From positions 62,001-126,000 of the forward strand of contig JAUIAO010000001.1 of assembly GCA_030425425.1 (NCBI GenBank): a DNA stretch of 64,000 bases, given 5' to 3'. A model generated the notes under the pieces. The model was not told the origin of the DNA, made no database searches, and saw nothing but the letters and a program-made list of their open reading frames with translations. Origin of the DNA: Bacteroidia bacterium (GTDB lineage Bacteria > Bacteroidota > Bacteroidia > Cytophagales > Cyclobacteriaceae). The first letter of the stretch is position 1, and the number at the start of each line of letters is the position of its first letter. Below are positions 1 to 64,000 of the stretch, in pieces. The translations under genes were made by a program, and so were the position numbers.

Positions 1-92
1 AGATCCCACTAACAGCCCACTATTGTCATAAGATTCCTGATAAGACAATGGTGCTAATTGTTCTAAGTAATTGGTAATATCTTTGATTTTCA
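1..92 (-). CDS. NIF3-like dinuclear metal center hexameric protein (N-terminal fragment, runs off window)
   Basis: Minus-strand translation from 92: MKIKDITNYLEQLAPLSYQESYDNSGLLVGS, typical NIF3/YbgI N-terminus. Confidence 0.8.
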
Positions 93-107
93 TAAGTCAG
101 TCATATT

Positions 108-1133
108 ATGAGTTGGTGGCAAATGCTATTGTATCCTTTTTCTCTATTGTTCAACCTAATCACATGGTTGAGAAATATTTCGTACGACATGCAGCCAAAT
201 AGAGCTATTCATTTCGATGCAAATGTAATAGTCATAGGAAACCTTGCCATAGGAGGGACAGGTAAAACACCAATGGTAGATTACTTGATAAAATATTTTC
301 ATTCTCATGACCAGCACGTGGCTACTCTGAGTAGGGGATATGGCCGCAAATCGATTGGGTTTAGAATTGCCAATGTTCGTGATACACCTGATACTATGGG
401 AGATGAGCCATACATGTATTATCAGAAATATCTTGGCCAAGTACCTGTGGCAGTTTGTGGGCAGAGAGATTTAGCCATTACTGAACTTTTAGGGACTTAT
501 CCTCAGCTCCGTGCCATCCTGATGGATGACGCCATGCAGCACAGGAGAGTGGTACCATCCGTCACTATCATGATGACTACATACAGCAACCCATTTTACG
601 TTGATCATATTTTACCATCTGGAAGACTCAGGGAGGCTAGACATGGAGCGCGGAGAGCTCAGATCATCATTGTAACCAAATGCCCGGAAATATTGAATGG
701 TGCAGACCAAGTCAAATTCAAACATGAGATCGCCCAATACTCTGACGCGTTAGTTTTTTTCTCTAGAATCGAATATCAGGAGCTAAAGCCCATTTTCGGA
801 TCGGATTTGGTAGTAAAAAAGAAAGCGGTTTGTATATCAGGATTGGCTAATCCTGAGCCATTCGAACGCTTTGTGAAAAGCCAATATGAAGTGGTTCTTA
901 CGCATCATTACAGAGATCACTATCGGTATAAGGAAGAAGATATCAGGGATATAATCAAGGAGCTGAATGATGAAACCATGCTGGTGACTACCGAAAAAGA
1001 CATGGTAAAACTCAGACAATTCAGACAACTGAAACCATTTTCTTGTAATTACCTCCCAATAGAGATGAAATTTTTGAAAGATGAATCGTTATTCTTGCAG
1101 ACTTTGGAATCTTACCTGGATTCAGGTATTTGA
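108..1133 (+). CDS. lpxK: Tetraacyldisaccharide 4'-kinase
   Basis: P-loop GNLAIGGTGKTPMVDYL and LSRGYGRK motifs, full-length LpxK-like. Confidence 0.93.
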   Translation: MSWWQMLLYPFSLLFNLITWLRNISYDMQPNRAIHFDANVIVIGNLAIGGTGKTPMVDYLIKYFHSHDQHVATLSRGYGRKSIGFRIANVRDTPDTMGDEPYMYYQKYLGQVPVAVCGQRDLAITELLGTYPQLRAILMDDAMQHRRVVPSVTIMMTTYSNPFYVDHILPSGRLREARHGARRAQIIIVTKCPEILNGADQVKFKHEIAQYSDALVFFSRIEYQELKPIFGSDLVVKKKAVCISGLANPEPFERFVKSQYEVVLTHHYRDHYRYKEEDIRDIIKELNDETMLVTTEKDMVKLRQFRQLKPFSCNYLPIEMKFLKDESLFLQTLESYLDSGI

Positions 1134-1172
1134 AAAGGTGGCTGAGTAATTAAATGATTATACTTTTGCGCT

Positions 1173-3032
1173 GTGAAAAAAGGAGCGGGATTATTGGTTT
1201 TGATTTTTATGAGTTGGACATCCATGTCTCAAATTGTGGATGACTCTACCAAGCAAGTTTATAGTACCAAAACCACCAAAATTGTATTAGAATCTTTCCT
1301 GAAGGATAATAAGAAGATTGAAATTCATCCGGATTCTACTCTTTATAATCTGGAAAAATTTACTGCTTTAGAAATAGCGGGAGATAAATATCAGAACCTT
1401 GGTAATAATGGAACAGCCATGTTTCCAATGTTCTATACCGTACCAAATGAAATTGGGCGTACAAGCGGGTTTAATGCATACAATTTTTACGCTAAATCCT
1501 CAGATGATTTTCAATATTACGACACCAAATCTCCTTTTATCAATTTAATGGTTGTTTTTGGGGGTGAGGGTAGAAGTGTTGTGGATATGGCATTCAGTCG
1601 GAACGTGACAGAAAACTGGAATTTTGGATTTGATATTTATCGAATCACATCAGACAAACAGATCGGTACTAGTGGTCAGCAGGATCGAAATGTGATCGGG
1701 ACAAACTTCGATGTTTATACCTATTTCCAGCACCCCGAAAAACCCTATTCCTTGATGGCGCATGTAATGAACATGCAATTTGATATAGAGGAAACAGGGG
1801 GGATTCAGGTAGATAACCTGGAGCTAGCTACAAACGCTGATTTATTTCAATATCAGGATTCTGATATTCGATTGGCCGATGCCCAAGCCAATGAAAACCG
1901 GAGGACTTTACATCTGTTTCATGAATACAACTGGACCAAACCCCTTCAGTTTTATCATGAATTTGATGTGATAAGAAAAAAAACCGGTTATCAAGACCTG
2001 AAGGCGGGTTCTGCATCTACATATGATAGTTTTTACAATCACATCCTTATAGATCAGGATACTACTTACGAGAGATCCGAGTGGACAGAAGTGGCGAATG
2101 AAGTTGGAATAAAGGGTGATTTGGCCAATTTATTTTACCGGATTTATCTCAGACGGAGAGATATTGATTTTGATATGTTGTATTTGGATCCTACTGCTAA
2201 ATTCAGCGAAAACTTTTTGGGTGGATATACTCGATTCGATTGGAGAGAAAAGTTCAATGTGGAGGCTCAAGCCGAGATTTTGCAAAGTGGAGAATACAAA
2301 CTGATTGGTAACTTAAATTCGGATTTCATTTTTGGCTCATATAAATCGGTACGATATAAGCCCTCATTTTTCTCAGAGCAATATTTTGGAAATCATCATG
2401 AATGGAGTAATAGTTTTAATTCTGCCTTTGTCAATGAGATTTCCGGAGGTCTACAGCTTAAGCTGAATTTTCTAAAAATCAGACCTCAGGCGCGAATATC
2501 CACTAACGATCAGTTCATGTATTTTGATCAGTTCATGCTCCCAAGACAAAGTAATGAGCTGGCTATTTTGTCATCTATTGGAGGAGATTTTGATTTGAAA
2601 CTTATCACTAACAAAACATACAAAGATGCTTTGCACTTTGAAAATGAGTTTTACTTCACCAATGTATCGGGTAATGGCGCTGATAATATACGGGTTCCGG
2701 AGTTGTTTTACAATGGTAAGTTGTACTGGGACGGATTTATTTTCAAAAAGACCACTCAGGTAGAGATTGGTGTAAATGCTCACGCCCAAAGTGGGTATTA
2801 TGGAATGGATTATGCACCGGAAGTACAGCAGTTTTACTTACAGGACGAGTTTTTCATAGATCGATATTTAACTCTGGACTTTTTTCTTTCTATGAAGGTG
2901 CAAAATGTAAGGGCATTCCTGAATTGGACTTATGTAAATCAACCAACGGATGGTGGGTATTTCATTACGCCTTACTACCCGGGTCAGAGTCAAGTGACCG
3001 GCCTTGGAGTTAGGTGGTTGTTTTTTGACTAG
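1173..3032 (+). CDS. Putative porin / outer-membrane beta-barrel (Bacteroidota putative porin family)
   Basis: Signal peptide, aromatic-rich alternating strands, C-terminal VRWLFFD. Confidence 0.7.
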   Translation: MKKGAGLLVLIFMSWTSMSQIVDDSTKQVYSTKTTKIVLESFLKDNKKIEIHPDSTLYNLEKFTALEIAGDKYQNLGNNGTAMFPMFYTVPNEIGRTSGFNAYNFYAKSSDDFQYYDTKSPFINLMVVFGGEGRSVVDMAFSRNVTENWNFGFDIYRITSDKQIGTSGQQDRNVIGTNFDVYTYFQHPEKPYSLMAHVMNMQFDIEETGGIQVDNLELATNADLFQYQDSDIRLADAQANENRRTLHLFHEYNWTKPLQFYHEFDVIRKKTGYQDLKAGSASTYDSFYNHILIDQDTTYERSEWTEVANEVGIKGDLANLFYRIYLRRRDIDFDMLYLDPTAKFSENFLGGYTRFDWREKFNVEAQAEILQSGEYKLIGNLNSDFIFGSYKSVRYKPSFFSEQYFGNHHEWSNSFNSAFVNEISGGLQLKLNFLKIRPQARISTNDQFMYFDQFMLPRQSNELAILSSIGGDFDLKLITNKTYKDALHFENEFYFTNVSGNGADNIRVPELFYNGKLYWDGFIFKKTTQVEIGVNAHAQSGYYGMDYAPEVQQFYLQDEFFIDRYLTLDFFLSMKVQNVRAFLNWTYVNQPTDGGYFITPYYPGQSQVTGLGVRWLFFD

Positions 3033-3130
3033 TTCAAGGATTCAGAGTGTTGTTTACAGAATTCTGTGGGCTTTTTGCAATTCACATTTTGTGAAAATAT
3101 TTTTAAAATTGAGACTTATATCTAAATAAC

Positions 3131-3730
3131 ATGGCTGACCAACTGACCACATTAGGACTAAAACTGCCAACTGATCCAAGATGGGTGAATATTGCTGAAA
3201 TGCAGATCGAGGATATATTGGTAGATCATGCTTATTGCGAGCAAAAAGCTGCTTCTTCTTGTATTTCCATGATCATACAGTTTCCTGAAAAAGATGATGT
3301 AGTAGAGGTACTTACACCTGTAGTAGCTGAGGAATGGGCACATTTTGAGCGGGTAATAGAGCAGCTGAATAAGCGAGGCTACAAGTTAGGTAAGCAGCGT
3401 AAGGATGAATATGTCAATCAACTTCGACATATTGTCAAAAAGGGAGGAAGCCGTGATCAACAACTTGTTGAGCAGCTACTGATTAATGCGTTGATTGAAG
3501 CTAGAAGTGCAGAGCGATTCAAGCTGTTATGGAAGAATATCGCGGATGATGAGCTGCAGAAATTCTATTATGAATTGATGGTTTCTGAGGCTGGCCATTA
3601 TCACAATTTCATCGAATTGGCCAAAAAATACATGCCTGAAGACTATGTGACAGAACGCTGGCAGGAAATACTCAGAGATGAGGCTGAAATCATGAAAAAT
3701 CTGGAAGTAAGAGGAGATCGAATGCATTGA
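3131..3730 (+). CDS. miaE: tRNA-(ms[2]io[6]A)-hydroxylase
   Basis: Diiron E..H motifs (VVAEEWAHF, EARSAERF, SEAGHYHNF). Confidence 0.9.
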   Translation: MADQLTTLGLKLPTDPRWVNIAEMQIEDILVDHAYCEQKAASSCISMIIQFPEKDDVVEVLTPVVAEEWAHFERVIEQLNKRGYKLGKQRKDEYVNQLRHIVKKGGSRDQQLVEQLLINALIEARSAERFKLLWKNIADDELQKFYYELMVSEAGHYHNFIELAKKYMPEDYVTERWQEILRDEAEIMKNLEVRGDRMH

Positions 3731-3768
3731 TTCATTTGATCATGCATCCAATCTCCATTATTCCTGTA

Positions 3769-5376
<1,608 letters not shown>

Positions 5377-5535
5377 TTAAACCGCGAAGTTATCAATTCT
5401 GGGAAGAAAAGGGAAGTCCTGAAGAATACTCTACTAATTCTGATGAATTTCACTAGTTAGCCTGACCTAGATTCTAACTTACCCTCGTGATATGGGTTAC
5501 TTTAGCTTCAGTCAATCAATATCTGACAATTCGAT

Positions 5536-6102
5536 ATGAAATCACCTAAAATCGCTATCCTCTACAATACTACAGATGGTCATACTTTGACTATTTGTGA
5601 AAGAATTATTTATCTGCTTAATCAACAAGATCTTTTCCCTGAGTTATTTGAAATAAACCATTTTGATCGAATGTTGGGGGAATACGACCTGGTGTTGATT
5701 GGTGCCAGTATCCGATATGGCCACCACCACAATAATGTCATAGATTTTATTAAAGATCATAAAGAAGAATTGAAACAGGTCAAAACAGCATTTTTCTCTG
5801 TCAATCTGGTAGCGCGAAAACCAGAGAAAAACACAGTTAAAACCAATCCTTATGTCATCAAGTTTTTCAAGCAAGTAACTTGGAAACCTGAACTAGGAGC
5901 AGTTTTTGCCGGAGTACTTGACTATCCGAGATACGGCTTTTTTGATAGAATGATGATTAAATTAATCATGAAAATCACAGGAGGGCCGACTACAGGAGAC
6001 GGACCAATAGAATACACTAATTGGGAACATGTAGAGGCTTTTGCCCAATCTATTGCGAAGGCAGTACACGCTTCAACAACCGATCATGTGGAAATGGTTT
6101 GA
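5536..6102 (+). CDS. hemG: Menaquinone-dependent protoporphyrinogen IX dehydrogenase (flavodoxin fold)
   Basis: IGASIRYGHHHNNVIDF, SVNLVARKPEKNT, MIKLIMKITGG match HemG. Confidence 0.9.
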   Translation: MKSPKIAILYNTTDGHTLTICERIIYLLNQQDLFPELFEINHFDRMLGEYDLVLIGASIRYGHHHNNVIDFIKDHKEELKQVKTAFFSVNLVARKPEKNTVKTNPYVIKFFKQVTWKPELGAVFAGVLDYPRYGFFDRMMIKLIMKITGGPTTGDGPIEYTNWEHVEAFAQSIAKAVHASTTDHVEMV

Positions 6103-6106
6103 TAGG

Positions 6107-6490
6107 CTATGCCACCAAGTACTCTTTAGCACTTAATTCATCATCAAAAGGCTTCATGGAACCACCAAGTAATCTGTTGTAACCCATCAGAAGTACTTTT
6201 TTAGCCCCTGTAATACCAATAATTGCTGCTTTTACTGGAATGTGTCCTGTGTCTTTTCCAAGTTGTCGAATATAAGCTGTGAATTTTTTGGTAGCGAATG
6301 CATCCGAAATATTAACTAGTCGTAGGTGGTGGACAGGGTTGGCTTCCAAAATCTGCCTTAAGTTTTTCGCAGTTTGAAGCATTTCTTCTTCTGATTCACC
6401 TCTGTAATCCACATAGATGATGTTTTTCCCTTTGTGATTGATTCTATTAACTGGCATAATTTTTTTATTCAATTGCGAATATAATGACAT
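6107..6490 (-). CDS. Conserved hypothetical (STAS/SpoIIAA-like fold suspected)
   Basis: 127-aa ORF, likely start at internal Met (MPVNRINHKGKNIIYVDYRG). Confidence 0.6.
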   Translation of the reverse strand: MSLYSQLNKKIMPVNRINHKGKNIIYVDYRGESEEEMLQTAKNLRQILEANPVHHLRLVNISDAFATKKFTAYIRQLGKDTGHIPVKAAIIGITGAKKVLLMGYNRLLGGSMKPFDDELSAKEYLVA

Positions 6491-6602
6491 AGACCTGCTT
6501 TGATTGATTAATCAAACCATCATTTAGTGAAATCATTTAGAGCAATACGTTTAGAGAAATTTTGTCGTTTTTCATCTCTAACGATTAAATTGTAGCAACT
6601 AA

Positions 6603-7157
6603 TTGCTCTTGAAAGATTCTTTAGATCATACTGCCTTCGAAGCGCTCTTCAGAGAGCATTTTCCATTTCTCGTGTCATTTGCCCGAAAATATGTGCAGGA
6701 CGAAGAAGCGAGTAAGGATATTGTGCACAATGTGTTTTTGAATCTATGGCAAAGGCGAAATGAATTAGACATGAATCAGTCACTTAAACCTTATCTGTTT
6801 AAGTCGGTTCACAATCGTTGTTTGAATTACATAAGAGACCATAAAAAAATTGTCCAGCATGAACTTCCTCAACAAGAAAATGAGGTGATGTCTTACCTGG
6901 AAAGTGATAGCCATATCCAGCAAAGTGAGTTGGAATTTAAAATCAAGCAGGTGATAGACGGGTTGCCAGACAGGTGCAGGGAAGTGTTTGTTTTGAATCG
7001 ATTTGAGGAAAAGAAATATGCCGAAATAGCTGATATGCTCAAAATTTCAGTTAAAGCAGTTGAGGCACAGATGTCAAAAGCATTAAAGGTTTTGCGTATT
7101 GAATTACAGGAATACTTGCCTTTTTTGTTGTTTTTTCTGACGGATATACTAGGGTAA
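6603..7157 (+). CDS. RNA polymerase ECF sigma-70 factor (FecI-like)
   Basis: Sigma r2 (KDIVHNVFLNLWQRR) and r4 (CREVFVLNRFEEKKYAEIADML) regions; TTG start in track. Confidence 0.9.
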   Translation: MLLKDSLDHTAFEALFREHFPFLVSFARKYVQDEEASKDIVHNVFLNLWQRRNELDMNQSLKPYLFKSVHNRCLNYIRDHKKIVQHELPQQENEVMSYLESDSHIQQSELEFKIKQVIDGLPDRCREVFVLNRFEEKKYAEIADMLKISVKAVEAQMSKALKVLRIELQEYLPFLLFFLTDILG

Positions 7158-7190
7158 ATGCATGTTGGTGTGTGACCAGAATATAGAAAT

Positions 7191-8141
7191 ATGAAGCAAG
7201 ACCAATCATATGACCAATTGATCGAACTGACAGTCAAAAAACTTTCGGGTGAAGCTAGTGATGCTGAACTTCAGGCCTTAGAAGATCTTTTGACCACTGA
7301 AGAAAAGAAATCAGAGTATGATTGTTTTGTGAATGCATGGGAAAAATCTGCGAATGCAAAAGGCATCTTAAATGAGGATATCGATCAGGAATGGAACCGT
7401 TTAAACACTGCTATCCAAAATGAAAAAAGTAGTTCTGGGTTTAACTACATGAAAATTGCAGCGACGATTACAATATTGATTGTTGCGGGGTTGACCGCCT
7501 ATTTTTTCTGGAATGAGGATGAGGTTCAAATCATTGCAACTGAAATTACCGAGCTGCCTTTAGCTGATGGCAGTACAATCACTCTGATGAAAGGAAGTAA
7601 ACTCGCATATCCAGAGAAATTTGAGGCTGGAATTCGAAAAGTAAAACTAAAGGGAGAAGCCTATTTTGAAGTGTCTAAGGACGAATCAAAACCTTTTCAA
7701 GTAATTACTGAGAAAATGAAGGTAGAAGTTCTTGGTACCAAATTCAACGTTGTTACTGGTGAGCAACCTGAAGTCATTCTCACCGAAGGTAAAGTGCGTG
7801 TCAATGCTTTAGGTCAGGAAGTCGTTTTAGATCCCGGCCAAAGAGCCACTCTTTCAAATGAGAAGTTGATGAAATCCATCAATTCGAATTCAAATTACCA
7901 ATCATGGCGAACCAAAGTTTTCACCTTTGAGAATTCTACTTTACAAGAGGTTGTTAAACAATTGAATAAAGCATATCAACGAAACTTGGAGTTGGGCTCA
8001 CAACATCTAAATAACTGCCCAATCACCGTAAATTTCGATAATGAGACATTTGAAGATATCCTTCAGATACTGTCAAGTACACTAGACCTCAAAGTCAATG
8101 TGTCGGGAGATAAGCTGATACTTGATGGAGAAGGTTGCTAG
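7191..8141 (+). CDS. FecR family anti-sigma protein
   Basis: Single TM, LADGSTITLMKGSKLAYPEKF..., C-terminal DUF4974-like domain, downstream of ECF sigma. Confidence 0.92.
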   Translation: MKQDQSYDQLIELTVKKLSGEASDAELQALEDLLTTEEKKSEYDCFVNAWEKSANAKGILNEDIDQEWNRLNTAIQNEKSSSGFNYMKIAATITILIVAGLTAYFFWNEDEVQIIATEITELPLADGSTITLMKGSKLAYPEKFEAGIRKVKLKGEAYFEVSKDESKPFQVITEKMKVEVLGTKFNVVTGEQPEVILTEGKVRVNALGQEVVLDPGQRATLSNEKLMKSINSNSNYQSWRTKVFTFENSTLQEVVKQLNKAYQRNLELGSQHLNNCPITVNFDNETFEDILQILSSTLDLKVNVSGDKLILDGEGC

Positions 8142-10744
8142 ACATGCGTAGGCCAGTTTTAATTACCCTTCTATTTGCAGCCTTGTTTACTGGCAAAGTA
8201 AACGCTCAGGAAAAGGTGACTGAACGTCAAATCACTCTGTCCATTGATAATGGAACTTTGAAATCTTTATTGGTGGCGATCAATGCTGAAACTGGTATAG
8301 AATTTTCCTATTCTAGCCATAAAATCAACATCCATCAAAAAATCAATGTTCATGCAGAGGATGAACCCATTTCCGCTGTGATGGATAGATTATTTAGTCA
8401 GCTACTCATCAGCTATGAAGAAGTAGGAGGTAAGATTGTTTTGAAACCAACACAGTTTGATGAAAATCAAAAAACCACATTGTCTGGATTTGTAAAAGAC
8501 AGCCAGTCAGGTGAAACTCTCATTGGTGCTACAGTTTATATTCCTGCACTTCAATCTGGTGCTATTACGAATGCATTCGGGTACTTTTCTCTCTCAGTGC
8601 CACCGAACCAATATGATGTGATAGTTTCTTATGTAGGCTATCAGAATCAAGTAAAATCTTTGAATTTGACTGATAAAATAGAATTTGACTTTTCTCTTGA
8701 AGCTGATCAAAATGTTTTAGAGACTGTAGAAGTTACTCCTGATGAAGACCAATTGATTTTAGAAAATGTAAAGTCAGGGGTCATAGCAATCGACAATGCT
8801 CAGCTTACACAAAAGGCTTTTGCTTTGGGACAACCCGATTTGATTAAAAGCTTAGATGTCATTCCCGGTGTTCAGTTATTTAAAGATGGGTCCAGCTTTT
8901 TCAATGTGAGAGGTGGTGCGCGGGATCAGAATCAGATTTTATTAGACGATGCGCCAATTTATAACCCAAGCCATTTACTTGGTTTATTGAGTTCTTTGAG
9001 TCCCGAAGCGGTGAAGGCTGCTAAGCTTTATAAAGGTGACTTGCCGGCCAACTTCGGTGGTAAGATTGCGTCAGTTTTAGACCTTCGTGCTCGTGATGGT
9101 GACATGAAACAATGGGGAGTAGAGGGCTCTCTAGGAATGGTTGCAGGACGCCTGGCTGTAGAAGGTCCGATTAAAAAAGACAAAAGCTCGGTATATATCT
9201 CTGGTAGAAAATCACATATCAATGGTGTTTTACAGGCCATTCAACCAGATGTTAGGAAAATACATTTTAGTGATTTTCATGCTAAAACCAATCTCAGTAT
9301 TAATAGAGATAATCGTGTTTATTTGTCTGGATATCAGGGGGTTGACGAATTTTCTTTTAACAAGGGAGGAATAGGCTGGTCAAACAGGTCCGGGACATTG
9401 CGATGGAATCATATTTTCAGTCCAAAATGGTTTGCCAATGCTACCTTTTATGCAAGTAAATATCAATATCAACTCAGTGGTGACAACAATCTGACCTGGA
9501 AAAGCCACATTGCCAACGCGAGTTTGAAATTAGATTTGACCAGATATAAAAATGATAGAAATACTGCCCAAATGGGTTTTAAATTCAGTGGACATAATTT
9601 TAATCCCGGCAATGTGGAAGACTCGTTAGGGCAGATTCCTTATGGACTTTCATTCGTGCCAAAGAGGAATGCAAGTGAAACCTCGTTTTATTGGAGTCAG
9701 GAACTACGCGCCGGAAAAAAATGGTGGATTACCTATGGTTTCAGGTTGAGCAATTGGGCAAATTTTGGAAGGACGATAGAATATGAATTCGATTCTGCAT
9801 ACAATTTTGTGGACTCTACACATTACAACGATCGATCGAAATATCATGAAATTGGGAATTTGGAACCAAGACTAAACCTCACATTTCAGGCTACCGATCA
9901 TCATTATTTCAAACTCAACTACACCAATACGGTCCAGTATTTTACACTTATCAGTAACTCCATCAGTCCATTCAATAACCTGGAAGTCTGGCTTCCTGCC
10001 AGTATCAATATCAAGCCTCAGCGCGCCAATCAACTAACATTAGGTTGGTTGTTGAATTACGAAAAATGGAGTTTTTCTATGGATGCTTATGCCAAAGTGA
10101 TGGAAAATCAAATCGATTATCCGGATCAACCTAAGCTATTGCTGAATCCTTTGATAGAGGGAGAACTAAGAACGGGGTTAGGAGAGGCATCAGGAATAGA
10201 ATTGACTCTCAGCAAGAAATCAGGTCGATTTACAGGTTGGGTAGCTTATGCCTATGCTCGATCATTTGTACAAATTGATGAAATCAATCTAGGAAATAAA
10301 TATCCCACTAATTGGGATCGACCACATCAATTTGTGTTGTTCGGAAATCTTTCAATGGGTAGGAAATCCAATTTATCGGGAACGTTCTATTGGTCTTCAG
10401 GTGCCCCAATCACCACCCCGACAAGTTTTTACCAATTCCAGGATCGGGTCGTCCCTTACTATTCAGAGAAAAATAATGATCGATTACCCAATTATCACCG
10501 GTTTGATTTGTCTTACCGCGTGCAGCTCAATAAACCTGAAAGAGACTTCAAACATGCCTTGAAATTTTCGCTATTTAACTTATACAGTCAGAAGAATACC
10601 ATTTTTCAGAATTTTAATAAAATTCAGTTGGAGGATGGTTCCTATTCAGTTCCTGGTAATGTGCTCGGAAATGATCACTTGAAGTCTACACATATATTCG
10701 TTTACACGGTGGTCCCGTCTATTAGCTATGAATTTAAATTATGA
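8135..10744 (+). CDS. TonB-dependent receptor with N-terminal STN and carboxypeptidase-regulatory-like domains
   Basis: STN-like N-term, LSGFVKDSQSGETLIGATVYIPAL, plug NVRGGARDQNQILLDDAPIYNPSHL, beta-barrel. Confidence 0.93.
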   Translation: MLDMRRPVLITLLFAALFTGKVNAQEKVTERQITLSIDNGTLKSLLVAINAETGIEFSYSSHKINIHQKINVHAEDEPISAVMDRLFSQLLISYEEVGGKIVLKPTQFDENQKTTLSGFVKDSQSGETLIGATVYIPALQSGAITNAFGYFSLSVPPNQYDVIVSYVGYQNQVKSLNLTDKIEFDFSLEADQNVLETVEVTPDEDQLILENVKSGVIAIDNAQLTQKAFALGQPDLIKSLDVIPGVQLFKDGSSFFNVRGGARDQNQILLDDAPIYNPSHLLGLLSSLSPEAVKAAKLYKGDLPANFGGKIASVLDLRARDGDMKQWGVEGSLGMVAGRLAVEGPIKKDKSSVYISGRKSHINGVLQAIQPDVRKIHFSDFHAKTNLSINRDNRVYLSGYQGVDEFSFNKGGIGWSNRSGTLRWNHIFSPKWFANATFYASKYQYQLSGDNNLTWKSHIANASLKLDLTRYKNDRNTAQMGFKFSGHNFNPGNVEDSLGQIPYGLSFVPKRNASETSFYWSQELRAGKKWWITYGFRLSNWANFGRTIEYEFDSAYNFVDSTHYNDRSKYHEIGNLEPRLNLTFQATDHHYFKLNYTNTVQYFTLISNSISPFNNLEVWLPASINIKPQRANQLTLGWLLNYEKWSFSMDAYAKVMENQIDYPDQPKLLLNPLIEGELRTGLGEASGIELTLSKKSGRFTGWVAYAYARSFVQIDEINLGNKYPTNWDRPHQFVLFGNLSMGRKSNLSGTFYWSSGAPITTPTSFYQFQDRVVPYYSEKNNDRLPNYHRFDLSYRVQLNKPERDFKHALKFSLFNLYSQKNTIFQNFNKIQLEDGSYSVPGNVLGNDHLKSTHIFVYTVVPSISYEFKL

Positions 10745-11508
10745 AAAATTGGCAGGCCATATTGCTTCTTATATTTTTTATTTCCTGTGAAGAAGAAAGT
10801 AACCTGGATTTAAAAGGAGAGGATGAGGTGTCTATTGTGATCGAAGCACTTTTTACAAACGAACTCAAGCAACAAGAAGTGAAAATCACTAAAATCTTCC
10901 AAAATCTTAATGATGTTCCTGAGCCAGTCACGAGTGCCATTGTGATATACGTGGTAGAGGATCATATCGAATTACTCACAAGACACCCTGATAAGACAGG
11001 GGTTTACCAGACACGACCGTTTCGAGCTTTGACTGGCCAATATTATGGTCTTGGTGTGCGATATAACGGGGTAGATTATACAGCATATGCCTATTCCGAA
11101 CCAGGAGAACCGTTGGAGACACTGACCATATCTCCGGTATCGGATTCTTTATTTGAATATCATTATACTGAAAGCAGACAACCTTCTATGATGGAAGTTT
11201 ACATAAATAGTACAGGAAAAGAACCACAACTTCATCGTTTTTACACACTTGATGTATTAGATGTTAATCAGATTTTCGCTCCTGCAAAAGAGCCTGTGAC
11301 TTTTCCTGTTGGAAGCCAGATCGTGAGGCGCAAGTATTCATTGAATGAAGACCATCAGGAATTCCTGAGAGCTTTCTTATCAGAAGTAGATTGGCGTGGA
11401 GGACTTTTTGACATAGCACCCGGCAATGTGCCAACCAATTTTACAAATGGTGCCAAAGGGTATTTTGCTGTCTCTACGGTAAATATTGATACAACTTCAG
11501 TTGATTAA
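10741..11508 (+). CDS. DUF4249-like lipoprotein, partner of TonB receptor
   Basis: Lipobox FFISCEE, position directly after TonB receptor (4-bp overlap). Confidence 0.75.
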   Translation: MKNWQAILLLIFFISCEEESNLDLKGEDEVSIVIEALFTNELKQQEVKITKIFQNLNDVPEPVTSAIVIYVVEDHIELLTRHPDKTGVYQTRPFRALTGQYYGLGVRYNGVDYTAYAYSEPGEPLETLTISPVSDSLFEYHYTESRQPSMMEVYINSTGKEPQLHRFYTLDVLDVNQIFAPAKEPVTFPVGSQIVRRKYSLNEDHQEFLRAFLSEVDWRGGLFDIAPGNVPTNFTNGAKGYFAVSTVNIDTTSVD

Positions 11509-11656
11509 AGAATTGTTAATCAGTAATTTATGTGTTGATTAAAGGTGTTTAGTACTCAAAATGATTTTTTTTCAATTCAGACATAGGGTGAAGTGTTACA
11601 TCTGTGTGATAGGATTAAACAATGAAAAAATTGAACTTTCACAAAATTACAAAACA

Positions 11657-12778
11657 ATGAAAAATCTTAGAATTCTCGCTTTTACCCTGTTTGCAGGTTT
11701 ATCGATGTTGTTTATCTCTTGCGACGATGAAATCCAGACTCCAATTCAGGAGGAAAACCTGCTACCAACTCGGTTTACCGTTGATGTGCCAACGGCACTT
11801 ACTACTGCCCAGTCGGGAAGCGGAAGAGTAGCTACCACTTTTGAGATGCAGGAAATGGATGGAAATGATATTTATGGCCTTCTGAGAGTTTATATTCTTG
11901 TTGGTAAAGAAGCCGGAGAGATTGTTGAGGATGTTATGACTGCTATTAGTCTCTATGGCATTGACCGACCGATGACCATGACTTATTCTGGTGATGAAGA
12001 TGGCCGAACTAAAAATCTGGAGGTTGTAGAAGGAGCTACCTATGATGGAGTAAGTTATCAATATGCGCTGACCATCACAGATGCAGATTCTGAAGGAAAT
12101 GCTGATGGAGGTTTTGCTATGCAGATATTCTGGGATAGAAGCCCGGTAAAAGGAGTGGCATTATTAAATCCGTACAACATTAATCGAGATGATAGGAGCG
12201 TACTGGACAATACCTTATTCCGAATTGATTATGACGAAACTGGTGAAAATGGATATCAGGCTTCCATGGAAGTTTCTATCACAGGGTTATTGGATGAAAA
12301 TGATTCTTCAGATCAATTTGCATTAGATAACCTGAAGATGTTTGTTGGAAAAACTGATGATGGGGTGGATATCTATGGCAACTCCAACCACCCGATGGCT
12401 AAGTTTTTCAATGATGATACCGGATTCAATTGGGCTTTTGTGGCGGCTGGAAATAAATCCGAAGACCTGGCAGTAGCAGAAGTAGGATTACCACCAAGCA
12501 CATTGAACAGTGACCTAAGAGCAGTGATATTGGGAGATTACGCTATCAAAACAGTTTTTGAAGATCAAATCAGAGAAGAATTTCCTAATATTAGTCAGGC
12601 TCTATTGGATCAGTACTTAGCTAATACGGAAGCACCGGGTTATTTTGATTCTACTGGATTTATTCAAGGTGGTGAATCTCCAGGATCACAGTTTGATGTT
12701 TATGAAAACCGAATTCAGGATCTGACTCCATTTAATCCATTAATGATTGCAAATCTGGAAATCACTTTCAATCAGTAA
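11657..12778 (+). CDS. Hypothetical lipoprotein
   Basis: Start trimmed from track (11561) to ATG 11657: MKNLRILAFTLFAGLSMLFISCDD signal/lipobox. Confidence 0.75.
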   Translation: MKNLRILAFTLFAGLSMLFISCDDEIQTPIQEENLLPTRFTVDVPTALTTAQSGSGRVATTFEMQEMDGNDIYGLLRVYILVGKEAGEIVEDVMTAISLYGIDRPMTMTYSGDEDGRTKNLEVVEGATYDGVSYQYALTITDADSEGNADGGFAMQIFWDRSPVKGVALLNPYNINRDDRSVLDNTLFRIDYDETGENGYQASMEVSITGLLDENDSSDQFALDNLKMFVGKTDDGVDIYGNSNHPMAKFFNDDTGFNWAFVAAGNKSEDLAVAEVGLPPSTLNSDLRAVILGDYAIKTVFEDQIREEFPNISQALLDQYLANTEAPGYFDSTGFIQGGESPGSQFDVYENRIQDLTPFNPLMIANLEITFNQ

Positions 12779-12786
12779 CAAAAAAA

Positions 12787-12808
12787 GGGAGCCACTGGCT
12801 CCCTTTGT
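12787..12808. terminator. Bidirectional intrinsic terminator
   Basis: GGGAGCC-ACT-GGCTCCC flanked by A-tract and T-tract between convergent genes. Confidence 0.85.
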
Positions 12809-12828
12809 CTTTTTGTGTTAACATTTTC

Positions 12829-13191
12829 TTAATCTAATGTCAATTCGAATTTGAATGGAATTCTAACTCCTGATTTGTAAGCTTCTCCTTTTGCATCTGT
12901 TGCAGGTTCGAATTTCAAATCTTCAACAGCATTTAGTGCTGATTTCATTAAACCTTTACATGGACATGTTAATGGAGTTTTGTTGGTTACTTTACCATTT
13001 TCGTCGATTTCTACATAAACCAATACATAACCTTCTTTTCCAGCTTCATTACTTTTTTTAGGATACTTGATGTTTTGAGTTACTTCCTCAAGATTCAAAA
13101 CTTTCACCTTTTTACTGGCATTTGGCTCTCCTGAAGCGAAAGCTGAAAAACCTAATACAAGTACTGCGAGGGTTATGATATATGATTTCAT
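12829..13191 (-). CDS. TonB C-terminal-domain-like periplasmic protein
   Basis: Signal peptide; EGYVLVYVEIDENGKVTNKTPL...VEDLKFEPA typical of TonB-C fold proteins. Confidence 0.7.
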   Translation of the reverse strand: MKSYIITLAVLVLGFSAFASGEPNASKKVKVLNLEEVTQNIKYPKKSNEAGKEGYVLVYVEIDENGKVTNKTPLTCPCKGLMKSALNAVEDLKFEPATDAKGEAYKSGVRIPFKFELTLD

Positions 13192-13533
13192 GAATGTTAG
13201 TCTTTAAAATTCTCTGTTACTGAATTGATAATACAATGTTAATCAAATATTAATTTGTTAACAATAGCGTAACATTGAAATTCATCATTAATATCACTGA
13301 CTTTTGAGATTATTTGCGTGAACGTGTGAATTTGGATCGGAATTGAAAGATTTTCAGATGTTGGTAAATGGGATCCGAGTTAGTTGGTTACGGGTGAACG
13401 AGTTTTGATTTATCAGGGTATCATTTTGAGATGCAAGTGGTGAATTATACTTGATTATCTTTTTGACGCTATTTATTATTTTCACAGATAACACAAATCT
13501 AATTTTGATTGAAAGAGATATCTTATAAATAAC

Positions 13534-13806
13534 ATGAATTTAACAATTAACCAGTACCTCAAAGAAGCCATTTACATAGACCTGTCAATGTTAATAATGA
13601 TGGTGATTGTAGTCGTGTATTTAAGGTTGAATTTGAAAGGTAAAATGATCTTGGTTTTTTCATATTGGATTACAAAACAATTGGAATTCGCTTACTTTTA
13701 ACACGTTAATTATTTATATGATGAATTATTAATTAATTGGCTATCGGGCTTACTGCCAATTTCAATTTTAGGAATCACATATTATATGATTCGAAATAAA
13801 TATTAA
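13534..13806 (+). pseudogene. Small membrane-protein reading frame interrupted by one in-frame TAA (13699-13701)
   Basis: MNLTINQYLKEAIYIDLSMLIMMVIVVVYLRLNLKGKMILVFSYWITKQLEFAYF*HVNYLYDELLINWLSGLLPISILGITYYMIRNKY*. Confidence 0.4.
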
Positions 13807-13982
13807 ATAGAATTAAAGTGATTAATTTGAAATAGGTTAGAATCAGACCAAAATTCCTCAACATAATTAAACATGAAGTTGATTGAAAATCTTTTTATGT
13901 AAGAGTTTTAACTTTTATCATTTAGATAAATAATCAAGCAACTCGAATCCAATTAACCAGTAAACCCGCAACTATTAAACTT

Positions 13983-16900
13983 GTGAACCCTCAACCCAAC
14001 AAACCCTTTCATATATATCGATCTGGAGCCGGATCAGGTAAGACTTATACGCTCGCCAAATCATATCTCACTTTAGCACTTTCACGTGGATCATCGTTCA
14101 AGAATGTCCTTGGTGTGACTTTTACCAACAAAGCCACAGAGGAGATGAAAAGTAGGATTGTTAGCATTTTAAAAGCACTGGCTAACAACGCTGGACATCC
14201 GATGAGCAAAGATTTGTGTGAAGCCCTGGAAATCAATGAATCGGAATTGGTGAAGAGAGCAAATGGTGTGCTAAGCGATATTCTTCACCAATATGGCCGG
14301 TTCAGCATTGTGACTATCGATAGTTTTTTCAATCAGGTAATTCGGTCCTTTGCCAAGGAAATGGGTCTGCAAGGAACGTTCACGATTGATCTTGATCAGA
14401 AAACAGTGATCGAACGAGTAATAGATCGAATGTTGATGGAGATAGGCGATGAGGACAAAAAGCAGCTAAGAGGGTGGTTGACGGAATTTGCAGAGCATCG
14501 GGTAGATGAAGGACAAACATGGGATTTTAGATCAGATGTGACCAAACTCGCCGGTGAAATCCTCAAAGATGATTTTAAAAAGCATGCCTCTGAAATCTTG
14601 AGCCTGAGTGAGAAACCTGGCTTTTTCCTTCAGATGAGGAAAGAGCTTCAGGTAGTACGATTTCAGTTTGAGAATGAAATCAAGAATCACGCCAAGCAAT
14701 TCAACCAATATTTAGAAAAGGAAGGCCTCTCGGTAGATGTATTTACATACAAAGCTTCAGGTCCAGCCGGGCTTTTTGACAAGCTGGTGAAGTCCATTGA
14801 AAAAGGAGATAAAATAGAGATTCCAAAAAGAAGCCGTGATGCCAAAGGAGAGATTACCAAATGGCTATCCAAACCTAACCTGAAAACAGGGCACCTGAAT
14901 CATCAGTTAGAATCTGTCATTATTCCTTTGCATAGCGATCTGATCGATTATATAGATCAGCAAATGATCGTTTATCAGTCTGCCAGGGAAGTACTCAGGT
15001 ATCTGTTTACGTTTGGGATTTTGGCACAGATCAATCGCTACATTCAGTGGTATCGCGATGAGCATGATGTCATGTTGATTGCAGATTTGCCGGATTTTCT
15101 ACATCAGATCATCAATGATAGCGATACACCTTTCATTTATGAGAAAGTTGGTTCCATTTTCAGTCATTATCTGATAGATGAGTTTCAGGATACATCAGCT
15201 TTCCAATGGGATAACTTTATGCCTTTAGTAAAAAACTCTACTGATTCCGAGCAATTCAGCATGGTAGTAGGAGATGTGAAGCAATCCATTTATCGATTCC
15301 GTGGAGGAGATTGGGAACTGCTGCAAAACAGAGTAAAAGAGGATATTGGAGACTACCATGCCGAAACGCACAATCTGGACGTGAACTGGCGAAGTGATCC
15401 GGCTATTATTGAATTTAATAATGACTTTTTCATCCGAGCAGCAGATTTTTCCAGAAGTTGGTTTGCTGATATGGTTACGGAAGTACAGCATAATACCATT
15501 CGTGGCAGGATAGAAGAAAATGTTCAACGGGTCTTTGACACTTTTAGCGATGTAGCTCAGAGAATTCCCGAATCGAAAAAGGAATCCAAAGGAAGCATTC
15601 GGCTTGAATTTATCGGAAAGGATGACAATGAAGAAGGGTGGACTCAGGAAGCTATTGAACGAACGATCAGGCAAGTGGAGGATTTGCAGCGCAAGGGTTA
15701 TGAACTCAGAGATATTGCGATCCTGACCAGATATTCCCGTGAAGGGAGGGACATTGCCAATGCTTTTATCGATTATAGAAATTCAGAGTTGGCTGACCCT
15801 GACTTAAAATATGAAGTTGTGAGTAGTGAGGCGCTTTACCTCACTTCCAGTCATTTGGTTCGTTTCATCGTTTCGCTGATCAAGTGGCTCAATGATGAGA
15901 AAAATACCATTGTGCTTTGCGAGTGGTTGTATGAATATCAGCACTATATTTTGAATGCTGAGGTTTCGGAAAGTGATATTTTCTCCACTTATGATCAGTG
16001 GGAAAAACTCGTTCCGAAAGCTTTTAAAGAACAAAGAGAATACTTAAAAACCTTACCACTTTATGAATTGGTGGAAGGAATCATTCGTTTGTTCGAGCTC
16101 AATCAATTGCAGGAAGAATTTGCCTATTTGCAAGGCTTTCAGGATGCCGTTTTGGATTATTCTAAAAACGAACGAGGGGATATTGCCTCCTTTTTGGAAT
16201 GGTGGGAGAAAGTCCGAAAGGAGCGTGCCATTCAGATATCTGATCAAAACAATGCCATCAAGATTCTGACCATTCATAAGTCAAAAGGACTTGAGTTTCC
16301 GGTAGTGATTTTACCATTTCTCAGCTGGGATTTTGACAATACTTCTGGATTTAATGACACCATTCTTTGGTGTGAGGGCAATGTGGCTCCTTCGCCTTTC
16401 AATAAGCTGCCGGTTTTGCCATTAAAATATTCAGCCAATCTTGCGAACACCTATTGGGGAGAGCAGTATTATTTGGAAAAACTCAAAACGCATCTGGACA
16501 ATCTGAATATGCTTTATGTGGCATTTACTCGTCCGGTGGAAGTATTGATTGGTTATGGGAAATTACCTTCCGGGAAATCATTAAATGCTTACACGCTCAT
16601 TCACAAGCTTTGTGCTGACACAGAAAACTGGGACGATGCAACGAATATCTTTCAGGTTGGGGAAATACCTACTCAACAAAACGAAGCTGTTGAAACGATT
16701 GAATACGGTCTGGAAAACTATCAAAGCAGTCCATGGAGGAATAAAGTGAGTCTGCAAATGCGTGGCTCAGCGGAGTTGAATGACGAAATTGTGATTGATG
16801 CGGCGCAGGCTGGAATAGTGATGCATGAACAGTTGAGCAAGATCAGATATCGACAGGATTTGGATCGCTACATTGGATTGCCAGTGCACGAAGATCTCAG

Positions 16901-17186
16901 AGCGATTGTAGATCACCCTGAGTTAGCAGATTGGTTTTCTGATGATTGGAATGTGGCCAATGAAGTGCCAATTTTATTGCCAGGTGGAGATTTTAAGCGT
17001 ATCGACCGATTGAACTGGCGAGAAAATGAGACGGTTGTCATTGACTTTAAAACAGGAGCTAAGCGTAAAAAAGACCATTATCAGGTCAAAGATTATTTGA
17101 AAATACTGGCTCAAATGGGCTATACGGGGATTAAAGGATATCTGGTGTATTTGCAGGACTTAGAAGTAGAGGAGGTGGCGAAATGA
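13983..17186 (+). CDS. UvrD/RecB/AddA-like exodeoxyribonuclease helicase subunit
   Basis: YRSGAGSGKTYTLAKSYL, DEFQDTSAFQWDNF, GDVKQSIYRFRGGD, C-terminal nuclease VIDFKTGAKR. Confidence 0.92.
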   Translation: MNPQPNKPFHIYRSGAGSGKTYTLAKSYLTLALSRGSSFKNVLGVTFTNKATEEMKSRIVSILKALANNAGHPMSKDLCEALEINESELVKRANGVLSDILHQYGRFSIVTIDSFFNQVIRSFAKEMGLQGTFTIDLDQKTVIERVIDRMLMEIGDEDKKQLRGWLTEFAEHRVDEGQTWDFRSDVTKLAGEILKDDFKKHASEILSLSEKPGFFLQMRKELQVVRFQFENEIKNHAKQFNQYLEKEGLSVDVFTYKASGPAGLFDKLVKSIEKGDKIEIPKRSRDAKGEITKWLSKPNLKTGHLNHQLESVIIPLHSDLIDYIDQQMIVYQSAREVLRYLFTFGILAQINRYIQWYRDEHDVMLIADLPDFLHQIINDSDTPFIYEKVGSIFSHYLIDEFQDTSAFQWDNFMPLVKNSTDSEQFSMVVGDVKQSIYRFRGGDWELLQNRVKEDIGDYHAETHNLDVNWRSDPAIIEFNNDFFIRAADFSRSWFADMVTEVQHNTIRGRIEENVQRVFDTFSDVAQRIPESKKESKGSIRLEFIGKDDNEEGWTQEAIERTIRQVEDLQRKGYELRDIAILTRYSREGRDIANAFIDYRNSELADPDLKYEVVSSEALYLTSSHLVRFIVSLIKWLNDEKNTIVLCEWLYEYQHYILNAEVSESDIFSTYDQWEKLVPKAFKEQREYLKTLPLYELVEGIIRLFELNQLQEEFAYLQGFQDAVLDYSKNERGDIASFLEWWEKVRKERAIQISDQNNAIKILTIHKSKGLEFPVVILPFLSWDFDNTSGFNDTILWCEGNVAPSPFNKLPVLPLKYSANLANTYWGEQYYLEKLKTHLDNLNMLYVAFTRPVEVLIGYGKLPSGKSLNAYTLIHKLCADTENWDDATNIFQVGEIPTQQNEAVETIEYGLENYQSSPWRNKVSLQMRGSAELNDEIVIDAAQAGIVMHEQLSKIRYRQDLDRYIGLPVHEDLRAIVDHPELADWFSDDWNVANEVPILLPGGDFKRIDRLNWRENETVVIDFKTGAKRKKDHYQVKDYLKILAQMGYTGIKGYLVYLQDLEVEEVAK

Positions 17187-20050
17187 AAGGAAAAAACACT
17201 TTTATAGCAGAACTAGCCAATATAATTCTTGAAGAAAACCGAGAACATCTTCATGAAGTGACGGTAGTGTTTCCAAACAGAAGAGCTGGATTGTTTTTTC
17301 GGCAGGCCTTGGCCGAGTTGATTGATAAACCGGTGTGGATGCCGCAGGTCATCAGCATGCAGGATTTTGTGGGCCGATTGTCGAATCTTCGAATTCTTGA
17401 AATACTGGAGGCTGTTTTTGAGCTTTTTGAAGTTTATAAAAAGCAGCAAAACAAAGAGGAGTCGTTTGATCAGTTCTTCTTCTGGGGAGAGATGATCCTT
17501 CGCGATTTTGAGGAAATCGATCATTATCTGGTGAATGCAGAGCATCTTTTTACCAGCATAAAAACACAGAAGGAGCTCGACGAAGAGTTTTACTTTTTGG
17601 ATGAAGAAGACAAGCGCATCATTCAGAGCTTTTGGAGTAGTTTCCTTCCAAAGACTACTAAAAGTCAGGAAGCGTTTCTGGAAACCTGGAAAATTTTACT
17701 GCCGATTTACACCAATTTCCGGGAGGTTTTAAAGAAGAAAGGACTTGCTTATGGAGGTATGCTCTATCGGGAAGTTTCAGAAAACCTTGAAGGAGTTCTG
17801 AGTCATTCGAGGTTGTATTTTGCCGGATTCAATGCCCTCACATTTGCTGAAGAAAAGATCATCAAGCATTTTGTGCTGGAAGAAAAAGCACGTGTCATCT
17901 GGGACATGGATGACTATTATTTCTCCAACCCAAAACAAGAAGCTGGTTTTTTCCTTCGAGAATACAAGAAAGACAGTGTTTTAGAAAAGACATTTCCAGA
18001 AGATCCAGATCAGCGAATCAAAGAGTCAAAATCTTTCTTTGCTACAGGAGTTTCGCTGGAAGTTGGACAGACCAAAGCTCTGGCTGAAGACTTATCTAAA
18101 GTAGCTCAAAACCCGGATTTCGATCCTCAAAATACGGTGGTGGTATTACCGAAGGAGCACATGCTTTTTCCGGTTTTGCATGCTATTTCTCCAGAGATTG
18201 ACAAGATCAATATCACAATGGGCTATCCGCTCAAAGATACTCCAGTTTACAGTTTACTGGAAAATGTACTCCAACTGCAGAACCTACGGAAAGATCCCGT
18301 AAAAGGCGCAAGCTTTTACTACAAATCTGTGCTAGAGGTAGTAGAGCATCCTTTGCTTTATGTTTTGGAATCAGAGCCGATCAATGCTTTAATCGCTGAT
18401 ATTCGAAAACGAAATAGGATTACACTAAATCTTGACGATATCAAGTTGACTCACCCGATTTTTCAGTCCATTTTCACAAAACCCGAAAATCCTTTTGAAT
18501 ACTTACTGGATATTCTGCGAAAGCTGTACGAGCACTGGAAAGATCAGGGACATGATTTAGAACTGGAATTTATCAGTCGGTTCTACCAGCATGTGCAGCA
18601 GCTACATGAAATGATCGGTGAGCGTACGGAAGATTTGGATTATGATTTCCTGATTAAGCTCTTTCGAAGACTATCACGAAGTATGAAAATTCCGTTTACG
18701 GGTGAGCCACTGAATGGCCTTCAGGTAATGGGGATTTTGGAGACACGGAATCTTGATTTTGAAAATGTCTTCATCCTCAATATGAATGAAGACAGCTGGC
18801 CTGCAGCTCCACGTCGAGGTTCGTTTATACCGTTCAATATTCGCAAAGCCTTCAGTTTGCCGGTTTTTGATCATCAGGATGCCATCTATGCGTACTTGTT
18901 TTATCGATTGCTTCAGAGAGCGAAGAACATTCACATCTATTACAATACGGTTTCGGAGTTCAATATCAATGGGGAACTGAGCCGATTGGTGCAGCAATTG
19001 GAAATCGAGTCTGATCATGTATTTAAGAAGCGCATTTTGGCTAGTCCGATTAAGACGAAGATGCCGGAAGCCATTTCGATAGAGAAGAATGAATTGATTC
19101 TTTCGAAAATGGAGCGATACGCGGTAGGCTATACAGGAGCAAAACCTTCACTGCTTACACCATCTGCTATAAACACCTATTTGGATTGCAGTTTGAAGTA
19201 TTATTTCAAATATGTGGAGAAACTGTATGAGCCAGAGGAGGTTCAGGAGGAAATGGAGCCCATGGTTTTTGGGAATATTCTTCACAACAGCATGGAGATG
19301 TTGTATCAAAATTTCATCAAAGAATATAAGCGAACTGAAGTTTATCCACAGGATTTTATGTGGATCAAGCAAGGGGTTCGCGGTGCAATCAATAAAGCAT
19401 TTATCGATCACTATGGAGTGAAGAATGAAAAGAAATTCAAGCTAGAAGGTCGATCCATTATCGCGCATGATATCCTTGTGAAGTTTATTGAGAAGATTCT
19501 GGATTACGATCAGCAGTATGCTCCATTCAGAATCATTGGACTGGAAATCGATCAAAAGAAAGGAGAGGAGGTCACATTCCCGATTCAGATCAATGGAGAG
19601 GAAAAGCGTATTCGGCTTAAAGGAATCATCGACCGGGTTGATATGAAGCAGGGTAAAGTTCGCGTGGTGGATTACAAAACGGGTCGTGATGAAAAGGACT
19701 TTAAGGATGTGCCTTCATTGATCGATCGATCAGACAAGAAGCGCAAGAAAGCAGTTTTCCAGGTCTTCTATTATTGTTACTTGTTTTTACAGCATTATGA
19801 TGGAGAGTTCGATAGCATAGAACCTGGGCTGTTTAATAGTCGGGATTTGTTCGGAGCGGATTTTGATTGGCAGGTTTTTGACAGCAAACACAAAACTCCG
19901 GTCTCTGATTTCAGGCAATACTTGCCAGAGTTTGAAACAATTTTAGGAGAAGTATTAACTGATATTTACAATCCCGAAACGAGATTCGATCAAACTGAAG
20001 ACAGAGACAAGTGTAAGTATTGTACCTATGTTGATATCTGTGGGAGGTAG
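17183..20050 (+). CDS. AddB-like PD-(D/E)XK nuclease subunit
   Basis: C-term VRVVDYKTGRDEKDF and CKYCTYVDIC Fe-S cysteines; 4-bp overlap with upstream helicase. Confidence 0.9.
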   Translation: MKGKNTFIAELANIILEENREHLHEVTVVFPNRRAGLFFRQALAELIDKPVWMPQVISMQDFVGRLSNLRILEILEAVFELFEVYKKQQNKEESFDQFFFWGEMILRDFEEIDHYLVNAEHLFTSIKTQKELDEEFYFLDEEDKRIIQSFWSSFLPKTTKSQEAFLETWKILLPIYTNFREVLKKKGLAYGGMLYREVSENLEGVLSHSRLYFAGFNALTFAEEKIIKHFVLEEKARVIWDMDDYYFSNPKQEAGFFLREYKKDSVLEKTFPEDPDQRIKESKSFFATGVSLEVGQTKALAEDLSKVAQNPDFDPQNTVVVLPKEHMLFPVLHAISPEIDKINITMGYPLKDTPVYSLLENVLQLQNLRKDPVKGASFYYKSVLEVVEHPLLYVLESEPINALIADIRKRNRITLNLDDIKLTHPIFQSIFTKPENPFEYLLDILRKLYEHWKDQGHDLELEFISRFYQHVQQLHEMIGERTEDLDYDFLIKLFRRLSRSMKIPFTGEPLNGLQVMGILETRNLDFENVFILNMNEDSWPAAPRRGSFIPFNIRKAFSLPVFDHQDAIYAYLFYRLLQRAKNIHIYYNTVSEFNINGELSRLVQQLEIESDHVFKKRILASPIKTKMPEAISIEKNELILSKMERYAVGYTGAKPSLLTPSAINTYLDCSLKYYFKYVEKLYEPEEVQEEMEPMVFGNILHNSMEMLYQNFIKEYKRTEVYPQDFMWIKQGVRGAINKAFIDHYGVKNEKKFKLEGRSIIAHDILVKFIEKILDYDQQYAPFRIIGLEIDQKKGEEVTFPIQINGEEKRIRLKGIIDRVDMKQGKVRVVDYKTGRDEKDFKDVPSLIDRSDKKRKKAVFQVFYYCYLFLQHYDGEFDSIEPGLFNSRDLFGADFDWQVFDSKHKTPVSDFRQYLPEFETILGEVLTDIYNPETRFDQTEDRDKCKYCTYVDICGR

Positions 20051-20095
20051 TTGCTTTACGCTCATCGCCATTCGCTTTTTTCGCCGTGGTTCGTT

Positions 20096-20142
20096 CCTCA
20101 TGAATCCCATACGCTAATCGCTAACCGCAGTTCGCCTTACGC
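20096..20142. repeat. Dispersed intergenic repeat copy 1
   Basis: cctcatgaatcccatacgctaatcgctaaccgcagttcgccttacgc; second copy at 20347-20400. Confidence 0.85.
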
Positions 20143-20195
20143 TTTTCGCCTTCTTTCAGAACCGTCATTCAGACCGCAGGAAAGAATCTCCAACC

Positions 20196-20219
20196 GGCGC
20201 GAGTGTCCTCACTCGTGCC
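20196..20219. repeat. REP-like hairpin with GTGTCCTCAC core
   Basis: GGCGCGAGTG-TCCT-CACTCGTGCC, 10-bp stem with one wobble. Confidence 0.75.
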
Positions 20220-20346
20220 TTTGATGACGATGCAAACACTTTCCCAGACTCCCCGGTATTTTTTTCGTGCCTCAGAAATCCCTGGAGTGACTTACGGAAA
20301 GAATTGTTTACTTTTCACTAATAACTCTTTTCCCTGTGATTCGCGA

Positions 20347-20400
20347 CCTCATGAATCCCATACGCCTTTCGCTAATGGCTAACCACAGTTCGTCTTACGC
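20347..20400. repeat. Dispersed intergenic repeat copy 2
   Basis: cctcatgaatcccatacgcctttcgctaatggctaaccacagttcgtcttacgc. Confidence 0.85.
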
Positions 20401-20590
20401 CAAACAGTGCAAAGCTTAGGGCGTAGGGCGAATAGCGTTCAGCGATCACATGATTTTTATCAGTTTCCCGGAATCTTTATACTTTTTCTTCTAATCACAA
20501 TACGTTACACAAAAAACTACCATAAAGTGGGTATAGGAATTAATGGTATGGGGTGCTAGATTAGCTGCCATAATCAAAAAAGATTAGCAT

Positions 20591-21286
20591 ATGTCACTCA
20601 CAGACTATCAAACACTTTTGCCGCAGATTCAGCAGATCGCGGCAGAGGACATCAAGACTCCCAACATTCCCATCGATGTATTCATACAGGAAGCGGTCAA
20701 CCTCAAAGAATGGGCAAACGATGATCAGGCGGCACTGATGGGAGTGGGGCTTCCCGAATCCTCACTAGACCTACTGGAGCAGGGAGCAGGGGCACTCAGC
20801 CATGCACAGGCTGTATGGATGAAGGAGCGCTACAGCCAGGAAGAAGCCAAAAAGCTCTGGGATGCACAAAGCCCGGCCGCTTATGAACTCCGAAGCGATC
20901 TGGAAGCAGCCTTCGACTATGCCTTTGATGGCAATGACGAATTATTGGCCAAAGTGGACGCGATCAAAGAAGGCACTGGTCATGAAGACATGATTCAGGA
21001 CCTGGTGGAGCTCTCCGTACTGGGCAAAGACCATAAGGCCGAACTCACAGCCATCAACTTTGACCACACCCAGCTGGACACAGCGGATCGTCTGGCTGAG
21101 GAGATGCGCAACTTACTGGCACAGGTGAATGGAGAAGACACGAAGAAAGAAGAAAAAACCATCCGCGACCAGGCATATACCCTGCTAAAGGAAACGGTGG
21201 ATAGAGTGAGGAAGGCAGGGAAGTATGCACTGAGGAAAGATAAGGATAGATTGGAAGGGTATTACAGTGCTTACAATAGGAGGTAA
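20591..21286 (+). CDS. Conserved hypothetical protein (231 aa, acidic, helix-rich)
   Basis: Long ORF with ATG start and coding-like composition. Confidence 0.7.
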   Translation: MSLTDYQTLLPQIQQIAAEDIKTPNIPIDVFIQEAVNLKEWANDDQAALMGVGLPESSLDLLEQGAGALSHAQAVWMKERYSQEEAKKLWDAQSPAAYELRSDLEAAFDYAFDGNDELLAKVDAIKEGTGHEDMIQDLVELSVLGKDHKAELTAINFDHTQLDTADRLAEEMRNLLAQVNGEDTKKEEKTIRDQAYTLLKETVDRVRKAGKYALRKDKDRLEGYYSAYNRR

Positions 21287-21290
21287 TCCA

Positions 21291-21329
21291 AATAATATTT
21301 CGTCCCGGCGACCGGGACGAAATATTATT
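21291..21329. terminator. Perfect 18-bp inverted repeat / strong hairpin just after stop codon
   Basis: AATAATATTTCGTCCCGG-CGA-CCGGGACGAAATATTATT. Confidence 0.75.
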
Positions 21330-21498
21330 ATACGGGAGGGGTCTTGAGTGTGCTGGGGCGAAATAAAATATGACGGGAGAGGTGAATGGTCTGCCGGGAA
21401 GCATAAAAAGAACGCCGGGAAAGGCTCAGCACCCACCGGGAAGGCTCAATGAGTGCCGGGAATCACTTTTCACCCTACGGGGATATCTGAAATAAGGG
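21313..21498. repeat. Degenerate tandem array with CGGGA phased at 20-21 bp
   Basis: CGGGA-type motifs at 21313, 21333, (21354 TGGGG), 21374, 21395, 21416, 21437, 21457, 21478 (CGGGG). Confidence 0.75.
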
Positions 21499-21680
21499 GT
21501 TAAAACTGATATGAATCGCAGGTTAGGGTTGTAGGAGTCGCAGAAGGGGGTGAGAGGTGGTGCAGGAGGAGATTTTCGTACCGTCATTTGCTTTGAAAGG
21601 TATACGGCGGTATATTGAAATCAAATAGATAACAGAATGAAGGTTTATGAAGAATTCTGTTTTGAGAAAAAATAACCAAA

Positions 21681-21754
21681 AGTGTAATACTGATTATGTG
21701 TAACAGCAGTTACACAATAACGCAAGTGTTACACTATAACGAATGTTATGGGGC
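21681..21754 (+). other. Left boundary of cassette array: hairpin-rich site ending in core GTTATGGGGC
   Basis: GTGTAAC-AGCA-GTTACAC hairpin nested in AGTGTAATAC...GTGTTACACT; GTT at 21745. Confidence 0.5.
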
Positions 21755-21789
21755 ATCTGTGCAACTATTAAGAACTTGCCAATTAGAAT

Positions 21790-22719
21790 ATGGACAGCAG
21801 TAAAAAATTTTCACCAGCATCTATAACTGCATTGAAAGAGGCTCTGATTAACATCTATTGGAAGAAACAAGACCTCAAGAACTTTGTCAAACTGAGCATT
21901 GAAAACGACTCAATAATCAATACTATTAATTGGGAATTCAATCGAAAATTTGAGAGCGTCAATGAGTTAGTTGACCGAATGGTCGCAAGGAAGGACATTT
22001 ATTATGACGACCTAATAAGACTGATATATGATGTTTCAAATTTTGAAGATTTCTCGCACTTGAAAATATGGGAAGACTCAGATGAAAAAATAAAGAAAGC
22101 AAAAGACTCAGTCACTCGTTTGCGACAATTTGCTCACGGGTATTTCAAGATTGAAGAAGAAAAAAAGGAGCTAGAAAAGAAACGAAAGAAAGCTCAAGAA
22201 CAACTCGAATCATTCAAAAGAAGCCAGGAACAAATAGAAACTCTAAAAACTGAGTTTTTCCAAATAGCTGTTGAAACCAATGCTCAGAAGAGGGGACGAC
22301 TTCTTGAACCGTTTCTCAATCAACTTTTTACTCTTTTTGATCTCGAACCAAAGAAATCATTCCAACTTAAAGATGAGCAAATTGATGGTGCATTCACATT
22401 TGAAGGTAATGACTATCTCGTTGAAGCCAAATGGCAAAAAGAACCAGTTGAAACAGGCGACTTGAAGAAATTTGCAGGAACACTTAGTGATAAACTTAAA
22501 AACACTTTAGGTCTATTTATCTCGATTGACGGTTTTTCATCTGGATCTAAAGAATTTACAGGGTCGAACGCTCGATCTATGATTTTAATGGATGGCATGG
22601 ATTTAAACTTTGTATTAGATCAAAGAATTGATTTGCATCATCTACTATTCCGGAAAAGGCGACACGCTGCTGAAACTGGAACTATCTATTATCCAGTAAC
22701 TGAAATATTGAAGGATTAA
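21790..22719 (+). CDS. Restriction endonuclease-like protein (PD-(D/E)XK nuclease C-term, helical/coiled-coil N-term), cassette 1 cargo
   Basis: RGRLLEPFLNQLFTLFDL...DEQIDGAFTFEGNDYLVEAKWQ nuclease core (E, D, ExK). Confidence 0.8.
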   Translation: MDSSKKFSPASITALKEALINIYWKKQDLKNFVKLSIENDSIINTINWEFNRKFESVNELVDRMVARKDIYYDDLIRLIYDVSNFEDFSHLKIWEDSDEKIKKAKDSVTRLRQFAHGYFKIEEEKKELEKKRKKAQEQLESFKRSQEQIETLKTEFFQIAVETNAQKRGRLLEPFLNQLFTLFDLEPKKSFQLKDEQIDGAFTFEGNDYLVEAKWQKEPVETGDLKKFAGTLSDKLKNTLGLFISIDGFSSGSKEFTGSNARSMILMDGMDLNFVLDQRIDLHHLLFRKRRHAAETGTIYYPVTEILKD

Positions 22720-22720
22720 A

Positions 22721-22887
22721 GCCCCATAACATTTGCTATGAATGAATGGGGTTTCATCGGTTAGGATAGTTTTGTGGGGATTGGAAAGTCCGCCACAAGT
22801 TTTAAATTTAAATCAAGGCGTGGCTATGTGCGAGACGAGAGGTTAGTGTTTTCTAATCCCCACTCATCATAGCTAGGCGTTAGTAGC
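22721..22887 (+). other. attC-like recombination site 1
   Basis: R'' GCCCCATAAC; spacer ATTT; L'' GCTATGA[A]TGAATGGGG pairs with CCCCACTCATCATAGC; spacer TAGGC; R' GTTAGTA. Confidence 0.8.
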
Positions 22888-22898
22888 AATTCCCCATA

Positions 22899-23450
22899 TT
22901 GCATATGATTGATGAACTTGATATTGAGGCAACTCTAAGAACCCGAAAACTGGTCGAACCCAAACGCAAATTTTGGGATGTTGTAACCTTCGCAATGCTC
23001 TCCCTTCTACCAATAATCTTATTCACCCTTGTAAATACTCATCAATTTCAACAAGAGATAACTTTTTGGCGAATACTATGGATCATCTACTTGAACGGAA
23101 TTGTCGGATTACTAGTTTACCTTCTAATAAAAGGGTATCAGAACGTTAAAGCTCTTGACAAGATCGGTGAATTTGAGAATTTGGAGAACGCCAAATCCAA
23201 AGCCTTTAACATCATTTCCGAACTTGGTTGGCAATTGAGGATCAATCAAGAAAACTATTTAAGAGCTTGGGCCTGGAACAATCTTGGACAATCTCAGATG
23301 GTTACTCTAGTTTTCACACAGACGAACGAACTCCTGATCAATAGCCTTAGTGACGACTCTGGCGCATTTCAACGTCTCAGATTTGGGTTTTCATACGGAT
23401 CGAACAGAGAGAATGTAGAGGATTTTTCAACCAAGTGGAACGCAGAATAA
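22899..23450 (+). CDS. Hypothetical membrane protein with two TM segments (cassette 2 cargo)
   Basis: ORF with TTG 22899 or ATG 22905 start, about 20 bp after core site GTT. Confidence 0.7.
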   Translation: MHMIDELDIEATLRTRKLVEPKRKFWDVVTFAMLSLLPIILFTLVNTHQFQQEITFWRILWIIYLNGIVGLLVYLLIKGYQNVKALDKIGEFENLENAKSKAFNIISELGWQLRINQENYLRAWAWNNLGQSQMVTLVFTQTNELLINSLSDDSGAFQRLRFGFSYGSNRENVEDFSTKWNAE

Positions 23451-23454
23451 AAAG

Positions 23455-23693
23455 CTACTAACAAGCGATGATGGCGCATGGCCTTACTTAGCAGTCTACC
23501 AAGAGTCTGCTAAACATCCCGCTTATCTGCCGCCAAGGAAGTGAAGTGCTTTCTACTTTCTTTCGCTAGTGGGAGTTTATTATCTTCATGGCGCACTGCG
23601 TATCTGATGCTTTGAATGCACCGGCAGATAAGCTACTTTTATTGCAATTAATTAAGCTCGGAGGCCACAGCGCCATATCTGGGCGTTATAGGC
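23455..23693 (+). other. attC-like recombination site 2
   Basis: R'' GCTACTAAC; spacer AAGC; L'' GAT[G]ATGGCGC pairs with GCGCCATATC; spacer TGGGC; R' GTTATAG; long structured middle. Confidence 0.8.
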
Positions 23694-23713
23694 AATAGGA
23701 GTTACTCAATAAT

Positions 23714-24751
23714 TTGAAGCCAGTTTACAAATACAGATCGGGGGACAAAGAAACATTTGAACGTGATCTTAAATCTATAAGAAAGAATCACTTCTGGTCC
23801 GCCAGCATAGATTCATTAAATGATCCCTGTGAGGCCTTCATTTCAACTCAGAACTTCCAAATTCAACTTGGACTTATTATTAAGATTTTCAACAGGAAAT
23901 TAGATAAATCTGCAAGCGACGAGGTAGTTAATGCATTAAACAATGTCATTGAACGAAGAAAAGTCATTGGCATTTATTCCCTGTCACAAACCTACAACCA
24001 CGAGCTTCTTTGGGCACATTATGCTAACTCACATAAAGGCTTTTGTATCGAATATGACTTGGACTTACTTCTTACTACGAATAAGATGGATAAAATCTAT
24101 TCATTTCCCATTAAGTATTCGAACAAAATACCACAAGTTGACATATCAGATATTTCGGGTAAAGGTGGACTACCAATAATTCAAAAACTCGCTGGAACCA
24201 AATCAAAAAGTTGGTCTTATGAAGAAGAATTCCGACTAATAACTGATCAATCAGGCTCGTTTCAATATAACCATCGTGCAATTACGGCCATTTATTTTGG
24301 ATTGAGAATGGAGCAGGATAAAAGAGACCTAATCATGAATGAATTAGCTGGCAGAGGAATTTCCTTCTATCAAATCATTCAAATCGAAGGTACTTACAGA
24401 TTTGAAAGGGAGTTAATTGAAGACGGGGCTCAAAACGAAGTAACCTATTTGACTCAAATTCCAAGTACCAATAAGTCGATCAAACCAATCAAATTCGAAA
24501 TCCGAACTCGGAACTACACGAAGTTTTCAAAATTAGGTGAGGTAACTATTGATTTAGAAGAACCCATTAACAAAGATCAACTCCTTGAGATTGGCACTTA
24601 CATAAAATCAGAACTCTTTTATGAAGCTCAAAAGGTGTTAATGTGGTATTACTTACCAAACCAAAAAGATGACTTTGCACCTTGGGCATTAACCAACTTT
24701 GAAAAAGGTGAATTTGAGGTGAAGATAAACGACTTCATTGAACTTGAATAA
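23714..24751 (+). CDS. DUF2971 family protein (cassette 3 cargo)
   Basis: YKYRSGDKETFERDLKSIRKNHFWSASIDSLNDPCEAF, LLWAHYANSHKGFCIEYD, SYEEEFRLI; TTG start. Confidence 0.8.
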   Translation: MKPVYKYRSGDKETFERDLKSIRKNHFWSASIDSLNDPCEAFISTQNFQIQLGLIIKIFNRKLDKSASDEVVNALNNVIERRKVIGIYSLSQTYNHELLWAHYANSHKGFCIEYDLDLLLTTNKMDKIYSFPIKYSNKIPQVDISDISGKGGLPIIQKLAGTKSKSWSYEEEFRLITDQSGSFQYNHRAITAIYFGLRMEQDKRDLIMNELAGRGISFYQIIQIEGTYRFERELIEDGAQNEVTYLTQIPSTNKSIKPIKFEIRTRNYTKFSKLGEVTIDLEEPINKDQLLEIGTYIKSELFYEAQKVLMWYYLPNQKDDFAPWALTNFEKGEFEVKINDFIELE

Positions 24752-24763
24752 CTGCCTATCTGC

Positions 24764-24819
24764 CAAGGTTTGTGTCCTCACAAAACTTGCAATGGTTTCG
24801 ATTAGTGAGGACACTAATC
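24764..24819. repeat. Inverted pair of REP-like hairpins (BIME-like)
   Basis: CAAGGTTTGTG-TCCT-CACAAAACTTG and GATTAGTG-AGGA-CACTAATC. Confidence 0.75.
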
Positions 24820-24884
24820 AAGGCGAAAGTTGCTTTTTTCTTTCTGGTTTTAGACTTTCAAAACCTATCTGCGGCATGTTTGCC

Positions 24885-24909
24885 TCCGTTGGTGTTTTTC
24901 ACCAACGGA
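24885..24909. repeat. Perfect 10-bp stem hairpin
   Basis: TCCGTTGGTG-TTTTT-CACCAACGGA. Confidence 0.8.
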
Positions 24910-25104
24910 CTAGATGACGTGAGAAGGGTACACTAACAGGCTTAAAGTTCCTTCAAGGCTTTATGCCAGCGAAAGCATCTATTCGACAATTAATTACTTT
25001 CATTTCACGTGCACCATTCCCACAGTTCCGAACTTTGTGATACTTTAGCCTGCTAAAATGAAAGTGCTGTAAATGACGCTTTCTGAACGGTTAATCAGGT
25101 CACT

Positions 25105-26190
25105 ATGAAAAGGAAAATCAGTATCATTTTTGGTGGAAAATCTGCAGAACATGAAGTCTCTCTCAATTCGGCTTCTAATATCTTCAATGCAGTAGATCTG
25201 GAGAGATTTGATCCGCTGTTGCTTGGAGTTGATAAGGCCGGACAGTGGTGCTACAATCCAGATTATCCTTCTGAGCATATTGACCTGAGAAAGCTTGATT
25301 ATTATCCAAATTCCAGACCTGTAACACTCAGGAATAGACATGGCCAGATAAATATCATTGATCAGGAATCAAATAAGGTTTTAGACAATTTTGAAGTGGC
25401 TTTTTCTATCATTCATGGCACGTTTGGAGAGGATGGAGTCATCCAGGGCTTTTTCAAATCTCAGGATATTCCATTTGTAGGGCCGGATGTTTTGGGTTCT
25501 TCCATTTGCATGGACAAGGACATTACTAAAAGACTCCTTAGAGATAGTGGAATCCCTATTGCGGATTTTATTACTGTTTATAGGGAAAATCAAGCGGACA
25601 TCAACTATGAGGAAGCAAAGAACCAATTAGGATTACCACTTTTTATCAAACCATGTAATGCCGGTTCGTCAGTTGGAGTATCCAAAGTGACTGACGAAGG
25701 TTCTTTCCAACAGGCTTTGTCAGAAGCATTTAGATTCGATCGGAAAGTGCTGATTGAAGAAGCAATCGTCGGGCAAGAGCTTGAGTGTGCAGTGCTTGGA
25801 AATGAAAATCCACAGCCTTCTATTATTGGTGAGATTGCTGCAACAAAGGAGTTCTATACCTATGATGCCAAATATGTGGATGCCGATGGTGCTAAATTGA
25901 TCATACCAGCGCGGATTGAAGAAAACGATTCAGATAAATTGAGAAAAGGAGCAGTAGCAGCATATAAAGCCACTTGCTGTGAGGGCTTAGCTCGGGTTGA
26001 TTTTTTCCTTCGCTCTGATGGATCTTATGTTGTCAATGAAATCAACACCATTCCCGGCTTTACGGAGATCAGTATGTATCCTAAGCTGTGGGAACAAACG
26101 GGTATTTCATATTCTGATTTGATCACAAAATTGATCGATCTTGCCGTAGAGCGTCACGAAAGAAATAGCCGATTTGAAACGATGATGTAA
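25105..26190 (+). CDS. ddl: D-alanine--D-alanine ligase
   Basis: FGGKSAEHEVSLNSA, IKPCNAGSSVGVSKV, VVNEINTIPGFTEISMYPKLWE. Confidence 0.97.
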   Translation: MKRKISIIFGGKSAEHEVSLNSASNIFNAVDLERFDPLLLGVDKAGQWCYNPDYPSEHIDLRKLDYYPNSRPVTLRNRHGQINIIDQESNKVLDNFEVAFSIIHGTFGEDGVIQGFFKSQDIPFVGPDVLGSSICMDKDITKRLLRDSGIPIADFITVYRENQADINYEEAKNQLGLPLFIKPCNAGSSVGVSKVTDEGSFQQALSEAFRFDRKVLIEEAIVGQELECAVLGNENPQPSIIGEIAATKEFYTYDAKYVDADGAKLIIPARIEENDSDKLRKGAVAAYKATCCEGLARVDFFLRSDGSYVVNEINTIPGFTEISMYPKLWEQTGISYSDLITKLIDLAVERHERNSRFETMM

Positions 26191-26203
26191 GGGAGAAATT
26201 CTC

Positions 26204-26470
26204 TCAGTCATAACGCGTCCACATTCTAATCACCTTAACAGTTTTTTCATCTTCAAGTACTTGATATACTAATCTATGTTGAATATTAATTCTTCTGGAA
26301 TATGCCCCATCAAGATCACCTATTAGTTTTTCGAAAGGAGGGTATTCTGAGAATGGTTCATTCTCAATAAGATTCAATAGTTCCTGGATTTTTGGTTTTA
26401 TTCCGGAAGAGGCTGCTTTTTTGGCATCTTTTTGTGCCTGTTTGGTAAATCGGAGCTGATATTTGCTCAT
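26204..26470 (-). CDS. yoeB: Txe/YoeB family toxin
   Basis: EPFSEYPPFEKLIGDLDGAYSRRINIQHRLVYQV...VKVIRMWTRYD. Confidence 0.92.
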   Translation of the reverse strand: MSKYQLRFTKQAQKDAKKAASSGIKPKIQELLNLIENEPFSEYPPFEKLIGDLDGAYSRRINIQHRLVYQVLEDEKTVKVIRMWTRYD

Positions 26471-26709
26471 CAGTGCAGAGTCGCAGATGTTTCAGAAATT
26501 GTTGTTTCCAACCCCTCTCTAATCGATTCTCGCATTCCGGGTATAGAAAGTAAATACAATGTTTCTTGAATCGCATTCCAATCTGCTTCACTCACCAAAA
26601 CGGCATTGTTTCGTTTTCCCGAAATCTGAATGGGTTGATGTGTTTCAGCTGTTTCATCTACTATCTTGTAAATGTCCTTTCTCGCTTCCGTAATACTAAG
26701 TGATTTCAT
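26470..26709 (-). CDS. yefM: YefM/Phd family antitoxin
   Basis: MKSLSITEARKDIYKIVDE...QISGKRNNAVLVSEADWNAIQETLYLLSIPGM. Confidence 0.92.
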   Translation of the reverse strand: MKSLSITEARKDIYKIVDETAETHQPIQISGKRNNAVLVSEADWNAIQETLYLLSIPGMRESIREGLETTISETSATLH

Positions 26710-26854
26710 ACTGTTAACGTACTACAAAACGTACGTAAAGTCAAGTAAACGGTTTTTGAACAAATCAACCTTTAAGTCTATATTCGCGACGCTTTTGTGC
26801 CAATATAGGTTAAAAGTACCGGAGCATTCCGGTTTTTGTTCTTTACATACTTCG

Positions 26855-27481
26855 TTGAAATATTACACAGAGGACGAGTGGATCAACTGGGTTGATCGGC
26901 TGTCAGAAGACAATTACCTGGTTTTAGATGATTTTATCTCTGATCAGGAATTGGACGTATTGATGTCGAATTTCAAAGATCATTTGAAAGAGGATGACTT
27001 CAAGAAAGCAGGTATTGGTACAGGGGATGAGTTTCAGCTTCGCACTGAAATCAGAGGAGACTATATCAGATGGCTGGATCCGGGACGTGATATATCCCTT
27101 CACGATTTTTTCGAACGAATCAATGAGGCAATCTATGTTTTCAATCGATATTGTTTCCTTAGTTTATCAGGTTCAGAATTTCACATGGCTCATTATCCTC
27201 CGGGCACTTTTTACAAACGGCACCTGGATCAATTTAATGCAGTCAGTAACCGTCTAATTACCGTCATATTGTATTTGAACACACACTGGAAAGAAGGTGA
27301 TGGTGGTGAGCTACAGGTTTATCTGGATGATGAAGCTGTGAAAATAGCTCCGATTGCGAAGCGAGTTGTTTTTATGCGCAGCGATATGATCGAACATGAA
27401 GTTCTGGAGACCAACAAAGATCGATATAGCGTTACCGGATGGTTACTTTATCAGCCTCCAGGACTTACATTCTTGACTTAA
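26855..27481 (+). CDS. 2OG-Fe(II) oxygenase (prolyl 4-hydroxylase-like)
   Basis: HYPPGTFYKRHLDQF (HxD) ... RVVFMRSDMIEHEV; track start 26672 overlaps yefM, so an internal start (e.g. TTG 26855) is more likely. Confidence 0.8.
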   Translation: MKYYTEDEWINWVDRLSEDNYLVLDDFISDQELDVLMSNFKDHLKEDDFKKAGIGTGDEFQLRTEIRGDYIRWLDPGRDISLHDFFERINEAIYVFNRYCFLSLSGSEFHMAHYPPGTFYKRHLDQFNAVSNRLITVILYLNTHWKEGDGGELQVYLDDEAVKIAPIAKRVVFMRSDMIEHEVLETNKDRYSVTGWLLYQPPGLTFLT

Positions 27482-28119
27482 TCATTTTCTTCTTCTTTGA
27501 GCAAATCTTCAAATTTCATTTTCACTCGTTCAATTTTGGGTCTTGAGACTTGTTGGATGTATGGATAATTAGGGTGATTTTTCTCAAAGTCCTGATGATA
27601 ATACTCTGCTTTAAAAAAGGATTCCAGAGGGTTGATCTCTGTGACAATATCTTTATCATAATCAGGTTGGATTTCTGCAATTACTTTTTTGGCTGTCTCC
27701 AGTTGTGCTTCATTATGATAAAAAATCGCAGAGCGATATTGCGTACCCACATCCGGGCCTTGCCTGTTCAATTGAGTGGGATCATGTGCCGTAAAAAATA
27801 TTTTTAGCAACACTTCATAGCTGATCACCTCAGGGTCAAAATATACCTGCACACATTCAGCATGTCCAGTCTTGCCAGTTCCGATTACCTTGTATCTTGC
27901 TGTTTCTTCTTTTCCGCCAGAGTATCCTGAGACAACATCTTGTACGCCTTCTATTTGCTCAAAACTTGCTTCTGTACACCAAAAGCATCCTCCGGCCAGA
28001 GTAGCAGTATCTAATTTTTGGGTACTTGCGTTCTCAATGGACCGGTCGTTCGTATCTGGTTTTTTTGCCTGGCAGCTCAGTATAGAGATGGCGATGATCG
28101 CCGGAATTATATACTTCAT
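27478..28119 (-). CDS. msrA: Peptide-methionine (S)-S-oxide reductase
   Basis: LAGGCFWCTEASFEQIEGV, GHAECVQVYFDPEVISYE; lipoprotein signal. Confidence 0.95.
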   Translation of the reverse strand: MKYIIPAIIAISILSCQAKKPDTNDRSIENASTQKLDTATLAGGCFWCTEASFEQIEGVQDVVSGYSGGKEETARYKVIGTGKTGHAECVQVYFDPEVISYEVLLKIFFTAHDPTQLNRQGPDVGTQYRSAIFYHNEAQLETAKKVIAEIQPDYDKDIVTEINPLESFFKAEYYHQDFEKNHPNYPYIQQVSRPKIERVKMKFEDLLKEEEND

Positions 28120-28390
28120 ATTTCAAGTGATTTCGATTCTGGTAAATGAACTATTCTAAAAGGTATTAGGTTTAGAAAATATGTTTGCAAACCACAGAGA
28201 GTTTTTAACGTTTTTTAATAACCGGATTATGCAACAATTATAGTTCTTCTTAGTTATGTAAGTAATTGATAGTTAATGAAATGAATCAAATTGTAAGCTT
28301 CACAACATTTATAATCAATTATGTAACAAAATTTAAAATAAGCAGTTAGATAAAATAAATCATTAAGGTTAGGTTAGGCGGTGATAGATG

Positions 28391-28427
28391 GCGCGGTTTC
28401 CTGTTCAAGGGGCCGCGCTTTTCTTTT
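28391..28427 (+). terminator. Intrinsic terminator, + strand T-tract, no + strand gene upstream
   Basis: GCGCGG...CCGCGC followed by TTTTCTTTT. Confidence 0.7.
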
Positions 28428-28444
28428 ATAAGCCTACTTCGCGA

Positions 28445-30226
28445 TTATTCTTGCCCTAGCCAATCATTCCTTCTTTTAAGTTCCGATTTCTTTATGTTTT
28501 CACTGCTTAGGTATGTCAGGATGATTCTCGGGTCTTGTTTGGTGGTGAATTGACTATGGACTGTTTCTCCAAGCTGAGAATAAGTGATGCTATAGGTTTT
28601 CCCGATTTCTAGTCTATTGATTACGCTGTTCAGTCTGGCTGTTGAGCTGACTTCAGTTCCGTCTATACTTATCAGTCTGTCACCTTTTTCCATTCCAGCT
28701 TCATAGAGAGCAGTTCCCCTTAGAAGATTGGAAGAGACTATTCCTTTATCAACCCTTGGGTTGTTAAAATAAGCTGACAGAGGATTTTGTAAAGACATTT
28801 TGATTCCAAATTCTCCAAAAAGAGTTTTGAAATTAGGTAACTCTGACCCGTAAATCTGTTCTGTAAAAAAGCGATCGGCAAAATCTGGATCATCGGTTAG
28901 TTCAGCTAAAAGTTTTTTCAGGTCAACTAATTGGTAAGGTGTTTCTGGTTTTCCAAATCTTTCCCAGACCAATCGCGTGAAGTCATCTAGTGTTTTGCGG
29001 TATTCGAGGCGCAAGGTGAGATCTAGACCCAATGCAATCACTTCGCCATAGTTGTAATAGGACACAAAGACATTTTCAAAATTGGTTTCGTCATTGGCAG
29101 TGCCAGCATCAGTGAAAGTGGCGAATTCACTCATTGCAGCCGCCCCGCGAAAACTTCTTGCCGGGCTGTTCATGACATAATTGAGTGTATTAATCTGGGT
29201 TCTGATATATGTCTCAGGAGTAATGATGCCAGTTCTTACTAAAACCAAATCCTGATAATAGTTAGTAAACCCTTCTCCAAACCACAAAGCGTCTGTCATG
29301 TTTGCTTCATCAAAATCGAACGGTTCTAAATCTTTCGGTCGGATTCTCTCGATATTCCACGCATGAAAAAACTCATGCGAAACAGTTCCAATAAGCTTGT
29401 CTGCATGATTTCGAAGGTTGCCTCTTGAAGAGCAAACTGTTGAGTTTCGGTGCTCCATACCATCACCATGTACATATGGATTATAAGTCATCAAGAAAGT
29501 GTATTCACCAAAATCGAAATTTGGAAGCTCGCCAAATATGTCCCGTTCTTCATTGACAATTAATTTGGTCCATTCCATGTAATGATCCAATTCTTCATCA
29601 TTACCCGTATGCATCACAGCCATCTTAATTTGCTGTCCATCTACTTCCCATTGACGCGTATCCATCTCTCCATAGATCGTGGGGCTATCATAGAAATAAG
29701 CATAGTCAGGAGCTGAGAAGGTGGAGTCATTAACTGACTGCAGCTGTGTAGCTACAATCCAGTTTTTGTGTTCAGGTATGATCAGATTGATTTCGCGGGA
29801 ATCCAATCCCACAGCATATGGGAAAGTGGCCGGCATGTTTATGTGTAGTTTTCTGGAATCTACACCCAGGTAAGTGCCATCTGCATGATTACCGTAAACT
29901 GTGTATTGAAAGTGGACCGTTTGGCTCTCTGGATATACCTGCCATTCGTAAGGAGTCACCTTTTCCACAGTTAGTGCTTTACCATTCTCATCTAAAGCGG
30001 TCACATCATATACATTTTTCGCAAAGCTATGAATAGCGTATCTACCCGGAGAAGTATTGGGCATCCTAAATCTAAGTTCCTGATCATCCAGATCTGTAAT
30101 AGTAACTGTCACCCTGAGTTCATGATGATGAATATTGGACAAATCCAGCTGGTAAGTAATTGGTTGCTGGGCTGATATTTTATGGAATGAAAAGCATGTT
30201 ATGAATAAGAAAACGAATGATCTCAT
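28445..30226 (-). CDS. M61 family metallopeptidase with PDZ domain
   Basis: VSHEFFHAWNIERIRPKDLEPFDF, WFGEGFTNYYQDL; start trimmed from 30292 to Met of the signal peptide. Confidence 0.9.
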   Translation of the reverse strand: MRSFVFLFITCFSFHKISAQQPITYQLDLSNIHHHELRVTVTITDLDDQELRFRMPNTSPGRYAIHSFAKNVYDVTALDENGKALTVEKVTPYEWQVYPESQTVHFQYTVYGNHADGTYLGVDSRKLHINMPATFPYAVGLDSREINLIIPEHKNWIVATQLQSVNDSTFSAPDYAYFYDSPTIYGEMDTRQWEVDGQQIKMAVMHTGNDEELDHYMEWTKLIVNEERDIFGELPNFDFGEYTFLMTYNPYVHGDGMEHRNSTVCSSRGNLRNHADKLIGTVSHEFFHAWNIERIRPKDLEPFDFDEANMTDALWFGEGFTNYYQDLVLVRTGIITPETYIRTQINTLNYVMNSPARSFRGAAAMSEFATFTDAGTANDETNFENVFVSYYNYGEVIALGLDLTLRLEYRKTLDDFTRLVWERFGKPETPYQLVDLKKLLAELTDDPDFADRFFTEQIYGSELPNFKTLFGEFGIKMSLQNPLSAYFNNPRVDKGIVSSNLLRGTALYEAGMEKGDRLISIDGTEVSSTARLNSVINRLEIGKTYSITYSQLGETVHSQFTTKQDPRIILTYLSSENIKKSELKRRNDWLGQE

Positions 30227-30337
30227 AATCAATTTTTTATTGAGAACTGTGAAATTATTGCAACAGATTGGTAGTACAAATGAACCTTTCAAATAAAATA
30301 ATGAAAACTAATAGGTGCTTTCACGTTTGTAAGATTT

Positions 30338-31342
30338 ATGAAAATATTAATGTTCACATTTTCGGTGCTGTTTTCCTTTTCAACATTTGCTCAGATTAGG
30401 AATTTAGTATTTGAAGGAGCTGGAATGCGCGGTTTGGCTTATGCCGGTGTAGTAGAGGAGTTGGAAGCACAAGGTATACTTAAGGACGTAGAAAAAGTGG
30501 GCGGGACATCCGCAGGAGCGATTACGGCGTTGATGATAGCCTTGAAATACAATAGCAACGAGATTCAAAAGATATTATCTGATACGGAATTTCAAAATTT
30601 TAATGATGGTGGATTAGGAGGAATTAGCCGAATTAAAAATGAATTTGGATGGTATAAGGGAGAGGAATTTGAAAAATGGATTGAGAATATCATTGAAGCC
30701 AAAACGGGTGATGCAGGGATTATGTTCGGTGAACTTGATGCCGGTGGTTTCAAAGATCTCTATGTGGTCGTAACCAGCCTGAATGGTCAAAAACTAAAAG
30801 TATTGTCCGCAGATAATTATCCGAATATGAAGGTGAAAGATGCTGTGAGAGCCTCCATGTCCATTCCGCTCTATTTTCGTGCTGTATTCGTAGATGAGCA
30901 TGGTCATAGGTATAATGATTATAAAGACGGGCTAGACATTCTTATAGATGGAGGAATTATGGGAAATTATCCTATTTTCATTTTTGATGAAATTGTAAAC
31001 CCAAAAGCGTCGAACCTCAGAATTGCGAATGAACACACATTGGGTTTTAGAATAGATTCGAAAGATCAGATTCTACAAGATTCGATTGCTCGCCAGATTG
31101 CACCTTTTGAAATCAACAGTATTCAGGATTATGTGAGTGCGCTATACAATTTTACAATGGAAAGTGCCAATCGAAACCAACTCACTGAAGCCGATTGGGA
31201 TAGAACAGTGTCTATATCATCGGAAGGAATCGGTCCGGTAATTCGGAAATTTAGTCAGCAAGAGAAAGACCTACTGGTACAATCGGGTCGTAATTCAATC
31301 AAACAATACTTAATGGAAAATCATCAGGCCAACATAAAATGA
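30338..31342 (+). CDS. Patatin-like phospholipase
   Basis: LVFEGAGMRGLAYAGV, GGTSAGAI, DGGIMGNYP. Confidence 0.92.
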   Translation: MKILMFTFSVLFSFSTFAQIRNLVFEGAGMRGLAYAGVVEELEAQGILKDVEKVGGTSAGAITALMIALKYNSNEIQKILSDTEFQNFNDGGLGGISRIKNEFGWYKGEEFEKWIENIIEAKTGDAGIMFGELDAGGFKDLYVVVTSLNGQKLKVLSADNYPNMKVKDAVRASMSIPLYFRAVFVDEHGHRYNDYKDGLDILIDGGIMGNYPIFIFDEIVNPKASNLRIANEHTLGFRIDSKDQILQDSIARQIAPFEINSIQDYVSALYNFTMESANRNQLTEADWDRTVSISSEGIGPVIRKFSQQEKDLLVQSGRNSIKQYLMENHQANIK

Positions 31343-31376
31343 TGCATGACATGGAGAATGCTGCTAGTTTTGCAGC

Positions 31377-33257
31377 ATGAATAATCTCTCAGTAGAAAAT
31401 CTGGCTAAAAGCTATGACGAGCGTCAGTTGTTTGAAGGCATAACTTTTGGTTTAGATCAGGGGCAGAAAGCTGCTTTGGTTGGTGTGAATGGGTGTGGGA
31501 AGTCCACATTGATGAAAATTATTGCAGGATTGGAACAAGCTGATAGAGGCGAGGTGTCCTTCAGGAAAGGAATCAAAGTATCCATGGTACCACAGAATCC
31601 AGATTTTGATGATAATGATAATATCGTTCAGGCTGTTTTTTCTGAGGATATTCCTGAACTGAATATCATACGTGATTATGAAATGGCTCTTCATCAGGCC
31701 GCTATCGATCCGGAAAATGCACCAGATATTACTAATCTCATTGCTGAGATGGATCAGCTAAATGCCTGGGATTACGAGAGTCAGGTGAAGCAATTGCTTG
31801 GAGTATTGGGCCTCCATAATCTGGAACAGAAAATGAGCGAGTTGTCCGGTGGGCAACGGAAAAGAGTGGCATTGGCACGAGCACTGATTATCAATCCTGA
31901 TTTTCTAATCCTCGATGAACCTACAAACCACCTGGATCTGGAAGTGATTGAGTGGCTGGAAAATTATCTGGCTACAGCAAATCTTACACTGTTAATGGTG
32001 ACTCACGATCGGTATTTTCTGGACAAGGTGACGAATGAAATCCTGGAATTAGATCAGGGTCAGCTTTTTCGATATAAAGGAAATTATGCTCACTTTTTGC
32101 AAAAGAAAGATGAACGGGAAACACAGGATGCAGCCTCTGTAGATAAGGCGAGGAATCTGCTCAGAAAAGAGCTGGATTGGATGAGAAGGCAGCCAAAGGC
32201 TCGAGGCACTAAAGCGAAGTACAGAGTGGATGCATTCTATAATACTAAAGAGAAAGCTTCGAAAAAGGTGAACCGACAGGAATTGGAAGTAAACCTGAAG
32301 GGTGAACGCCAGGGCAAGAAAATTCTGGAAATGGAGCAAATTTCCAAACGCTTTGATGAGATGGTTATCCTTGATCATTTCAATCACACTTTTCAGCGGA
32401 AAGAGCGCGTCGGAGTAGTAGGTCCGAATGGAGTCGGGAAATCCACTTTTTTGAATATTATCATGGGAGAGTTGGCTCCAGACTCTGGCAAGATGGAAGT
32501 AGGACAAACCACAAAGTTTGGATACTATACCCAGGAAGAGCAACATTTCGATCCTGAAGCAAGGGTGATTGATATCATTAAAGAAGTAGCTGAGGTGATC
32601 AAATTGGACAATGGATCAGTAATTACTGCGTCTCAGCTGTTGAATCAATTTTTATTCCCGCCCAAGATGCAATTTAATGTAGTAGGGAAGCTAAGTGGGG
32701 GCGAACGTAGAAGGCTGCAGCTTTTAAGGATTTTGATGGAAAACCCGAATTTCCTTATTCTGGATGAACCAACGAACGATTTGGATTTGATGACTCTTAA
32801 TGTGCTGGAAGATTATTTGGATAGCTTTCAAGGATGTTTGATGATTGTATCTCACGATCGTTATTTCATGGATCGATTGACAGATCATCTTTTTGTGTTT
32901 GAAGGAAATGGAAAGGTAAAAGACTTTCCGGGAAATTATACCGATCTCCGGTCCAGGCAAATCGAAACAAAATCAGAAGAATCCAATGAAAAACCACAGA
33001 AAGACAACAAAGAATCTACAAATACTCAGGTAAAGTCTGAAAAGAAAAAATTGTCTTATAATGAGCAGCGGGAGTTTGATGGTTTGGAAGCAGAAATAGA
33101 GAAGCTTGAGATCAAAAAAACTGAAACTGAGGACCGTATGAATAAATTAACCGGATACGAAGAGCTACAAGAAGCAGGGGAGGAATTGGAGCGAATCAAA
33201 GAGCTTCTGGAAGAAAAGGAAATGCGTTGGCTTGAGCTTAGTGAAAAAATAAGTTAG
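31377..33257 (+). CDS. ABC-F family ATPase (Uup-like, C-terminal coiled coil)
   Basis: Two ABC cassettes with LSGGQRKR and LSGGERRR, C-terminal coiled coil. Confidence 0.93.
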   Translation: MNNLSVENLAKSYDERQLFEGITFGLDQGQKAALVGVNGCGKSTLMKIIAGLEQADRGEVSFRKGIKVSMVPQNPDFDDNDNIVQAVFSEDIPELNIIRDYEMALHQAAIDPENAPDITNLIAEMDQLNAWDYESQVKQLLGVLGLHNLEQKMSELSGGQRKRVALARALIINPDFLILDEPTNHLDLEVIEWLENYLATANLTLLMVTHDRYFLDKVTNEILELDQGQLFRYKGNYAHFLQKKDERETQDAASVDKARNLLRKELDWMRRQPKARGTKAKYRVDAFYNTKEKASKKVNRQELEVNLKGERQGKKILEMEQISKRFDEMVILDHFNHTFQRKERVGVVGPNGVGKSTFLNIIMGELAPDSGKMEVGQTTKFGYYTQEEQHFDPEARVIDIIKEVAEVIKLDNGSVITASQLLNQFLFPPKMQFNVVGKLSGGERRRLQLLRILMENPNFLILDEPTNDLDLMTLNVLEDYLDSFQGCLMIVSHDRYFMDRLTDHLFVFEGNGKVKDFPGNYTDLRSRQIETKSEESNEKPQKDNKESTNTQVKSEKKKLSYNEQREFDGLEAEIEKLEIKKTETEDRMNKLTGYEELQEAGEELERIKELLEEKEMRWLELSEKIS

Positions 33258-33356
33258 CAGACCTTACAACGTTATCCACTTGCCCACAGTCCTTATGATG
33301 TCTGAAGAATCAGATAGAAATTTTGTAACTTTATAGAATCTAAAAACCTTAAAAAG

Positions 33357-34325
33357 ATGAAATCGCTAAGAAATTTACTAATGCTCATTCCGGTTTTGAT
33401 GTTTGCCTGTAGCGAACCGGATGAAATGACCGTTTCAGAACCGCAAGGTGAGGCGGGAATTTATCTTACAGGAATGAATAAAGGATTGTCTTATCAATTC
33501 ACTTCTCCAAATGGTAGAGTAGTATCCTCTGAGGATAAGGTCACTAATCTCGTAGTTTTTATGGTGGATGAGGCTGGTAATATCGCTTATGAACAGCGCT
33601 TTTACCCATATTATGAAGGAGAAATTCCTGATACTATTTTTATTCCAGAAATGAGCGCTGGAAAATATGAGTTGATGGCTACCACTGCTGATTACTACAA
33701 CTATTGGTATTATACTGATGATGTATTCTTTGGGTCAGACACTATCTGGTCAGAGGATGGTACAATAGATCCAAATCCTGATATGGATACCTCCAGAATG
33801 GTAATGGATATGCTTTTACCTTATTATTCTACCAGTCAAGGACCAATTTATGTAGGGTATGAATCATTCGAAGTAGGTGAAGAGGATGTGCTGATTGATG
33901 TAACCATGAAAAATCTTTCTGCGAAGATCTCTTTCAACACTACATCTGATTTTAGCTTTATGGAATCTGGTATGGAGATGGGATTACATTCTGTAGAAGC
34001 GATGAGTTACAACTTGAGAACCGGTGAAATGATTGACGAAGGATATGAAAATTATGTATACAGCTGGATGGGAGATGGTGATAGCGTGAGAGATATTTAC
34101 GTAATGCCTCAGAGTTTCAAAGGGATGTTTGTAAACTATTACGATTGGTATTCAGGGTTTAATATTAGCCAGGATTTTGAATTCGAGCAGGCTATTAAAT
34201 TAAACACGGGTGATGCGATTACATTTACTTTGGATATGCAAGAAATCCTTGATGGTGGTGGTAATGGAACATTCTATTTTGAAGAAATCAATTGGAATGA
34301 CTTAGGTGAACTAACGATCCCATAG
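33357..34325 (+). CDS. Hypothetical lipoprotein
   Basis: Signal/lipobox MLIPVLMFACSEPDE. Confidence 0.7.
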   Translation: MKSLRNLLMLIPVLMFACSEPDEMTVSEPQGEAGIYLTGMNKGLSYQFTSPNGRVVSSEDKVTNLVVFMVDEAGNIAYEQRFYPYYEGEIPDTIFIPEMSAGKYELMATTADYYNYWYYTDDVFFGSDTIWSEDGTIDPNPDMDTSRMVMDMLLPYYSTSQGPIYVGYESFEVGEEDVLIDVTMKNLSAKISFNTTSDFSFMESGMEMGLHSVEAMSYNLRTGEMIDEGYENYVYSWMGDGDSVRDIYVMPQSFKGMFVNYYDWYSGFNISQDFEFEQAIKLNTGDAITFTLDMQEILDGGGNGTFYFEEINWNDLGELTIP

Positions 34326-34350
34326 GTCTAAACCGAAATGAATGATATTA

Positions 34351-34382
34351 AAAGCTATCTGAGAAATCGGATAGCTTTTTTT
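34351..34382. terminator. Intrinsic terminator
   Basis: AAAGCTATC...GATAGCTTTTTTT between convergent genes. Confidence 0.85.
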
Positions 34383-34390
34383 GTTGAAAT

Positions 34391-35275
34391 TCAATCTTCA
34401 TTCATATCAAATTTGCCTCTTTGGTTGGACGGAGATATTCCGGTTTTTAATTTAAACAGCCGGCTGAAATATTGGATGGATTCAAATCCTAATTCATAGG
34501 TGATTTCCTTGATGGGCTTTCCTGTGGAGACTAAAAGCTCTTGTGCTCTCATAATCTTCAAATCAAGAAAATATTGATGTGGAGAAATGCCAGTATAAAG
34601 TTTAAAAGCTTTTCGCATATAAGAATAGCTGACAGACAATGACTTACAAAATTCTTTGAGGTCTATATTCTGGTTGACATTTTCCCACATGTAGGTCTTT
34701 AGATCATTAACCAAACGATCCACCTGCTTACCCTGAAACTGCTCAGAATGCTTGTGTGAACTAATATATCCCAGCAGTTTCAACAGCAATCCGCTTGAAA
34801 TTTTCTGATAGGATGGTTTCTGGTCAGATACCAGATCAAAAATTTTCTGATAACAATCAATAAATTCGTATTGTACACAATTGTTCAATATGGGCTGATT
34901 AGTAATGGTTTCCACTTTGTTCATGAAATGATCTGCCAAATCACCTTTGAAACCAATATAGTTTTCTGTCCAACCTGTTTTTGGATTCGGTCGGTAACGG
35001 TGCTTTACACCTGGTCTTACTATTAATATGCTGCCTGCCTTTACTTCGAATTCATCCAATCCCACTTGAAACACACCAGCTCCTTCAGTAATAAGAATGA
35101 TTTGATATTCATTCAGGATTCTTCCAGTTTGCCAATCGAAATGGTAGCCTGTCGGATGATCCATCTTAGGGTAGGGTGCAAGTGGTGGTGAAGTATATCT
35201 CCCCGTCACGGTGAGGTAAATACCCCACTGCTTGTCTTCCTCACTGGAGGTTAAGTATCTGAAAAAGTTTTTCAT
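34391..35275 (-). CDS. AraC family transcriptional regulator
   Basis: Cupin-like N-term, C-term HTH (SYSYMRKAFKLYTGISPHQYFLDLKIMRAQELL...FESIQYFSRLFKLKTGISPS); start trimmed from 35317. Confidence 0.9.
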   Translation of the reverse strand: MKNFFRYLTSSEEDKQWGIYLTVTGRYTSPPLAPYPKMDHPTGYHFDWQTGRILNEYQIILITEGAGVFQVGLDEFEVKAGSILIVRPGVKHRYRPNPKTGWTENYIGFKGDLADHFMNKVETITNQPILNNCVQYEFIDCYQKIFDLVSDQKPSYQKISSGLLLKLLGYISSHKHSEQFQGKQVDRLVNDLKTYMWENVNQNIDLKEFCKSLSVSYSYMRKAFKLYTGISPHQYFLDLKIMRAQELLVSTGKPIKEITYELGFESIQYFSRLFKLKTGISPSNQRGKFDMNED

Positions 35276-35407
35276 GACCAATATCAAAAAGTACAAATCA
35301 ATTGCCAGATACTGCAATTAATTGATTTTTTACCTAAATACCTTCGATTTTAACAAAGTTCTCATATATCAAATTAATTAAATTTCCCATTCGGAAACTT
35401 GTTTTGT

Positions 35408-35431
35408 GTTGATAAATTAATTGATATCAAC
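35408..35431. promoter_or_regulatory. Candidate regulator-binding inverted repeat upstream of sugar operon
   Basis: GTTGATA-AATTAATTGA-TATCAAC. Confidence 0.45.
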
Positions 35432-35506
35432 ATAATTTCTGAGCGGGAAAACGAAAGTGATAATAGATGGAATGTTTACTCATTTATTACCCTAAACCTA
35501 ACAAAC

Positions 35507-36775
35507 ATGACAAATAAGATAATTGCATCTCACAATGATGGGTTAATTAAGACTCATCAATCTGACTTAGACTTTATCATCAATAAGCTAAATCAAAAAG
35601 GCATTGATTCTAATCAGGTTATCGATAACCTGGCAAAGTTTCAGGTGGCGATTCCAAGTTGGGCACTTGGAACGGGAGGTACTCGTTTTGGTAGGTTTCC
35701 AGGAGGAGGTGAGCCAGGTACTTTGGAGGAGAAAATTAAAGATGTTGGGTTACTGCATCAGCTCAATGCTTCCAGTGGCGCGATAAGCCTTCATATTCCT
35801 TGGGACATTCCAGAAAACGCCAATCAGATTAAATCACTTGCTGAAGAGTTTAACCTAAAGTTTGATGCCGTCAACTCAAACACCTTCCAGGATCAGGCAG
35901 ATGCAAATCAATCGTATAAATTTGGATCTCTGTGCCATACCAAAGCGGAAGTAAGAAATCAGGCAATTGCTCACAACAAAGAAGTTATTGATTACGGTAA
36001 GGAACTAGGCTCAAAAGCCTTGACTGTATGGCTCGCGGATGGAAGTACTTTTCCTGGTCAAAGCAATTTTAGAGAAGCACTGAGAAGAACGTACAATTCA
36101 TTATCAGATATCTATTCGCATTTACCAGAAGATTGGAAAATGCTGGTTGAATACAAGCCCTATGAGCCGAATTTCTACTCTATGGTCATTCCTGATTGGG
36201 GAACATCGCATTTATTGGCTTCTAAATTAGGGGAGAAGGCACTCACTCTGGTGGATCTTGGTCATCACCTTCCGAATACCAATATTGAGCAGGTCGTAGC
36301 TATTTTAATGATGCAGGAAAAGCTCGGTGGCTTCCATTTCAATGATAGTAAGTATGGTGACGATGATCTAACGGTAGGGAGTTTGAAGCCTTACCAGCTG
36401 TTCTTGATTTTCTGTGAATTGGTAGATGGAATGAACCAGACTGCTAATCCTGAATTGGGCTGGATGATTGATGCCAGTCACAATGTGAAAGATCCACTGG
36501 AAGACCTCTTACAATCAGTTGAAGCTATTTTACTGGCATATGCTCAGGCTCAGATTGTAGACTGGGAAGGGTTAAGACAAGCGCGAGAAGAAAATGATGT
36601 GGTATCAGCACAGGAAATCCTTCAAGAAGCATTCAGAACAGATGTCCGAGCTCTTGTGGCCCAGTCAAGGTTACAACAAGGTGCAGCGATAGATCCTGTA
36701 AAAGTTTACAGATCTGCTGAAACAAGGAAAGAGCTGATCAACCTAAGAGGCTATACCCAATCAACAGGTTTGTAA
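35507..36775 (+). CDS. rhaI: L-rhamnose isomerase, RhaI type (TIM-barrel sugar isomerase)
   Basis: IPSWALGTGGTRFGRFPGGGEPGTLEEKIKDVGLLHQL, AGGFHFNDSKYGDDDLTVGS-like motif; start trimmed to ATG 35507. Confidence 0.85.
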   Translation: MTNKIIASHNDGLIKTHQSDLDFIINKLNQKGIDSNQVIDNLAKFQVAIPSWALGTGGTRFGRFPGGGEPGTLEEKIKDVGLLHQLNASSGAISLHIPWDIPENANQIKSLAEEFNLKFDAVNSNTFQDQADANQSYKFGSLCHTKAEVRNQAIAHNKEVIDYGKELGSKALTVWLADGSTFPGQSNFREALRRTYNSLSDIYSHLPEDWKMLVEYKPYEPNFYSMVIPDWGTSHLLASKLGEKALTLVDLGHHLPNTNIEQVVAILMMQEKLGGFHFNDSKYGDDDLTVGSLKPYQLFLIFCELVDGMNQTANPELGWMIDASHNVKDPLEDLLQSVEAILLAYAQAQIVDWEGLRQAREENDVVSAQEILQEAFRTDVRALVAQSRLQQGAAIDPVKVYRSAETRKELINLRGYTQSTGL

Positions 36776-36776
36776 T

Positions 36777-38156
36777 ATGGCACAAAAGGTAACAGCAGTA
36801 TTTGATATTGGGAAAACCAATAAAAAGTTCTTTGTCTTTGACGAGGATTTTAATGAAATAGACCGAGCTTATATCCGATTCGATGAAATACCTGATGATG
36901 ATGGATTTCTCGGTGAGGACATTGATAAGTTAGTTTCTTGGGTTGAGGAGACTTTTGATGAGCTCATGAACAATGAAAAATATGAAGTAGAAAGTCTCAA
37001 TTTCTCTACTTACGGAGCTTCATTGGTTCACTTGGATGATGAAGGCAAAAGAGTGGTTCCTTTTTATAATTATTTAAAACCTTTGCCTGAGGCTGTTGAA
37101 AAGAACTTTCTTGCTGAGAATAACAAAACAGAATTTGAGCTGAATACTGCAAGTCCTTTTATGGGTTTGCTCAATTCCGGGTTGCAGCTATACTACTTGA
37201 AACAGGCTAAACCAGAATTGCTTAAAAGTGTCAAACATAGCCTTCATTTTCCGCAATATTTGAGTTACTTATTCACAGGAAGACATGTGACTGATTTCAC
37301 CTCGTTGGGTTGTCACACAGGACTTTGGGACTATAGTGCTCAGCAATATGCTGAATGGGTGAAAAATGAAGGGTTGGAAAAAGTATTAGCACCAGTAGTG
37401 CCTGCTAGTCAGACTTTTACAATTGATTATAAAGGTAAAAAAGTTAAAGTTGGACCCGGAGTGCATGATAGTAGTTCCGCTCTGATACCTTATATCAACG
37501 CTACTGACGAGCCATTCGCGCTCATTTCTACAGGAACGTGGAGTATTTGCATGAATTTTTTCAATGAAGAGCCGCTCACAGCGTCAGAACTGCAATCAGA
37601 CTGCCTGAATTTTCTCGGAATCAAAGGCACATCGGTGAAGGCTTCCCGCTTGTTTTTAGGTAAACATCTGAGTAATTGTGCTCGGGTTCTTAGTGACTAT
37701 TTTGAGGTAGACTATCAGTCCTATAAATCTTTGTCATGGAAAGAAAATTTCGTCTCCCAAAAAAAGAGTAGTGAAAATTTACTTTTCGATCATTCGCTGA
37801 TTCAGCCAGAGAGGTTTGGTTATGTGAACAATGAAAATCCTGATTACTCAATTTTTGATAATTATGAAGATGCCCTGATGCATTTATTTGATGAATTGAC
37901 AGATCTCCAAATTAGCTCTTTGAAACTGGCGGTAGGGAATAGTCAACTGAAAAAAATATATGTAGACGGTGGTTTCAGTTCTAGTGAAGTTTTTGTCCAG
38001 TTTTTGGCAAATAAACTACCTGAGTATGAAATTTATTCCACGTCATTTGCATTGGGCACAGCTTTAGGGGCGGCATTATTAGTAAATTACAGAACACTAC
38101 CGCCTGATTTTCTGTCTAAGAATTACTCGGTAAAAAGACACCATAAAAGATCATGA
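36777..38156 (+). CDS. FGGY-family carbohydrate kinase (rhamnulokinase-like)
   Basis: AVFDIGKTNKKFFVFDE, ISTGTWSICMNFF, IYVDGGFSSSEVFVQFLA. Confidence 0.87.
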   Translation: MAQKVTAVFDIGKTNKKFFVFDEDFNEIDRAYIRFDEIPDDDGFLGEDIDKLVSWVEETFDELMNNEKYEVESLNFSTYGASLVHLDDEGKRVVPFYNYLKPLPEAVEKNFLAENNKTEFELNTASPFMGLLNSGLQLYYLKQAKPELLKSVKHSLHFPQYLSYLFTGRHVTDFTSLGCHTGLWDYSAQQYAEWVKNEGLEKVLAPVVPASQTFTIDYKGKKVKVGPGVHDSSSALIPYINATDEPFALISTGTWSICMNFFNEEPLTASELQSDCLNFLGIKGTSVKASRLFLGKHLSNCARVLSDYFEVDYQSYKSLSWKENFVSQKKSSENLLFDHSLIQPERFGYVNNENPDYSIFDNYEDALMHLFDELTDLQISSLKLAVGNSQLKKIYVDGGFSSSEVFVQFLANKLPEYEIYSTSFALGTALGAALLVNYRTLPPDFLSKNYSVKRHHKRS

Positions 38157-39436
38157 ATTTAGAACTGTTACACCCACGCAATCGAATTGCGCTGATTATG
38201 GATCTCATCTACAAGAATGGAATGACCACTACTTCTGGTGGAAATATCTCCATTTTAGATGAAGAAGGGAATATTTGGATTACACCTGCGGGATACGATA
38301 AAGGAAATCTCACTCCAAAGGACATTGTTTGCGTAAAATCTGATGGAACAGTAGAAGGACTACATCGTCCTTCCTCTGAATTTCCGTTTCATAAGGCTAT
38401 TTATGAACAGAGACCAGATCTAAAAGCAGTAATTCATGCACATCCTCCGGCACTGGTTTCATTTAGTATTGTAAGAAGGATCCCCGATACGAACATCATT
38501 CCCCAGACTAAAAAATTCTGTGGTAAGGTAGGTTATGCACCTTACAAACTACCAGGAAGCGACGAATTGGGTCAGAGTATTGCGGATATTTTTGGAGCAG
38601 GATATAAGTCTGTGATCATGGAAAATCACGGGACAGTAGTTGGTGGAGTTAATCTATTTAGAGCTTTTCAGAGATTTGAGACTTTAGAATTTAGCGCAAG
38701 GTCTATCATCAATTCTCAAAAATTGGGAGGATATAAGTCGCTTACAGATGCACAGATACAAGCTTTCGAAGATCAGAATGTAGAATTGCCTGAAATGAAA
38801 GAGGTTAATTATACTACTGATGAAAAAGAGATTAGGAACGAAATATATTCTTACGTAAAGCGTGCATGTGAGCAGAACCTGATGATCAGTAGTCATGGTA
38901 CTGTGTCCATGAGATGGAGAGGAAATGATTTTCTTATTACACCAACCAGCCTCAATAGAAGATTTATAGGTCACACTGATATAGTTCAGATCAAGGGTGG
39001 TCAAAGGGAGAAAGGTAAATTTCCGAGTAAGGCCGTTCATTTGCATCAAGCTATTTATGAGCAGAACCCTGAGATTAATTGCATAATCAACACTCAGCCA
39101 GCAGCGACCATGGCTTTCGGGATTTCTCATAAGAAATTTGAAACGCGTACCATTCCGGAAAGCTATATTCTGTTAAAAGACATTCCTTTTGTAGAATTTG
39201 GAGATCACTTGCACGGAAAAAATGTCGTTCCTGAATTGCTTTCCAAAGAAACTCCTATAGCCATAATTAAGAATGATAGCGTGATTGTGACTGGCAGTTC
39301 TATGCTCGAAACATTTGACCGATTGGAAGTGGCGGAATTTAGTGCACAATCACTTATTGAAAGCCACATGATTGGAGATTTGGTGGAAATAGGGCAGGAA
39401 GAAATAGATGATTTGGTGGAAAAATTCTTAAGCTAA
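38153..39436 (+). CDS. Class II aldolase/adducin protein with two tandem domains (rhamnulose-1-phosphate aldolase-like)
   Basis: Domain 1: TTSGGNISI, VIHAHPPALVSF, MENHGTVVGG; domain 2: repeated fold with substituted ligands. Confidence 0.88.
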   Translation: MNLELLHPRNRIALIMDLIYKNGMTTTSGGNISILDEEGNIWITPAGYDKGNLTPKDIVCVKSDGTVEGLHRPSSEFPFHKAIYEQRPDLKAVIHAHPPALVSFSIVRRIPDTNIIPQTKKFCGKVGYAPYKLPGSDELGQSIADIFGAGYKSVIMENHGTVVGGVNLFRAFQRFETLEFSARSIINSQKLGGYKSLTDAQIQAFEDQNVELPEMKEVNYTTDEKEIRNEIYSYVKRACEQNLMISSHGTVSMRWRGNDFLITPTSLNRRFIGHTDIVQIKGGQREKGKFPSKAVHLHQAIYEQNPEINCIINTQPAATMAFGISHKKFETRTIPESYILLKDIPFVEFGDHLHGKNVVPELLSKETPIAIIKNDSVIVTGSSMLETFDRLEVAEFSAQSLIESHMIGDLVEIGQEEIDDLVEKFLS

Positions 39437-39437
39437 T

Positions 39438-40187
39438 ATGAGTAAACCCAAAGTAGGACTTTTCATTCCATGCTATGTAGATCAGTTTTATCCTCAGGTG
39501 GCGATAGCTTCCTTAGAGCTGCTTGAAAAATTAGGATGTGAAGTTACTTATCCAATGAACCAAACATGCTGTGGACAACCTACGGCTAACTCAGGATACG
39601 AACATCTGAACACGAGTGTGAATGATTTATTTGTGGACAATTTTGCTTCATTTGAATACATAGTTTGTCCATCTGGTAGCTGTACACTTCATGTGAAAGA
39701 GCATATGCATGCAGAAGGAAAGCCAAATGAAAGCCTGCATGTAAGGGAGAATTCTTATGAATTAGTGGAATTTATTACCGATGTGCTTGGTGTGAGTGAA
39801 ATATCAGTTGTATTTCCACATAAGGTGGGATACCATGCTTCGTGTCACGGGTTGAGAGGACTCAGACTAGGTAGCGGATCAGAAAGAAATATTGCTCAAT
39901 TCAATAAACCCGAACAATTACTCAAAACAATAGAAGGATTGGAGCTGGTGGATTTAGACATGAAAGATGAGTGCTGTGGATTTGGAGGCACATTTGCTGT
40001 AGCCGAGGAAGCTCTTTCTGTGAAAATGGGAAAGGATAGAATCACCGACCACATTAAACATGAAGCAGAAGTAATCACTGGTTATGACATGAGTTGTTTG
40101 ATGCACATGGAAGGAATCATTAATAGAGATGGCTTGCCAATTAAAGTGAAGCACATCGCTGAGATTTTAAATGGGGCAGGACTATGA
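39438..40187 (+). CDS. lutA: L-lactate utilization Fe-S oxidoreductase LutA-like
   Basis: CCG motifs (MNQTCCGQPTANSGY, DECCGFGGTFAV). Confidence 0.92.
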   Translation: MSKPKVGLFIPCYVDQFYPQVAIASLELLEKLGCEVTYPMNQTCCGQPTANSGYEHLNTSVNDLFVDNFASFEYIVCPSGSCTLHVKEHMHAEGKPNESLHVRENSYELVEFITDVLGVSEISVVFPHKVGYHASCHGLRGLRLGSGSERNIAQFNKPEQLLKTIEGLELVDLDMKDECCGFGGTFAVAEEALSVKMGKDRITDHIKHEAEVITGYDMSCLMHMEGIINRDGLPIKVKHIAEILNGAGL

Positions 40188-41545
40188 GTCATTCGCAAAA
40201 AGCTGCAGAATTTGTTCAGAATGAAGCCAAAACAAATTGGCATAATGAAACACTCTGGTGGGTAAGAAACAAACGTGATATTTCAACGCAAAAAATTCCG
40301 GAATGGGAAGAATTGCGTTCTTTGGGTTCGGCAGTGAAAGAAAACGTCATGACCAATCTGGCGGATTACCTAGAGGAGTTTGAAAAAAATGCAACTGCCA
40401 ATGGAATTCATGTACACTGGGCAGCAGATGGTCAAGAACACAACAGAATTGTTCAATCCATTCTGGAGCAGCACAACGCAAAGAAGGTGGTGAAGAGCAA
40501 GTCGATTCTCACAGAAGAGTGTGGCTTGAATCATCATCTGGAGGACATAGGTATAGAGGTGGTGGATACAGACTTAGGCGAGCGAATCGTTCAATTTGCA
40601 AAGCAACCGCCAAGTCATATAGTACTGCCTGCTATTCATATGAAGAAGGAGGAAATCTCAGAGCTTTTTCATAAACACCTTCAGACTGAAGAGGGAAATA
40701 ACGACCCTCAATATCTTACTGAAGCTGCCAGGCAACATTTGCGAGAGAAATTTTTAAATGCAGATGTAGCAATAACCGGTGTTAATTTCGGAATAGCAGA
40801 AACGGGAGGATTTGTGGTATGCACCAATGAAGGAAATGCAGATATGGGTGTGCATTTGGCGCCCGTGCACATTGCCTCAATGGGAATTGAAAAGCTTATT
40901 CCACGCTTCGAAGATTTAGGAATTTTCACGCGACTTTTAGCACGTAGTGCCACAGGTCAGCCAATCACCAATTACACCAGTCATTTTCATCGTCCTGAAT
41001 CAGGGAAGGAGATTCATGTGGTTTTGGTTGATAATGGACGAACAGCTCAGCTGGGTCGAGAGAAATTTAGAAACAGCCTAAAATGCATACGCTGCGGAGC
41101 ATGCATGAATACCTGTCCGATTTATAGAAGGAGTGGGGGATACAGTTACAATTCTACAGTTCCCGGACCGATCGGATCGATTTTGTCACCTGGGTTTGAT
41201 TTGAAGAAGAATAAGTCTTTACCATTCGCTTCGACGTTGTGTGGATCATGCTCAGATGTTTGCCCGGTAAAAATCAATATTCATGAACAGTTATATGAGT
41301 GGCGACAGGTAATAGTTTCTGAAGGGTTGGATGCTTCACCTAAGAAATTTGCCATGAAGGTGGCCAGTAAAGTTTTGGGTTCTTCAAAATTATATTTTTC
41401 ATTAGGGAAAATGGCTCGAAAGTCATTAAGTACGCTCCCAAATAAAATGATTTACAATAACCTGAATGCGTGGGGTAAACAAAGAGATTTGCCAAAACCT
41501 CCTAAAGAAAGCTTCAAAGAGTGGTACAAAAAGAATCGGTCATGA
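40184..41545 (+). CDS. lutB: L-lactate utilization iron-sulfur protein LutB-like
   Basis: LUD domain plus CIRCGACMNTCPIYRR and CGSCSDVCPV ferredoxin clusters. Confidence 0.94.
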   Translation: MSHSQKAAEFVQNEAKTNWHNETLWWVRNKRDISTQKIPEWEELRSLGSAVKENVMTNLADYLEEFEKNATANGIHVHWAADGQEHNRIVQSILEQHNAKKVVKSKSILTEECGLNHHLEDIGIEVVDTDLGERIVQFAKQPPSHIVLPAIHMKKEEISELFHKHLQTEEGNNDPQYLTEAARQHLREKFLNADVAITGVNFGIAETGGFVVCTNEGNADMGVHLAPVHIASMGIEKLIPRFEDLGIFTRLLARSATGQPITNYTSHFHRPESGKEIHVVLVDNGRTAQLGREKFRNSLKCIRCGACMNTCPIYRRSGGYSYNSTVPGPIGSILSPGFDLKKNKSLPFASTLCGSCSDVCPVKINIHEQLYEWRQVIVSEGLDASPKKFAMKVASKVLGSSKLYFSLGKMARKSLSTLPNKMIYNNLNAWGKQRDLPKPPKESFKEWYKKNRS

Positions 41546-42117
41546 GTGATAGCAGAGCGGCTATATTGTCAAGAATAAGAGATCTTAATTTGGAGAAAAA
41601 GGAACACCCGGTGATCCCAGATTTTGAGAAAAATGGAGATGTTAAAAGTCAGTTTATCAATTCTCTGGTAGCTAGTCATGTATCCGTCATAGAAGGAAAT
41701 TTGGATACCTCACTATTTGAGCAAATCACGAGTAAAAATGACATTATTTACTCCAATGTAGATGAACTATCGAGCTTATCTACTATTCAAAAAGACCAAT
41801 TGGAGGATCAATTGACACTTTCCTCTTTAGATCACGTGATTGTTCGTGGAGAAATAGGTGTTGGAGAAAATGGAGCTATTTGGCTGCCAGAAATCAATAT
41901 TGAAAAACGGGTAATGAGCTTCATAACTTTGCATCTAATCGTGATCGTAAGTAAAAATGATCTCGTACATGACATGCATCAGGCTTACAGTAAAATAAAA
42001 GAACTTCCGGGATTTGGATTGTTCGTAGCAGGTCCGTCTAAGACTGCTGATATAGAACAGTCGCTGGTAATAGGAGCACATGGCCCTAAAAGGATGACAG
42101 TGTTATTAACAGATTAA
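41542..42117 (+). CDS. lutC: LutC/LUD domain protein
   Basis: MSDSRAAILSRIRDL..., VRGEIGVGENGAIWL; start trimmed from 41521 to ATG 41542. Confidence 0.88.
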   Translation: MSDSRAAILSRIRDLNLEKKEHPVIPDFEKNGDVKSQFINSLVASHVSVIEGNLDTSLFEQITSKNDIIYSNVDELSSLSTIQKDQLEDQLTLSSLDHVIVRGEIGVGENGAIWLPEINIEKRVMSFITLHLIVIVSKNDLVHDMHQAYSKIKELPGFGLFVAGPSKTADIEQSLVIGAHGPKRMTVLLTD

Positions 42118-45100
42118 GGGCTTTCTGCTTTTGCTTCCAAAGCTTTTCTAACTTCTTCATTCTTTTGCTTGATTTCTTTCTTGTTATTGGTGGCACCGAT
42201 ACTACTTACCACACCACTTAGTAACGATTTTCCCCAGTAATTGAAGATGGACTTAGTAGTGTCTCTTTCAAAAAAGATATCCCCATCTCGCAAGAAAAGG
42301 AAATGTGGATTTTTTGTGTTGACAACAAACGTATTAGCAAAAAAGGATTTCAATGAATTTCCAAGGCCTTTCATATCATAAGTGTCCTGGTTGATAACTG
42401 AAATCTTGAGGTTATCATAGTAGAACTCCATCTGGCCCATTGCATAGTCCTCGTTTGCATCAAAGGAAAATTCAACCGATTCACAGATGCCATCACGTAC
42501 ATGAACGAAGGCTGTGTTTTCCAGAAATCTATTCATTTCCGTCAGTTCCATACCTCCTACATGCCCTTGAAAATGGTATGGATCTTTAAAGTCATTGAGA
42601 TCAAATTTCACCTGAATAACAAAATCACCAGTATACATAAGCTTCCCGGATGATTTGAATAGCATCGTTGGTTTTTCATTAATCAAGGAATCAATATTGG
42701 TGAAATTGAAAATACCACCATTCACATCCTGGAAAAAGATCAATCCTGGTTGCTCTCCGGTCTCCGAGAACTCTGAATGAGAGATATAGCTATCCAGAAA
42801 TGAAATGGTATCCAATGAAATCTTCAATGGTATATTCCGGAGCATAGTTTGAGGTAGAGGTTTATAAAGATTTGGCTCTTTAGGGATACGCTTGTCTCTG
42901 TGTGTATCAAGATTCAATTGATAAACGTCGATCTTGTCAGCTTCCACAACCTTATCGTATATCAAGGGTTTCATTTCTACTCCCGTTACCTCTATAGATT
43001 CAATAAAACCATTGAACCAGTCCTTTTGATAGGAGATGTGATTTTGAAACTCTCCACGATTATAAATGGGCTCCAATGCCACCTCGCGGATATGAAGATT
43101 CCCTTGAATAGCATCAAAAGTATAGTTAGAAATTACAAGCGTATAAAGACTGTCTGGCATTGTGTAGCTAAAATCTGATCCACTTATTTGAAGCTCACTC
43201 ATATCAGTTAAAGACTGCTTCCAGTCCTGCTTCAGGATAAAATCTCTTGCTCTAATATCTAAGCTATGTAGAAATAATGAATCTTGCTGAGCTTCTTCGG
43301 GTAGTTTTCGACTGATCTCACCTTCGTTAATATTCAATGATCTGACTACAAAATGATGATTATTATTCTTGTTATTACCAGTTTTATGAGCTCCGAGGCT
43401 GAGGTTTGGGCGATCAATGTAAATAGAGTCGATATCAATTATTCCAGTTTCGGTTAAAGAAAGGATATCTAGATGATTGATATCCATATTCGGAATTTCT
43501 AAATACCACTCTTTACTCCGATTTGCACTTATATTGGCTAAACTGAAATGGCCTTTTTTTGTATCAAACTCATTGATATTCAGGTTAATACCCTCATTAA
43601 ACTCTTTGGTGAATATAGATAGTGAGTTGACTTGCCCTTTATAATTACCGGATTTTAAGTTCTTATTCTGGCTATCAAAATCTAAAACTGTCACTTGAAT
43701 CCCCGATCCTTTCGCAGTATTCAATTTATTAGTGACTTGAAACTGTTCGTTGAAAATAGTCAAACTATCAAATACCATAAACTTCTCGTTTTTGGCAGAC
43801 TGTGACCGTATTGAATCGAGAATGTTGAGTGAAAAATCTGGTATAGAAACTGATCCTGTTTTGAAATCAATCCTTTGATCTAGTTTTAATAGACTTAAAT
43901 CGAGTCCATTCAGTTTTATTTCCTTTCCGTTGATAAGTGCCTCAAAAGATAATGGCTCATTTGACTTTGGCTTAATGGAAAAATCCGCTATGAATAAAGA
44001 ACTGTCATTTTCATTTATCTCAAAACCATGCAACGAAATCTGATGCTTGATACCGGGAAGATAAGCAGATACATGATTTGCCTTAGCATCAATCAAATAA
44101 TCAATAACACTGTCTTGATTACTGTAACTAAGATTGGAGATTTGGCTAACTAAATCGGTAATAGAAAGAGTTTGTAGTCCGTGATTAAGGATTGAAAGGT
44201 CACCATTATCAATATCTATTTTATTGATCAGGCTGTTTTTAATCCATGGACTGATTGCTTTTGATTTTTGCTTGTGAGTTTTATGTCTTATTTCTACAAA
44301 TGGTTCTTGTAGCAATATATATGGTAATCTTACTCTTTTATACTGTATCAAATCTGTAAAATTGATGCCAGCCAGTTTTACATATTTATTGGTGAAAAGG
44401 GCGGAAGAATCAGCTTTAGAAACTGATAAATTATAACACTCCAGGTTCTCTAAGTCTTTGGAACATCTGAGTGAACTACCAGTAATGATTGATTCTTTCG
44501 TCTTAATTTCCAAACTACCAACTCTGAATCGGTTAAATTGGAGACTGTCCAACAAGATTTCTTCATTGAAATAATGTGATCCAATGTTTTCGACATTCAA
44601 ATCACAACTGTTGAGGGAAGAATGAAAGTACGGGGATGTGATCTCTAAGTTGCCATTGTAAACTTTTAAGCCTTTTATTAAGAATGGTTTTATGCCAGAA
44701 TCATTGGATCTACTCATTGAGATTGTACTGGAAATGGATGGATTAAAGAAAATGATATCATCAAAAACCATTTCTTGTACGTCAATAAAGTTTTCCAAAA
44801 TAAAATTTGAAAACTGGACAGTAGGAAAGTAGGCAACTACTGCATTTTCAGCATCTTCTTTTACAGGATTTATTTCAGCGCCGGATATATTAAGTTGTGC
44901 ATTTAGATTACTGTAATTTATACTCCTGATTTTCAAGACATGGGAGCTATCTGGAGTGAGCATTCTTTGATTCCTGACCTTGATATCCAGTCCGTTATAA
45001 AACTCTCTGATATCTGTCAATTGATAGTTTGTACTATCTAATTTAAAATTGTCAAGAATTAAATCTACCTGCCCAGTTTTGAAGTTTTGGTTACCATTGA

Positions 45101-46148
45101 GGTTTGATTGGAAACTACCTGAGCCATTTTTAAGATGTAATTTGCTAATTTGAAGTTCTCCAAAAACATTCAATATCAGTTCCCCAAAGTCATTTTTTGA
45201 TTTCCCATTACCGAATCGTTTGTTATTCACAATCGCAACTCTTGGGTTTATCACTTCTGCGGATTTTAGTATCATTTTATTCTCCTGATAAGCTTTATTG
45301 AACTCTACCCCCAGAAACTTTAAATAGTCTATTTGAATATCATATTCGTTATCCGATGATGAGTCTTTATTTAGACCCTTTGAAAGTTTTAGATTCTCAA
45401 ACGTTATACCCTGATCTCGGGTGGATAAGCTGAATTTGTCGAAAGAGACAAAGTGAATGCTGTCCGGTAGATCTATTTTTTGATCGGTTAGGCTCAGGAT
45501 AATATTTTCTGTTAGTAGAAATTTCTCTGAATTATCATGATTCTGGTCCAATAGAAACTTACTTATCTCAAATCGGATGTTTTCAAAAACCAAATGCAGT
45601 TCGTTTGACGAAGAATCTTTCCGGGTATAAGAAATTCCGCCATTATTAAGTTTCAGACTGTCGATGGCAAAAGATTTAATGTACTCGTTGACCATCTCAT
45701 AGAGGTTTCCGGTTTCAAACGATAGTGATTTTTGTTCATACTGTTCTCCATCTCGTAATATCGAAACATATGGATCGATGATTTCAACATGATTAAGAGT
45801 TAATTCTCTTTTTAAATAGATATCAAAAACTGATTTCAGAGACAGGAATAGTTTTGGTACTTCAATGGAGTATTTTGAGGTAATTTCTTCTGTATTCCTC
45901 CCAGAACGGCTTATTGAAATGCCAGTGAGCTCAATATCCTTTTTGGCATAAGACAGTTTAATATCATCGAAAGTAAGGACGTAGTTTCCGTTAGTTTTTT
46001 CAGAGACTATTTGCCGGATAATTTGTCCTGAAATCTTAGAACCGTAATAGTAAAATACCCCTGAACCAATCAATAAAGTGAAAAACACTCCTGTGATCAA
46101 CAATGCTTTTATCAGCGCGTTTTTTTTTCTATACTCAGAAGTACTCAT
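42114..46148 (-). CDS. Very large AsmA/DUF748-like envelope protein (1344 aa)
   Basis: Single N-terminal TM, repetitive beta-strand periplasmic region, AsmA-like C-term. Confidence 0.65.
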   Translation of the reverse strand: MSTSEYRKKNALIKALLITGVFFTLLIGSGVFYYYGSKISGQIIRQIVSEKTNGNYVLTFDDIKLSYAKKDIELTGISISRSGRNTEEITSKYSIEVPKLFLSLKSVFDIYLKRELTLNHVEIIDPYVSILRDGEQYEQKSLSFETGNLYEMVNEYIKSFAIDSLKLNNGGISYTRKDSSSNELHLVFENIRFEISKFLLDQNHDNSEKFLLTENIILSLTDQKIDLPDSIHFVSFDKFSLSTRDQGITFENLKLSKGLNKDSSSDNEYDIQIDYLKFLGVEFNKAYQENKMILKSAEVINPRVAIVNNKRFGNGKSKNDFGELILNVFGELQISKLHLKNGSGSFQSNLNGNQNFKTGQVDLILDNFKLDSTNYQLTDIREFYNGLDIKVRNQRMLTPDSSHVLKIRSINYSNLNAQLNISGAEINPVKEDAENAVVAYFPTVQFSNFILENFIDVQEMVFDDIIFFNPSISSTISMSRSNDSGIKPFLIKGLKVYNGNLEITSPYFHSSLNSCDLNVENIGSHYFNEEILLDSLQFNRFRVGSLEIKTKESIITGSSLRCSKDLENLECYNLSVSKADSSALFTNKYVKLAGINFTDLIQYKRVRLPYILLQEPFVEIRHKTHKQKSKAISPWIKNSLINKIDIDNGDLSILNHGLQTLSITDLVSQISNLSYSNQDSVIDYLIDAKANHVSAYLPGIKHQISLHGFEINENDSSLFIADFSIKPKSNEPLSFEALINGKEIKLNGLDLSLLKLDQRIDFKTGSVSIPDFSLNILDSIRSQSAKNEKFMVFDSLTIFNEQFQVTNKLNTAKGSGIQVTVLDFDSQNKNLKSGNYKGQVNSLSIFTKEFNEGINLNINEFDTKKGHFSLANISANRSKEWYLEIPNMDINHLDILSLTETGIIDIDSIYIDRPNLSLGAHKTGNNKNNNHHFVVRSLNINEGEISRKLPEEAQQDSLFLHSLDIRARDFILKQDWKQSLTDMSELQISGSDFSYTMPDSLYTLVISNYTFDAIQGNLHIREVALEPIYNRGEFQNHISYQKDWFNGFIESIEVTGVEMKPLIYDKVVEADKIDVYQLNLDTHRDKRIPKEPNLYKPLPQTMLRNIPLKISLDTISFLDSYISHSEFSETGEQPGLIFFQDVNGGIFNFTNIDSLINEKPTMLFKSSGKLMYTGDFVIQVKFDLNDFKDPYHFQGHVGGMELTEMNRFLENTAFVHVRDGICESVEFSFDANEDYAMGQMEFYYDNLKISVINQDTYDMKGLGNSLKSFFANTFVVNTKNPHFLFLRDGDIFFERDTTKSIFNYWGKSLLSGVVSSIGATNNKKEIKQKNEEVRKALEAKAESP

Positions 46149-46250
46149 TCAACGTTAAATTAGAACAAATCATGAATATTGAAAAAAGAATATCAATAAT
46201 TTCAATAGAATATATTTTGAATTTAAATATTTATAATGCTTATTTGATAG

Positions 46251-46311
46251 TGATTCTCATTATGTGAATCAGCGGTGAAAAGAGGGCTACACAGAAGGTG
46301 TAGCCTTTTTT
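46251..46311 (+). ncRNA. Candidate structured small RNA ending in an intrinsic terminator
   Basis: TGATTC-tcattatgt-GAATCA hairpin then GGCTACAC-agaag-GTGTAGCC-TTTTTT. Confidence 0.4.
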
Positions 46312-46400
46312 GTTTCATCGTTTAGAATGGTTTGAATTGAGCAACTCTGTATTTTGCAAAAAACTCTGATTGTTGAAATTTATTTTTTGAAATATTTGGT

Positions 46401-46424
46401 AGATACTATCAATTGATAGTATCT
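46401..46424. promoter_or_regulatory. Perfect 24-bp palindrome, candidate operator
   Basis: AGATACTATCAATTGATAGTATCT; near-identical site at 61991-62010. Confidence 0.75.
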
Positions 46425-46475
46425 TAGCGTTATAGATAAGTGAGTATCTATTTTCCATAGCTGGTTCTTAATGAG

Positions 46476-46509
46476 GAAGGGTGTCATAAAGATACCCTTC
46501 TTTTTTTTT
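46476..46509 (+). terminator. Intrinsic terminator upstream of HTH gene
   Basis: GAAGGGTGTC-ATAAA-GATACCCTTC-TTTTTTTTT. Confidence 0.85.
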
Positions 46510-46533
46510 GAAAAGTTGTATATATTTGGAACA

Positions 46534-46992
46534 GTGGACATCAATCAACGCATATCAACTCTCATATCTTTACTAGATTCCAATCCCAATTCTTTTGCTG
46601 ACTCAATTGGGGTGAAAAGCCCTGTGATCTACAATATCGTGAAGGGGAGAAAAAGTAAACCTAGCTACGAGGTTATTCAAAGAATTCTTACCGTATACAA
46701 TGCTCTCAATGCGAATTGGTTATTAGATGGAAATGGAGAGGTTTGGAAAATGGAGGAGGAGATGTCTGATGAGCCGAAGGGTAATTATGCTTTAGTAAGT
46801 ACCAGGGTTGAAGATCTTTTTAGTCGTCTTCAAATAGAGTTTGGTGAACATCATCAACTAAGTGAGCTTTATGAATTGGTTCAAGTAGTACTTAAGGAAA
46901 ATTACTCTCAGAAGAAAAAAATCTCTAAGCTTTACCAAAAAAACAAGAGAATAGTCAGCATGCTCGAAAAAGAGTTAGGATTAAACCTCTGA
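46534..46992 (+). CDS. HTH (XRE-like) transcriptional regulator with C-terminal coiled coil
   Basis: VDINQRISTLISLLDSNPNSFADSIGVKSPVIYNIVKGRKSKPSYEVIQRIL...WLLDGNGEVWKM; GTG start preferred over track start 46471, which reads through the terminator. Confidence 0.75.
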   Translation: MDINQRISTLISLLDSNPNSFADSIGVKSPVIYNIVKGRKSKPSYEVIQRILTVYNALNANWLLDGNGEVWKMEEEMSDEPKGNYALVSTRVEDLFSRLQIEFGEHHQLSELYELVQVVLKENYSQKKKISKLYQKNKRIVSMLEKELGLNL

Positions 46993-48252
46993 TTCCATTT
47001 CAATTTCCTTTAGAGCTCTGGCAATTCTTGATTTATTCCGTTTTTGATTAGTAACCAGCCAAACAATTATCAAAACAAGAAGAAAAATCACGCTTCCAAA
47101 ACCAATTTGAGCTTCTTTGATCGCTCTTTGTTTTTCATTTTTTGCCGTGATCAAATCAAAATAACGATTCGTTAATAAATCAATATTGTACTTTTTGTCT
47201 AGTTCTTCAATTTTTCTTTGTTCTTGTAAATATTTAGAAAGGGCATCTGAATAGAGTTTTTGATATGTTAAAGCTTCTTCAATATTTCCATTTTCCTGGT
47301 AAAAATTACTAGCGGTTTGGTAAAAATTATGATAAGCCGCATTCATCCCAACTCCCTGTGCGTATCCTTTTAATTTTGTAAAACAAGCCTCGGCATTGGC
47401 AATGTCTCCAGATTTAATGTAAACCGATGCTCTAATTTTTTCAATCATCATTAGATGGTAGTCCGCATCATTCTTTAACTCAGGAACTATTTGCTCTTCA
47501 CAAATATCCAAATAATAAAGGGCTGAATCAGATTGCCCGAAATTGGAGAGGATTTCTGAAATACTTCTTAAGGCATATCCGAATTCTGATACAGATTTGT
47601 GATAATCAAAAGTGATGGCTTTTCTAAAAACCTCCAAGGCCTTTTCAGGCTGATTAAGTCTCTTAAGACATACTCCCTTTTTGTTGTTCAAACTAATCTG
47701 ATAGCGCTCATTTACCGTGAGGTGCTCAAATACAGAATCAATTAGATTAAGTGCTTCAACATATTTTCCTTCGTCTATGAAATAGCTTGATTTGTTTACA
47801 CCTATAAGACCAACCAATTTATGATCCAAATCATTGTCTATGGCTAATTGAATAGCTCGATCATTAAACCGATGGGTTAGGTCATAATGTTTGTAATCTT
47901 CCAATATACCAGCAAGATTTTTATGAATGGAGATGTTGGTTTCTATTAAATCACTTTGATTACTTAATTCAGCAAACCGAGCAGCTTCTAAATAATGAAC
48001 AATAGCTTTTCCGAAATTATTTGAATGAGAATGTATGTATGCGACCAGAAAATGACCTTTGACAATATAATAGGTACTATTTTCTGATTTTGCTTGATTT
48101 AGAAATTTCTCTGCGGGCGGGAGTGTGGTTAAAATACTATCCTTTCCGTGTTCTTTGTAAAATTTTAATACCTCATCATATTGCTCAGAAAGATCTGATG
48201 CATATAAAGAAATAGAACAGATTAAAAGGGTTATGGTTATAACTTTTTTCAA
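46981..48252 (-). CDS. TPR-repeat protein with signal peptide and C-terminal TM (sensor-like without kinase)
   Basis: TPR-like helices, IGFGSVIFLLVLIIVWLV TM, short cytoplasmic tail. Confidence 0.75.
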   Translation of the reverse strand: MKKVITITLLICSISLYASDLSEQYDEVLKFYKEHGKDSILTTLPPAEKFLNQAKSENSTYYIVKGHFLVAYIHSHSNNFGKAIVHYLEAARFAELSNQSDLIETNISIHKNLAGILEDYKHYDLTHRFNDRAIQLAIDNDLDHKLVGLIGVNKSSYFIDEGKYVEALNLIDSVFEHLTVNERYQISLNNKKGVCLKRLNQPEKALEVFRKAITFDYHKSVSEFGYALRSISEILSNFGQSDSALYYLDICEEQIVPELKNDADYHLMMIEKIRASVYIKSGDIANAEACFTKLKGYAQGVGMNAAYHNFYQTASNFYQENGNIEEALTYQKLYSDALSKYLQEQRKIEELDKKYNIDLLTNRYFDLITAKNEKQRAIKEAQIGFGSVIFLLVLIIVWLVTNQKRNKSRIARALKEIEMESEV

Positions 48253-48281
48253 TCACCACATTTGTTAACAACGGAAAGCAA

Positions 48282-48316
48282 TTTAAAAAAAAAGTCGCAT
48301 TCTATTATGCGACTTT
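48282..48316 (-). terminator. Intrinsic terminator for small lipoprotein gene
   Basis: AAAGTCGCAT-TCTATT-ATGCGACTTT with T-tract on minus strand. Confidence 0.85.
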
Positions 48317-48345
48317 TCATATAAATAATCATTTTTATTAATTAA

Positions 48346-48537
48346 TCATACTCCCTGTGATGGGCCATCTTCCTCCTCTTCATTATCACTGCCCGATGTG
48401 TCACCACCCGAAGGAGAAGGTTGATTGATTTCTACTTTTGACATGATTTCATCCATATGTTCATCCTGAGAACAAGCTCCAGTAAACATAGAAACAACAA
48501 ATAATACAACTGCGAAGATGCTTTTTGACTTTTTCAT
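48346..48537 (-). CDS. Small acidic lipoprotein (63 aa)
   Basis: MKKSKSIFAVVLFVVSMFTGACSQ lipobox, acidic Gly/Ser tail, own terminator. Confidence 0.65.
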   Translation of the reverse strand: MKKSKSIFAVVLFVVSMFTGACSQDEHMDEIMSKVEINQPSPSGGDTSGSDNEEEEDGPSQGV

Positions 48538-48907
48538 AACTTAGATATTTTTGGTTTTCAATATCTAAATATAAGAATTAAGCGAATCAGTTAATCATTA
48601 ATTTGTCAACATAGTGCAAACATCTATTTAGCTTATTTTCATTTAGTTATGAACATGTAATCGTGATAATGAACGTTTTTATCCACAGTTAGTAAGCATT
48701 GCTGAAAAATTACTATTGATATATGTAGAGAAAATTAGATATCAGTAAATAATTTACCTTTTTGGATAAACACTTTAAATAATTATCAAAAAATGACATT
48801 AGTTATAGATATTGGCGATTTACTTTTGATCGTCTGCTGAGATAAACAGGGATGAAGAGATTTCCGCTAAAAATTCAAGGATCAGATTAAGCTTAAGAAT
48901 TATCGGT

Positions 48908-49279
48908 TTAATTGTAGTAATTGCCTGACTTCTTTTTAATGAATAGAGATCTCAAGCTATTTCCAGTTATTGCTCCAAACCCTGCAATGATTGCTCCAAT
49001 TAATCCGGTGACGATAATCAAGTAAATTTTATCATTGACAGGAAAAAGCTCTACAATCTTTTCTGACAGGATTGATTGTGACTTGAAGTCAATATACCAG
49101 GCATAGGATAGCCATAGGATTCCGCCACCCAAGAAACCAGATATGAAAACACTAAACCCATTACCGTAAATCAAAACACCAATAATAAATGATAAAATAA
49201 CTAGTATCCACCAAGGTAGAACGTTTGATAAAAAGAATCCAGCTATGATTATAAAAACGATTCGAGCTATAAATTTCAT
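48908..49279 (-). CDS. Small membrane protein (4 TM)
   Basis: Hydrophobic segments; start overlaps end of S45 gene. Confidence 0.6.
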   Translation of the reverse strand: MKFIARIVFIIIAGFFLSNVLPWWILVILSFIIGVLIYGNGFSVFISGFLGGGILWLSYAWYIDFKSQSILSEKIVELFPVNDKIYLIIVTGLIGAIIAGFGAITGNSLRSLFIKKKSGNYYN

Positions 49280-51690
49280 TATTTGGATGTAATTGTTTGT
49301 TGAGATATAACTTGTTTGGATTTAGAGATATCATTTCCGAACAGAAGTGGAGTATATACACCTTCAGCCCAATCTGAGATCATATGGCCATAATAGGGGC
49401 TACCTGGGTTTCCTGTTTGACTACCCGGGTAAATACCCCAAGCTTTGACGCCTTCTGGGTCTAACTCCACAACCATTCTCCATGATGGTCCGTGTCCTTT
49501 AGCAGCTGCATTAACAATACTTTTATAACCTCCAATTTTTACTTCACTCTCAGAAAATGGCTTCAATTTTAAATAATGTGATATGGTGGTGTTTTTAAAA
49601 TGTGCCCATGTCAGGTCGCCATGTTGATTATTCCAGTTTTGTAAAGAATCAGAAGCCAGTCTAAACGATTCATTGATTAAAGATTTGATATCTTCTACCT
49701 CCGTAGTATTGACTTTATCAAAGAATCTGAATGTAGAATCACCGTTCTTAATCAATGAGGTGGTTACGTAGGTATTGGGTTTGTTGATAGCGATTTTCAT
49801 AGTATCAAATTCATCCCAGATTTCCTGATACAGAATGTCCCACCAGACTTGAAAATAGGTTGGGGCGGTAGTATTAGGTTCATTAAAATAATCCCAATCT
49901 TTTAATATTTCTACCGTTTTTAATGTGGATGAACTAGAATCAAGATAGTCTAGAAGGGTAGGCAAAACGTCATATGCTGTGAGGTTAAAATTGTCATTCT
50001 GCAACTTCATCAAATCTTTTGGAGAAACTTCTTCCATTAACCTGAGTCGATCGTTGATTCTCCTATTTCTGTTATACTCATAATGATGGTCATAAACATA
50101 ATATGGGTATAGTGAATCAACCTGGTGTTGATTAGCTGAGCTTACAAAACCTCTAGATGGATTTTTCTGATACATCATATGGTCAAATGGAATGAATGAG
50201 TTCCATTCTTGCTTTGGGTCAGAACCATCCATTAAAAACTTACCTTGTTCCTCCCATTTGACTGGAAATTTCCCTGGAAGCCACATCGCAATATCCCCCT
50301 GACACGATCCGAAAATAAAGTTTTGTGGAGGTCCTTGAAATTGTTTTAAGGCATCGGTGAAGTCTGAATAGTTATTAGATTTATTTACATCATTCATAGC
50401 CATGAAGGTTGTACTCGGAAGGTGAGCAATCCACCTCATTGCATAATTCACTTTTTCATGATCGCCTTTGTAATTCCTGTCATAGACTAATGGTCCATGA
50501 TGTGTATATAAAATAGTATCGTAATAGGTTTCACCATTGGCAATTTGAATCTCTTCAATTTCTTTTGAAGTCTTAAACCACTGACCATTATAGAGGTATT
50601 CTTCTCTCTGATCATTCTTAAATGTGATAGTGTACCAATCTACCTGATCTCTGGGTGAGTTTGTCACACCCCAGGCAATGCTATCATTAAAACCAATCAA
50701 TATAACAGGTGTGCCAGGTACAGTTACCCCCATTACATTTCGTTGGTTCGAGTGCAAGTGACTTGCGTGCCATATAGATGGTAAAGTAAGACTTAGGTCT
50801 GGCTCATTAGCCAATAATACATGTCCACTTTTAGATTTCGAAGGTGCTACTGCAAAGTTGTTGCTACCATTTAGTGGATCTGGCTTTTCAATAGTTTCCT
50901 TCGTTTTGATGTTTGGATATTCAATTTCCGGTTTCTCAACTTTTATTGGGTCAAAGTCCCATATTCTATCTGATGAGATGACTGGGTCCAAATTTCCGAG
51001 TTGTTCCGGGAAAAGTTTGTCGAATAAATCTCTACCTAATAATTGTAAAGCATTTGTGTATTCAAGATCCGAATCACCGGAAGAAAGGGTCTGAGATAAA
51101 AGAGCATAAGCAAGATGTGACTTTTCAATTGTCCAGGCTTCTGGTTTATAATTCAAAAGTTTGAATTCAATTGGGTAGTCGGCAAGGGACAGGCTCTTGA
51201 TATATTGATTTACTCCGTTGGTGTATGCCTCAATGTTTTCGGTGAGCTCCTTTGACTGACTAGTGACCCGCAGAACTTTTTTGGTCATATTTTTCATACC
51301 TATTCTGCGCAGATAGATATCACTTTCTAGTAGGTCTTTTCCTAAAATTTCTGACAATCTACCCGTAACAACCCTAGATAAAAAGTCCATTTGCCATAAT
51401 CTGTCCTTAGCCGTAAGGTATCCCTGAACCAGAAATAGGTCGTGATCATTCTTTGCGAAAATGTGAGGGATATGAAGTTTATCATAGTAGACTTTAACTG
51501 GTTCTTTCAAGCCATTTAATTTCAAATCTACTATGTCGGATGATTCTTGTGATTCGCCATTTTGCCAGAAACCTTGAAAAGGACTCATGAATTTTCCAAG
51601 TGGTGGTATTGAATTGAAATTTCTATTCAAAGAATAGGTAAGAACAATTGTTATGAGAAGGAAAAAAATGAACCTTACAATTTTCATCAT
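49279..51690 (-). CDS. Penicillin acylase family protein (peptidase S45)
   Basis: DPLNGSNNFAVAPSKSKSGHVLLANEPDL, IAWGVTNSPRDQVDWY. Confidence 0.95.
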   Translation of the reverse strand: MMKIVRFIFFLLITIVLTYSLNRNFNSIPPLGKFMSPFQGFWQNGESQESSDIVDLKLNGLKEPVKVYYDKLHIPHIFAKNDHDLFLVQGYLTAKDRLWQMDFLSRVVTGRLSEILGKDLLESDIYLRRIGMKNMTKKVLRVTSQSKELTENIEAYTNGVNQYIKSLSLADYPIEFKLLNYKPEAWTIEKSHLAYALLSQTLSSGDSDLEYTNALQLLGRDLFDKLFPEQLGNLDPVISSDRIWDFDPIKVEKPEIEYPNIKTKETIEKPDPLNGSNNFAVAPSKSKSGHVLLANEPDLSLTLPSIWHASHLHSNQRNVMGVTVPGTPVILIGFNDSIAWGVTNSPRDQVDWYTITFKNDQREEYLYNGQWFKTSKEIEEIQIANGETYYDTILYTHHGPLVYDRNYKGDHEKVNYAMRWIAHLPSTTFMAMNDVNKSNNYSDFTDALKQFQGPPQNFIFGSCQGDIAMWLPGKFPVKWEEQGKFLMDGSDPKQEWNSFIPFDHMMYQKNPSRGFVSSANQHQVDSLYPYYVYDHHYEYNRNRRINDRLRLMEEVSPKDLMKLQNDNFNLTAYDVLPTLLDYLDSSSSTLKTVEILKDWDYFNEPNTTAPTYFQVWWDILYQEIWDEFDTMKIAINKPNTYVTTSLIKNGDSTFRFFDKVNTTEVEDIKSLINESFRLASDSLQNWNNQHGDLTWAHFKNTTISHYLKLKPFSESEVKIGGYKSIVNAAAKGHGPSWRMVVELDPEGVKAWGIYPGSQTGNPGSPYYGHMISDWAEGVYTPLLFGNDISKSKQVISQQTITSK

Positions 51691-51826
51691 TTTATACTTG
51701 AATGTTGTTCCTGATGGTTCAGGAGGGGTTATTTAATCGGTTCGATGTTGATCCGATGGGTTACATCGAAATTAGATTGGAAAAATATCAATAAAATAGC
51801 AGATTGCAGCTATTATTCGTAAGGTT

Positions 51827-52405
51827 ATGACAATAAGCTCTACATATTACCAACCGCTTAAAGATATTCTGGATTTTGTAGGAGCATTAGCATTAATAAT
51901 CTTAACATTTCCTCTGCAGTTGGGCATAGGTTTAATCCTGTTTGTAAAAAACAGGAGAGTTTTGTTTATCCACAGACGACCAGGACTACATTCGAATTTA
52001 TTTCCTCTAATAAAATTTCGAACAATGAATGATTCAGAAGTCATAGGGTTTTTTGAGTCATTCCTTCGAAAAACTTCTCTTGATGAACTCCCACAATTAT
52101 ATAACATCATGATTGGACAAATGAGTTTTATTGGTCCAAGACCATTACTAGAGGAATATTTAGGTGCCTATTCTTCGGAACAATTGAAAAGGCACAGTGT
52201 AAAGCCTGGAATAACAGGCTGGGCTCAGGTGAATGGTAGAAATCAACTCAACCTTGATGAAAAAGTTGATTATGATTTAGAATATGTTAATTCAATTTCA
52301 TTAAGAATGGATTTGAAAATTCTACGTCTCACTTTTATTCAAGTTTTGAAATGGGGTGAAGCCGATTTACATGCGGTACAGCATAAGAAAGCTCAGCATG
52401 CCTGA
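51827..52405 (+). CDS. Sugar transferase (undecaprenyl-phosphate glycosyl-1-phosphate transferase family)
   Basis: RRPGLHSNLFPLIKFRTM, LRKTSLDELPQLYNIMIGQMSFIGPRPLL, KPGITGWAQVNGRN. Confidence 0.95.
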   Translation: MTISSTYYQPLKDILDFVGALALIILTFPLQLGIGLILFVKNRRVLFIHRRPGLHSNLFPLIKFRTMNDSEVIGFFESFLRKTSLDELPQLYNIMIGQMSFIGPRPLLEEYLGAYSSEQLKRHSVKPGITGWAQVNGRNQLNLDEKVDYDLEYVNSISLRMDLKILRLTFIQVLKWGEADLHAVQHKKAQHA

Positions 52406-53528
52406 AAATCAAAAGATTTTGTTTTCCCCACCCAATGTGGATGATTTAGACACGGAAGAGGTGATAAGGGCACTGAAGAGTGGCTGGGTTGCACCTGTTG
52501 GCCCACAACTTGAAGAGTTTTCAGGAATTCTCCAATCCCGGTTTAATATTCCGCATGTAGTCTTGATGAATTCTGGCACTTCTGCTTTGCATATAGCTTT
52601 GAAACTAGCTGGAATCGGGTCGGGTGATCATGTGGTGGTGGGTACTTTCAGTTTTATCGCTGCAGCCAATGTAGTGTTATATGAAAGAGCTGTGCCGGTT
52701 TTTGTTGATAGCGAAGATTCAACGTGGAATCTAGACCCAGACTTGCTAGAAGAGTATTTGAATAAGAAAAGAGGGAAACCAGATTTTCCGAAAGCAGTAA
52801 TTGTAACTCACGTATACGGTATTCCAGCTAAAATTATAAGAATAAAAGAGATCTGTGGTGAGCATGGAGTGAAGCTAATTGAAGATGCAGCAGAAGCACT
52901 TGGAAGTACAATTGAAGATGAACAATTAGGTTGTGTAGGGGATTATGGAGTTTTATCATTTAACGGGAATAAAATCATTACAACGAGTGGTGGAGGTGCA
53001 TTGATTTGTAAAACTGAACTGGATCAATCCAAAGCCCGGAAGTGGATCACTCAGTCTAAGAGTTTTACCCACGCGTATGAACATGATCAGATTGGCTATA
53101 ACTATGCTTTGAGTAACATTTTGGCAGGACTCGGAATAGGGCAATTGAAAAAGATTGATCATTTTTTGAAAGTTAAGTCTGAAATAAATGCCTATTATCG
53201 AGATCAATTGTCTGGAGTAAAGTGGATTGATTTTCCCGCTGAAATTGAAGGAAGTAATCATTGGGTCAACCCGATCAAAATAAAAAGCGAATTTTTAAAA
53301 TATATCTCACCTGAGCATGTTATTGAACATTTAGAGCACGTGAATATTGAAGCGAGAAAGCTTTTTATGCCACTTCATATGCAGTCGTTCCTTTCAGGCT
53401 ATGAATCTTTTGGGCGAGAGGTAAGTGAAGGGCTGTATCAATCAGGGGTTTGCTTGCCCAGTGGTACAAGTCTGGAGGTTAAGGATCTTGATCGCATTGT
53501 CAAAGCCCTGAAAGATCTGCTTTTTTAA
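52398..53528 (+). CDS. DegT/DnrJ/EryC1/StrS family aminotransferase
   Basis: SGTSALHIALKLAGIGSGDHVV, EDAAEALGS, LSFNGNKIITTSGGGAL; start trimmed to ATG 52398. Confidence 0.95.
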   Translation: MPENQKILFSPPNVDDLDTEEVIRALKSGWVAPVGPQLEEFSGILQSRFNIPHVVLMNSGTSALHIALKLAGIGSGDHVVVGTFSFIAAANVVLYERAVPVFVDSEDSTWNLDPDLLEEYLNKKRGKPDFPKAVIVTHVYGIPAKIIRIKEICGEHGVKLIEDAAEALGSTIEDEQLGCVGDYGVLSFNGNKIITTSGGGALICKTELDQSKARKWITQSKSFTHAYEHDQIGYNYALSNILAGLGIGQLKKIDHFLKVKSEINAYYRDQLSGVKWIDFPAEIEGSNHWVNPIKIKSEFLKYISPEHVIEHLEHVNIEARKLFMPLHMQSFLSGYESFGREVSEGLYQSGVCLPSGTSLEVKDLDRIVKALKDLLF

Positions 53529-53532
53529 TGTC

Positions 53533-54363
53533 TTATTCTTTCTTGCTAAACATATCTGGAGGCAAGAAAAACTCAAACTTGAAATTGAGAAATAAGTATG
53601 CGTCCTTATCCGAGTTATCACCTCTAGGGCTACCAGGGACCATGAGGTCATACGCTTCTTCGTTTACAATATCTATTTCATTTTTCCTATTTGATAGATT
53701 TTGAACAACTATGTTGTCTGATGTGGAATAATTTCCGGACACATCGTCCAAATAGTCTGAGAAAGTATATCTATAGGTGATCTCGGTGTTGAAGTTGAGA
53801 AAAGGGGATATTCTCCATTTTAATCCGGCTCCCAATGGTATAATCATAGTCCATCGACTATATGAGACATCTTCTGTAGGGTATTCCCATAAGTTGTAAT
53901 TGTTGCCAGCCATTTCTGTTTTCGGGTTAAGCATTGTCAACCCTAAGCCGGCTAATAAGTATGGGTCTAGCTGAGGTCTTTTGTAATAATCGCCTGCATA
54001 TTTTTTCATAAAGAATATTCCCTGAACGCTTGCTTCATAATTGACTGCAGAGAAAGAAAGATTTCTTTGTCGATAGAATGAGCTGTCTGAAGCATGCTTG
54101 TCATGGCCTCTGATATTGTATCTTCCAATTTCTATTCTAGCAGCAATTCTACTCCACAGTCTTGCTTCCAGTCCCAAAGAAATATTTGATACTTCATTCT
54201 GTATGCTTCCATTGTGCTTAAGTTCACCTCGATAAGAAGCAAAACCAAAAGTGGCCTGACCACTAAAGTATCGGTCGCTCAGTTTCCATGAAAGGAAATC
54301 CTGTGCATTGGCAACAGCAACTGCGCTCAATATCAGAATAAAAATTAACCAGGCTTTTCTCAT
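53533..54363 (-). CDS. Outer-membrane beta-barrel protein (DUF6089-like)
   Basis: Signal peptide plus alternating barrel strands. Confidence 0.7.
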   Translation of the reverse strand: MRKAWLIFILILSAVAVANAQDFLSWKLSDRYFSGQATFGFASYRGELKHNGSIQNEVSNISLGLEARLWSRIAARIEIGRYNIRGHDKHASDSSFYRQRNLSFSAVNYEASVQGIFFMKKYAGDYYKRPQLDPYLLAGLGLTMLNPKTEMAGNNYNLWEYPTEDVSYSRWTMIIPLGAGLKWRISPFLNFNTEITYRYTFSDYLDDVSGNYSTSDNIVVQNLSNRKNEIDIVNEEAYDLMVPGSPRGDNSDKDAYLFLNFKFEFFLPPDMFSKKE

Positions 54364-54453
54364 GATTGGTCAAATTAAGGAAAAAACGATGGAATAAGGG
54401 CAGAGCAGATAATATAAGTGATGATAATCTTTTTTTAGTGCCCATTACAAACA

Positions 54454-54482
54454 AAAAAAGCCTTGAGAATCAAGGCTTTTTT
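54454..54482. terminator. Intrinsic terminator downstream of tRNA-Asp
   Basis: GCCTTGA-GAA-TCAAGGC with A and T tracts. Confidence 0.85.
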
Positions 54483-54483
54483 G

Positions 54484-54557
54484 CGGTATGGACGGGACTC
54501 GAACCCGCGACCTCCTGCGTGACAGGCAGGCATTCTAACCAGCTGAACTACCACACC
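54484..54557 (-). tRNA. tRNA-Asp (GTC)
   Basis: GGTGTGGTAGTTCAGCTGGTTAGAATGCCTGCCTGTCACGCAGGAGGTCGCGGGTTCGAGTCCCGTCCATACCG cloverleaf, anticodon GTC. Confidence 0.97.
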
Positions 54558-54719
54558 GTTCGATAAATTCAGGATCGTTTTCCTGAATTGCGATGCAAAA
54601 CTATAAGCTTATTTTTTCTTATGCAACAAGGTTGATGAATTATTTCAAATCTATTTCAACAACTTCGATTAGACCACAAATTCTTTTATGGCTACATTTG
54701 CTTTTTTAAACCAGAGACT

Positions 54720-55667
54720 ATGCATTTAGATTTCGAACAACCAATAGTGGAATTAGAAAGTAAACTGGCTGACATGAAACAACTGGCCCAGACTAGTGAT
54801 GTGGATGTGTCAGATGCTATTAAAAAATTGGAAAAGAAGATCGTGGAGTTGAAAAAGGATACTTTTAAGAATCTTACTCGCTGGCAGAGGGTTCAGCTTT
54901 CTCGTCACCCAGATCGTCCATATACACTTGACTATATATATGAGATTGCCGATGAGTTTATAGAACTGCACGGAGACCGGTCGGTTCGTGACGATAAAGC
55001 AATGGTTGGAGGTCTTGCAACTATAGACGGTTTGCCGGTGATGATCATCGGGCAGCAAAAAGGTCGTAACACTAAGCAGCGTCAGGAAAGAAATTTTGGG
55101 ATGGCCAATCCTGAAGGGTATCGAAAGGCTTTGCGATTGATGAAAATTGCGGAAAAGTTTAATAGACCCATTATTACTCTGATAGACACTCCAGGTGCTT
55201 TTCCGGGTTTGGAAGCCGAAGAAAGAGGGCAGGGTGAAGCAATAGCCAGAAACCTGATTGAAATGATGATGCTTAAAGTGCCCGTGATTAGTGTGATCAT
55301 CGGAGAGGGCGCATCTGGAGGCGCACTTGGAATTGCGATTGCCGATAAGGTGCTGATGATGGAAAACACCTGGTACTCTGTGATATCTCCTGAATCATGC
55401 TCATCCATACTTTGGAGAAGCTGGGATTACAAGGAACAGGCAGCAGAAGCATTGAAACTTACCGCAAGTGATATGCTGGAGCATAAGCTGATTGATGGAA
55501 CAATCAACGAGCCTCTCGGTGGTGCGCATACGGATATGAAATCCGCCGCTTCGGAATTGAAGAAAGAAGTTATGAAGCACATCAAAGCTTTGAGTAAACA
55601 GTCCAGCGAAAAGAGAATTAAAAATAGAATTGATAAATTCTCTGATATGGGTGTTGTTGCAGAATAA
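54720..55667 (+). CDS. accA: Acetyl-CoA carboxylase carboxyltransferase subunit alpha
   Basis: [54 protein letters not shown]. Confidence 0.98.
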
Positions 55668-55672
55668 TAGAA

Positions 55673-56452
55673 TTGAAAACTTCACCTAAAATCGGGTTAG
55701 TATTGTCTGGTGGAGGAGCGAGAGGATTTGCTCACCTTGGGATGATTAAAGCCCTTCAGGAAAATAATGTTGAAATTAGTGCCGTGAGTGGCACAAGTGC
55801 AGGCGCTTTAATAGGCGCCTTTTTTTGTCAAGGCTATTCACCTGATGAAACACTGGAAATCATTGAAAAAACGAGTCTTATATCCTCATTAAGGCCGTCA
55901 TTCAATAGGAGAAGTTTACTGAAAATAGAATCAGCCTATAAGGAATTGATAAAGTATTTTACTCATGATTCTTTTGATAAGCTTACCATACCACTTTACG
56001 TAACGGCAACTGATATAGTAAAAGCAGAGCAAGTGATTTTTAACTCAGGACCTCTCATTAAACCACTTCTAGCATCGAGTAGTATACCGGTAGTATTTGA
56101 CCCTATTGTATTCAATGGAAAAACATTGATTGATGGAGGAATAATGGATAATTTGCCACATCTTCCGTTGAAAGAGGTTTGTGATAAAATAATAGGAATG
56201 CATTCAAATCCTCTGAGTAGTGATTATCATCTTACTAACTGGAAAAGCTTGATAGAACGATCTCTAATGATGACGGTCACACAAAATGTATATTCTAAAT
56301 CTGATCAATTTGATTTGTTTTTGGAGCCTGGAGGTATAGGCGTCTTTAAGGTGTTTGACTTTAAAAGTGCTCGAAAAATATTCAATTTAGGATATCAGTA
56401 CTTGAAAGAAGAAATTAGTAAAGGAGTATTGGACAAATTGAAAATACAATGA
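55673..56452 (+). CDS. Patatin-like phospholipase (RssA-like)
   Basis: LVLSGGGARGFAHLGMIKAL, SGTSAGALIGAFFCQGYSP, DGGIMDNLP. Confidence 0.93.
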   Translation: MKTSPKIGLVLSGGGARGFAHLGMIKALQENNVEISAVSGTSAGALIGAFFCQGYSPDETLEIIEKTSLISSLRPSFNRRSLLKIESAYKELIKYFTHDSFDKLTIPLYVTATDIVKAEQVIFNSGPLIKPLLASSSIPVVFDPIVFNGKTLIDGGIMDNLPHLPLKEVCDKIIGMHSNPLSSDYHLTNWKSLIERSLMMTVTQNVYSKSDQFDLFLEPGGIGVFKVFDFKSARKIFNLGYQYLKEEISKGVLDKLKIQ

Positions 56453-56997
56453 AATCTGTTTATCAATTCTTTTTTGATCTGGCTGGATGGAAAGTAGTAG
56501 GAGGCAAGCCTGATATCAAAAAGTATGTCTTGATTCTCGCACCTCATACTAGCAATTGGGATTTTTTCGTTGGTCTGGCTGCTAGAAGCATCAGCGGACT
56601 TCAGAGCCAATATCTGGCTAAGAAATCACTTTTCGACATTCCATTGGTTGGTTGGGTGATGTGCAAACTTGGCGGTCATCCAGTTGACCGAAAGCGTAAA
56701 ACCAATATTGTTGATCAGGTAGTAGAGCACTTTAATAATCATGAGGAATTTGTCATTACTATTACTCCTGAAGGAACTCGATCATACAATCCGCATTGGA
56801 AAACTGGTTTTTATCGAATTGCACTCAAGGCCAATGTACCGATAGTCATGGTTACATTTGATTTTGAAAATAAGGAAGTAAGGTGGGCAGACCCGGTTTA
56901 TCCACCACAGGATGCAAATGTGAAGCAGGAGATTGAAAATATAAAAGCTCATTACCGAGGGGTAAAAGGCAAATATCCGGAAAATGGAATTCGTTAA
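56449..56997 (+). CDS. 1-acyl-sn-glycerol-3-phosphate acyltransferase-like
   Basis: APHTSNWDFFVGL (HX4D), ITPEGTRSYNPHWKTGFYRIAL. Confidence 0.9.
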   Translation: MKSVYQFFFDLAGWKVVGGKPDIKKYVLILAPHTSNWDFFVGLAARSISGLQSQYLAKKSLFDIPLVGWVMCKLGGHPVDRKRKTNIVDQVVEHFNNHEEFVITITPEGTRSYNPHWKTGFYRIALKANVPIVMVTFDFENKEVRWADPVYPPQDANVKQEIENIKAHYRGVKGKYPENGIR

Positions 56998-57006
56998 AAT
57001 GGACAT

Positions 57007-58332
57007 TCAATTACTTCCTAATAATTTTTTGTCAAATTTGACCGAAAAGGTGGTGCCTGTTTTGCCATCTGAATGAACGGTGATATCACCCTGATGTTCT
57101 TTAATGATCTGATAAGTAATATATAGACCTAATCCAGTACCATGTCCTGGGGGTTTTGTGGTAAAGAATGGCTCGAATATTTTCACTTGGTTGACAGGTT
57201 CGATCCCAATTCCATCATCACTTATTGATAAACTTACTTCATCCTCAGATACTTCAGTTTTGATTTCGATTTTACCTTCTGTTTCAATCGCTTGAGAAGC
57301 ATTGGCGAGTAAATTCAAAAAAGCCTGATGCAGTCTTCCAGCATTTCCATAGAGGATTATTTTACTCGATGAAAAATGCTTTACAACTTGAGTCTTGTTT
57401 TTAAGTTCATTTCCTAAAATCGTTAAGCAGTTTTCTATAATCTCATGAAGATTACATGATTCATTCATGTTAGTAGTCTGTCTGCTAAACTGCTTTAATC
57501 CTTTCACTATACTGGTGGATCTAATCACACCTTCTTTAATTATTTGTACGTATTTTTCTACCTTTTCCGGGTGTTCCAGATTTTCCTTATGTAGCTCAGT
57601 CGCCAACTCTTCTATTCCTACATGAATGAAATTCAGAGGATTATTCAATTCATGACTAATGCCTGCTGATAAGGTGCCTAGTGAAGCCATTTTTTCCGAT
57701 TGTACCAGTTGATTTTGAGCAGATTTAAGTTGTAAATGTTCTTCTTCCAGTCGGTTGTATAATTTCTGTAATTCCTTTTTTTGTTGTTCCAATTCCAATT
57801 GCTGTTGGTTTCTAAACCAATTATAGATAGATCCTCCGGTAAGTGTTAAACCCACGTACAACAAGCCAGCCGCCATAAACCTCATTGGAAAAACTTCTAC
57901 CATGTAACTGGGAAACAGGAAGTACGTGTAAATCCCATTCCCGACTACAAAGACTCCAGACAAAATATACCAGATATAGGTGTCTTTTGGATTTACAGTT
58001 ACAGTTACCAAAATTGGCAATAAGGCCAACCAAAACACCACAACGTGGTAGTAATCAGTTTTTTGCAGTAGAATTAGCTGAAAATAGCCAAACATGGTTA
58101 GGAGGTTGATGTTTGCCAAGATGCGTTCAGAAAAGCCTTTAGTGAGCAAAATAATTTGGAAAAAGACCAGAATGAGCAGCAGGAGTATCAACCAGTTTTC
58201 TGAATATGAAAACTCAAAAACAAATGTATTAATGATCAATCCTATAAGAGATCCGGATAGGATCAACAAGTAAAAAAGTCCAAGCGGATTATTCTTGGAG
58301 GTGAGCAGTTTCAATGTGTGTTTTGATAACAT
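57007..58332 (-). CDS. Membrane sensor histidine kinase
   Basis: 6-TM N-term, SLGTLSAGISHELNNPLNFI H-box, HATPase G boxes. Confidence 0.93.
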   Translation of the reverse strand: MLSKHTLKLLTSKNNPLGLFYLLILSGSLIGLIINTFVFEFSYSENWLILLLLILVFFQIILLTKGFSERILANINLLTMFGYFQLILLQKTDYYHVVVFWLALLPILVTVTVNPKDTYIWYILSGVFVVGNGIYTYFLFPSYMVEVFPMRFMAAGLLYVGLTLTGGSIYNWFRNQQQLELEQQKKELQKLYNRLEEEHLQLKSAQNQLVQSEKMASLGTLSAGISHELNNPLNFIHVGIEELATELHKENLEHPEKVEKYVQIIKEGVIRSTSIVKGLKQFSRQTTNMNESCNLHEIIENCLTILGNELKNKTQVVKHFSSSKIILYGNAGRLHQAFLNLLANASQAIETEGKIEIKTEVSEDEVSLSISDDGIGIEPVNQVKIFEPFFTTKPPGHGTGLGLYITYQIIKEHQGDITVHSDGKTGTTFSVKFDKKLLGSN

Positions 58333-58529
58333 AATTGCTGAACCTAAGTGATCATTTATAAGTCGATTTAGCCAATCTCAAAAAAGTGACCTGAAAAATT
58401 TACCGGCTGTCCTTGATCCGTCGAGTTGGCTATTAAATGGTAAATTGCTGCATTTAGTCGGAAATAATTATTCGAATTAGAAGAAATTTGTCACTTTCGG
58501 ATTCCCGATTACTAATTGATGGTGATAAT

Positions 58530-58913
58530 ATGGATACACAAACCAAGCCTACTATATTGTTTCTGGATGATGAGGATTTGAACCTCTTTTTGTTCAAAAC
58601 AGCTCATGAAGAAAAATATGATATAATTACAACAAGTACTCCGAATGAAGCATTGGAAACTTTAAGGCACAATCATTCTATAAAATTGGTGATAAGTGAT
58701 TATCGTATGGCTGAGATGAACGGTGTTGATTTTGTTAAACTCGCAAAAACTAACCATCCAGAAAAGGCATATTTTCTTTTAACAGCTTTTGGTGATACTG
58801 ACGAGATAGCAGATGCAATAGACAGCAAATTTTTGGATGGTTACTTCGAAAAACCAATGAATCGTGAAGAAATCAGGAAATCACTTGATCGTGCTCTTAC
58901 AGAGTTAAAATAA
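58530..58913 (+). CDS. Single-domain response regulator
   Basis: ILFLDDEDLNLFLFK, LVISDYRMAEMNGVDF, YFEKPMN; start trimmed from 58488. Confidence 0.92.
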   Translation: MDTQTKPTILFLDDEDLNLFLFKTAHEEKYDIITTSTPNEALETLRHNHSIKLVISDYRMAEMNGVDFVKLAKTNHPEKAYFLLTAFGDTDEIADAIDSKFLDGYFEKPMNREEIRKSLDRALTELK

Positions 58914-58992
58914 GAGCTTAGTTTATTTGTAGTGATCCTACATGGTTTTCAAAACAAATAGAGTCAACATTGGTATACTATTTTAAAAGATC

Positions 58993-59517
58993 ATGATGAC
59001 ACAACTAATTCTTATTTCGCTTTTATCATTATTCAACACGCCTAAACAGATTTATGATTTCCAAGTGACTGCCATAGACGGTACCGAGATTGATTTCTCA
59101 AATTACAAAGGCAAGAAGTTGCTCATTGTGAATACGGCCTCAAAATGTGGTTACACTCCACAGTACGAAGATTTACAAAAGCTTCATGAATTATATGGTG
59201 ATCGAATTGCGATTCTAGGTTTTCCTTCCAATAATTTCATGGGTCAAGAACCTGGAGCGAATGACGAAATCGCAAAGTTCTGTAAACTGAATTATGGAGT
59301 AGAGTTTCAGATGTTTGAGAAAATTGATGTAAAAGGGAAAAATAAGCACCCACTTTACGAATGGCTATCTAATAAAGAAATGAACGGATGGAACGATAAG
59401 GAGCCTTCGTGGAATTTTTGCAAATATCTGATCGATGAAAACGGTAAACTTGTGCAGTTCTATAAGTCAAGTGTCAATCCTATGGATCAGGCCATAATAG
59501 AATGGGTGACTGACTAG
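58993..59517 (+). CDS. Glutathione peroxidase family protein
   Basis: LLIVNTASKCGYTPQYEDLQKLHE, GFPSNNFMGQEPG, WNFCKYLID. Confidence 0.95.
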   Translation: MMTQLILISLLSLFNTPKQIYDFQVTAIDGTEIDFSNYKGKKLLIVNTASKCGYTPQYEDLQKLHELYGDRIAILGFPSNNFMGQEPGANDEIAKFCKLNYGVEFQMFEKIDVKGKNKHPLYEWLSNKEMNGWNDKEPSWNFCKYLIDENGKLVQFYKSSVNPMDQAIIEWVTD

Positions 59518-61409
59518 GAGGGAGGATGCTCGGATAATGGCAGATGTACCTTAAAACTGGTGTATTTGCCTTCTTCACTATCAACTTCTATTTTTCCTTT
59601 GTTTAGGTCTATGAATTCATATACCAGTTGAAGTCCGAGACCAAGTCCTGACTCACCAGCTGTTCCTCTGGTGGAAATTCGATCATTTAGCTTGAATAGA
59701 TCGTTCAGCTTGTCTTCTGGAATTCCAACACCATTATCTCTAAACTCTATGAGTGCTGTTTGGTTAGTATCACTTTTGTGGGCGGAGATCATTATGTTTC
59801 CGGCTTTTGGCGTAAACTTTATCGCATTGTTTAATAAGTTTCTGAAAATCGTCAAAACCGCATTTTTTCCAGCTCGGATTGTTATTTCTTCTTCGATTTT
59901 AAGCTCTACATTAATCCCCTTAGTAGTTGCCATCTCTTCAAATAATCCCACAATATCATGAAGAATATTATTCAGACTTAGATTTTCTGGGTTGTATTTG
60001 AAATGACCTTTCTGTTGTAGTGCCCATTGCAGCAAGGTGTCGAGCAGATTTACAAGACGATCTGCACTATTTTCCATTTGCCCAAGAATATCTTTCAGCT
60101 CTTCAGTGTCCATGTCCAGCCAGTTTCTCTTTATGGCATGTAAAAGTCCGCGTAGTACACCCACAGGTCCTCTAAGGTCATGAGATATTATTGAGAAGAA
60201 TTTATCTTTTGTCTGATTTAGTACTTCAAGCGAATTTTTTTGTTCGCTAAGCTGGCGGCTTAACTTAGCCTTCTCACGATAGAAACTAAATATTAGGATC
60301 ACTAGAGCTGAAACAATAACAAGCGCCAGCCCTCCAACGAACATGATGATTTGATTGCTTCTTTTTTGCTCCAACAAAAGGTCTACTTCTGCTTGTTTCT
60401 GGCCAACCTCAAATTGGGTGCGTAGATTGGAAAGCTTTTGCATAGATTCTACATTCTGGATGCTATCCTTATAATTATAGAACATGCTTTGATATTTAAT
60501 CGCTTCCTGAAAATTCCCCTCTTGTTGATAAAGTTTAAAAAGCAGGTCAGATGCATCTCTAATTTGTTCTTTTAACCCTTCTTGACGTGCCATTTGCAAG
60601 CCTGTAGTGGTGTGTTGAATTGCATTGTTATAATTTGCTTCCTCCCAGAATATTCGCCCGAGACGAATGTAATAATCAGCCATCCCGTAGATATCTCCGA
60701 TGGGCTCCAACATTTCGATTGCAGTAAAAAGGCCTTGTTTGGCTTGTTGGTGTTTTTTTTGTTTCCAATGAACTAATGCTCTGTTACCAGTGACATAAGC
60801 TTTGCCAATTTCCAAATCGAGTGTTGAGAAAATTTCTTCGGCTTCAATATATTTTGAAAGTGCTGAATCTAGTTCATTGATTAAATAATAGTCATAACCA
60901 ATATTGAGTAAGGTGATCGCCAGATTAGTGGTAGGTTCATTCTTCTTCAGAATGTCAACAGTTTTTTGACCGTAGGCAAGTGCGTTTTCTGAATCTCCAT
61001 TAAGTGTGTAGCAAGTGGATATTTCCACATATATATTCGCTAATTCCAGCTCCAAATCTGGTGATTCAATAGCTAATTCAGCACTTTTGAAAAGATTATC
61101 AAAAGCTTTACTCAGATCTCCCATTAATCTGTGAGCAACCCCAATGTATTGGTAGGCTATTACTTCATATTTGAAGTTGTTATACTCCTTAGATAAGTCT
61201 AATAAATCATTCCCGTAGCTGAGAGCTTCAATAGGTGAGGACGAATGCTGCGATAACCAAGCATATGCTTCTAATTCCTCCAAACTATTTAGATTACCGG
61301 ATTGTATCAATACCCTAACACTATCTGTATTGTCCGACTGACCAGAAATGTGAAAAAATACCCCGAAAAAAATCCAAATAATTAGAAAAACTCTAATTAA
61401 CAGCGGCAT
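59514..61409 (-). CDS. TPR-domain sensor histidine kinase
   Basis: TPRs, TM, FFSIISHDLRGPVGVLRGLL H-box, HATPase. Confidence 0.95.
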   Translation of the reverse strand: MPLLIRVFLIIWIFFGVFFHISGQSDNTDSVRVLIQSGNLNSLEELEAYAWLSQHSSSPIEALSYGNDLLDLSKEYNNFKYEVIAYQYIGVAHRLMGDLSKAFDNLFKSAELAIESPDLELELANIYVEISTCYTLNGDSENALAYGQKTVDILKKNEPTTNLAITLLNIGYDYYLINELDSALSKYIEAEEIFSTLDLEIGKAYVTGNRALVHWKQKKHQQAKQGLFTAIEMLEPIGDIYGMADYYIRLGRIFWEEANYNNAIQHTTTGLQMARQEGLKEQIRDASDLLFKLYQQEGNFQEAIKYQSMFYNYKDSIQNVESMQKLSNLRTQFEVGQKQAEVDLLLEQKRSNQIIMFVGGLALVIVSALVILIFSFYREKAKLSRQLSEQKNSLEVLNQTKDKFFSIISHDLRGPVGVLRGLLHAIKRNWLDMDTEELKDILGQMENSADRLVNLLDTLLQWALQQKGHFKYNPENLSLNNILHDIVGLFEEMATTKGINVELKIEEEITIRAGKNAVLTIFRNLLNNAIKFTPKAGNIMISAHKSDTNQTALIEFRDNGVGIPEDKLNDLFKLNDRISTRGTAGESGLGLGLQLVYEFIDLNKGKIEVDSEEGKYTSFKVHLPLSEHPPS

Positions 61410-61424
61410 TAAGTATTGTTAAAG

Positions 61425-61964
61425 TTATTTTGTGATTATTCTGAGTTTCGGGTCTAATCTTACAAACTCACCATCCATCTTGGTATATAGGATGTCATAC
61501 TTCAATAATTCGTCATCTTGCACATCAAATTCCGGGACTGAAACTTTCCAAAGTCTGTACTCGATGGCCGGAGAAGGCTGTTCTTCAAGTTTTGCCTGAG
61601 CCATAGTGTCAAATTCAATTCCATCTAGAGATTGTACTCCTGCACCCGCGAACCAAAAAACATGTTCTCCTGGAGAAACAAGTGCTGTAATGGTTTCTTC
61701 AGTGATTCTTTGATAGCCTCTGATTTTGTCAGTGTTTGTGGCATAATAAAGTTCACCTTCAATTAATCGAATCACAGTTATTGAAACTGAGTTTCTCCTT
61801 CTAGCATTTGTAGACACAAGATAATCATCAGCAAGCTTATTCGCCAATTCCATATCTTCATCTTGTATTGCCATCTCATCTGTCGGTTGTTGATCACAAC
61901 TTATTGATAAAACAATCAAGAATAACAATAGCAGGATGGGGTTAGAACTGGTGAAATTTTTCAT
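61425..61964 (-). CDS. Hypothetical lipoprotein
   Basis: MKNFTSSNPILLLLFLIVLSISCDQQ lipobox; start trimmed from 62045. Confidence 0.75.
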   Translation of the reverse strand: MKNFTSSNPILLLLFLIVLSISCDQQPTDEMAIQDEDMELANKLADDYLVSTNARRRNSVSITVIRLIEGELYYATNTDKIRGYQRITEETITALVSPGEHVFWFAGAGVQSLDGIEFDTMAQAKLEEQPSPAIEYRLWKVSVPEFDVQDDELLKYDILYTKMDGEFVRLDPKLRIITK

Positions 61965-61990
61965 GAAGTTTACTTTATGGTTCCTTAAAA

Positions 61991-62010
61991 ATACTATCAT
62001 TTGATAGTAT
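61991..62010. promoter_or_regulatory. Second copy of palindromic operator
   Basis: ATACTATCA-TT-TGATAGTAT, 27 bp upstream of the lipoprotein start. Confidence 0.7.
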
Positions 62011-62345
62011 ATAAGTAAACATTGGTCATTTTTTTTCAATACCAAATCCAGTTTAAGCCGGATATAAAGTCTTCATTTTCATATAATTATAAAAAATAAG
62101 GTGGTCATAACTGACTGATAATAAGTGTGTATAGGTCTTAGATGTTTAAGTTTTACCTAAAAAGTATTTTAACATTTTCTTTCCCTATGTCTTAGATTAA
62201 AAAAAATTATCATTTCTTCTCTGATTTGAATAGGTAGATTAAAATATTGATCACAAAAAGTTGATTTTCGAATAAAACAATCAGGAAATGATCTGGTTTC
62301 TCCTTTTTTGAATGAGCTAATCCTAAGTGGTGCTATTATTCAGGA

Positions 62346-63071
62346 TTACTTCGGTGGGTCTATCAATCGGTTGATCACTTCAGCAGCCATCGTGAGGCCG
62401 AACATAGCTGGCATATAGGAAATGGTGCCGTAAAAGGATTTTTTATAATTGGAACCATCTGTTTTTTTCAGGGCATGTTTGGGTTGGATTTCCTCTGAGT
62501 AAACACAAAGAATGCCCTTGTCTACACCTTTATATTTGAGCATTTTTCTTAGTTGCTGAGCAAATTTACATTCTTTGGTGCGGCTGATATCAGTGACTTT
62601 GATTCTAGAAGGGTCCATTTTGCCACCAGCACCCATTGATGAAATGAATTTCATCTTCATTCTTCTCAGTGTAAGAATCATCGATAGTTTTGGTAATATA
62701 CTGTCTATACAATCCAGAGAATAATCAAATTGATGATTTCGCAGAAATTGATTCATTTCTTCTGGTTCCATGAAATGATCCACTACCTCGATATTGAGAT
62801 TAGGATTAATATCCATAAAGCGATCTCTAAGTACGTAGGCCTTTTGCTTTCCTACAGTAGAATCCAATGCTTGTAATTGACGGTTTTTATTGGTTGGGTC
62901 TACATCATCTCCATCTATAATGGTCATGTTGCCAACTCCAGCCCTAACCAGGGTTTCGGCAGCATAACTACCAACACCACCTAAACCAACTATCAATACA
63001 TTGGATTCTTCCAAAGTCTGAAGTGCTTCTTTGCCAATTAAAAGTTCTGTTCGTTCCAGCCAATCAATCAT
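62346..63071 (-). CDS. tcdA: tRNA threonylcarbamoyladenosine dehydratase
   Basis: VLIVGLGGVGSYAAETLVRAGVGNMTIIDGDDVDPTNKNRQLQAL. Confidence 0.95.
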   Translation of the reverse strand: MIDWLERTELLIGKEALQTLEESNVLIVGLGGVGSYAAETLVRAGVGNMTIIDGDDVDPTNKNRQLQALDSTVGKQKAYVLRDRFMDINPNLNIEVVDHFMEPEEMNQFLRNHQFDYSLDCIDSILPKLSMILTLRRMKMKFISSMGAGGKMDPSRIKVTDISRTKECKFAQQLRKMLKYKGVDKGILCVYSEEIQPKHALKKTDGSNYKKSFYGTISYMPAMFGLTMAAEVINRLIDPPK

Positions 63072-63745
63072 ATTTGGAAAAATGTTTTTGCATTCTGAGT
63101 CATTTGCTTTTTTAGCGCATGCATTTCAATCCCTGTAACTTCCACAACCTGCAAATATATTTCTTCAATATCAATTCCTGCCATGCTATCGGTTTCCAGA
63201 AACAATCGGCTATGTGGTAATTCTTTGAAATAAGTTTCGTATTTCGTTGGATCCTTTGGAGGCATTAGGGAGAGGTAGAATCCTTGATCAATGAGCTGTT
63301 TAGCTAGAATTGTATTTCGTCCATAGCCATGGATACACCATTTTTGAATATTAGGAAACATCTTTTTCACTTGCAGTAATTGATCTATAGCCCGAACACA
63401 ATGTATAATGACGGGCTTCCCAAGCTCATGAGCAATTTGTAACTGGCTCGTCAGTACTTTAATTTGAAGATCCATGCTTTGACCCTTGAGTTTGTCGAGT
63501 CCCATTTCTCCCATAGCAAGGCAGTTTGTTGCGGCAAGCTTATCTTTCAAGACGAGTTTATCAAACACGCTTATGGGATATGTAGTCCACCACGGATGTA
63601 AGCCGACAGTAAAATATTTTGCGGATTTATCCTGACCTAAATGAATGGAGATAATTTCAGTAATATCCGTCCTATCGCAATGGTGCTGACTGTGCGTGTG
63701 GAAATCAAGGAATTGTTGTTCACTAAAGTCATCCATAATACACAA
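63068..63745 (-). CDS. TatD family hydrolase
   Basis: LDFHTHSQHH, VGLHPWW, GEMGLDKLKG, VIIHCVRA, LETDS. Confidence 0.87.
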   Translation of the reverse strand: MCIMDDFSEQQFLDFHTHSQHHCDRTDITEIISIHLGQDKSAKYFTVGLHPWWTTYPISVFDKLVLKDKLAATNCLAMGEMGLDKLKGQSMDLQIKVLTSQLQIAHELGKPVIIHCVRAIDQLLQVKKMFPNIQKWCIHGYGRNTILAKQLIDQGFYLSLMPPKDPTKYETYFKELPHSRLFLETDSMAGIDIEEIYLQVVEVTGIEMHALKKQMTQNAKTFFQI

Positions 63746-63777
63746 TCTAAATCAAAATAAGTTTTCGGGCATTATTC

Positions 63778-64000
63778 TTATAAGGTATGCGGGTAGAATT
63801 TACCCTGCCAAATATCCTTTTGGATCAGTAATTGCTCAATTTTGGAAACAATTTCAAAGTTTTTCAATCCGCCCCAATTAGGTGCCAATAATAAATCTGA
63901 AGGCGCTTGATTGATAAAGCGCTCAATGATGATGTCATCTCTTAGATACCCAATGAAATCGGTGATTAAATCGAGATAGGAATCTAGGTCAAACAAATTG
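63778..64000 (-). CDS. C-terminus of a larger protein (possibly TIGR01212/YhcC-like radical SAM), truncated at window edge
   Basis: NQAPSDLLLAPNWGGLKNFEIVSKIEQLLIQKDIWQGKFY; frame open to window end. Confidence 0.5.
   Translation of the reverse strand, partial: NLFDLDSYLDLITDFIGYLRDDIIIERFINQAPSDLLLAPNWGGLKNFEIVSKIEQLLIQKDIWQGKFYPHTL

Follow-up and report, generated by a model that had tools for sequence, protein, structure and literature searches.

Clusters of attC sites without integron integrases have been named CALINs (IntegronFinder, PMC9024848). The case discussed here is a 64,000-nucleotide stretch of a Bacteroidia draft genome (5.85 Mb in 121 contigs, 99% complete), referred to below as the window (G000:C119:62001-126000). 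An initial annotation of the window described a CALIN-like array of integron-type cassettes. Comparison with the rest of the genome and with other Bacteroidia indicates that the window very probably holds a portion of an integron-type cassette system served by an integrase other than IntI. A search of the open-licence literature found no earlier description of such a system, an absence that counts as weak evidence.

The array in the window

Between positions 21746 and 24759, the window contains two complete integron-type cassettes and a third that lacks its attC (Table 1). The GTT cores reported at 21745, 22879 and 23685 were verified in base and coordinate, as was the complementarity of the leads of cassettes 1 and 2 to their own R'' elements. 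Three forward-strand ORFs do start just after the cores, at distances of 45 bp (ATG 21790), 29 bp (ATG 22908) and 29 bp (TTG 23714) rather than the 19-43 bp first given. The attC of cassette 1 folds canonically in its circular form, with an L''/L' match of 7 bp.

Table 1. Elements of the window array and of related loci; positions without a prefix are those of the window.
Feature	Location	Strand	Details
Array leader, attI-like, no integrase	21679..21745	+	hairpin region GTGTAAC..GTTACAC, then ATAACGAATG|TT
Cassette 1, G|TT to G|TT	21746..22879	+	lead GTTATGGGGC complementary to R'' GCCCCATAAC at 22721-22730
Cassette 1 ORF, 309 aa, Mrr-type restriction endonuclease domain	21790..22719	+	Pfam Mrr_cat 1.9e-8; PADLOC mREase_IV 9.4e-5
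attC1, ~168 bp	22721..22888	+	R'' GCCCCATAAC, L'' TTTGCTATGA, L' TCATAGCTA, R' GCGTTAGTAGC
Cassette 2, G|TT to G|TT	22880..23685	+	lead GTTAGTAGC complementary to R'' GCTACTAAC at 23455-23463
Cassette 2 ORF, 180 aa	22908..23450	+	no family match in Pfam and PADLOC searches
attC2, ~240 bp	23455..23693	+	belongs to the principal attC family of the genome
Cassette 3, attC lost at R''	23686..24759	+	98% copy at C114:7270-8344(-)
Cassette 3 ORF, 345 aa, DUF2971; candidate defence family PDC-S31	23714..24751	+	Pfam DUF2971 1.6e-10; PADLOC PDC-S31 159 bits
Stretch with two dispersed genome repeats, in the expected place of attC3	24762..24934	+	tens of matches elsewhere in the genome
C91 recombinase	G000:C91:2104-2985 (L002:1195-2076)		
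Treble-clef-like neighbour gene, examples	L074:6069-6461, L072:3061-3459		
IS91-linked recombinases directly before transposase genes	L119:8733-9542, L126, L128, L129, L130, L120:7673-8587		

The complementary pairs exist, but as evidence the R'' rule had been given more weight than it can bear, for inside the window the pairs do not exceed chance. Of the GTT leads on the plus strand of the 64-kb window, 12 are matched within 1.5 kb by a complement of 9 bp or more, compared with 7.9 expected from Markov controls. A chained pair like that of the window arose in 21 of 100 such controls, and once on the window's own minus strand. Because links of this kind are within chance expectation inside the window, sequence outside it had to decide.

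Cassette 3 stops at 24759 within its own R'', reading TGCCTAT|CTG in place of TGCCTAT|AAC, and its attC is therefore lost from the window. Adjoining the truncated end are short hairpin repeats (24762-24829 and 24879-24934) present in tens of copies in the genome. The array is also adjoined by ddl (25105-26190). Searches of five further species of the genus gave no close orthologue of this gene, only weak matches in reading frames of some 890 aa. The gap between ddl and the gene that follows it lies outside the array and holds a small two-gene operon resembling a RelE/YefM toxin-antitoxin pair (26204-26709). An Rfam scan of the window returned one tRNA and nothing else. In G002-G005, the interval behind addB holds a different gene and no cassettes, and no empty site was shown at the predicted cut points; the window leader was not found in other species of the genus.

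Copies of the array elements elsewhere in the genome

Evidence on the cut points comes from cassette 3 (window 23685-24759). Its copy on contig C114 is 98% identical, with identity beginning at the predicted G|TT behind a different left neighbour and running into an intact R'' (TGCCTATAAC) and attC. Cassette 3 is therefore present in two contexts and cut where the initial annotation had placed the boundary. A leader resembling that of the window stands before the C114 copy, and a DNA search of the genome found an 83% copy of the window leader at C86:36582-36650, stopping at the core of a different cassette that has a perfect 10-bp R''. Extra matches to the leader pattern on C73 and C88 were rejected as chance. 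In another genome, G033, one cassette occurs behind five differing left neighbours, each time from G|TT. Such copies in differing contexts point to G|TT as the site of recombination.

Both attC sites have relatives outside the window. A profile search for the attC2 family recovered 12 sites in this genome (five on C11, two each on C114, C113 and C93, and that of the window itself), and the R'' rule is satisfied in the arrays around them. In G004 and G005, both of the window's genus, the first attC to follow the recombinase is likewise related to attC2. attC1 was found by a profile built solely from attCs of a different genus (G033, L131; E 4.5e-19), which matched nothing else among the own-genome loci searched. 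The attC sites of the window thus fall in families of recombinase-headed arrays, which supports the description as integron-type cassettes.

Arrays headed by a tyrosine recombinase

Contig C119 carries no Xer- or IntI-like recombinase by profile search, and the report of a window without integrase was correct. Nor does any gene in the whole genome reach the IntI cut-off; matches to TIGR02249 are sub-threshold and Xer-like only. What the genome does have is at least two arrays directly behind a non-IntI tyrosine recombinase, plus further array loci. On C91, a 293-aa recombinase is followed, about 55 bp after the stop codon, by a leader ending TTAATG|TT and then a cassette. C11 opens with the 3' end of a recombinase gene identical to that of C91, followed by the same leader, another cassette and five attC sites, and on C10 a second recombinase type (286-299 aa) is followed after about 50 bp by a linked cassette. 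The assembly breaks at such places because of repeats. The C91 recombinase carries a five-residue insertion (GPTIR) in box II and may as a result be inactive; the C10 copy looks intact. Since the predicted fold of the C91 protein is poor around the insertion, the C10 copy was used for fold comparison, and among its top matches the highest TM-score, 0.75, belonged to VchIntIA (2a3v).

An array-type recombinase was found in 32 of the 61 genomes searched. Across the Bacteroidia, as in this genome, the array begins about 45-250 bp behind the tyrosine recombinase. At most loci with enough sequence there is a first G|TT whose lead recurs as a 9-13 bp complement, and in most recombinase-headed arrays a leader hairpin lies just before this G|TT. 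The R''-linked chains behind the recombinase reach 14 cassettes in G033, nine in G035, six in G006, and five in G004 (the same genus as the window genome), with chain scores of 14-47 compared with 0-7 in shuffles; G005 and G030 both have chains of four. Among genome_contigs loci with more than 4 kb downstream, at least two chained cassettes are present in 14 of 22 and at least three in 11 of 22; shuffles give two or more in 1.6%. The genome_contigs loci include Algoriphagus, Belliella, Aquiflexum, Winogradskyella, Aequorivita, Runella, Arcicella, Paludibacter and others, and 36 of the 80 genome_contigs stretches stop within 600 bp of the recombinase. In the longer chains of L240, L244 and L253, some members appear to be spuriously linked, and no conclusion rests on them. 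No array was found behind the wider-clade recombinases L103, L104, L105 and L109. One sequence, L183 (PBTY01000032.1), matches G003 of the window's genus in length and sequence, yet was deposited as a Rickettsiales MAG, a label that looks wrong.

These chains were detected by the same R'' rule that they support; tests of L boxes, ORFs and cassette copies are independent of it. The longest ORF is forward in 70 of 76 chained cassettes, starting at a median of 30 bp past G|TT and stopping at a median of 15 bp ahead of the R'' end. The cassettes are thus mostly single-ORF units in one orientation, as integron cassettes are, and their attCs have an R'' complementary to the lead of the same cassette, another integron trait. 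Within any one array the attC sites differ little in length: they measure 125 bp in G035, about 163 bp in G033, about 131 bp in many arrays and 233-240 bp in the window's genus. In the circular form, the bottom strand of the attC folds so that a 9-10 bp R box is followed by an unpaired spacer of about 4, and then by an L box and an inner arm. The L boxes played no part in site selection, and the mean L''/L' run is 7.4 bp with the site's own partner compared with 4.1 bp with partners from other genomes; runs of at least 7 bp occur in 60% of own pairs and 3% of mismatched pairs. L''/L' pairing is therefore kept in structure while its sequence varies, again as in integrons.

The array recombinases are not IntI

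The array recombinases align with XerA/XerD and IntI across the catalytic domain, in which R, K, HxxR, H and Y are kept and invariant. Missing from them is the insert of about 45 residues that constitutes the IntI additional domain; positions ~180-240 of TIGR02249 are unmatched. With TIGR02249, whose cut-off is 265 bits, they reach 194-205 bits, which is below or near what they score with the XerA model. In the tree, IntI forms its own clade (support 100/100) and the array-linked recombinases fall in another, supported at 97/94 with 31 rows and at 85/92 with 36 rows; between the possible orders of IntI, the array-linked clade and the IS91-linked clade, the AU test did not discriminate (p 0.12 to 0.41). 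The XerC/XerD genes of this genome lie elsewhere in it and belong to a different clade from the array recombinases.

Of 250 genomes from the phylum, 73 have a true IntI, but only one of these 73 belongs to the window's class. When 19 genomes from the recombinase set were checked, IntI exceeded the cut-off in one, G030, alongside its array. The additional domain of IntI is credited to Messier and Roy (2001). The domain serves for selection in published integron surveys (PMC2426708, PMC9668308), which would therefore hide the array recombinase clade. In IntegronFinder 2, the complete integron named for Bacteroidetes proper is that of Salinibacter ruber (PMC9024848). Judged by its sequences, the system described here would work like an integron, yet it falls outside the strict definition, since the additional domain of IntI was looked for and is absent.

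At more than 50 loci, the recombinase is preceded by a divergently oriented gene whose product has about 130 aa. The protein begins with a CxxC...CxxxC motif and has a weak likeness to the treble clef DUF2116. Its gene is a paralogue of one found elsewhere in many genomes, and in a tree the unlinked copies, with few exceptions, group in a single clade (96/98) separate from almost every linked copy; row L302, marked as unlinked, does have a recombinase at the contig end. Many array recombinases themselves carry one or two additional N-terminal domains of about 80 residues each. Those of L116, L215 and L228 have two, the second of which is weakly HARP-like (SMARCAL1-type); the likeness to HARP, seen in one subclade, has E values of 0.0006-0.003, which fall short of the Pfam threshold, and a profile search of solved structures found no match to the N-terminal domain. 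More speculatively, the treble-clef-like protein and the extra N-terminal domains may help to recognise folded DNA.

Formation of the window array

Most probably the recombinase would, as IntI does, bind the folded single-stranded bottom strand of attC, cut between G and TT, and join the cassette to the leader (the candidate attI) or to another attC. The window array is probably an outlier locus that has a leader and no recombinase, was filled in trans and was later truncated at its 3' end; the recombinases of C10, C91 or C11 are the candidates for having filled it.

The window array could instead be a classical CALIN, its cassettes the work of a true IntI that has since disappeared or resides on another replicon, with the tyrosine recombinase beside other arrays as a bystander. 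The window does lack a recombinase, the attC architecture is classical, and a true IntI is found in G030 and in classes of the phylum other than this one. Even so we regard this as improbable: a recombinase stands immediately before the first cassette at dozens of loci in many genera, IntI is almost absent from the Bacteroidia, and the window's attC families match those of recombinase-headed arrays. The term CALIN-like is thus apt locally, in that no integrase lies beside the array; a decayed classical integron is not the best reading, because arrays lie behind a non-IntI recombinase in this genome and across the class. Still less plausible, indeed very unlikely, is that the recombinase is a mobile element that lands at arrays and does not move cassettes. 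It has relatives in its superfamily directly before IS91-type transposases, but the array recombinase heads the chain, with a conserved leader, rather than sitting inside it, and the divergent neighbour gene is co-conserved with it. That the complementarity arose by chance around ordinary ORFs can be set aside almost entirely, for although the links are within chance in the window alone, it is refuted by the 98% copy of cassette 3, with its boundary at G|TT, and by attC models made independently, which together establish the window array as real.

There remains the broader standing of the non-IntI cassette system that we favour. We would give roughly even odds that it is a separate integron class, old and common in Bacteroidia, in which recombination on folded single-stranded sites arose, or has been kept, in the absence of the IntI additional domain, the N-terminal HARP-like or related domain and the divergent treble-clef protein taking over recognition; such a class may show a pre-IntI state. 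Both the definition of integrons and the search for them rely on IntI with its additional domain, and a system of gene capture that is widespread may have gone unnoticed. If a recombinase lacking the domain performs the same task in a major environmental class, the reservoir and traffic of gene cassettes, which here include candidate defence genes, would have been undercounted. The claimed necessity of the additional domain for folded-site recombination would become directly testable, and the origin of integrons could be approached with a comparison clade.

Relation to known systems

The arrays share with IntI integrons oriented single-ORF cassettes, a G|TT boundary, an R'' complementary to the cassette's own lead, a folded attC of R-spacer-L design and a tyrosine recombinase at the head of the array. 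They differ in that the recombinase lacks the additional domain, falls outside the IntI clade and reads towards the cassettes, in the leader hairpin just before G|TT, and in the divergent treble-clef-like neighbour gene and the often present extra N-terminal domains.

Like a CALIN, the window array has attC sites and no integrase alongside. Unlike one, it belongs to a genome that has recombinase-headed arrays of the same attC family, and the absence of IntI is general to the class rather than a matter of local decay. IntegronFinder asks of a CALIN at least two attC hits with its own model and no nearby IntI; the window array has two attC sites, of which attC2, at about 240 bp, would exceed the default length limit.

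Xer recombinases act on dif. By HMM score, XerA and XerC-XerD (NF040815; PDB 5hxy, 4a8e) are the family closest to the array recombinases, and they too have no IntI insert; the array clade differs in being linked to cassette arrays and in ending in an SPLD tail common to IntI. Nor do the arrays belong with the Xer/dif modules (pdif), which have dif-like sites at their flanks and depend on XerC/D, since the array boundaries are G|TT with a folded attC. The IS91-linked tyrosine recombinases of Bacteroidota are of the same superfamily and similar in length and tail. Unlike the array recombinases, however, they are followed by an IS91-type transposase and no cassettes, and they form a separate branch.

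Follow-up and report, generated by a model that had tools for sequence, protein, structure and literature searches.

Gene-cassette recombination sites of a putative integron-like system widespread in Bacteroidia, whose recombinases lack the I2 domain

Integrons unite the gene of a tyrosine recombinase, an attI site and gene cassettes, which are joined to one another at G|TT and bring along an attC of their own. In attC, complementary R''/R' and L''/L' boxes are separated by an unpaired central spacer and enclose a terminal structure of variable form; two or three extrahelical bases lie on the R''-L'' arm, and the extra left-arm base is conserved. Clusters of attC sites without an integrase nearby are termed CALIN, and Xer/dif modules use a fixed 28-bp dif-like site with conserved 11-bp arms. 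The integron integrase, IntI, contains the additional I2 domain, described as the part that enables recombination of single strands, as required for the capture of cassettes and as absent from all other proteins, no intermediates being known (PMC7790495). Homology-independent, site-specific capture of aph(3')-IVb, together with 27 bp of 5' and 140 bp of attC-like 3' sequence, has been reported experimentally for Riemerella in a 2026 paper, whose authors call the mechanism not yet elucidated (PMC13148043).

Here we analyse a window of 64,000 nucleotides (C119:62001-126000; the term denotes the whole stretch of DNA) from a 5.85-Mb Bacteroidia genome in 121 contigs. The original prediction had assigned attC architecture to two sites between 22721 and 23693, a reading that our analysis supports for both. 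On re-reading the sequence, each site was located where it had been placed and with all of the parts ascribed to it. Site 1 (22721-22881, plus strand) consists of R'' (22721-22730, ending in AAC at 22728-22730), the left spacer ATTT, L'' (GCTATG[A]ATGA.., bulged base in brackets), L' (..TCATCATAGC), the right spacer TAGGC and GTT at 22879-22881, and measures 154 nt from AAC to GTT. Site 2 (23454-23687, plus strand) has R'' at 23454-23462, the spacers AAGC on the left and TGGGC on the right, the arms GAT[G]ATGGCGC (L'') and GCGCCATATC (L'), and a length of 228 nt between AAC at 23460-23462 and GTT at 23685-23687. When all GTTs lying 55-290 nt past AAC were compared, the proposed GTT was by far the best partner in both cases, with -14.6 versus -7.2 kcal/mol for the next one at site 1 and -17.9 versus -7.0 kcal/mol at site 2. 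The sequence between the arms had been called unrelated, which is true of site 1 versus site 2, but each interior has relatives of its own: that of site 2 shares 83% identity over 172 nt with a site on another contig of the same genome, and site 1 shares 92% identity over 165 nt with a site in another species (L061), where the counterpart sits behind a recombinase and another cassette.

Sites 1 and 2 terminate two of the three cassettes of an array that extends from 21745 to about 24759, all features of which lie on the plus strand, with the three genes oriented as the leader. The array opens with a hairpin-rich, attI-like leader (21685-21745, left edge approximate; fold z = -3.7 for the region), which ends in ATAACGAAT|GTT and provides the first insertion point, G|TT, at 21745/21746. 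Cassette 1 (TT...attC...G, 21746-22879) is bounded by a 10-nt terminal inverted repeat, GTTATGGGGC (21745) and GCCCCATAAC (22730), and its gene (21790-22719) encodes 309 aa with an Mrr_cat restriction-endonuclease domain (Pfam PF04471, 34.9 bits versus a cut-off of 21). Cassette 2 (TT...attC...G, 22880-23685) has a 9-nt terminal inverted repeat, GTTAGTAGC (22879) and GCTACTAAC (23462), and a gene for 183 aa (22899-23450) with hydrophobic stretches, as judged by eye, for whose product the Pfam search returned no family. Cassette 3 (23686-24759) begins with GTTATAGGC at 23685; its gene (23714-24751) encodes a 345-aa protein with DUF2971 (Pfam) that matches the PADLOC candidate defence family PDC-S31. 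The end of the cassette is truncated, R'' AAC and attC being lost or displaced; where the site would be expected lies an interspersed repeat (24767-24828; 82% match to a stretch of L037), followed by an attC-interior remnant (24828-24864; 89% match to L037, where the sequence is inside an attC-like site). An Rfam search of the window returned nothing but one tRNA.

The surroundings of the array include, upstream, an ORF at 20591-21286 without a Pfam family, which belongs to a block of ~1.2 kb (20070-21238) with a 93% identical copy on C58 (L039). Behind the array lies a D-alanine-D-alanine ligase gene (ddl, 25105-26190), for which an empty-site comparison found no counterpart at 1e-60 among five genomes of the same genus. 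Two adjacent ORFs of 88 and 79 aa (26204-26709) resemble, by eye only, a Txe/YoeB-type toxin and a YefM-type antitoxin.

The original prediction had cautioned that a CCCCAC arm of site 1 could pair with GTGGGG instead, and this worry proved justified for the integrated site, whose minimum-energy fold uses that pairing; a penalty of 3.8-5.1 kcal/mol is incurred when the L register is imposed. A fold of site 1 in its integrated form alone is misleading, since the complete site is present only in the circle. Once the cassette is excised, its own start supplies R', and the minimum-energy folds of both strands of both sites place R, spacers and L in register: the circular form contains an R stem of 9-10 bp, an unpaired spacer of 4/5 nt, an L stem and one extra base in the left arm. 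In the integrated array, R'' of one cassette faces R' of the next, and the two do not match. The inverted repeats at the cassette ends, which the original prediction did not contain, are stronger evidence than the folds of the sites; a search for GTT..AAC inverted repeats recovered those of cassettes 1 and 2 among chance hits.

We assembled 60 distinct sites of 74-276 nt from this genome and its relatives. MAFFT alignments of whole sites match the interiors and leave the arms unaligned, and arm pairing was therefore tested by duplex energies; the interiors vary too much in length for a covariance model. Left arms pair with their own right arms at a mean of -14.4 kcal/mol and with the right arms of other sites at -6.5 kcal/mol, which bears out the covariation among homologous sites that had been demanded of genuine attC. 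The summed arm energy amounts to -862 versus -395 (sd 16) under 10,000 permutations, and part of this gap reflects selection, as the tracer favoured well-pairing GTTs (second-best GTTs mostly reach -3 to -10). One extra left-arm base, proposed as a recognition feature, is present in both window sites but is not universal: 18 of the 60 sites have a net excess on the left, 8 on the right and 34 are balanced, whereas the class with 4/5 spacers, to which both window sites belong, comprises 10 sites with left excess, none with right excess and 5 that are balanced. A stands directly 3' of AAC in 60/60 sites, and a C immediately before GTT is found in 56/60. In 51 of 62 sites, the right spacer exceeds the left one in length. 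This count, the other site statistics, the partner frequencies of GTTs and the numbers of traced cassettes are biased upward, because partners were selected for their pairing and in part for the repeat that follows, and the statistics include noise from a few traced sites (L163, L141, L149) in which an unlikely GTT with spacers of ~15 was picked.

The cassette ends themselves form inverted repeats of the type GTTRNNNNNN..NNNNNNYAAC. Across 62 cassettes, 6.55 of the 7 variable positions agree with the opposite end of the same cassette versus 2.34 in other cassettes, a comparison that is partly circular, as own ends had been selected for matching; the match at the neighbouring R' is 2.46/7. Given this difference between own end and neighbour, pairing is kept within the cassette and not within the integrated site. 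GTTs located behind attC have a partner of score 9 or more in 67.5% of cases, compared with 11.1% for control GTTs. At cassette position 11, just beyond most inverted repeats, A is invariant (60/60; GTTRNNNNN(C/A)AT).

At least seven further arrays are present in the genome, and two of them begin directly behind a tyrosine-recombinase gene and a hairpin leader that is attI-like. With site 2 as query, related sites were found on C11, C114 and C93, along with weak matches on C113, and the arrays around these relatives read with the same grammar as the window array. One type of leader is common to five arrays (TATATTTGAATAT..AACGCGCA..TGCGCGTTGCATTAAT|GTT, with the end GCGTTGC(A/G)TTAAT|GTT), a second type is shared by the window and C114 (..GTAACA..ATAACGAAT|GTT in C114), and a third occurs on C10. 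On C91, the leader lies between the gene for a tyrosine recombinase of 293 aa, close behind its stop codon, and the first cassette, and C11 starts within a recombinase end and a leader identical to those of C91. The overlap of 114 nt (L035:1-114 on C11; L056 on C91) covers the recombinase end and the leader and gives way to divergence at GTTGGGCA, reflecting either two copies of the recombinase or a mixed population whose first cassettes differ. C10 encodes a second recombinase, ~45% identical to that of C91, with its own leader and cassette.

The occurrence of the DUF2971 cassette at two loci, after site 2 in the window and after the leader in C114, is the most direct trace of movement. Cassette 3 of the window and the first C114 cassette are 98.1% identical over 1075 nt; the match begins exactly at GTTATAGGC (GTT) and stops at GCCTAT, where C114 goes on with AACAGACGCTGATC.. 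Considering that stem-loops are common between genes and that the integrated site 1 does not fold into the attC register, one might take the sites for fortuitous palindromes and terminators that follow ordinary operon genes. However, the same boundaries recur in chains of up to seven cassettes, the cassette shared by two loci starts at GTT, and the arms covary. These observations refute a chance origin, to which we assign a practically negligible probability; the sites are not chance.

The recombinases linked to the arrays contain the motifs KDR, HxxR, GH and the tyrosine. In an alignment with the canonical IntI of the phylum, the insert between KDR and HxxR (I2, around patch III) is wholly absent from all recombinases compared, and a structure predicted for the L061 protein (mean pLDDT 81, pTM 0.60, domain placement unsure) likewise lacks an extra helix where I2 would lie. 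The IntI model TIGR02249 scores 194 and 199, below its cut-off of 265, and NCBIfam NF040815 ('site-specific tyrosine recombinase/integron integrase', XerA-like) yields 222 bits, just over the cut-off of that model; fold matches of the L061 model list XerA first and IntI4 lower. In a quick tree without bootstrap and with unsure rooting, canonical IntI forms its own clade (support 99), and the cassette-linked recombinases fall outside of it, as do homologs that have no visible cassette. Archaeal XerA and Xer recombinases are the closest relatives by family model and fold, but the gene neighbourhood with leader and cassettes sets the present recombinase apart. Similar to IntI, it carries a C-terminal SPLD-like motif, which was not seen in XerC and XerD of this genome. 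The C91 recombinase (L056:2104-2985, minus strand) contains a 5-aa insert, GPTIR, right after RHSFAT (the HxxR motif) that is present in none of the aligned relatives, and given this insert the protein may be inactive.

No recombinase was detected near the window array among the ORFs at 15000-32000 (by eye, with Pfam for the six nearest). Like a CALIN, the array is an attC cluster without an integrase nearby, yet it possesses its own attI-like leader, in a genome with a gene for a likely recombinase of a different type. An array of this kind could be a CALIN-like remnant of canonical integron activity by a lost IntI, with the XerA-like recombinases as bystanders, which would agree with the missing integrase, with the broken end of cassette 3 and with the presence of canonical IntI in other parts of the phylum (85 of 299 genomes in a phylum-wide sample). 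Canonical IntI was, however, recovered from 1 of 198 genomes of the class and was not found in this genome, leaders and cassettes lie directly behind I2-less recombinases in many genera, and a cassette at two loci with 98% identity points to fairly recent movement. We therefore consider an origin from a lost IntI very unlikely and favour, with a probability of roughly 85%, that the window harbours a mobile gene-cassette array of an integron-like system whose recombinase acts from elsewhere in the genome.

Homologs of the recombinase are frequent beyond this genome. A scan of a genome collection identified 15 loci, nearly all labelled Bacteroidota, and 103 of 149 genomes in a sample of the family have a homolog at 1e-60; remnants were found in the same-genus genome G002 and on NZ_JAMZMJ010000011 (Marinoscillum pacificum), and viral contigs contributed one remote relative with 24% identity. 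Past the recombinase stop there is often a hairpin and a GTT with an inverted partner 0.5-2.8 kb downstream: a hairpin leader ending at the cassette-opening GTT is located 25-100 nt past the stop on C91, on C10 and at about 20 other loci. At 22 recombinase loci, a GTT no more than 110 nt past the stop has a partner of score 9 or more, as do 8.8% of random positions. Five to seven consecutive cassettes were traced in L066, L143, L148, L153, L157 and L164. Many homologous recombinases have no visible cassette partner, and many loci end too soon past the gene for partners to be judged. Several near-identical copies of a 280-aa recombinase are found at different places in G113 (L142, L159, L160), with no evident cassette partners. 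Together, the sequence comparisons indicate that both window sites are genuine recombination sites of gene cassettes, belonging to an integron-like system widespread in Bacteroidia.

A plasmid search with the C10 recombinase led to the truncated 'xerD' (TnpF) gene beside tet(X3) in Acinetobacter. In the xerD-tet(X3)-res-ISCR2 arrangement of these plasmids, 'xerD' is ~50% identical to the C10 recombinase; however, it is N-terminally truncated, and the attC-like site has been cut away. The truncated gene is followed by a hairpin (TATACGCCATTTGGCGTATA) and then by GTTATGTGCCATTTTTG, with which the tet(X) unit (GTT|tet(X3)) begins. The unit starts exactly at GTTATGTGCC (GTT) in five contexts, the tet(X) loci being L168:6708-8160, L185:518-2026, L186:3137-6347, L187:157-1500 and L190. 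Unrelated DNA precedes this same start in Empedobacter brevis, Riemerella, E. falsenii and Sphingobacterium; in the first two, the preceding DNA is the right end of a different attC-like site. In the last three, the unit closes with the partner GGCACATAAC and the same attC-like site, and the sequences beyond diverge just behind GTT. The neighbouring cassettes could be traced before and after tet(X) in Riemerella (pRA0511), the latter spanning a catB gene. The tet(X) copy of Bacteroides fragilis, in which the exact start sequence is missing, was left out of the exact boundaries. Judging from these boundaries, tet(X) appears to be one cassette of this system, and tet(X3) of Acinetobacter is probably frozen in place behind the truncated recombinase and leader. 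In published accounts of xerD-tet(X3), we found no cassette or integron-like explanation. The capture of aph(3')-IVb by Riemerella anatipestifer likewise concerns a gene with a short 5' leader and an attC-like 3' segment and is site-specific, whereas recombinase, leader, cassette repeat and the wider system were not identified in that study (PMC13148043).

How could such arrays be assembled? We propose that a tyrosine recombinase encoded elsewhere, of the C91 or C10 family, would recognise the folded site of the excised cassette circle, in which the two cassette ends pair (R box), followed by a short unpaired spacer and by the paired L box. Strand exchange between G and TT would then join the circle to the attI-like leader or to the site of another cassette, and arrays would grow as leader-cassette-cassette. 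Cassette boundaries, leader, site architecture, covariation, recombinase linkage, the presence of one cassette at two loci and the absence of I2 can be read from the sequences; from these we infer that this recombinase would perform the reaction, that it would act in trans on the window array and that its substrate would be single-stranded and folded. Single-strand use without I2 contradicts the published view of this domain (PMC7790495). The same cassettes and the same enzyme could also operate on double-stranded DNA, in a manner similar to Xer/dif modules, with the long inverted repeats serving as binding arms instead of folded hairpins, so that the substrate alone would differ. The resemblance of the recombinase to XerA (222 bits with NF040815; top fold match) and the absence of the domain held to confer single-strand recombination are in line with such a substrate. 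In contrast, R and L boxes are free in sequence, with complementarity alone being kept, there is no fixed site with fixed arms as in dif (variable R positions agree at about the chance level, 2.34/7), site length ranges from 74 to 276 nt, and the longer right spacer in 51/62 is the asymmetry that a strand-specific folded site would need. We regard a double-stranded substrate as unlikely and prefer the folded one.

With integrons, sedentary chromosomal ones included, the system shares the recombinase gene next to an attI-like leader, cassettes that are cut and joined at G|TT and carry their own attC-like site, complementary R''/R' and L''/L' boxes with an unpaired central spacer and a variable terminal structure, many related sites per genome and the C before GTT. 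This C corresponds to a spacer G that adjoins AAC and is described for most known attC sites (PMC2727003). The differences concern the I2 helix, which the recombinase lacks, its placement outside the IntI clade (in the quick tree of unsure rooting), an R box that is hypervariable and about 10 nt long, an extra left-arm base that is not universal, and leaders that are scattered over the genome in several copies, mostly without a recombinase. The system works like an integron, and we file it beside, not inside, the canonical integron family, because a defining feature of that family, the I2 domain, was looked for and found to be absent. A literature search, covering neither preprints nor most subscription journals, found no prior description of this system.

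We lean towards the view that Bacteroidia possess an integron class of their own, in which recombinases that never had I2, or have lost it, act on folded attC-like sites. Such a class would represent a living form of the postulated I2-less, pre-IntI state and would have offered a route for the mobilisation of tet(X) and further resistance genes of Flavobacteriia. The system offers an explanation for the 'xerD' gene sitting beside tet(X3) as well as for the uptake of resistance genes by Riemerella without homology, and surveys built on an IntI-specific profile would probably overlook the recombinase. With attC-like folded sites but without I2, a widespread natural system such as this one would make the origin of integrons directly testable.
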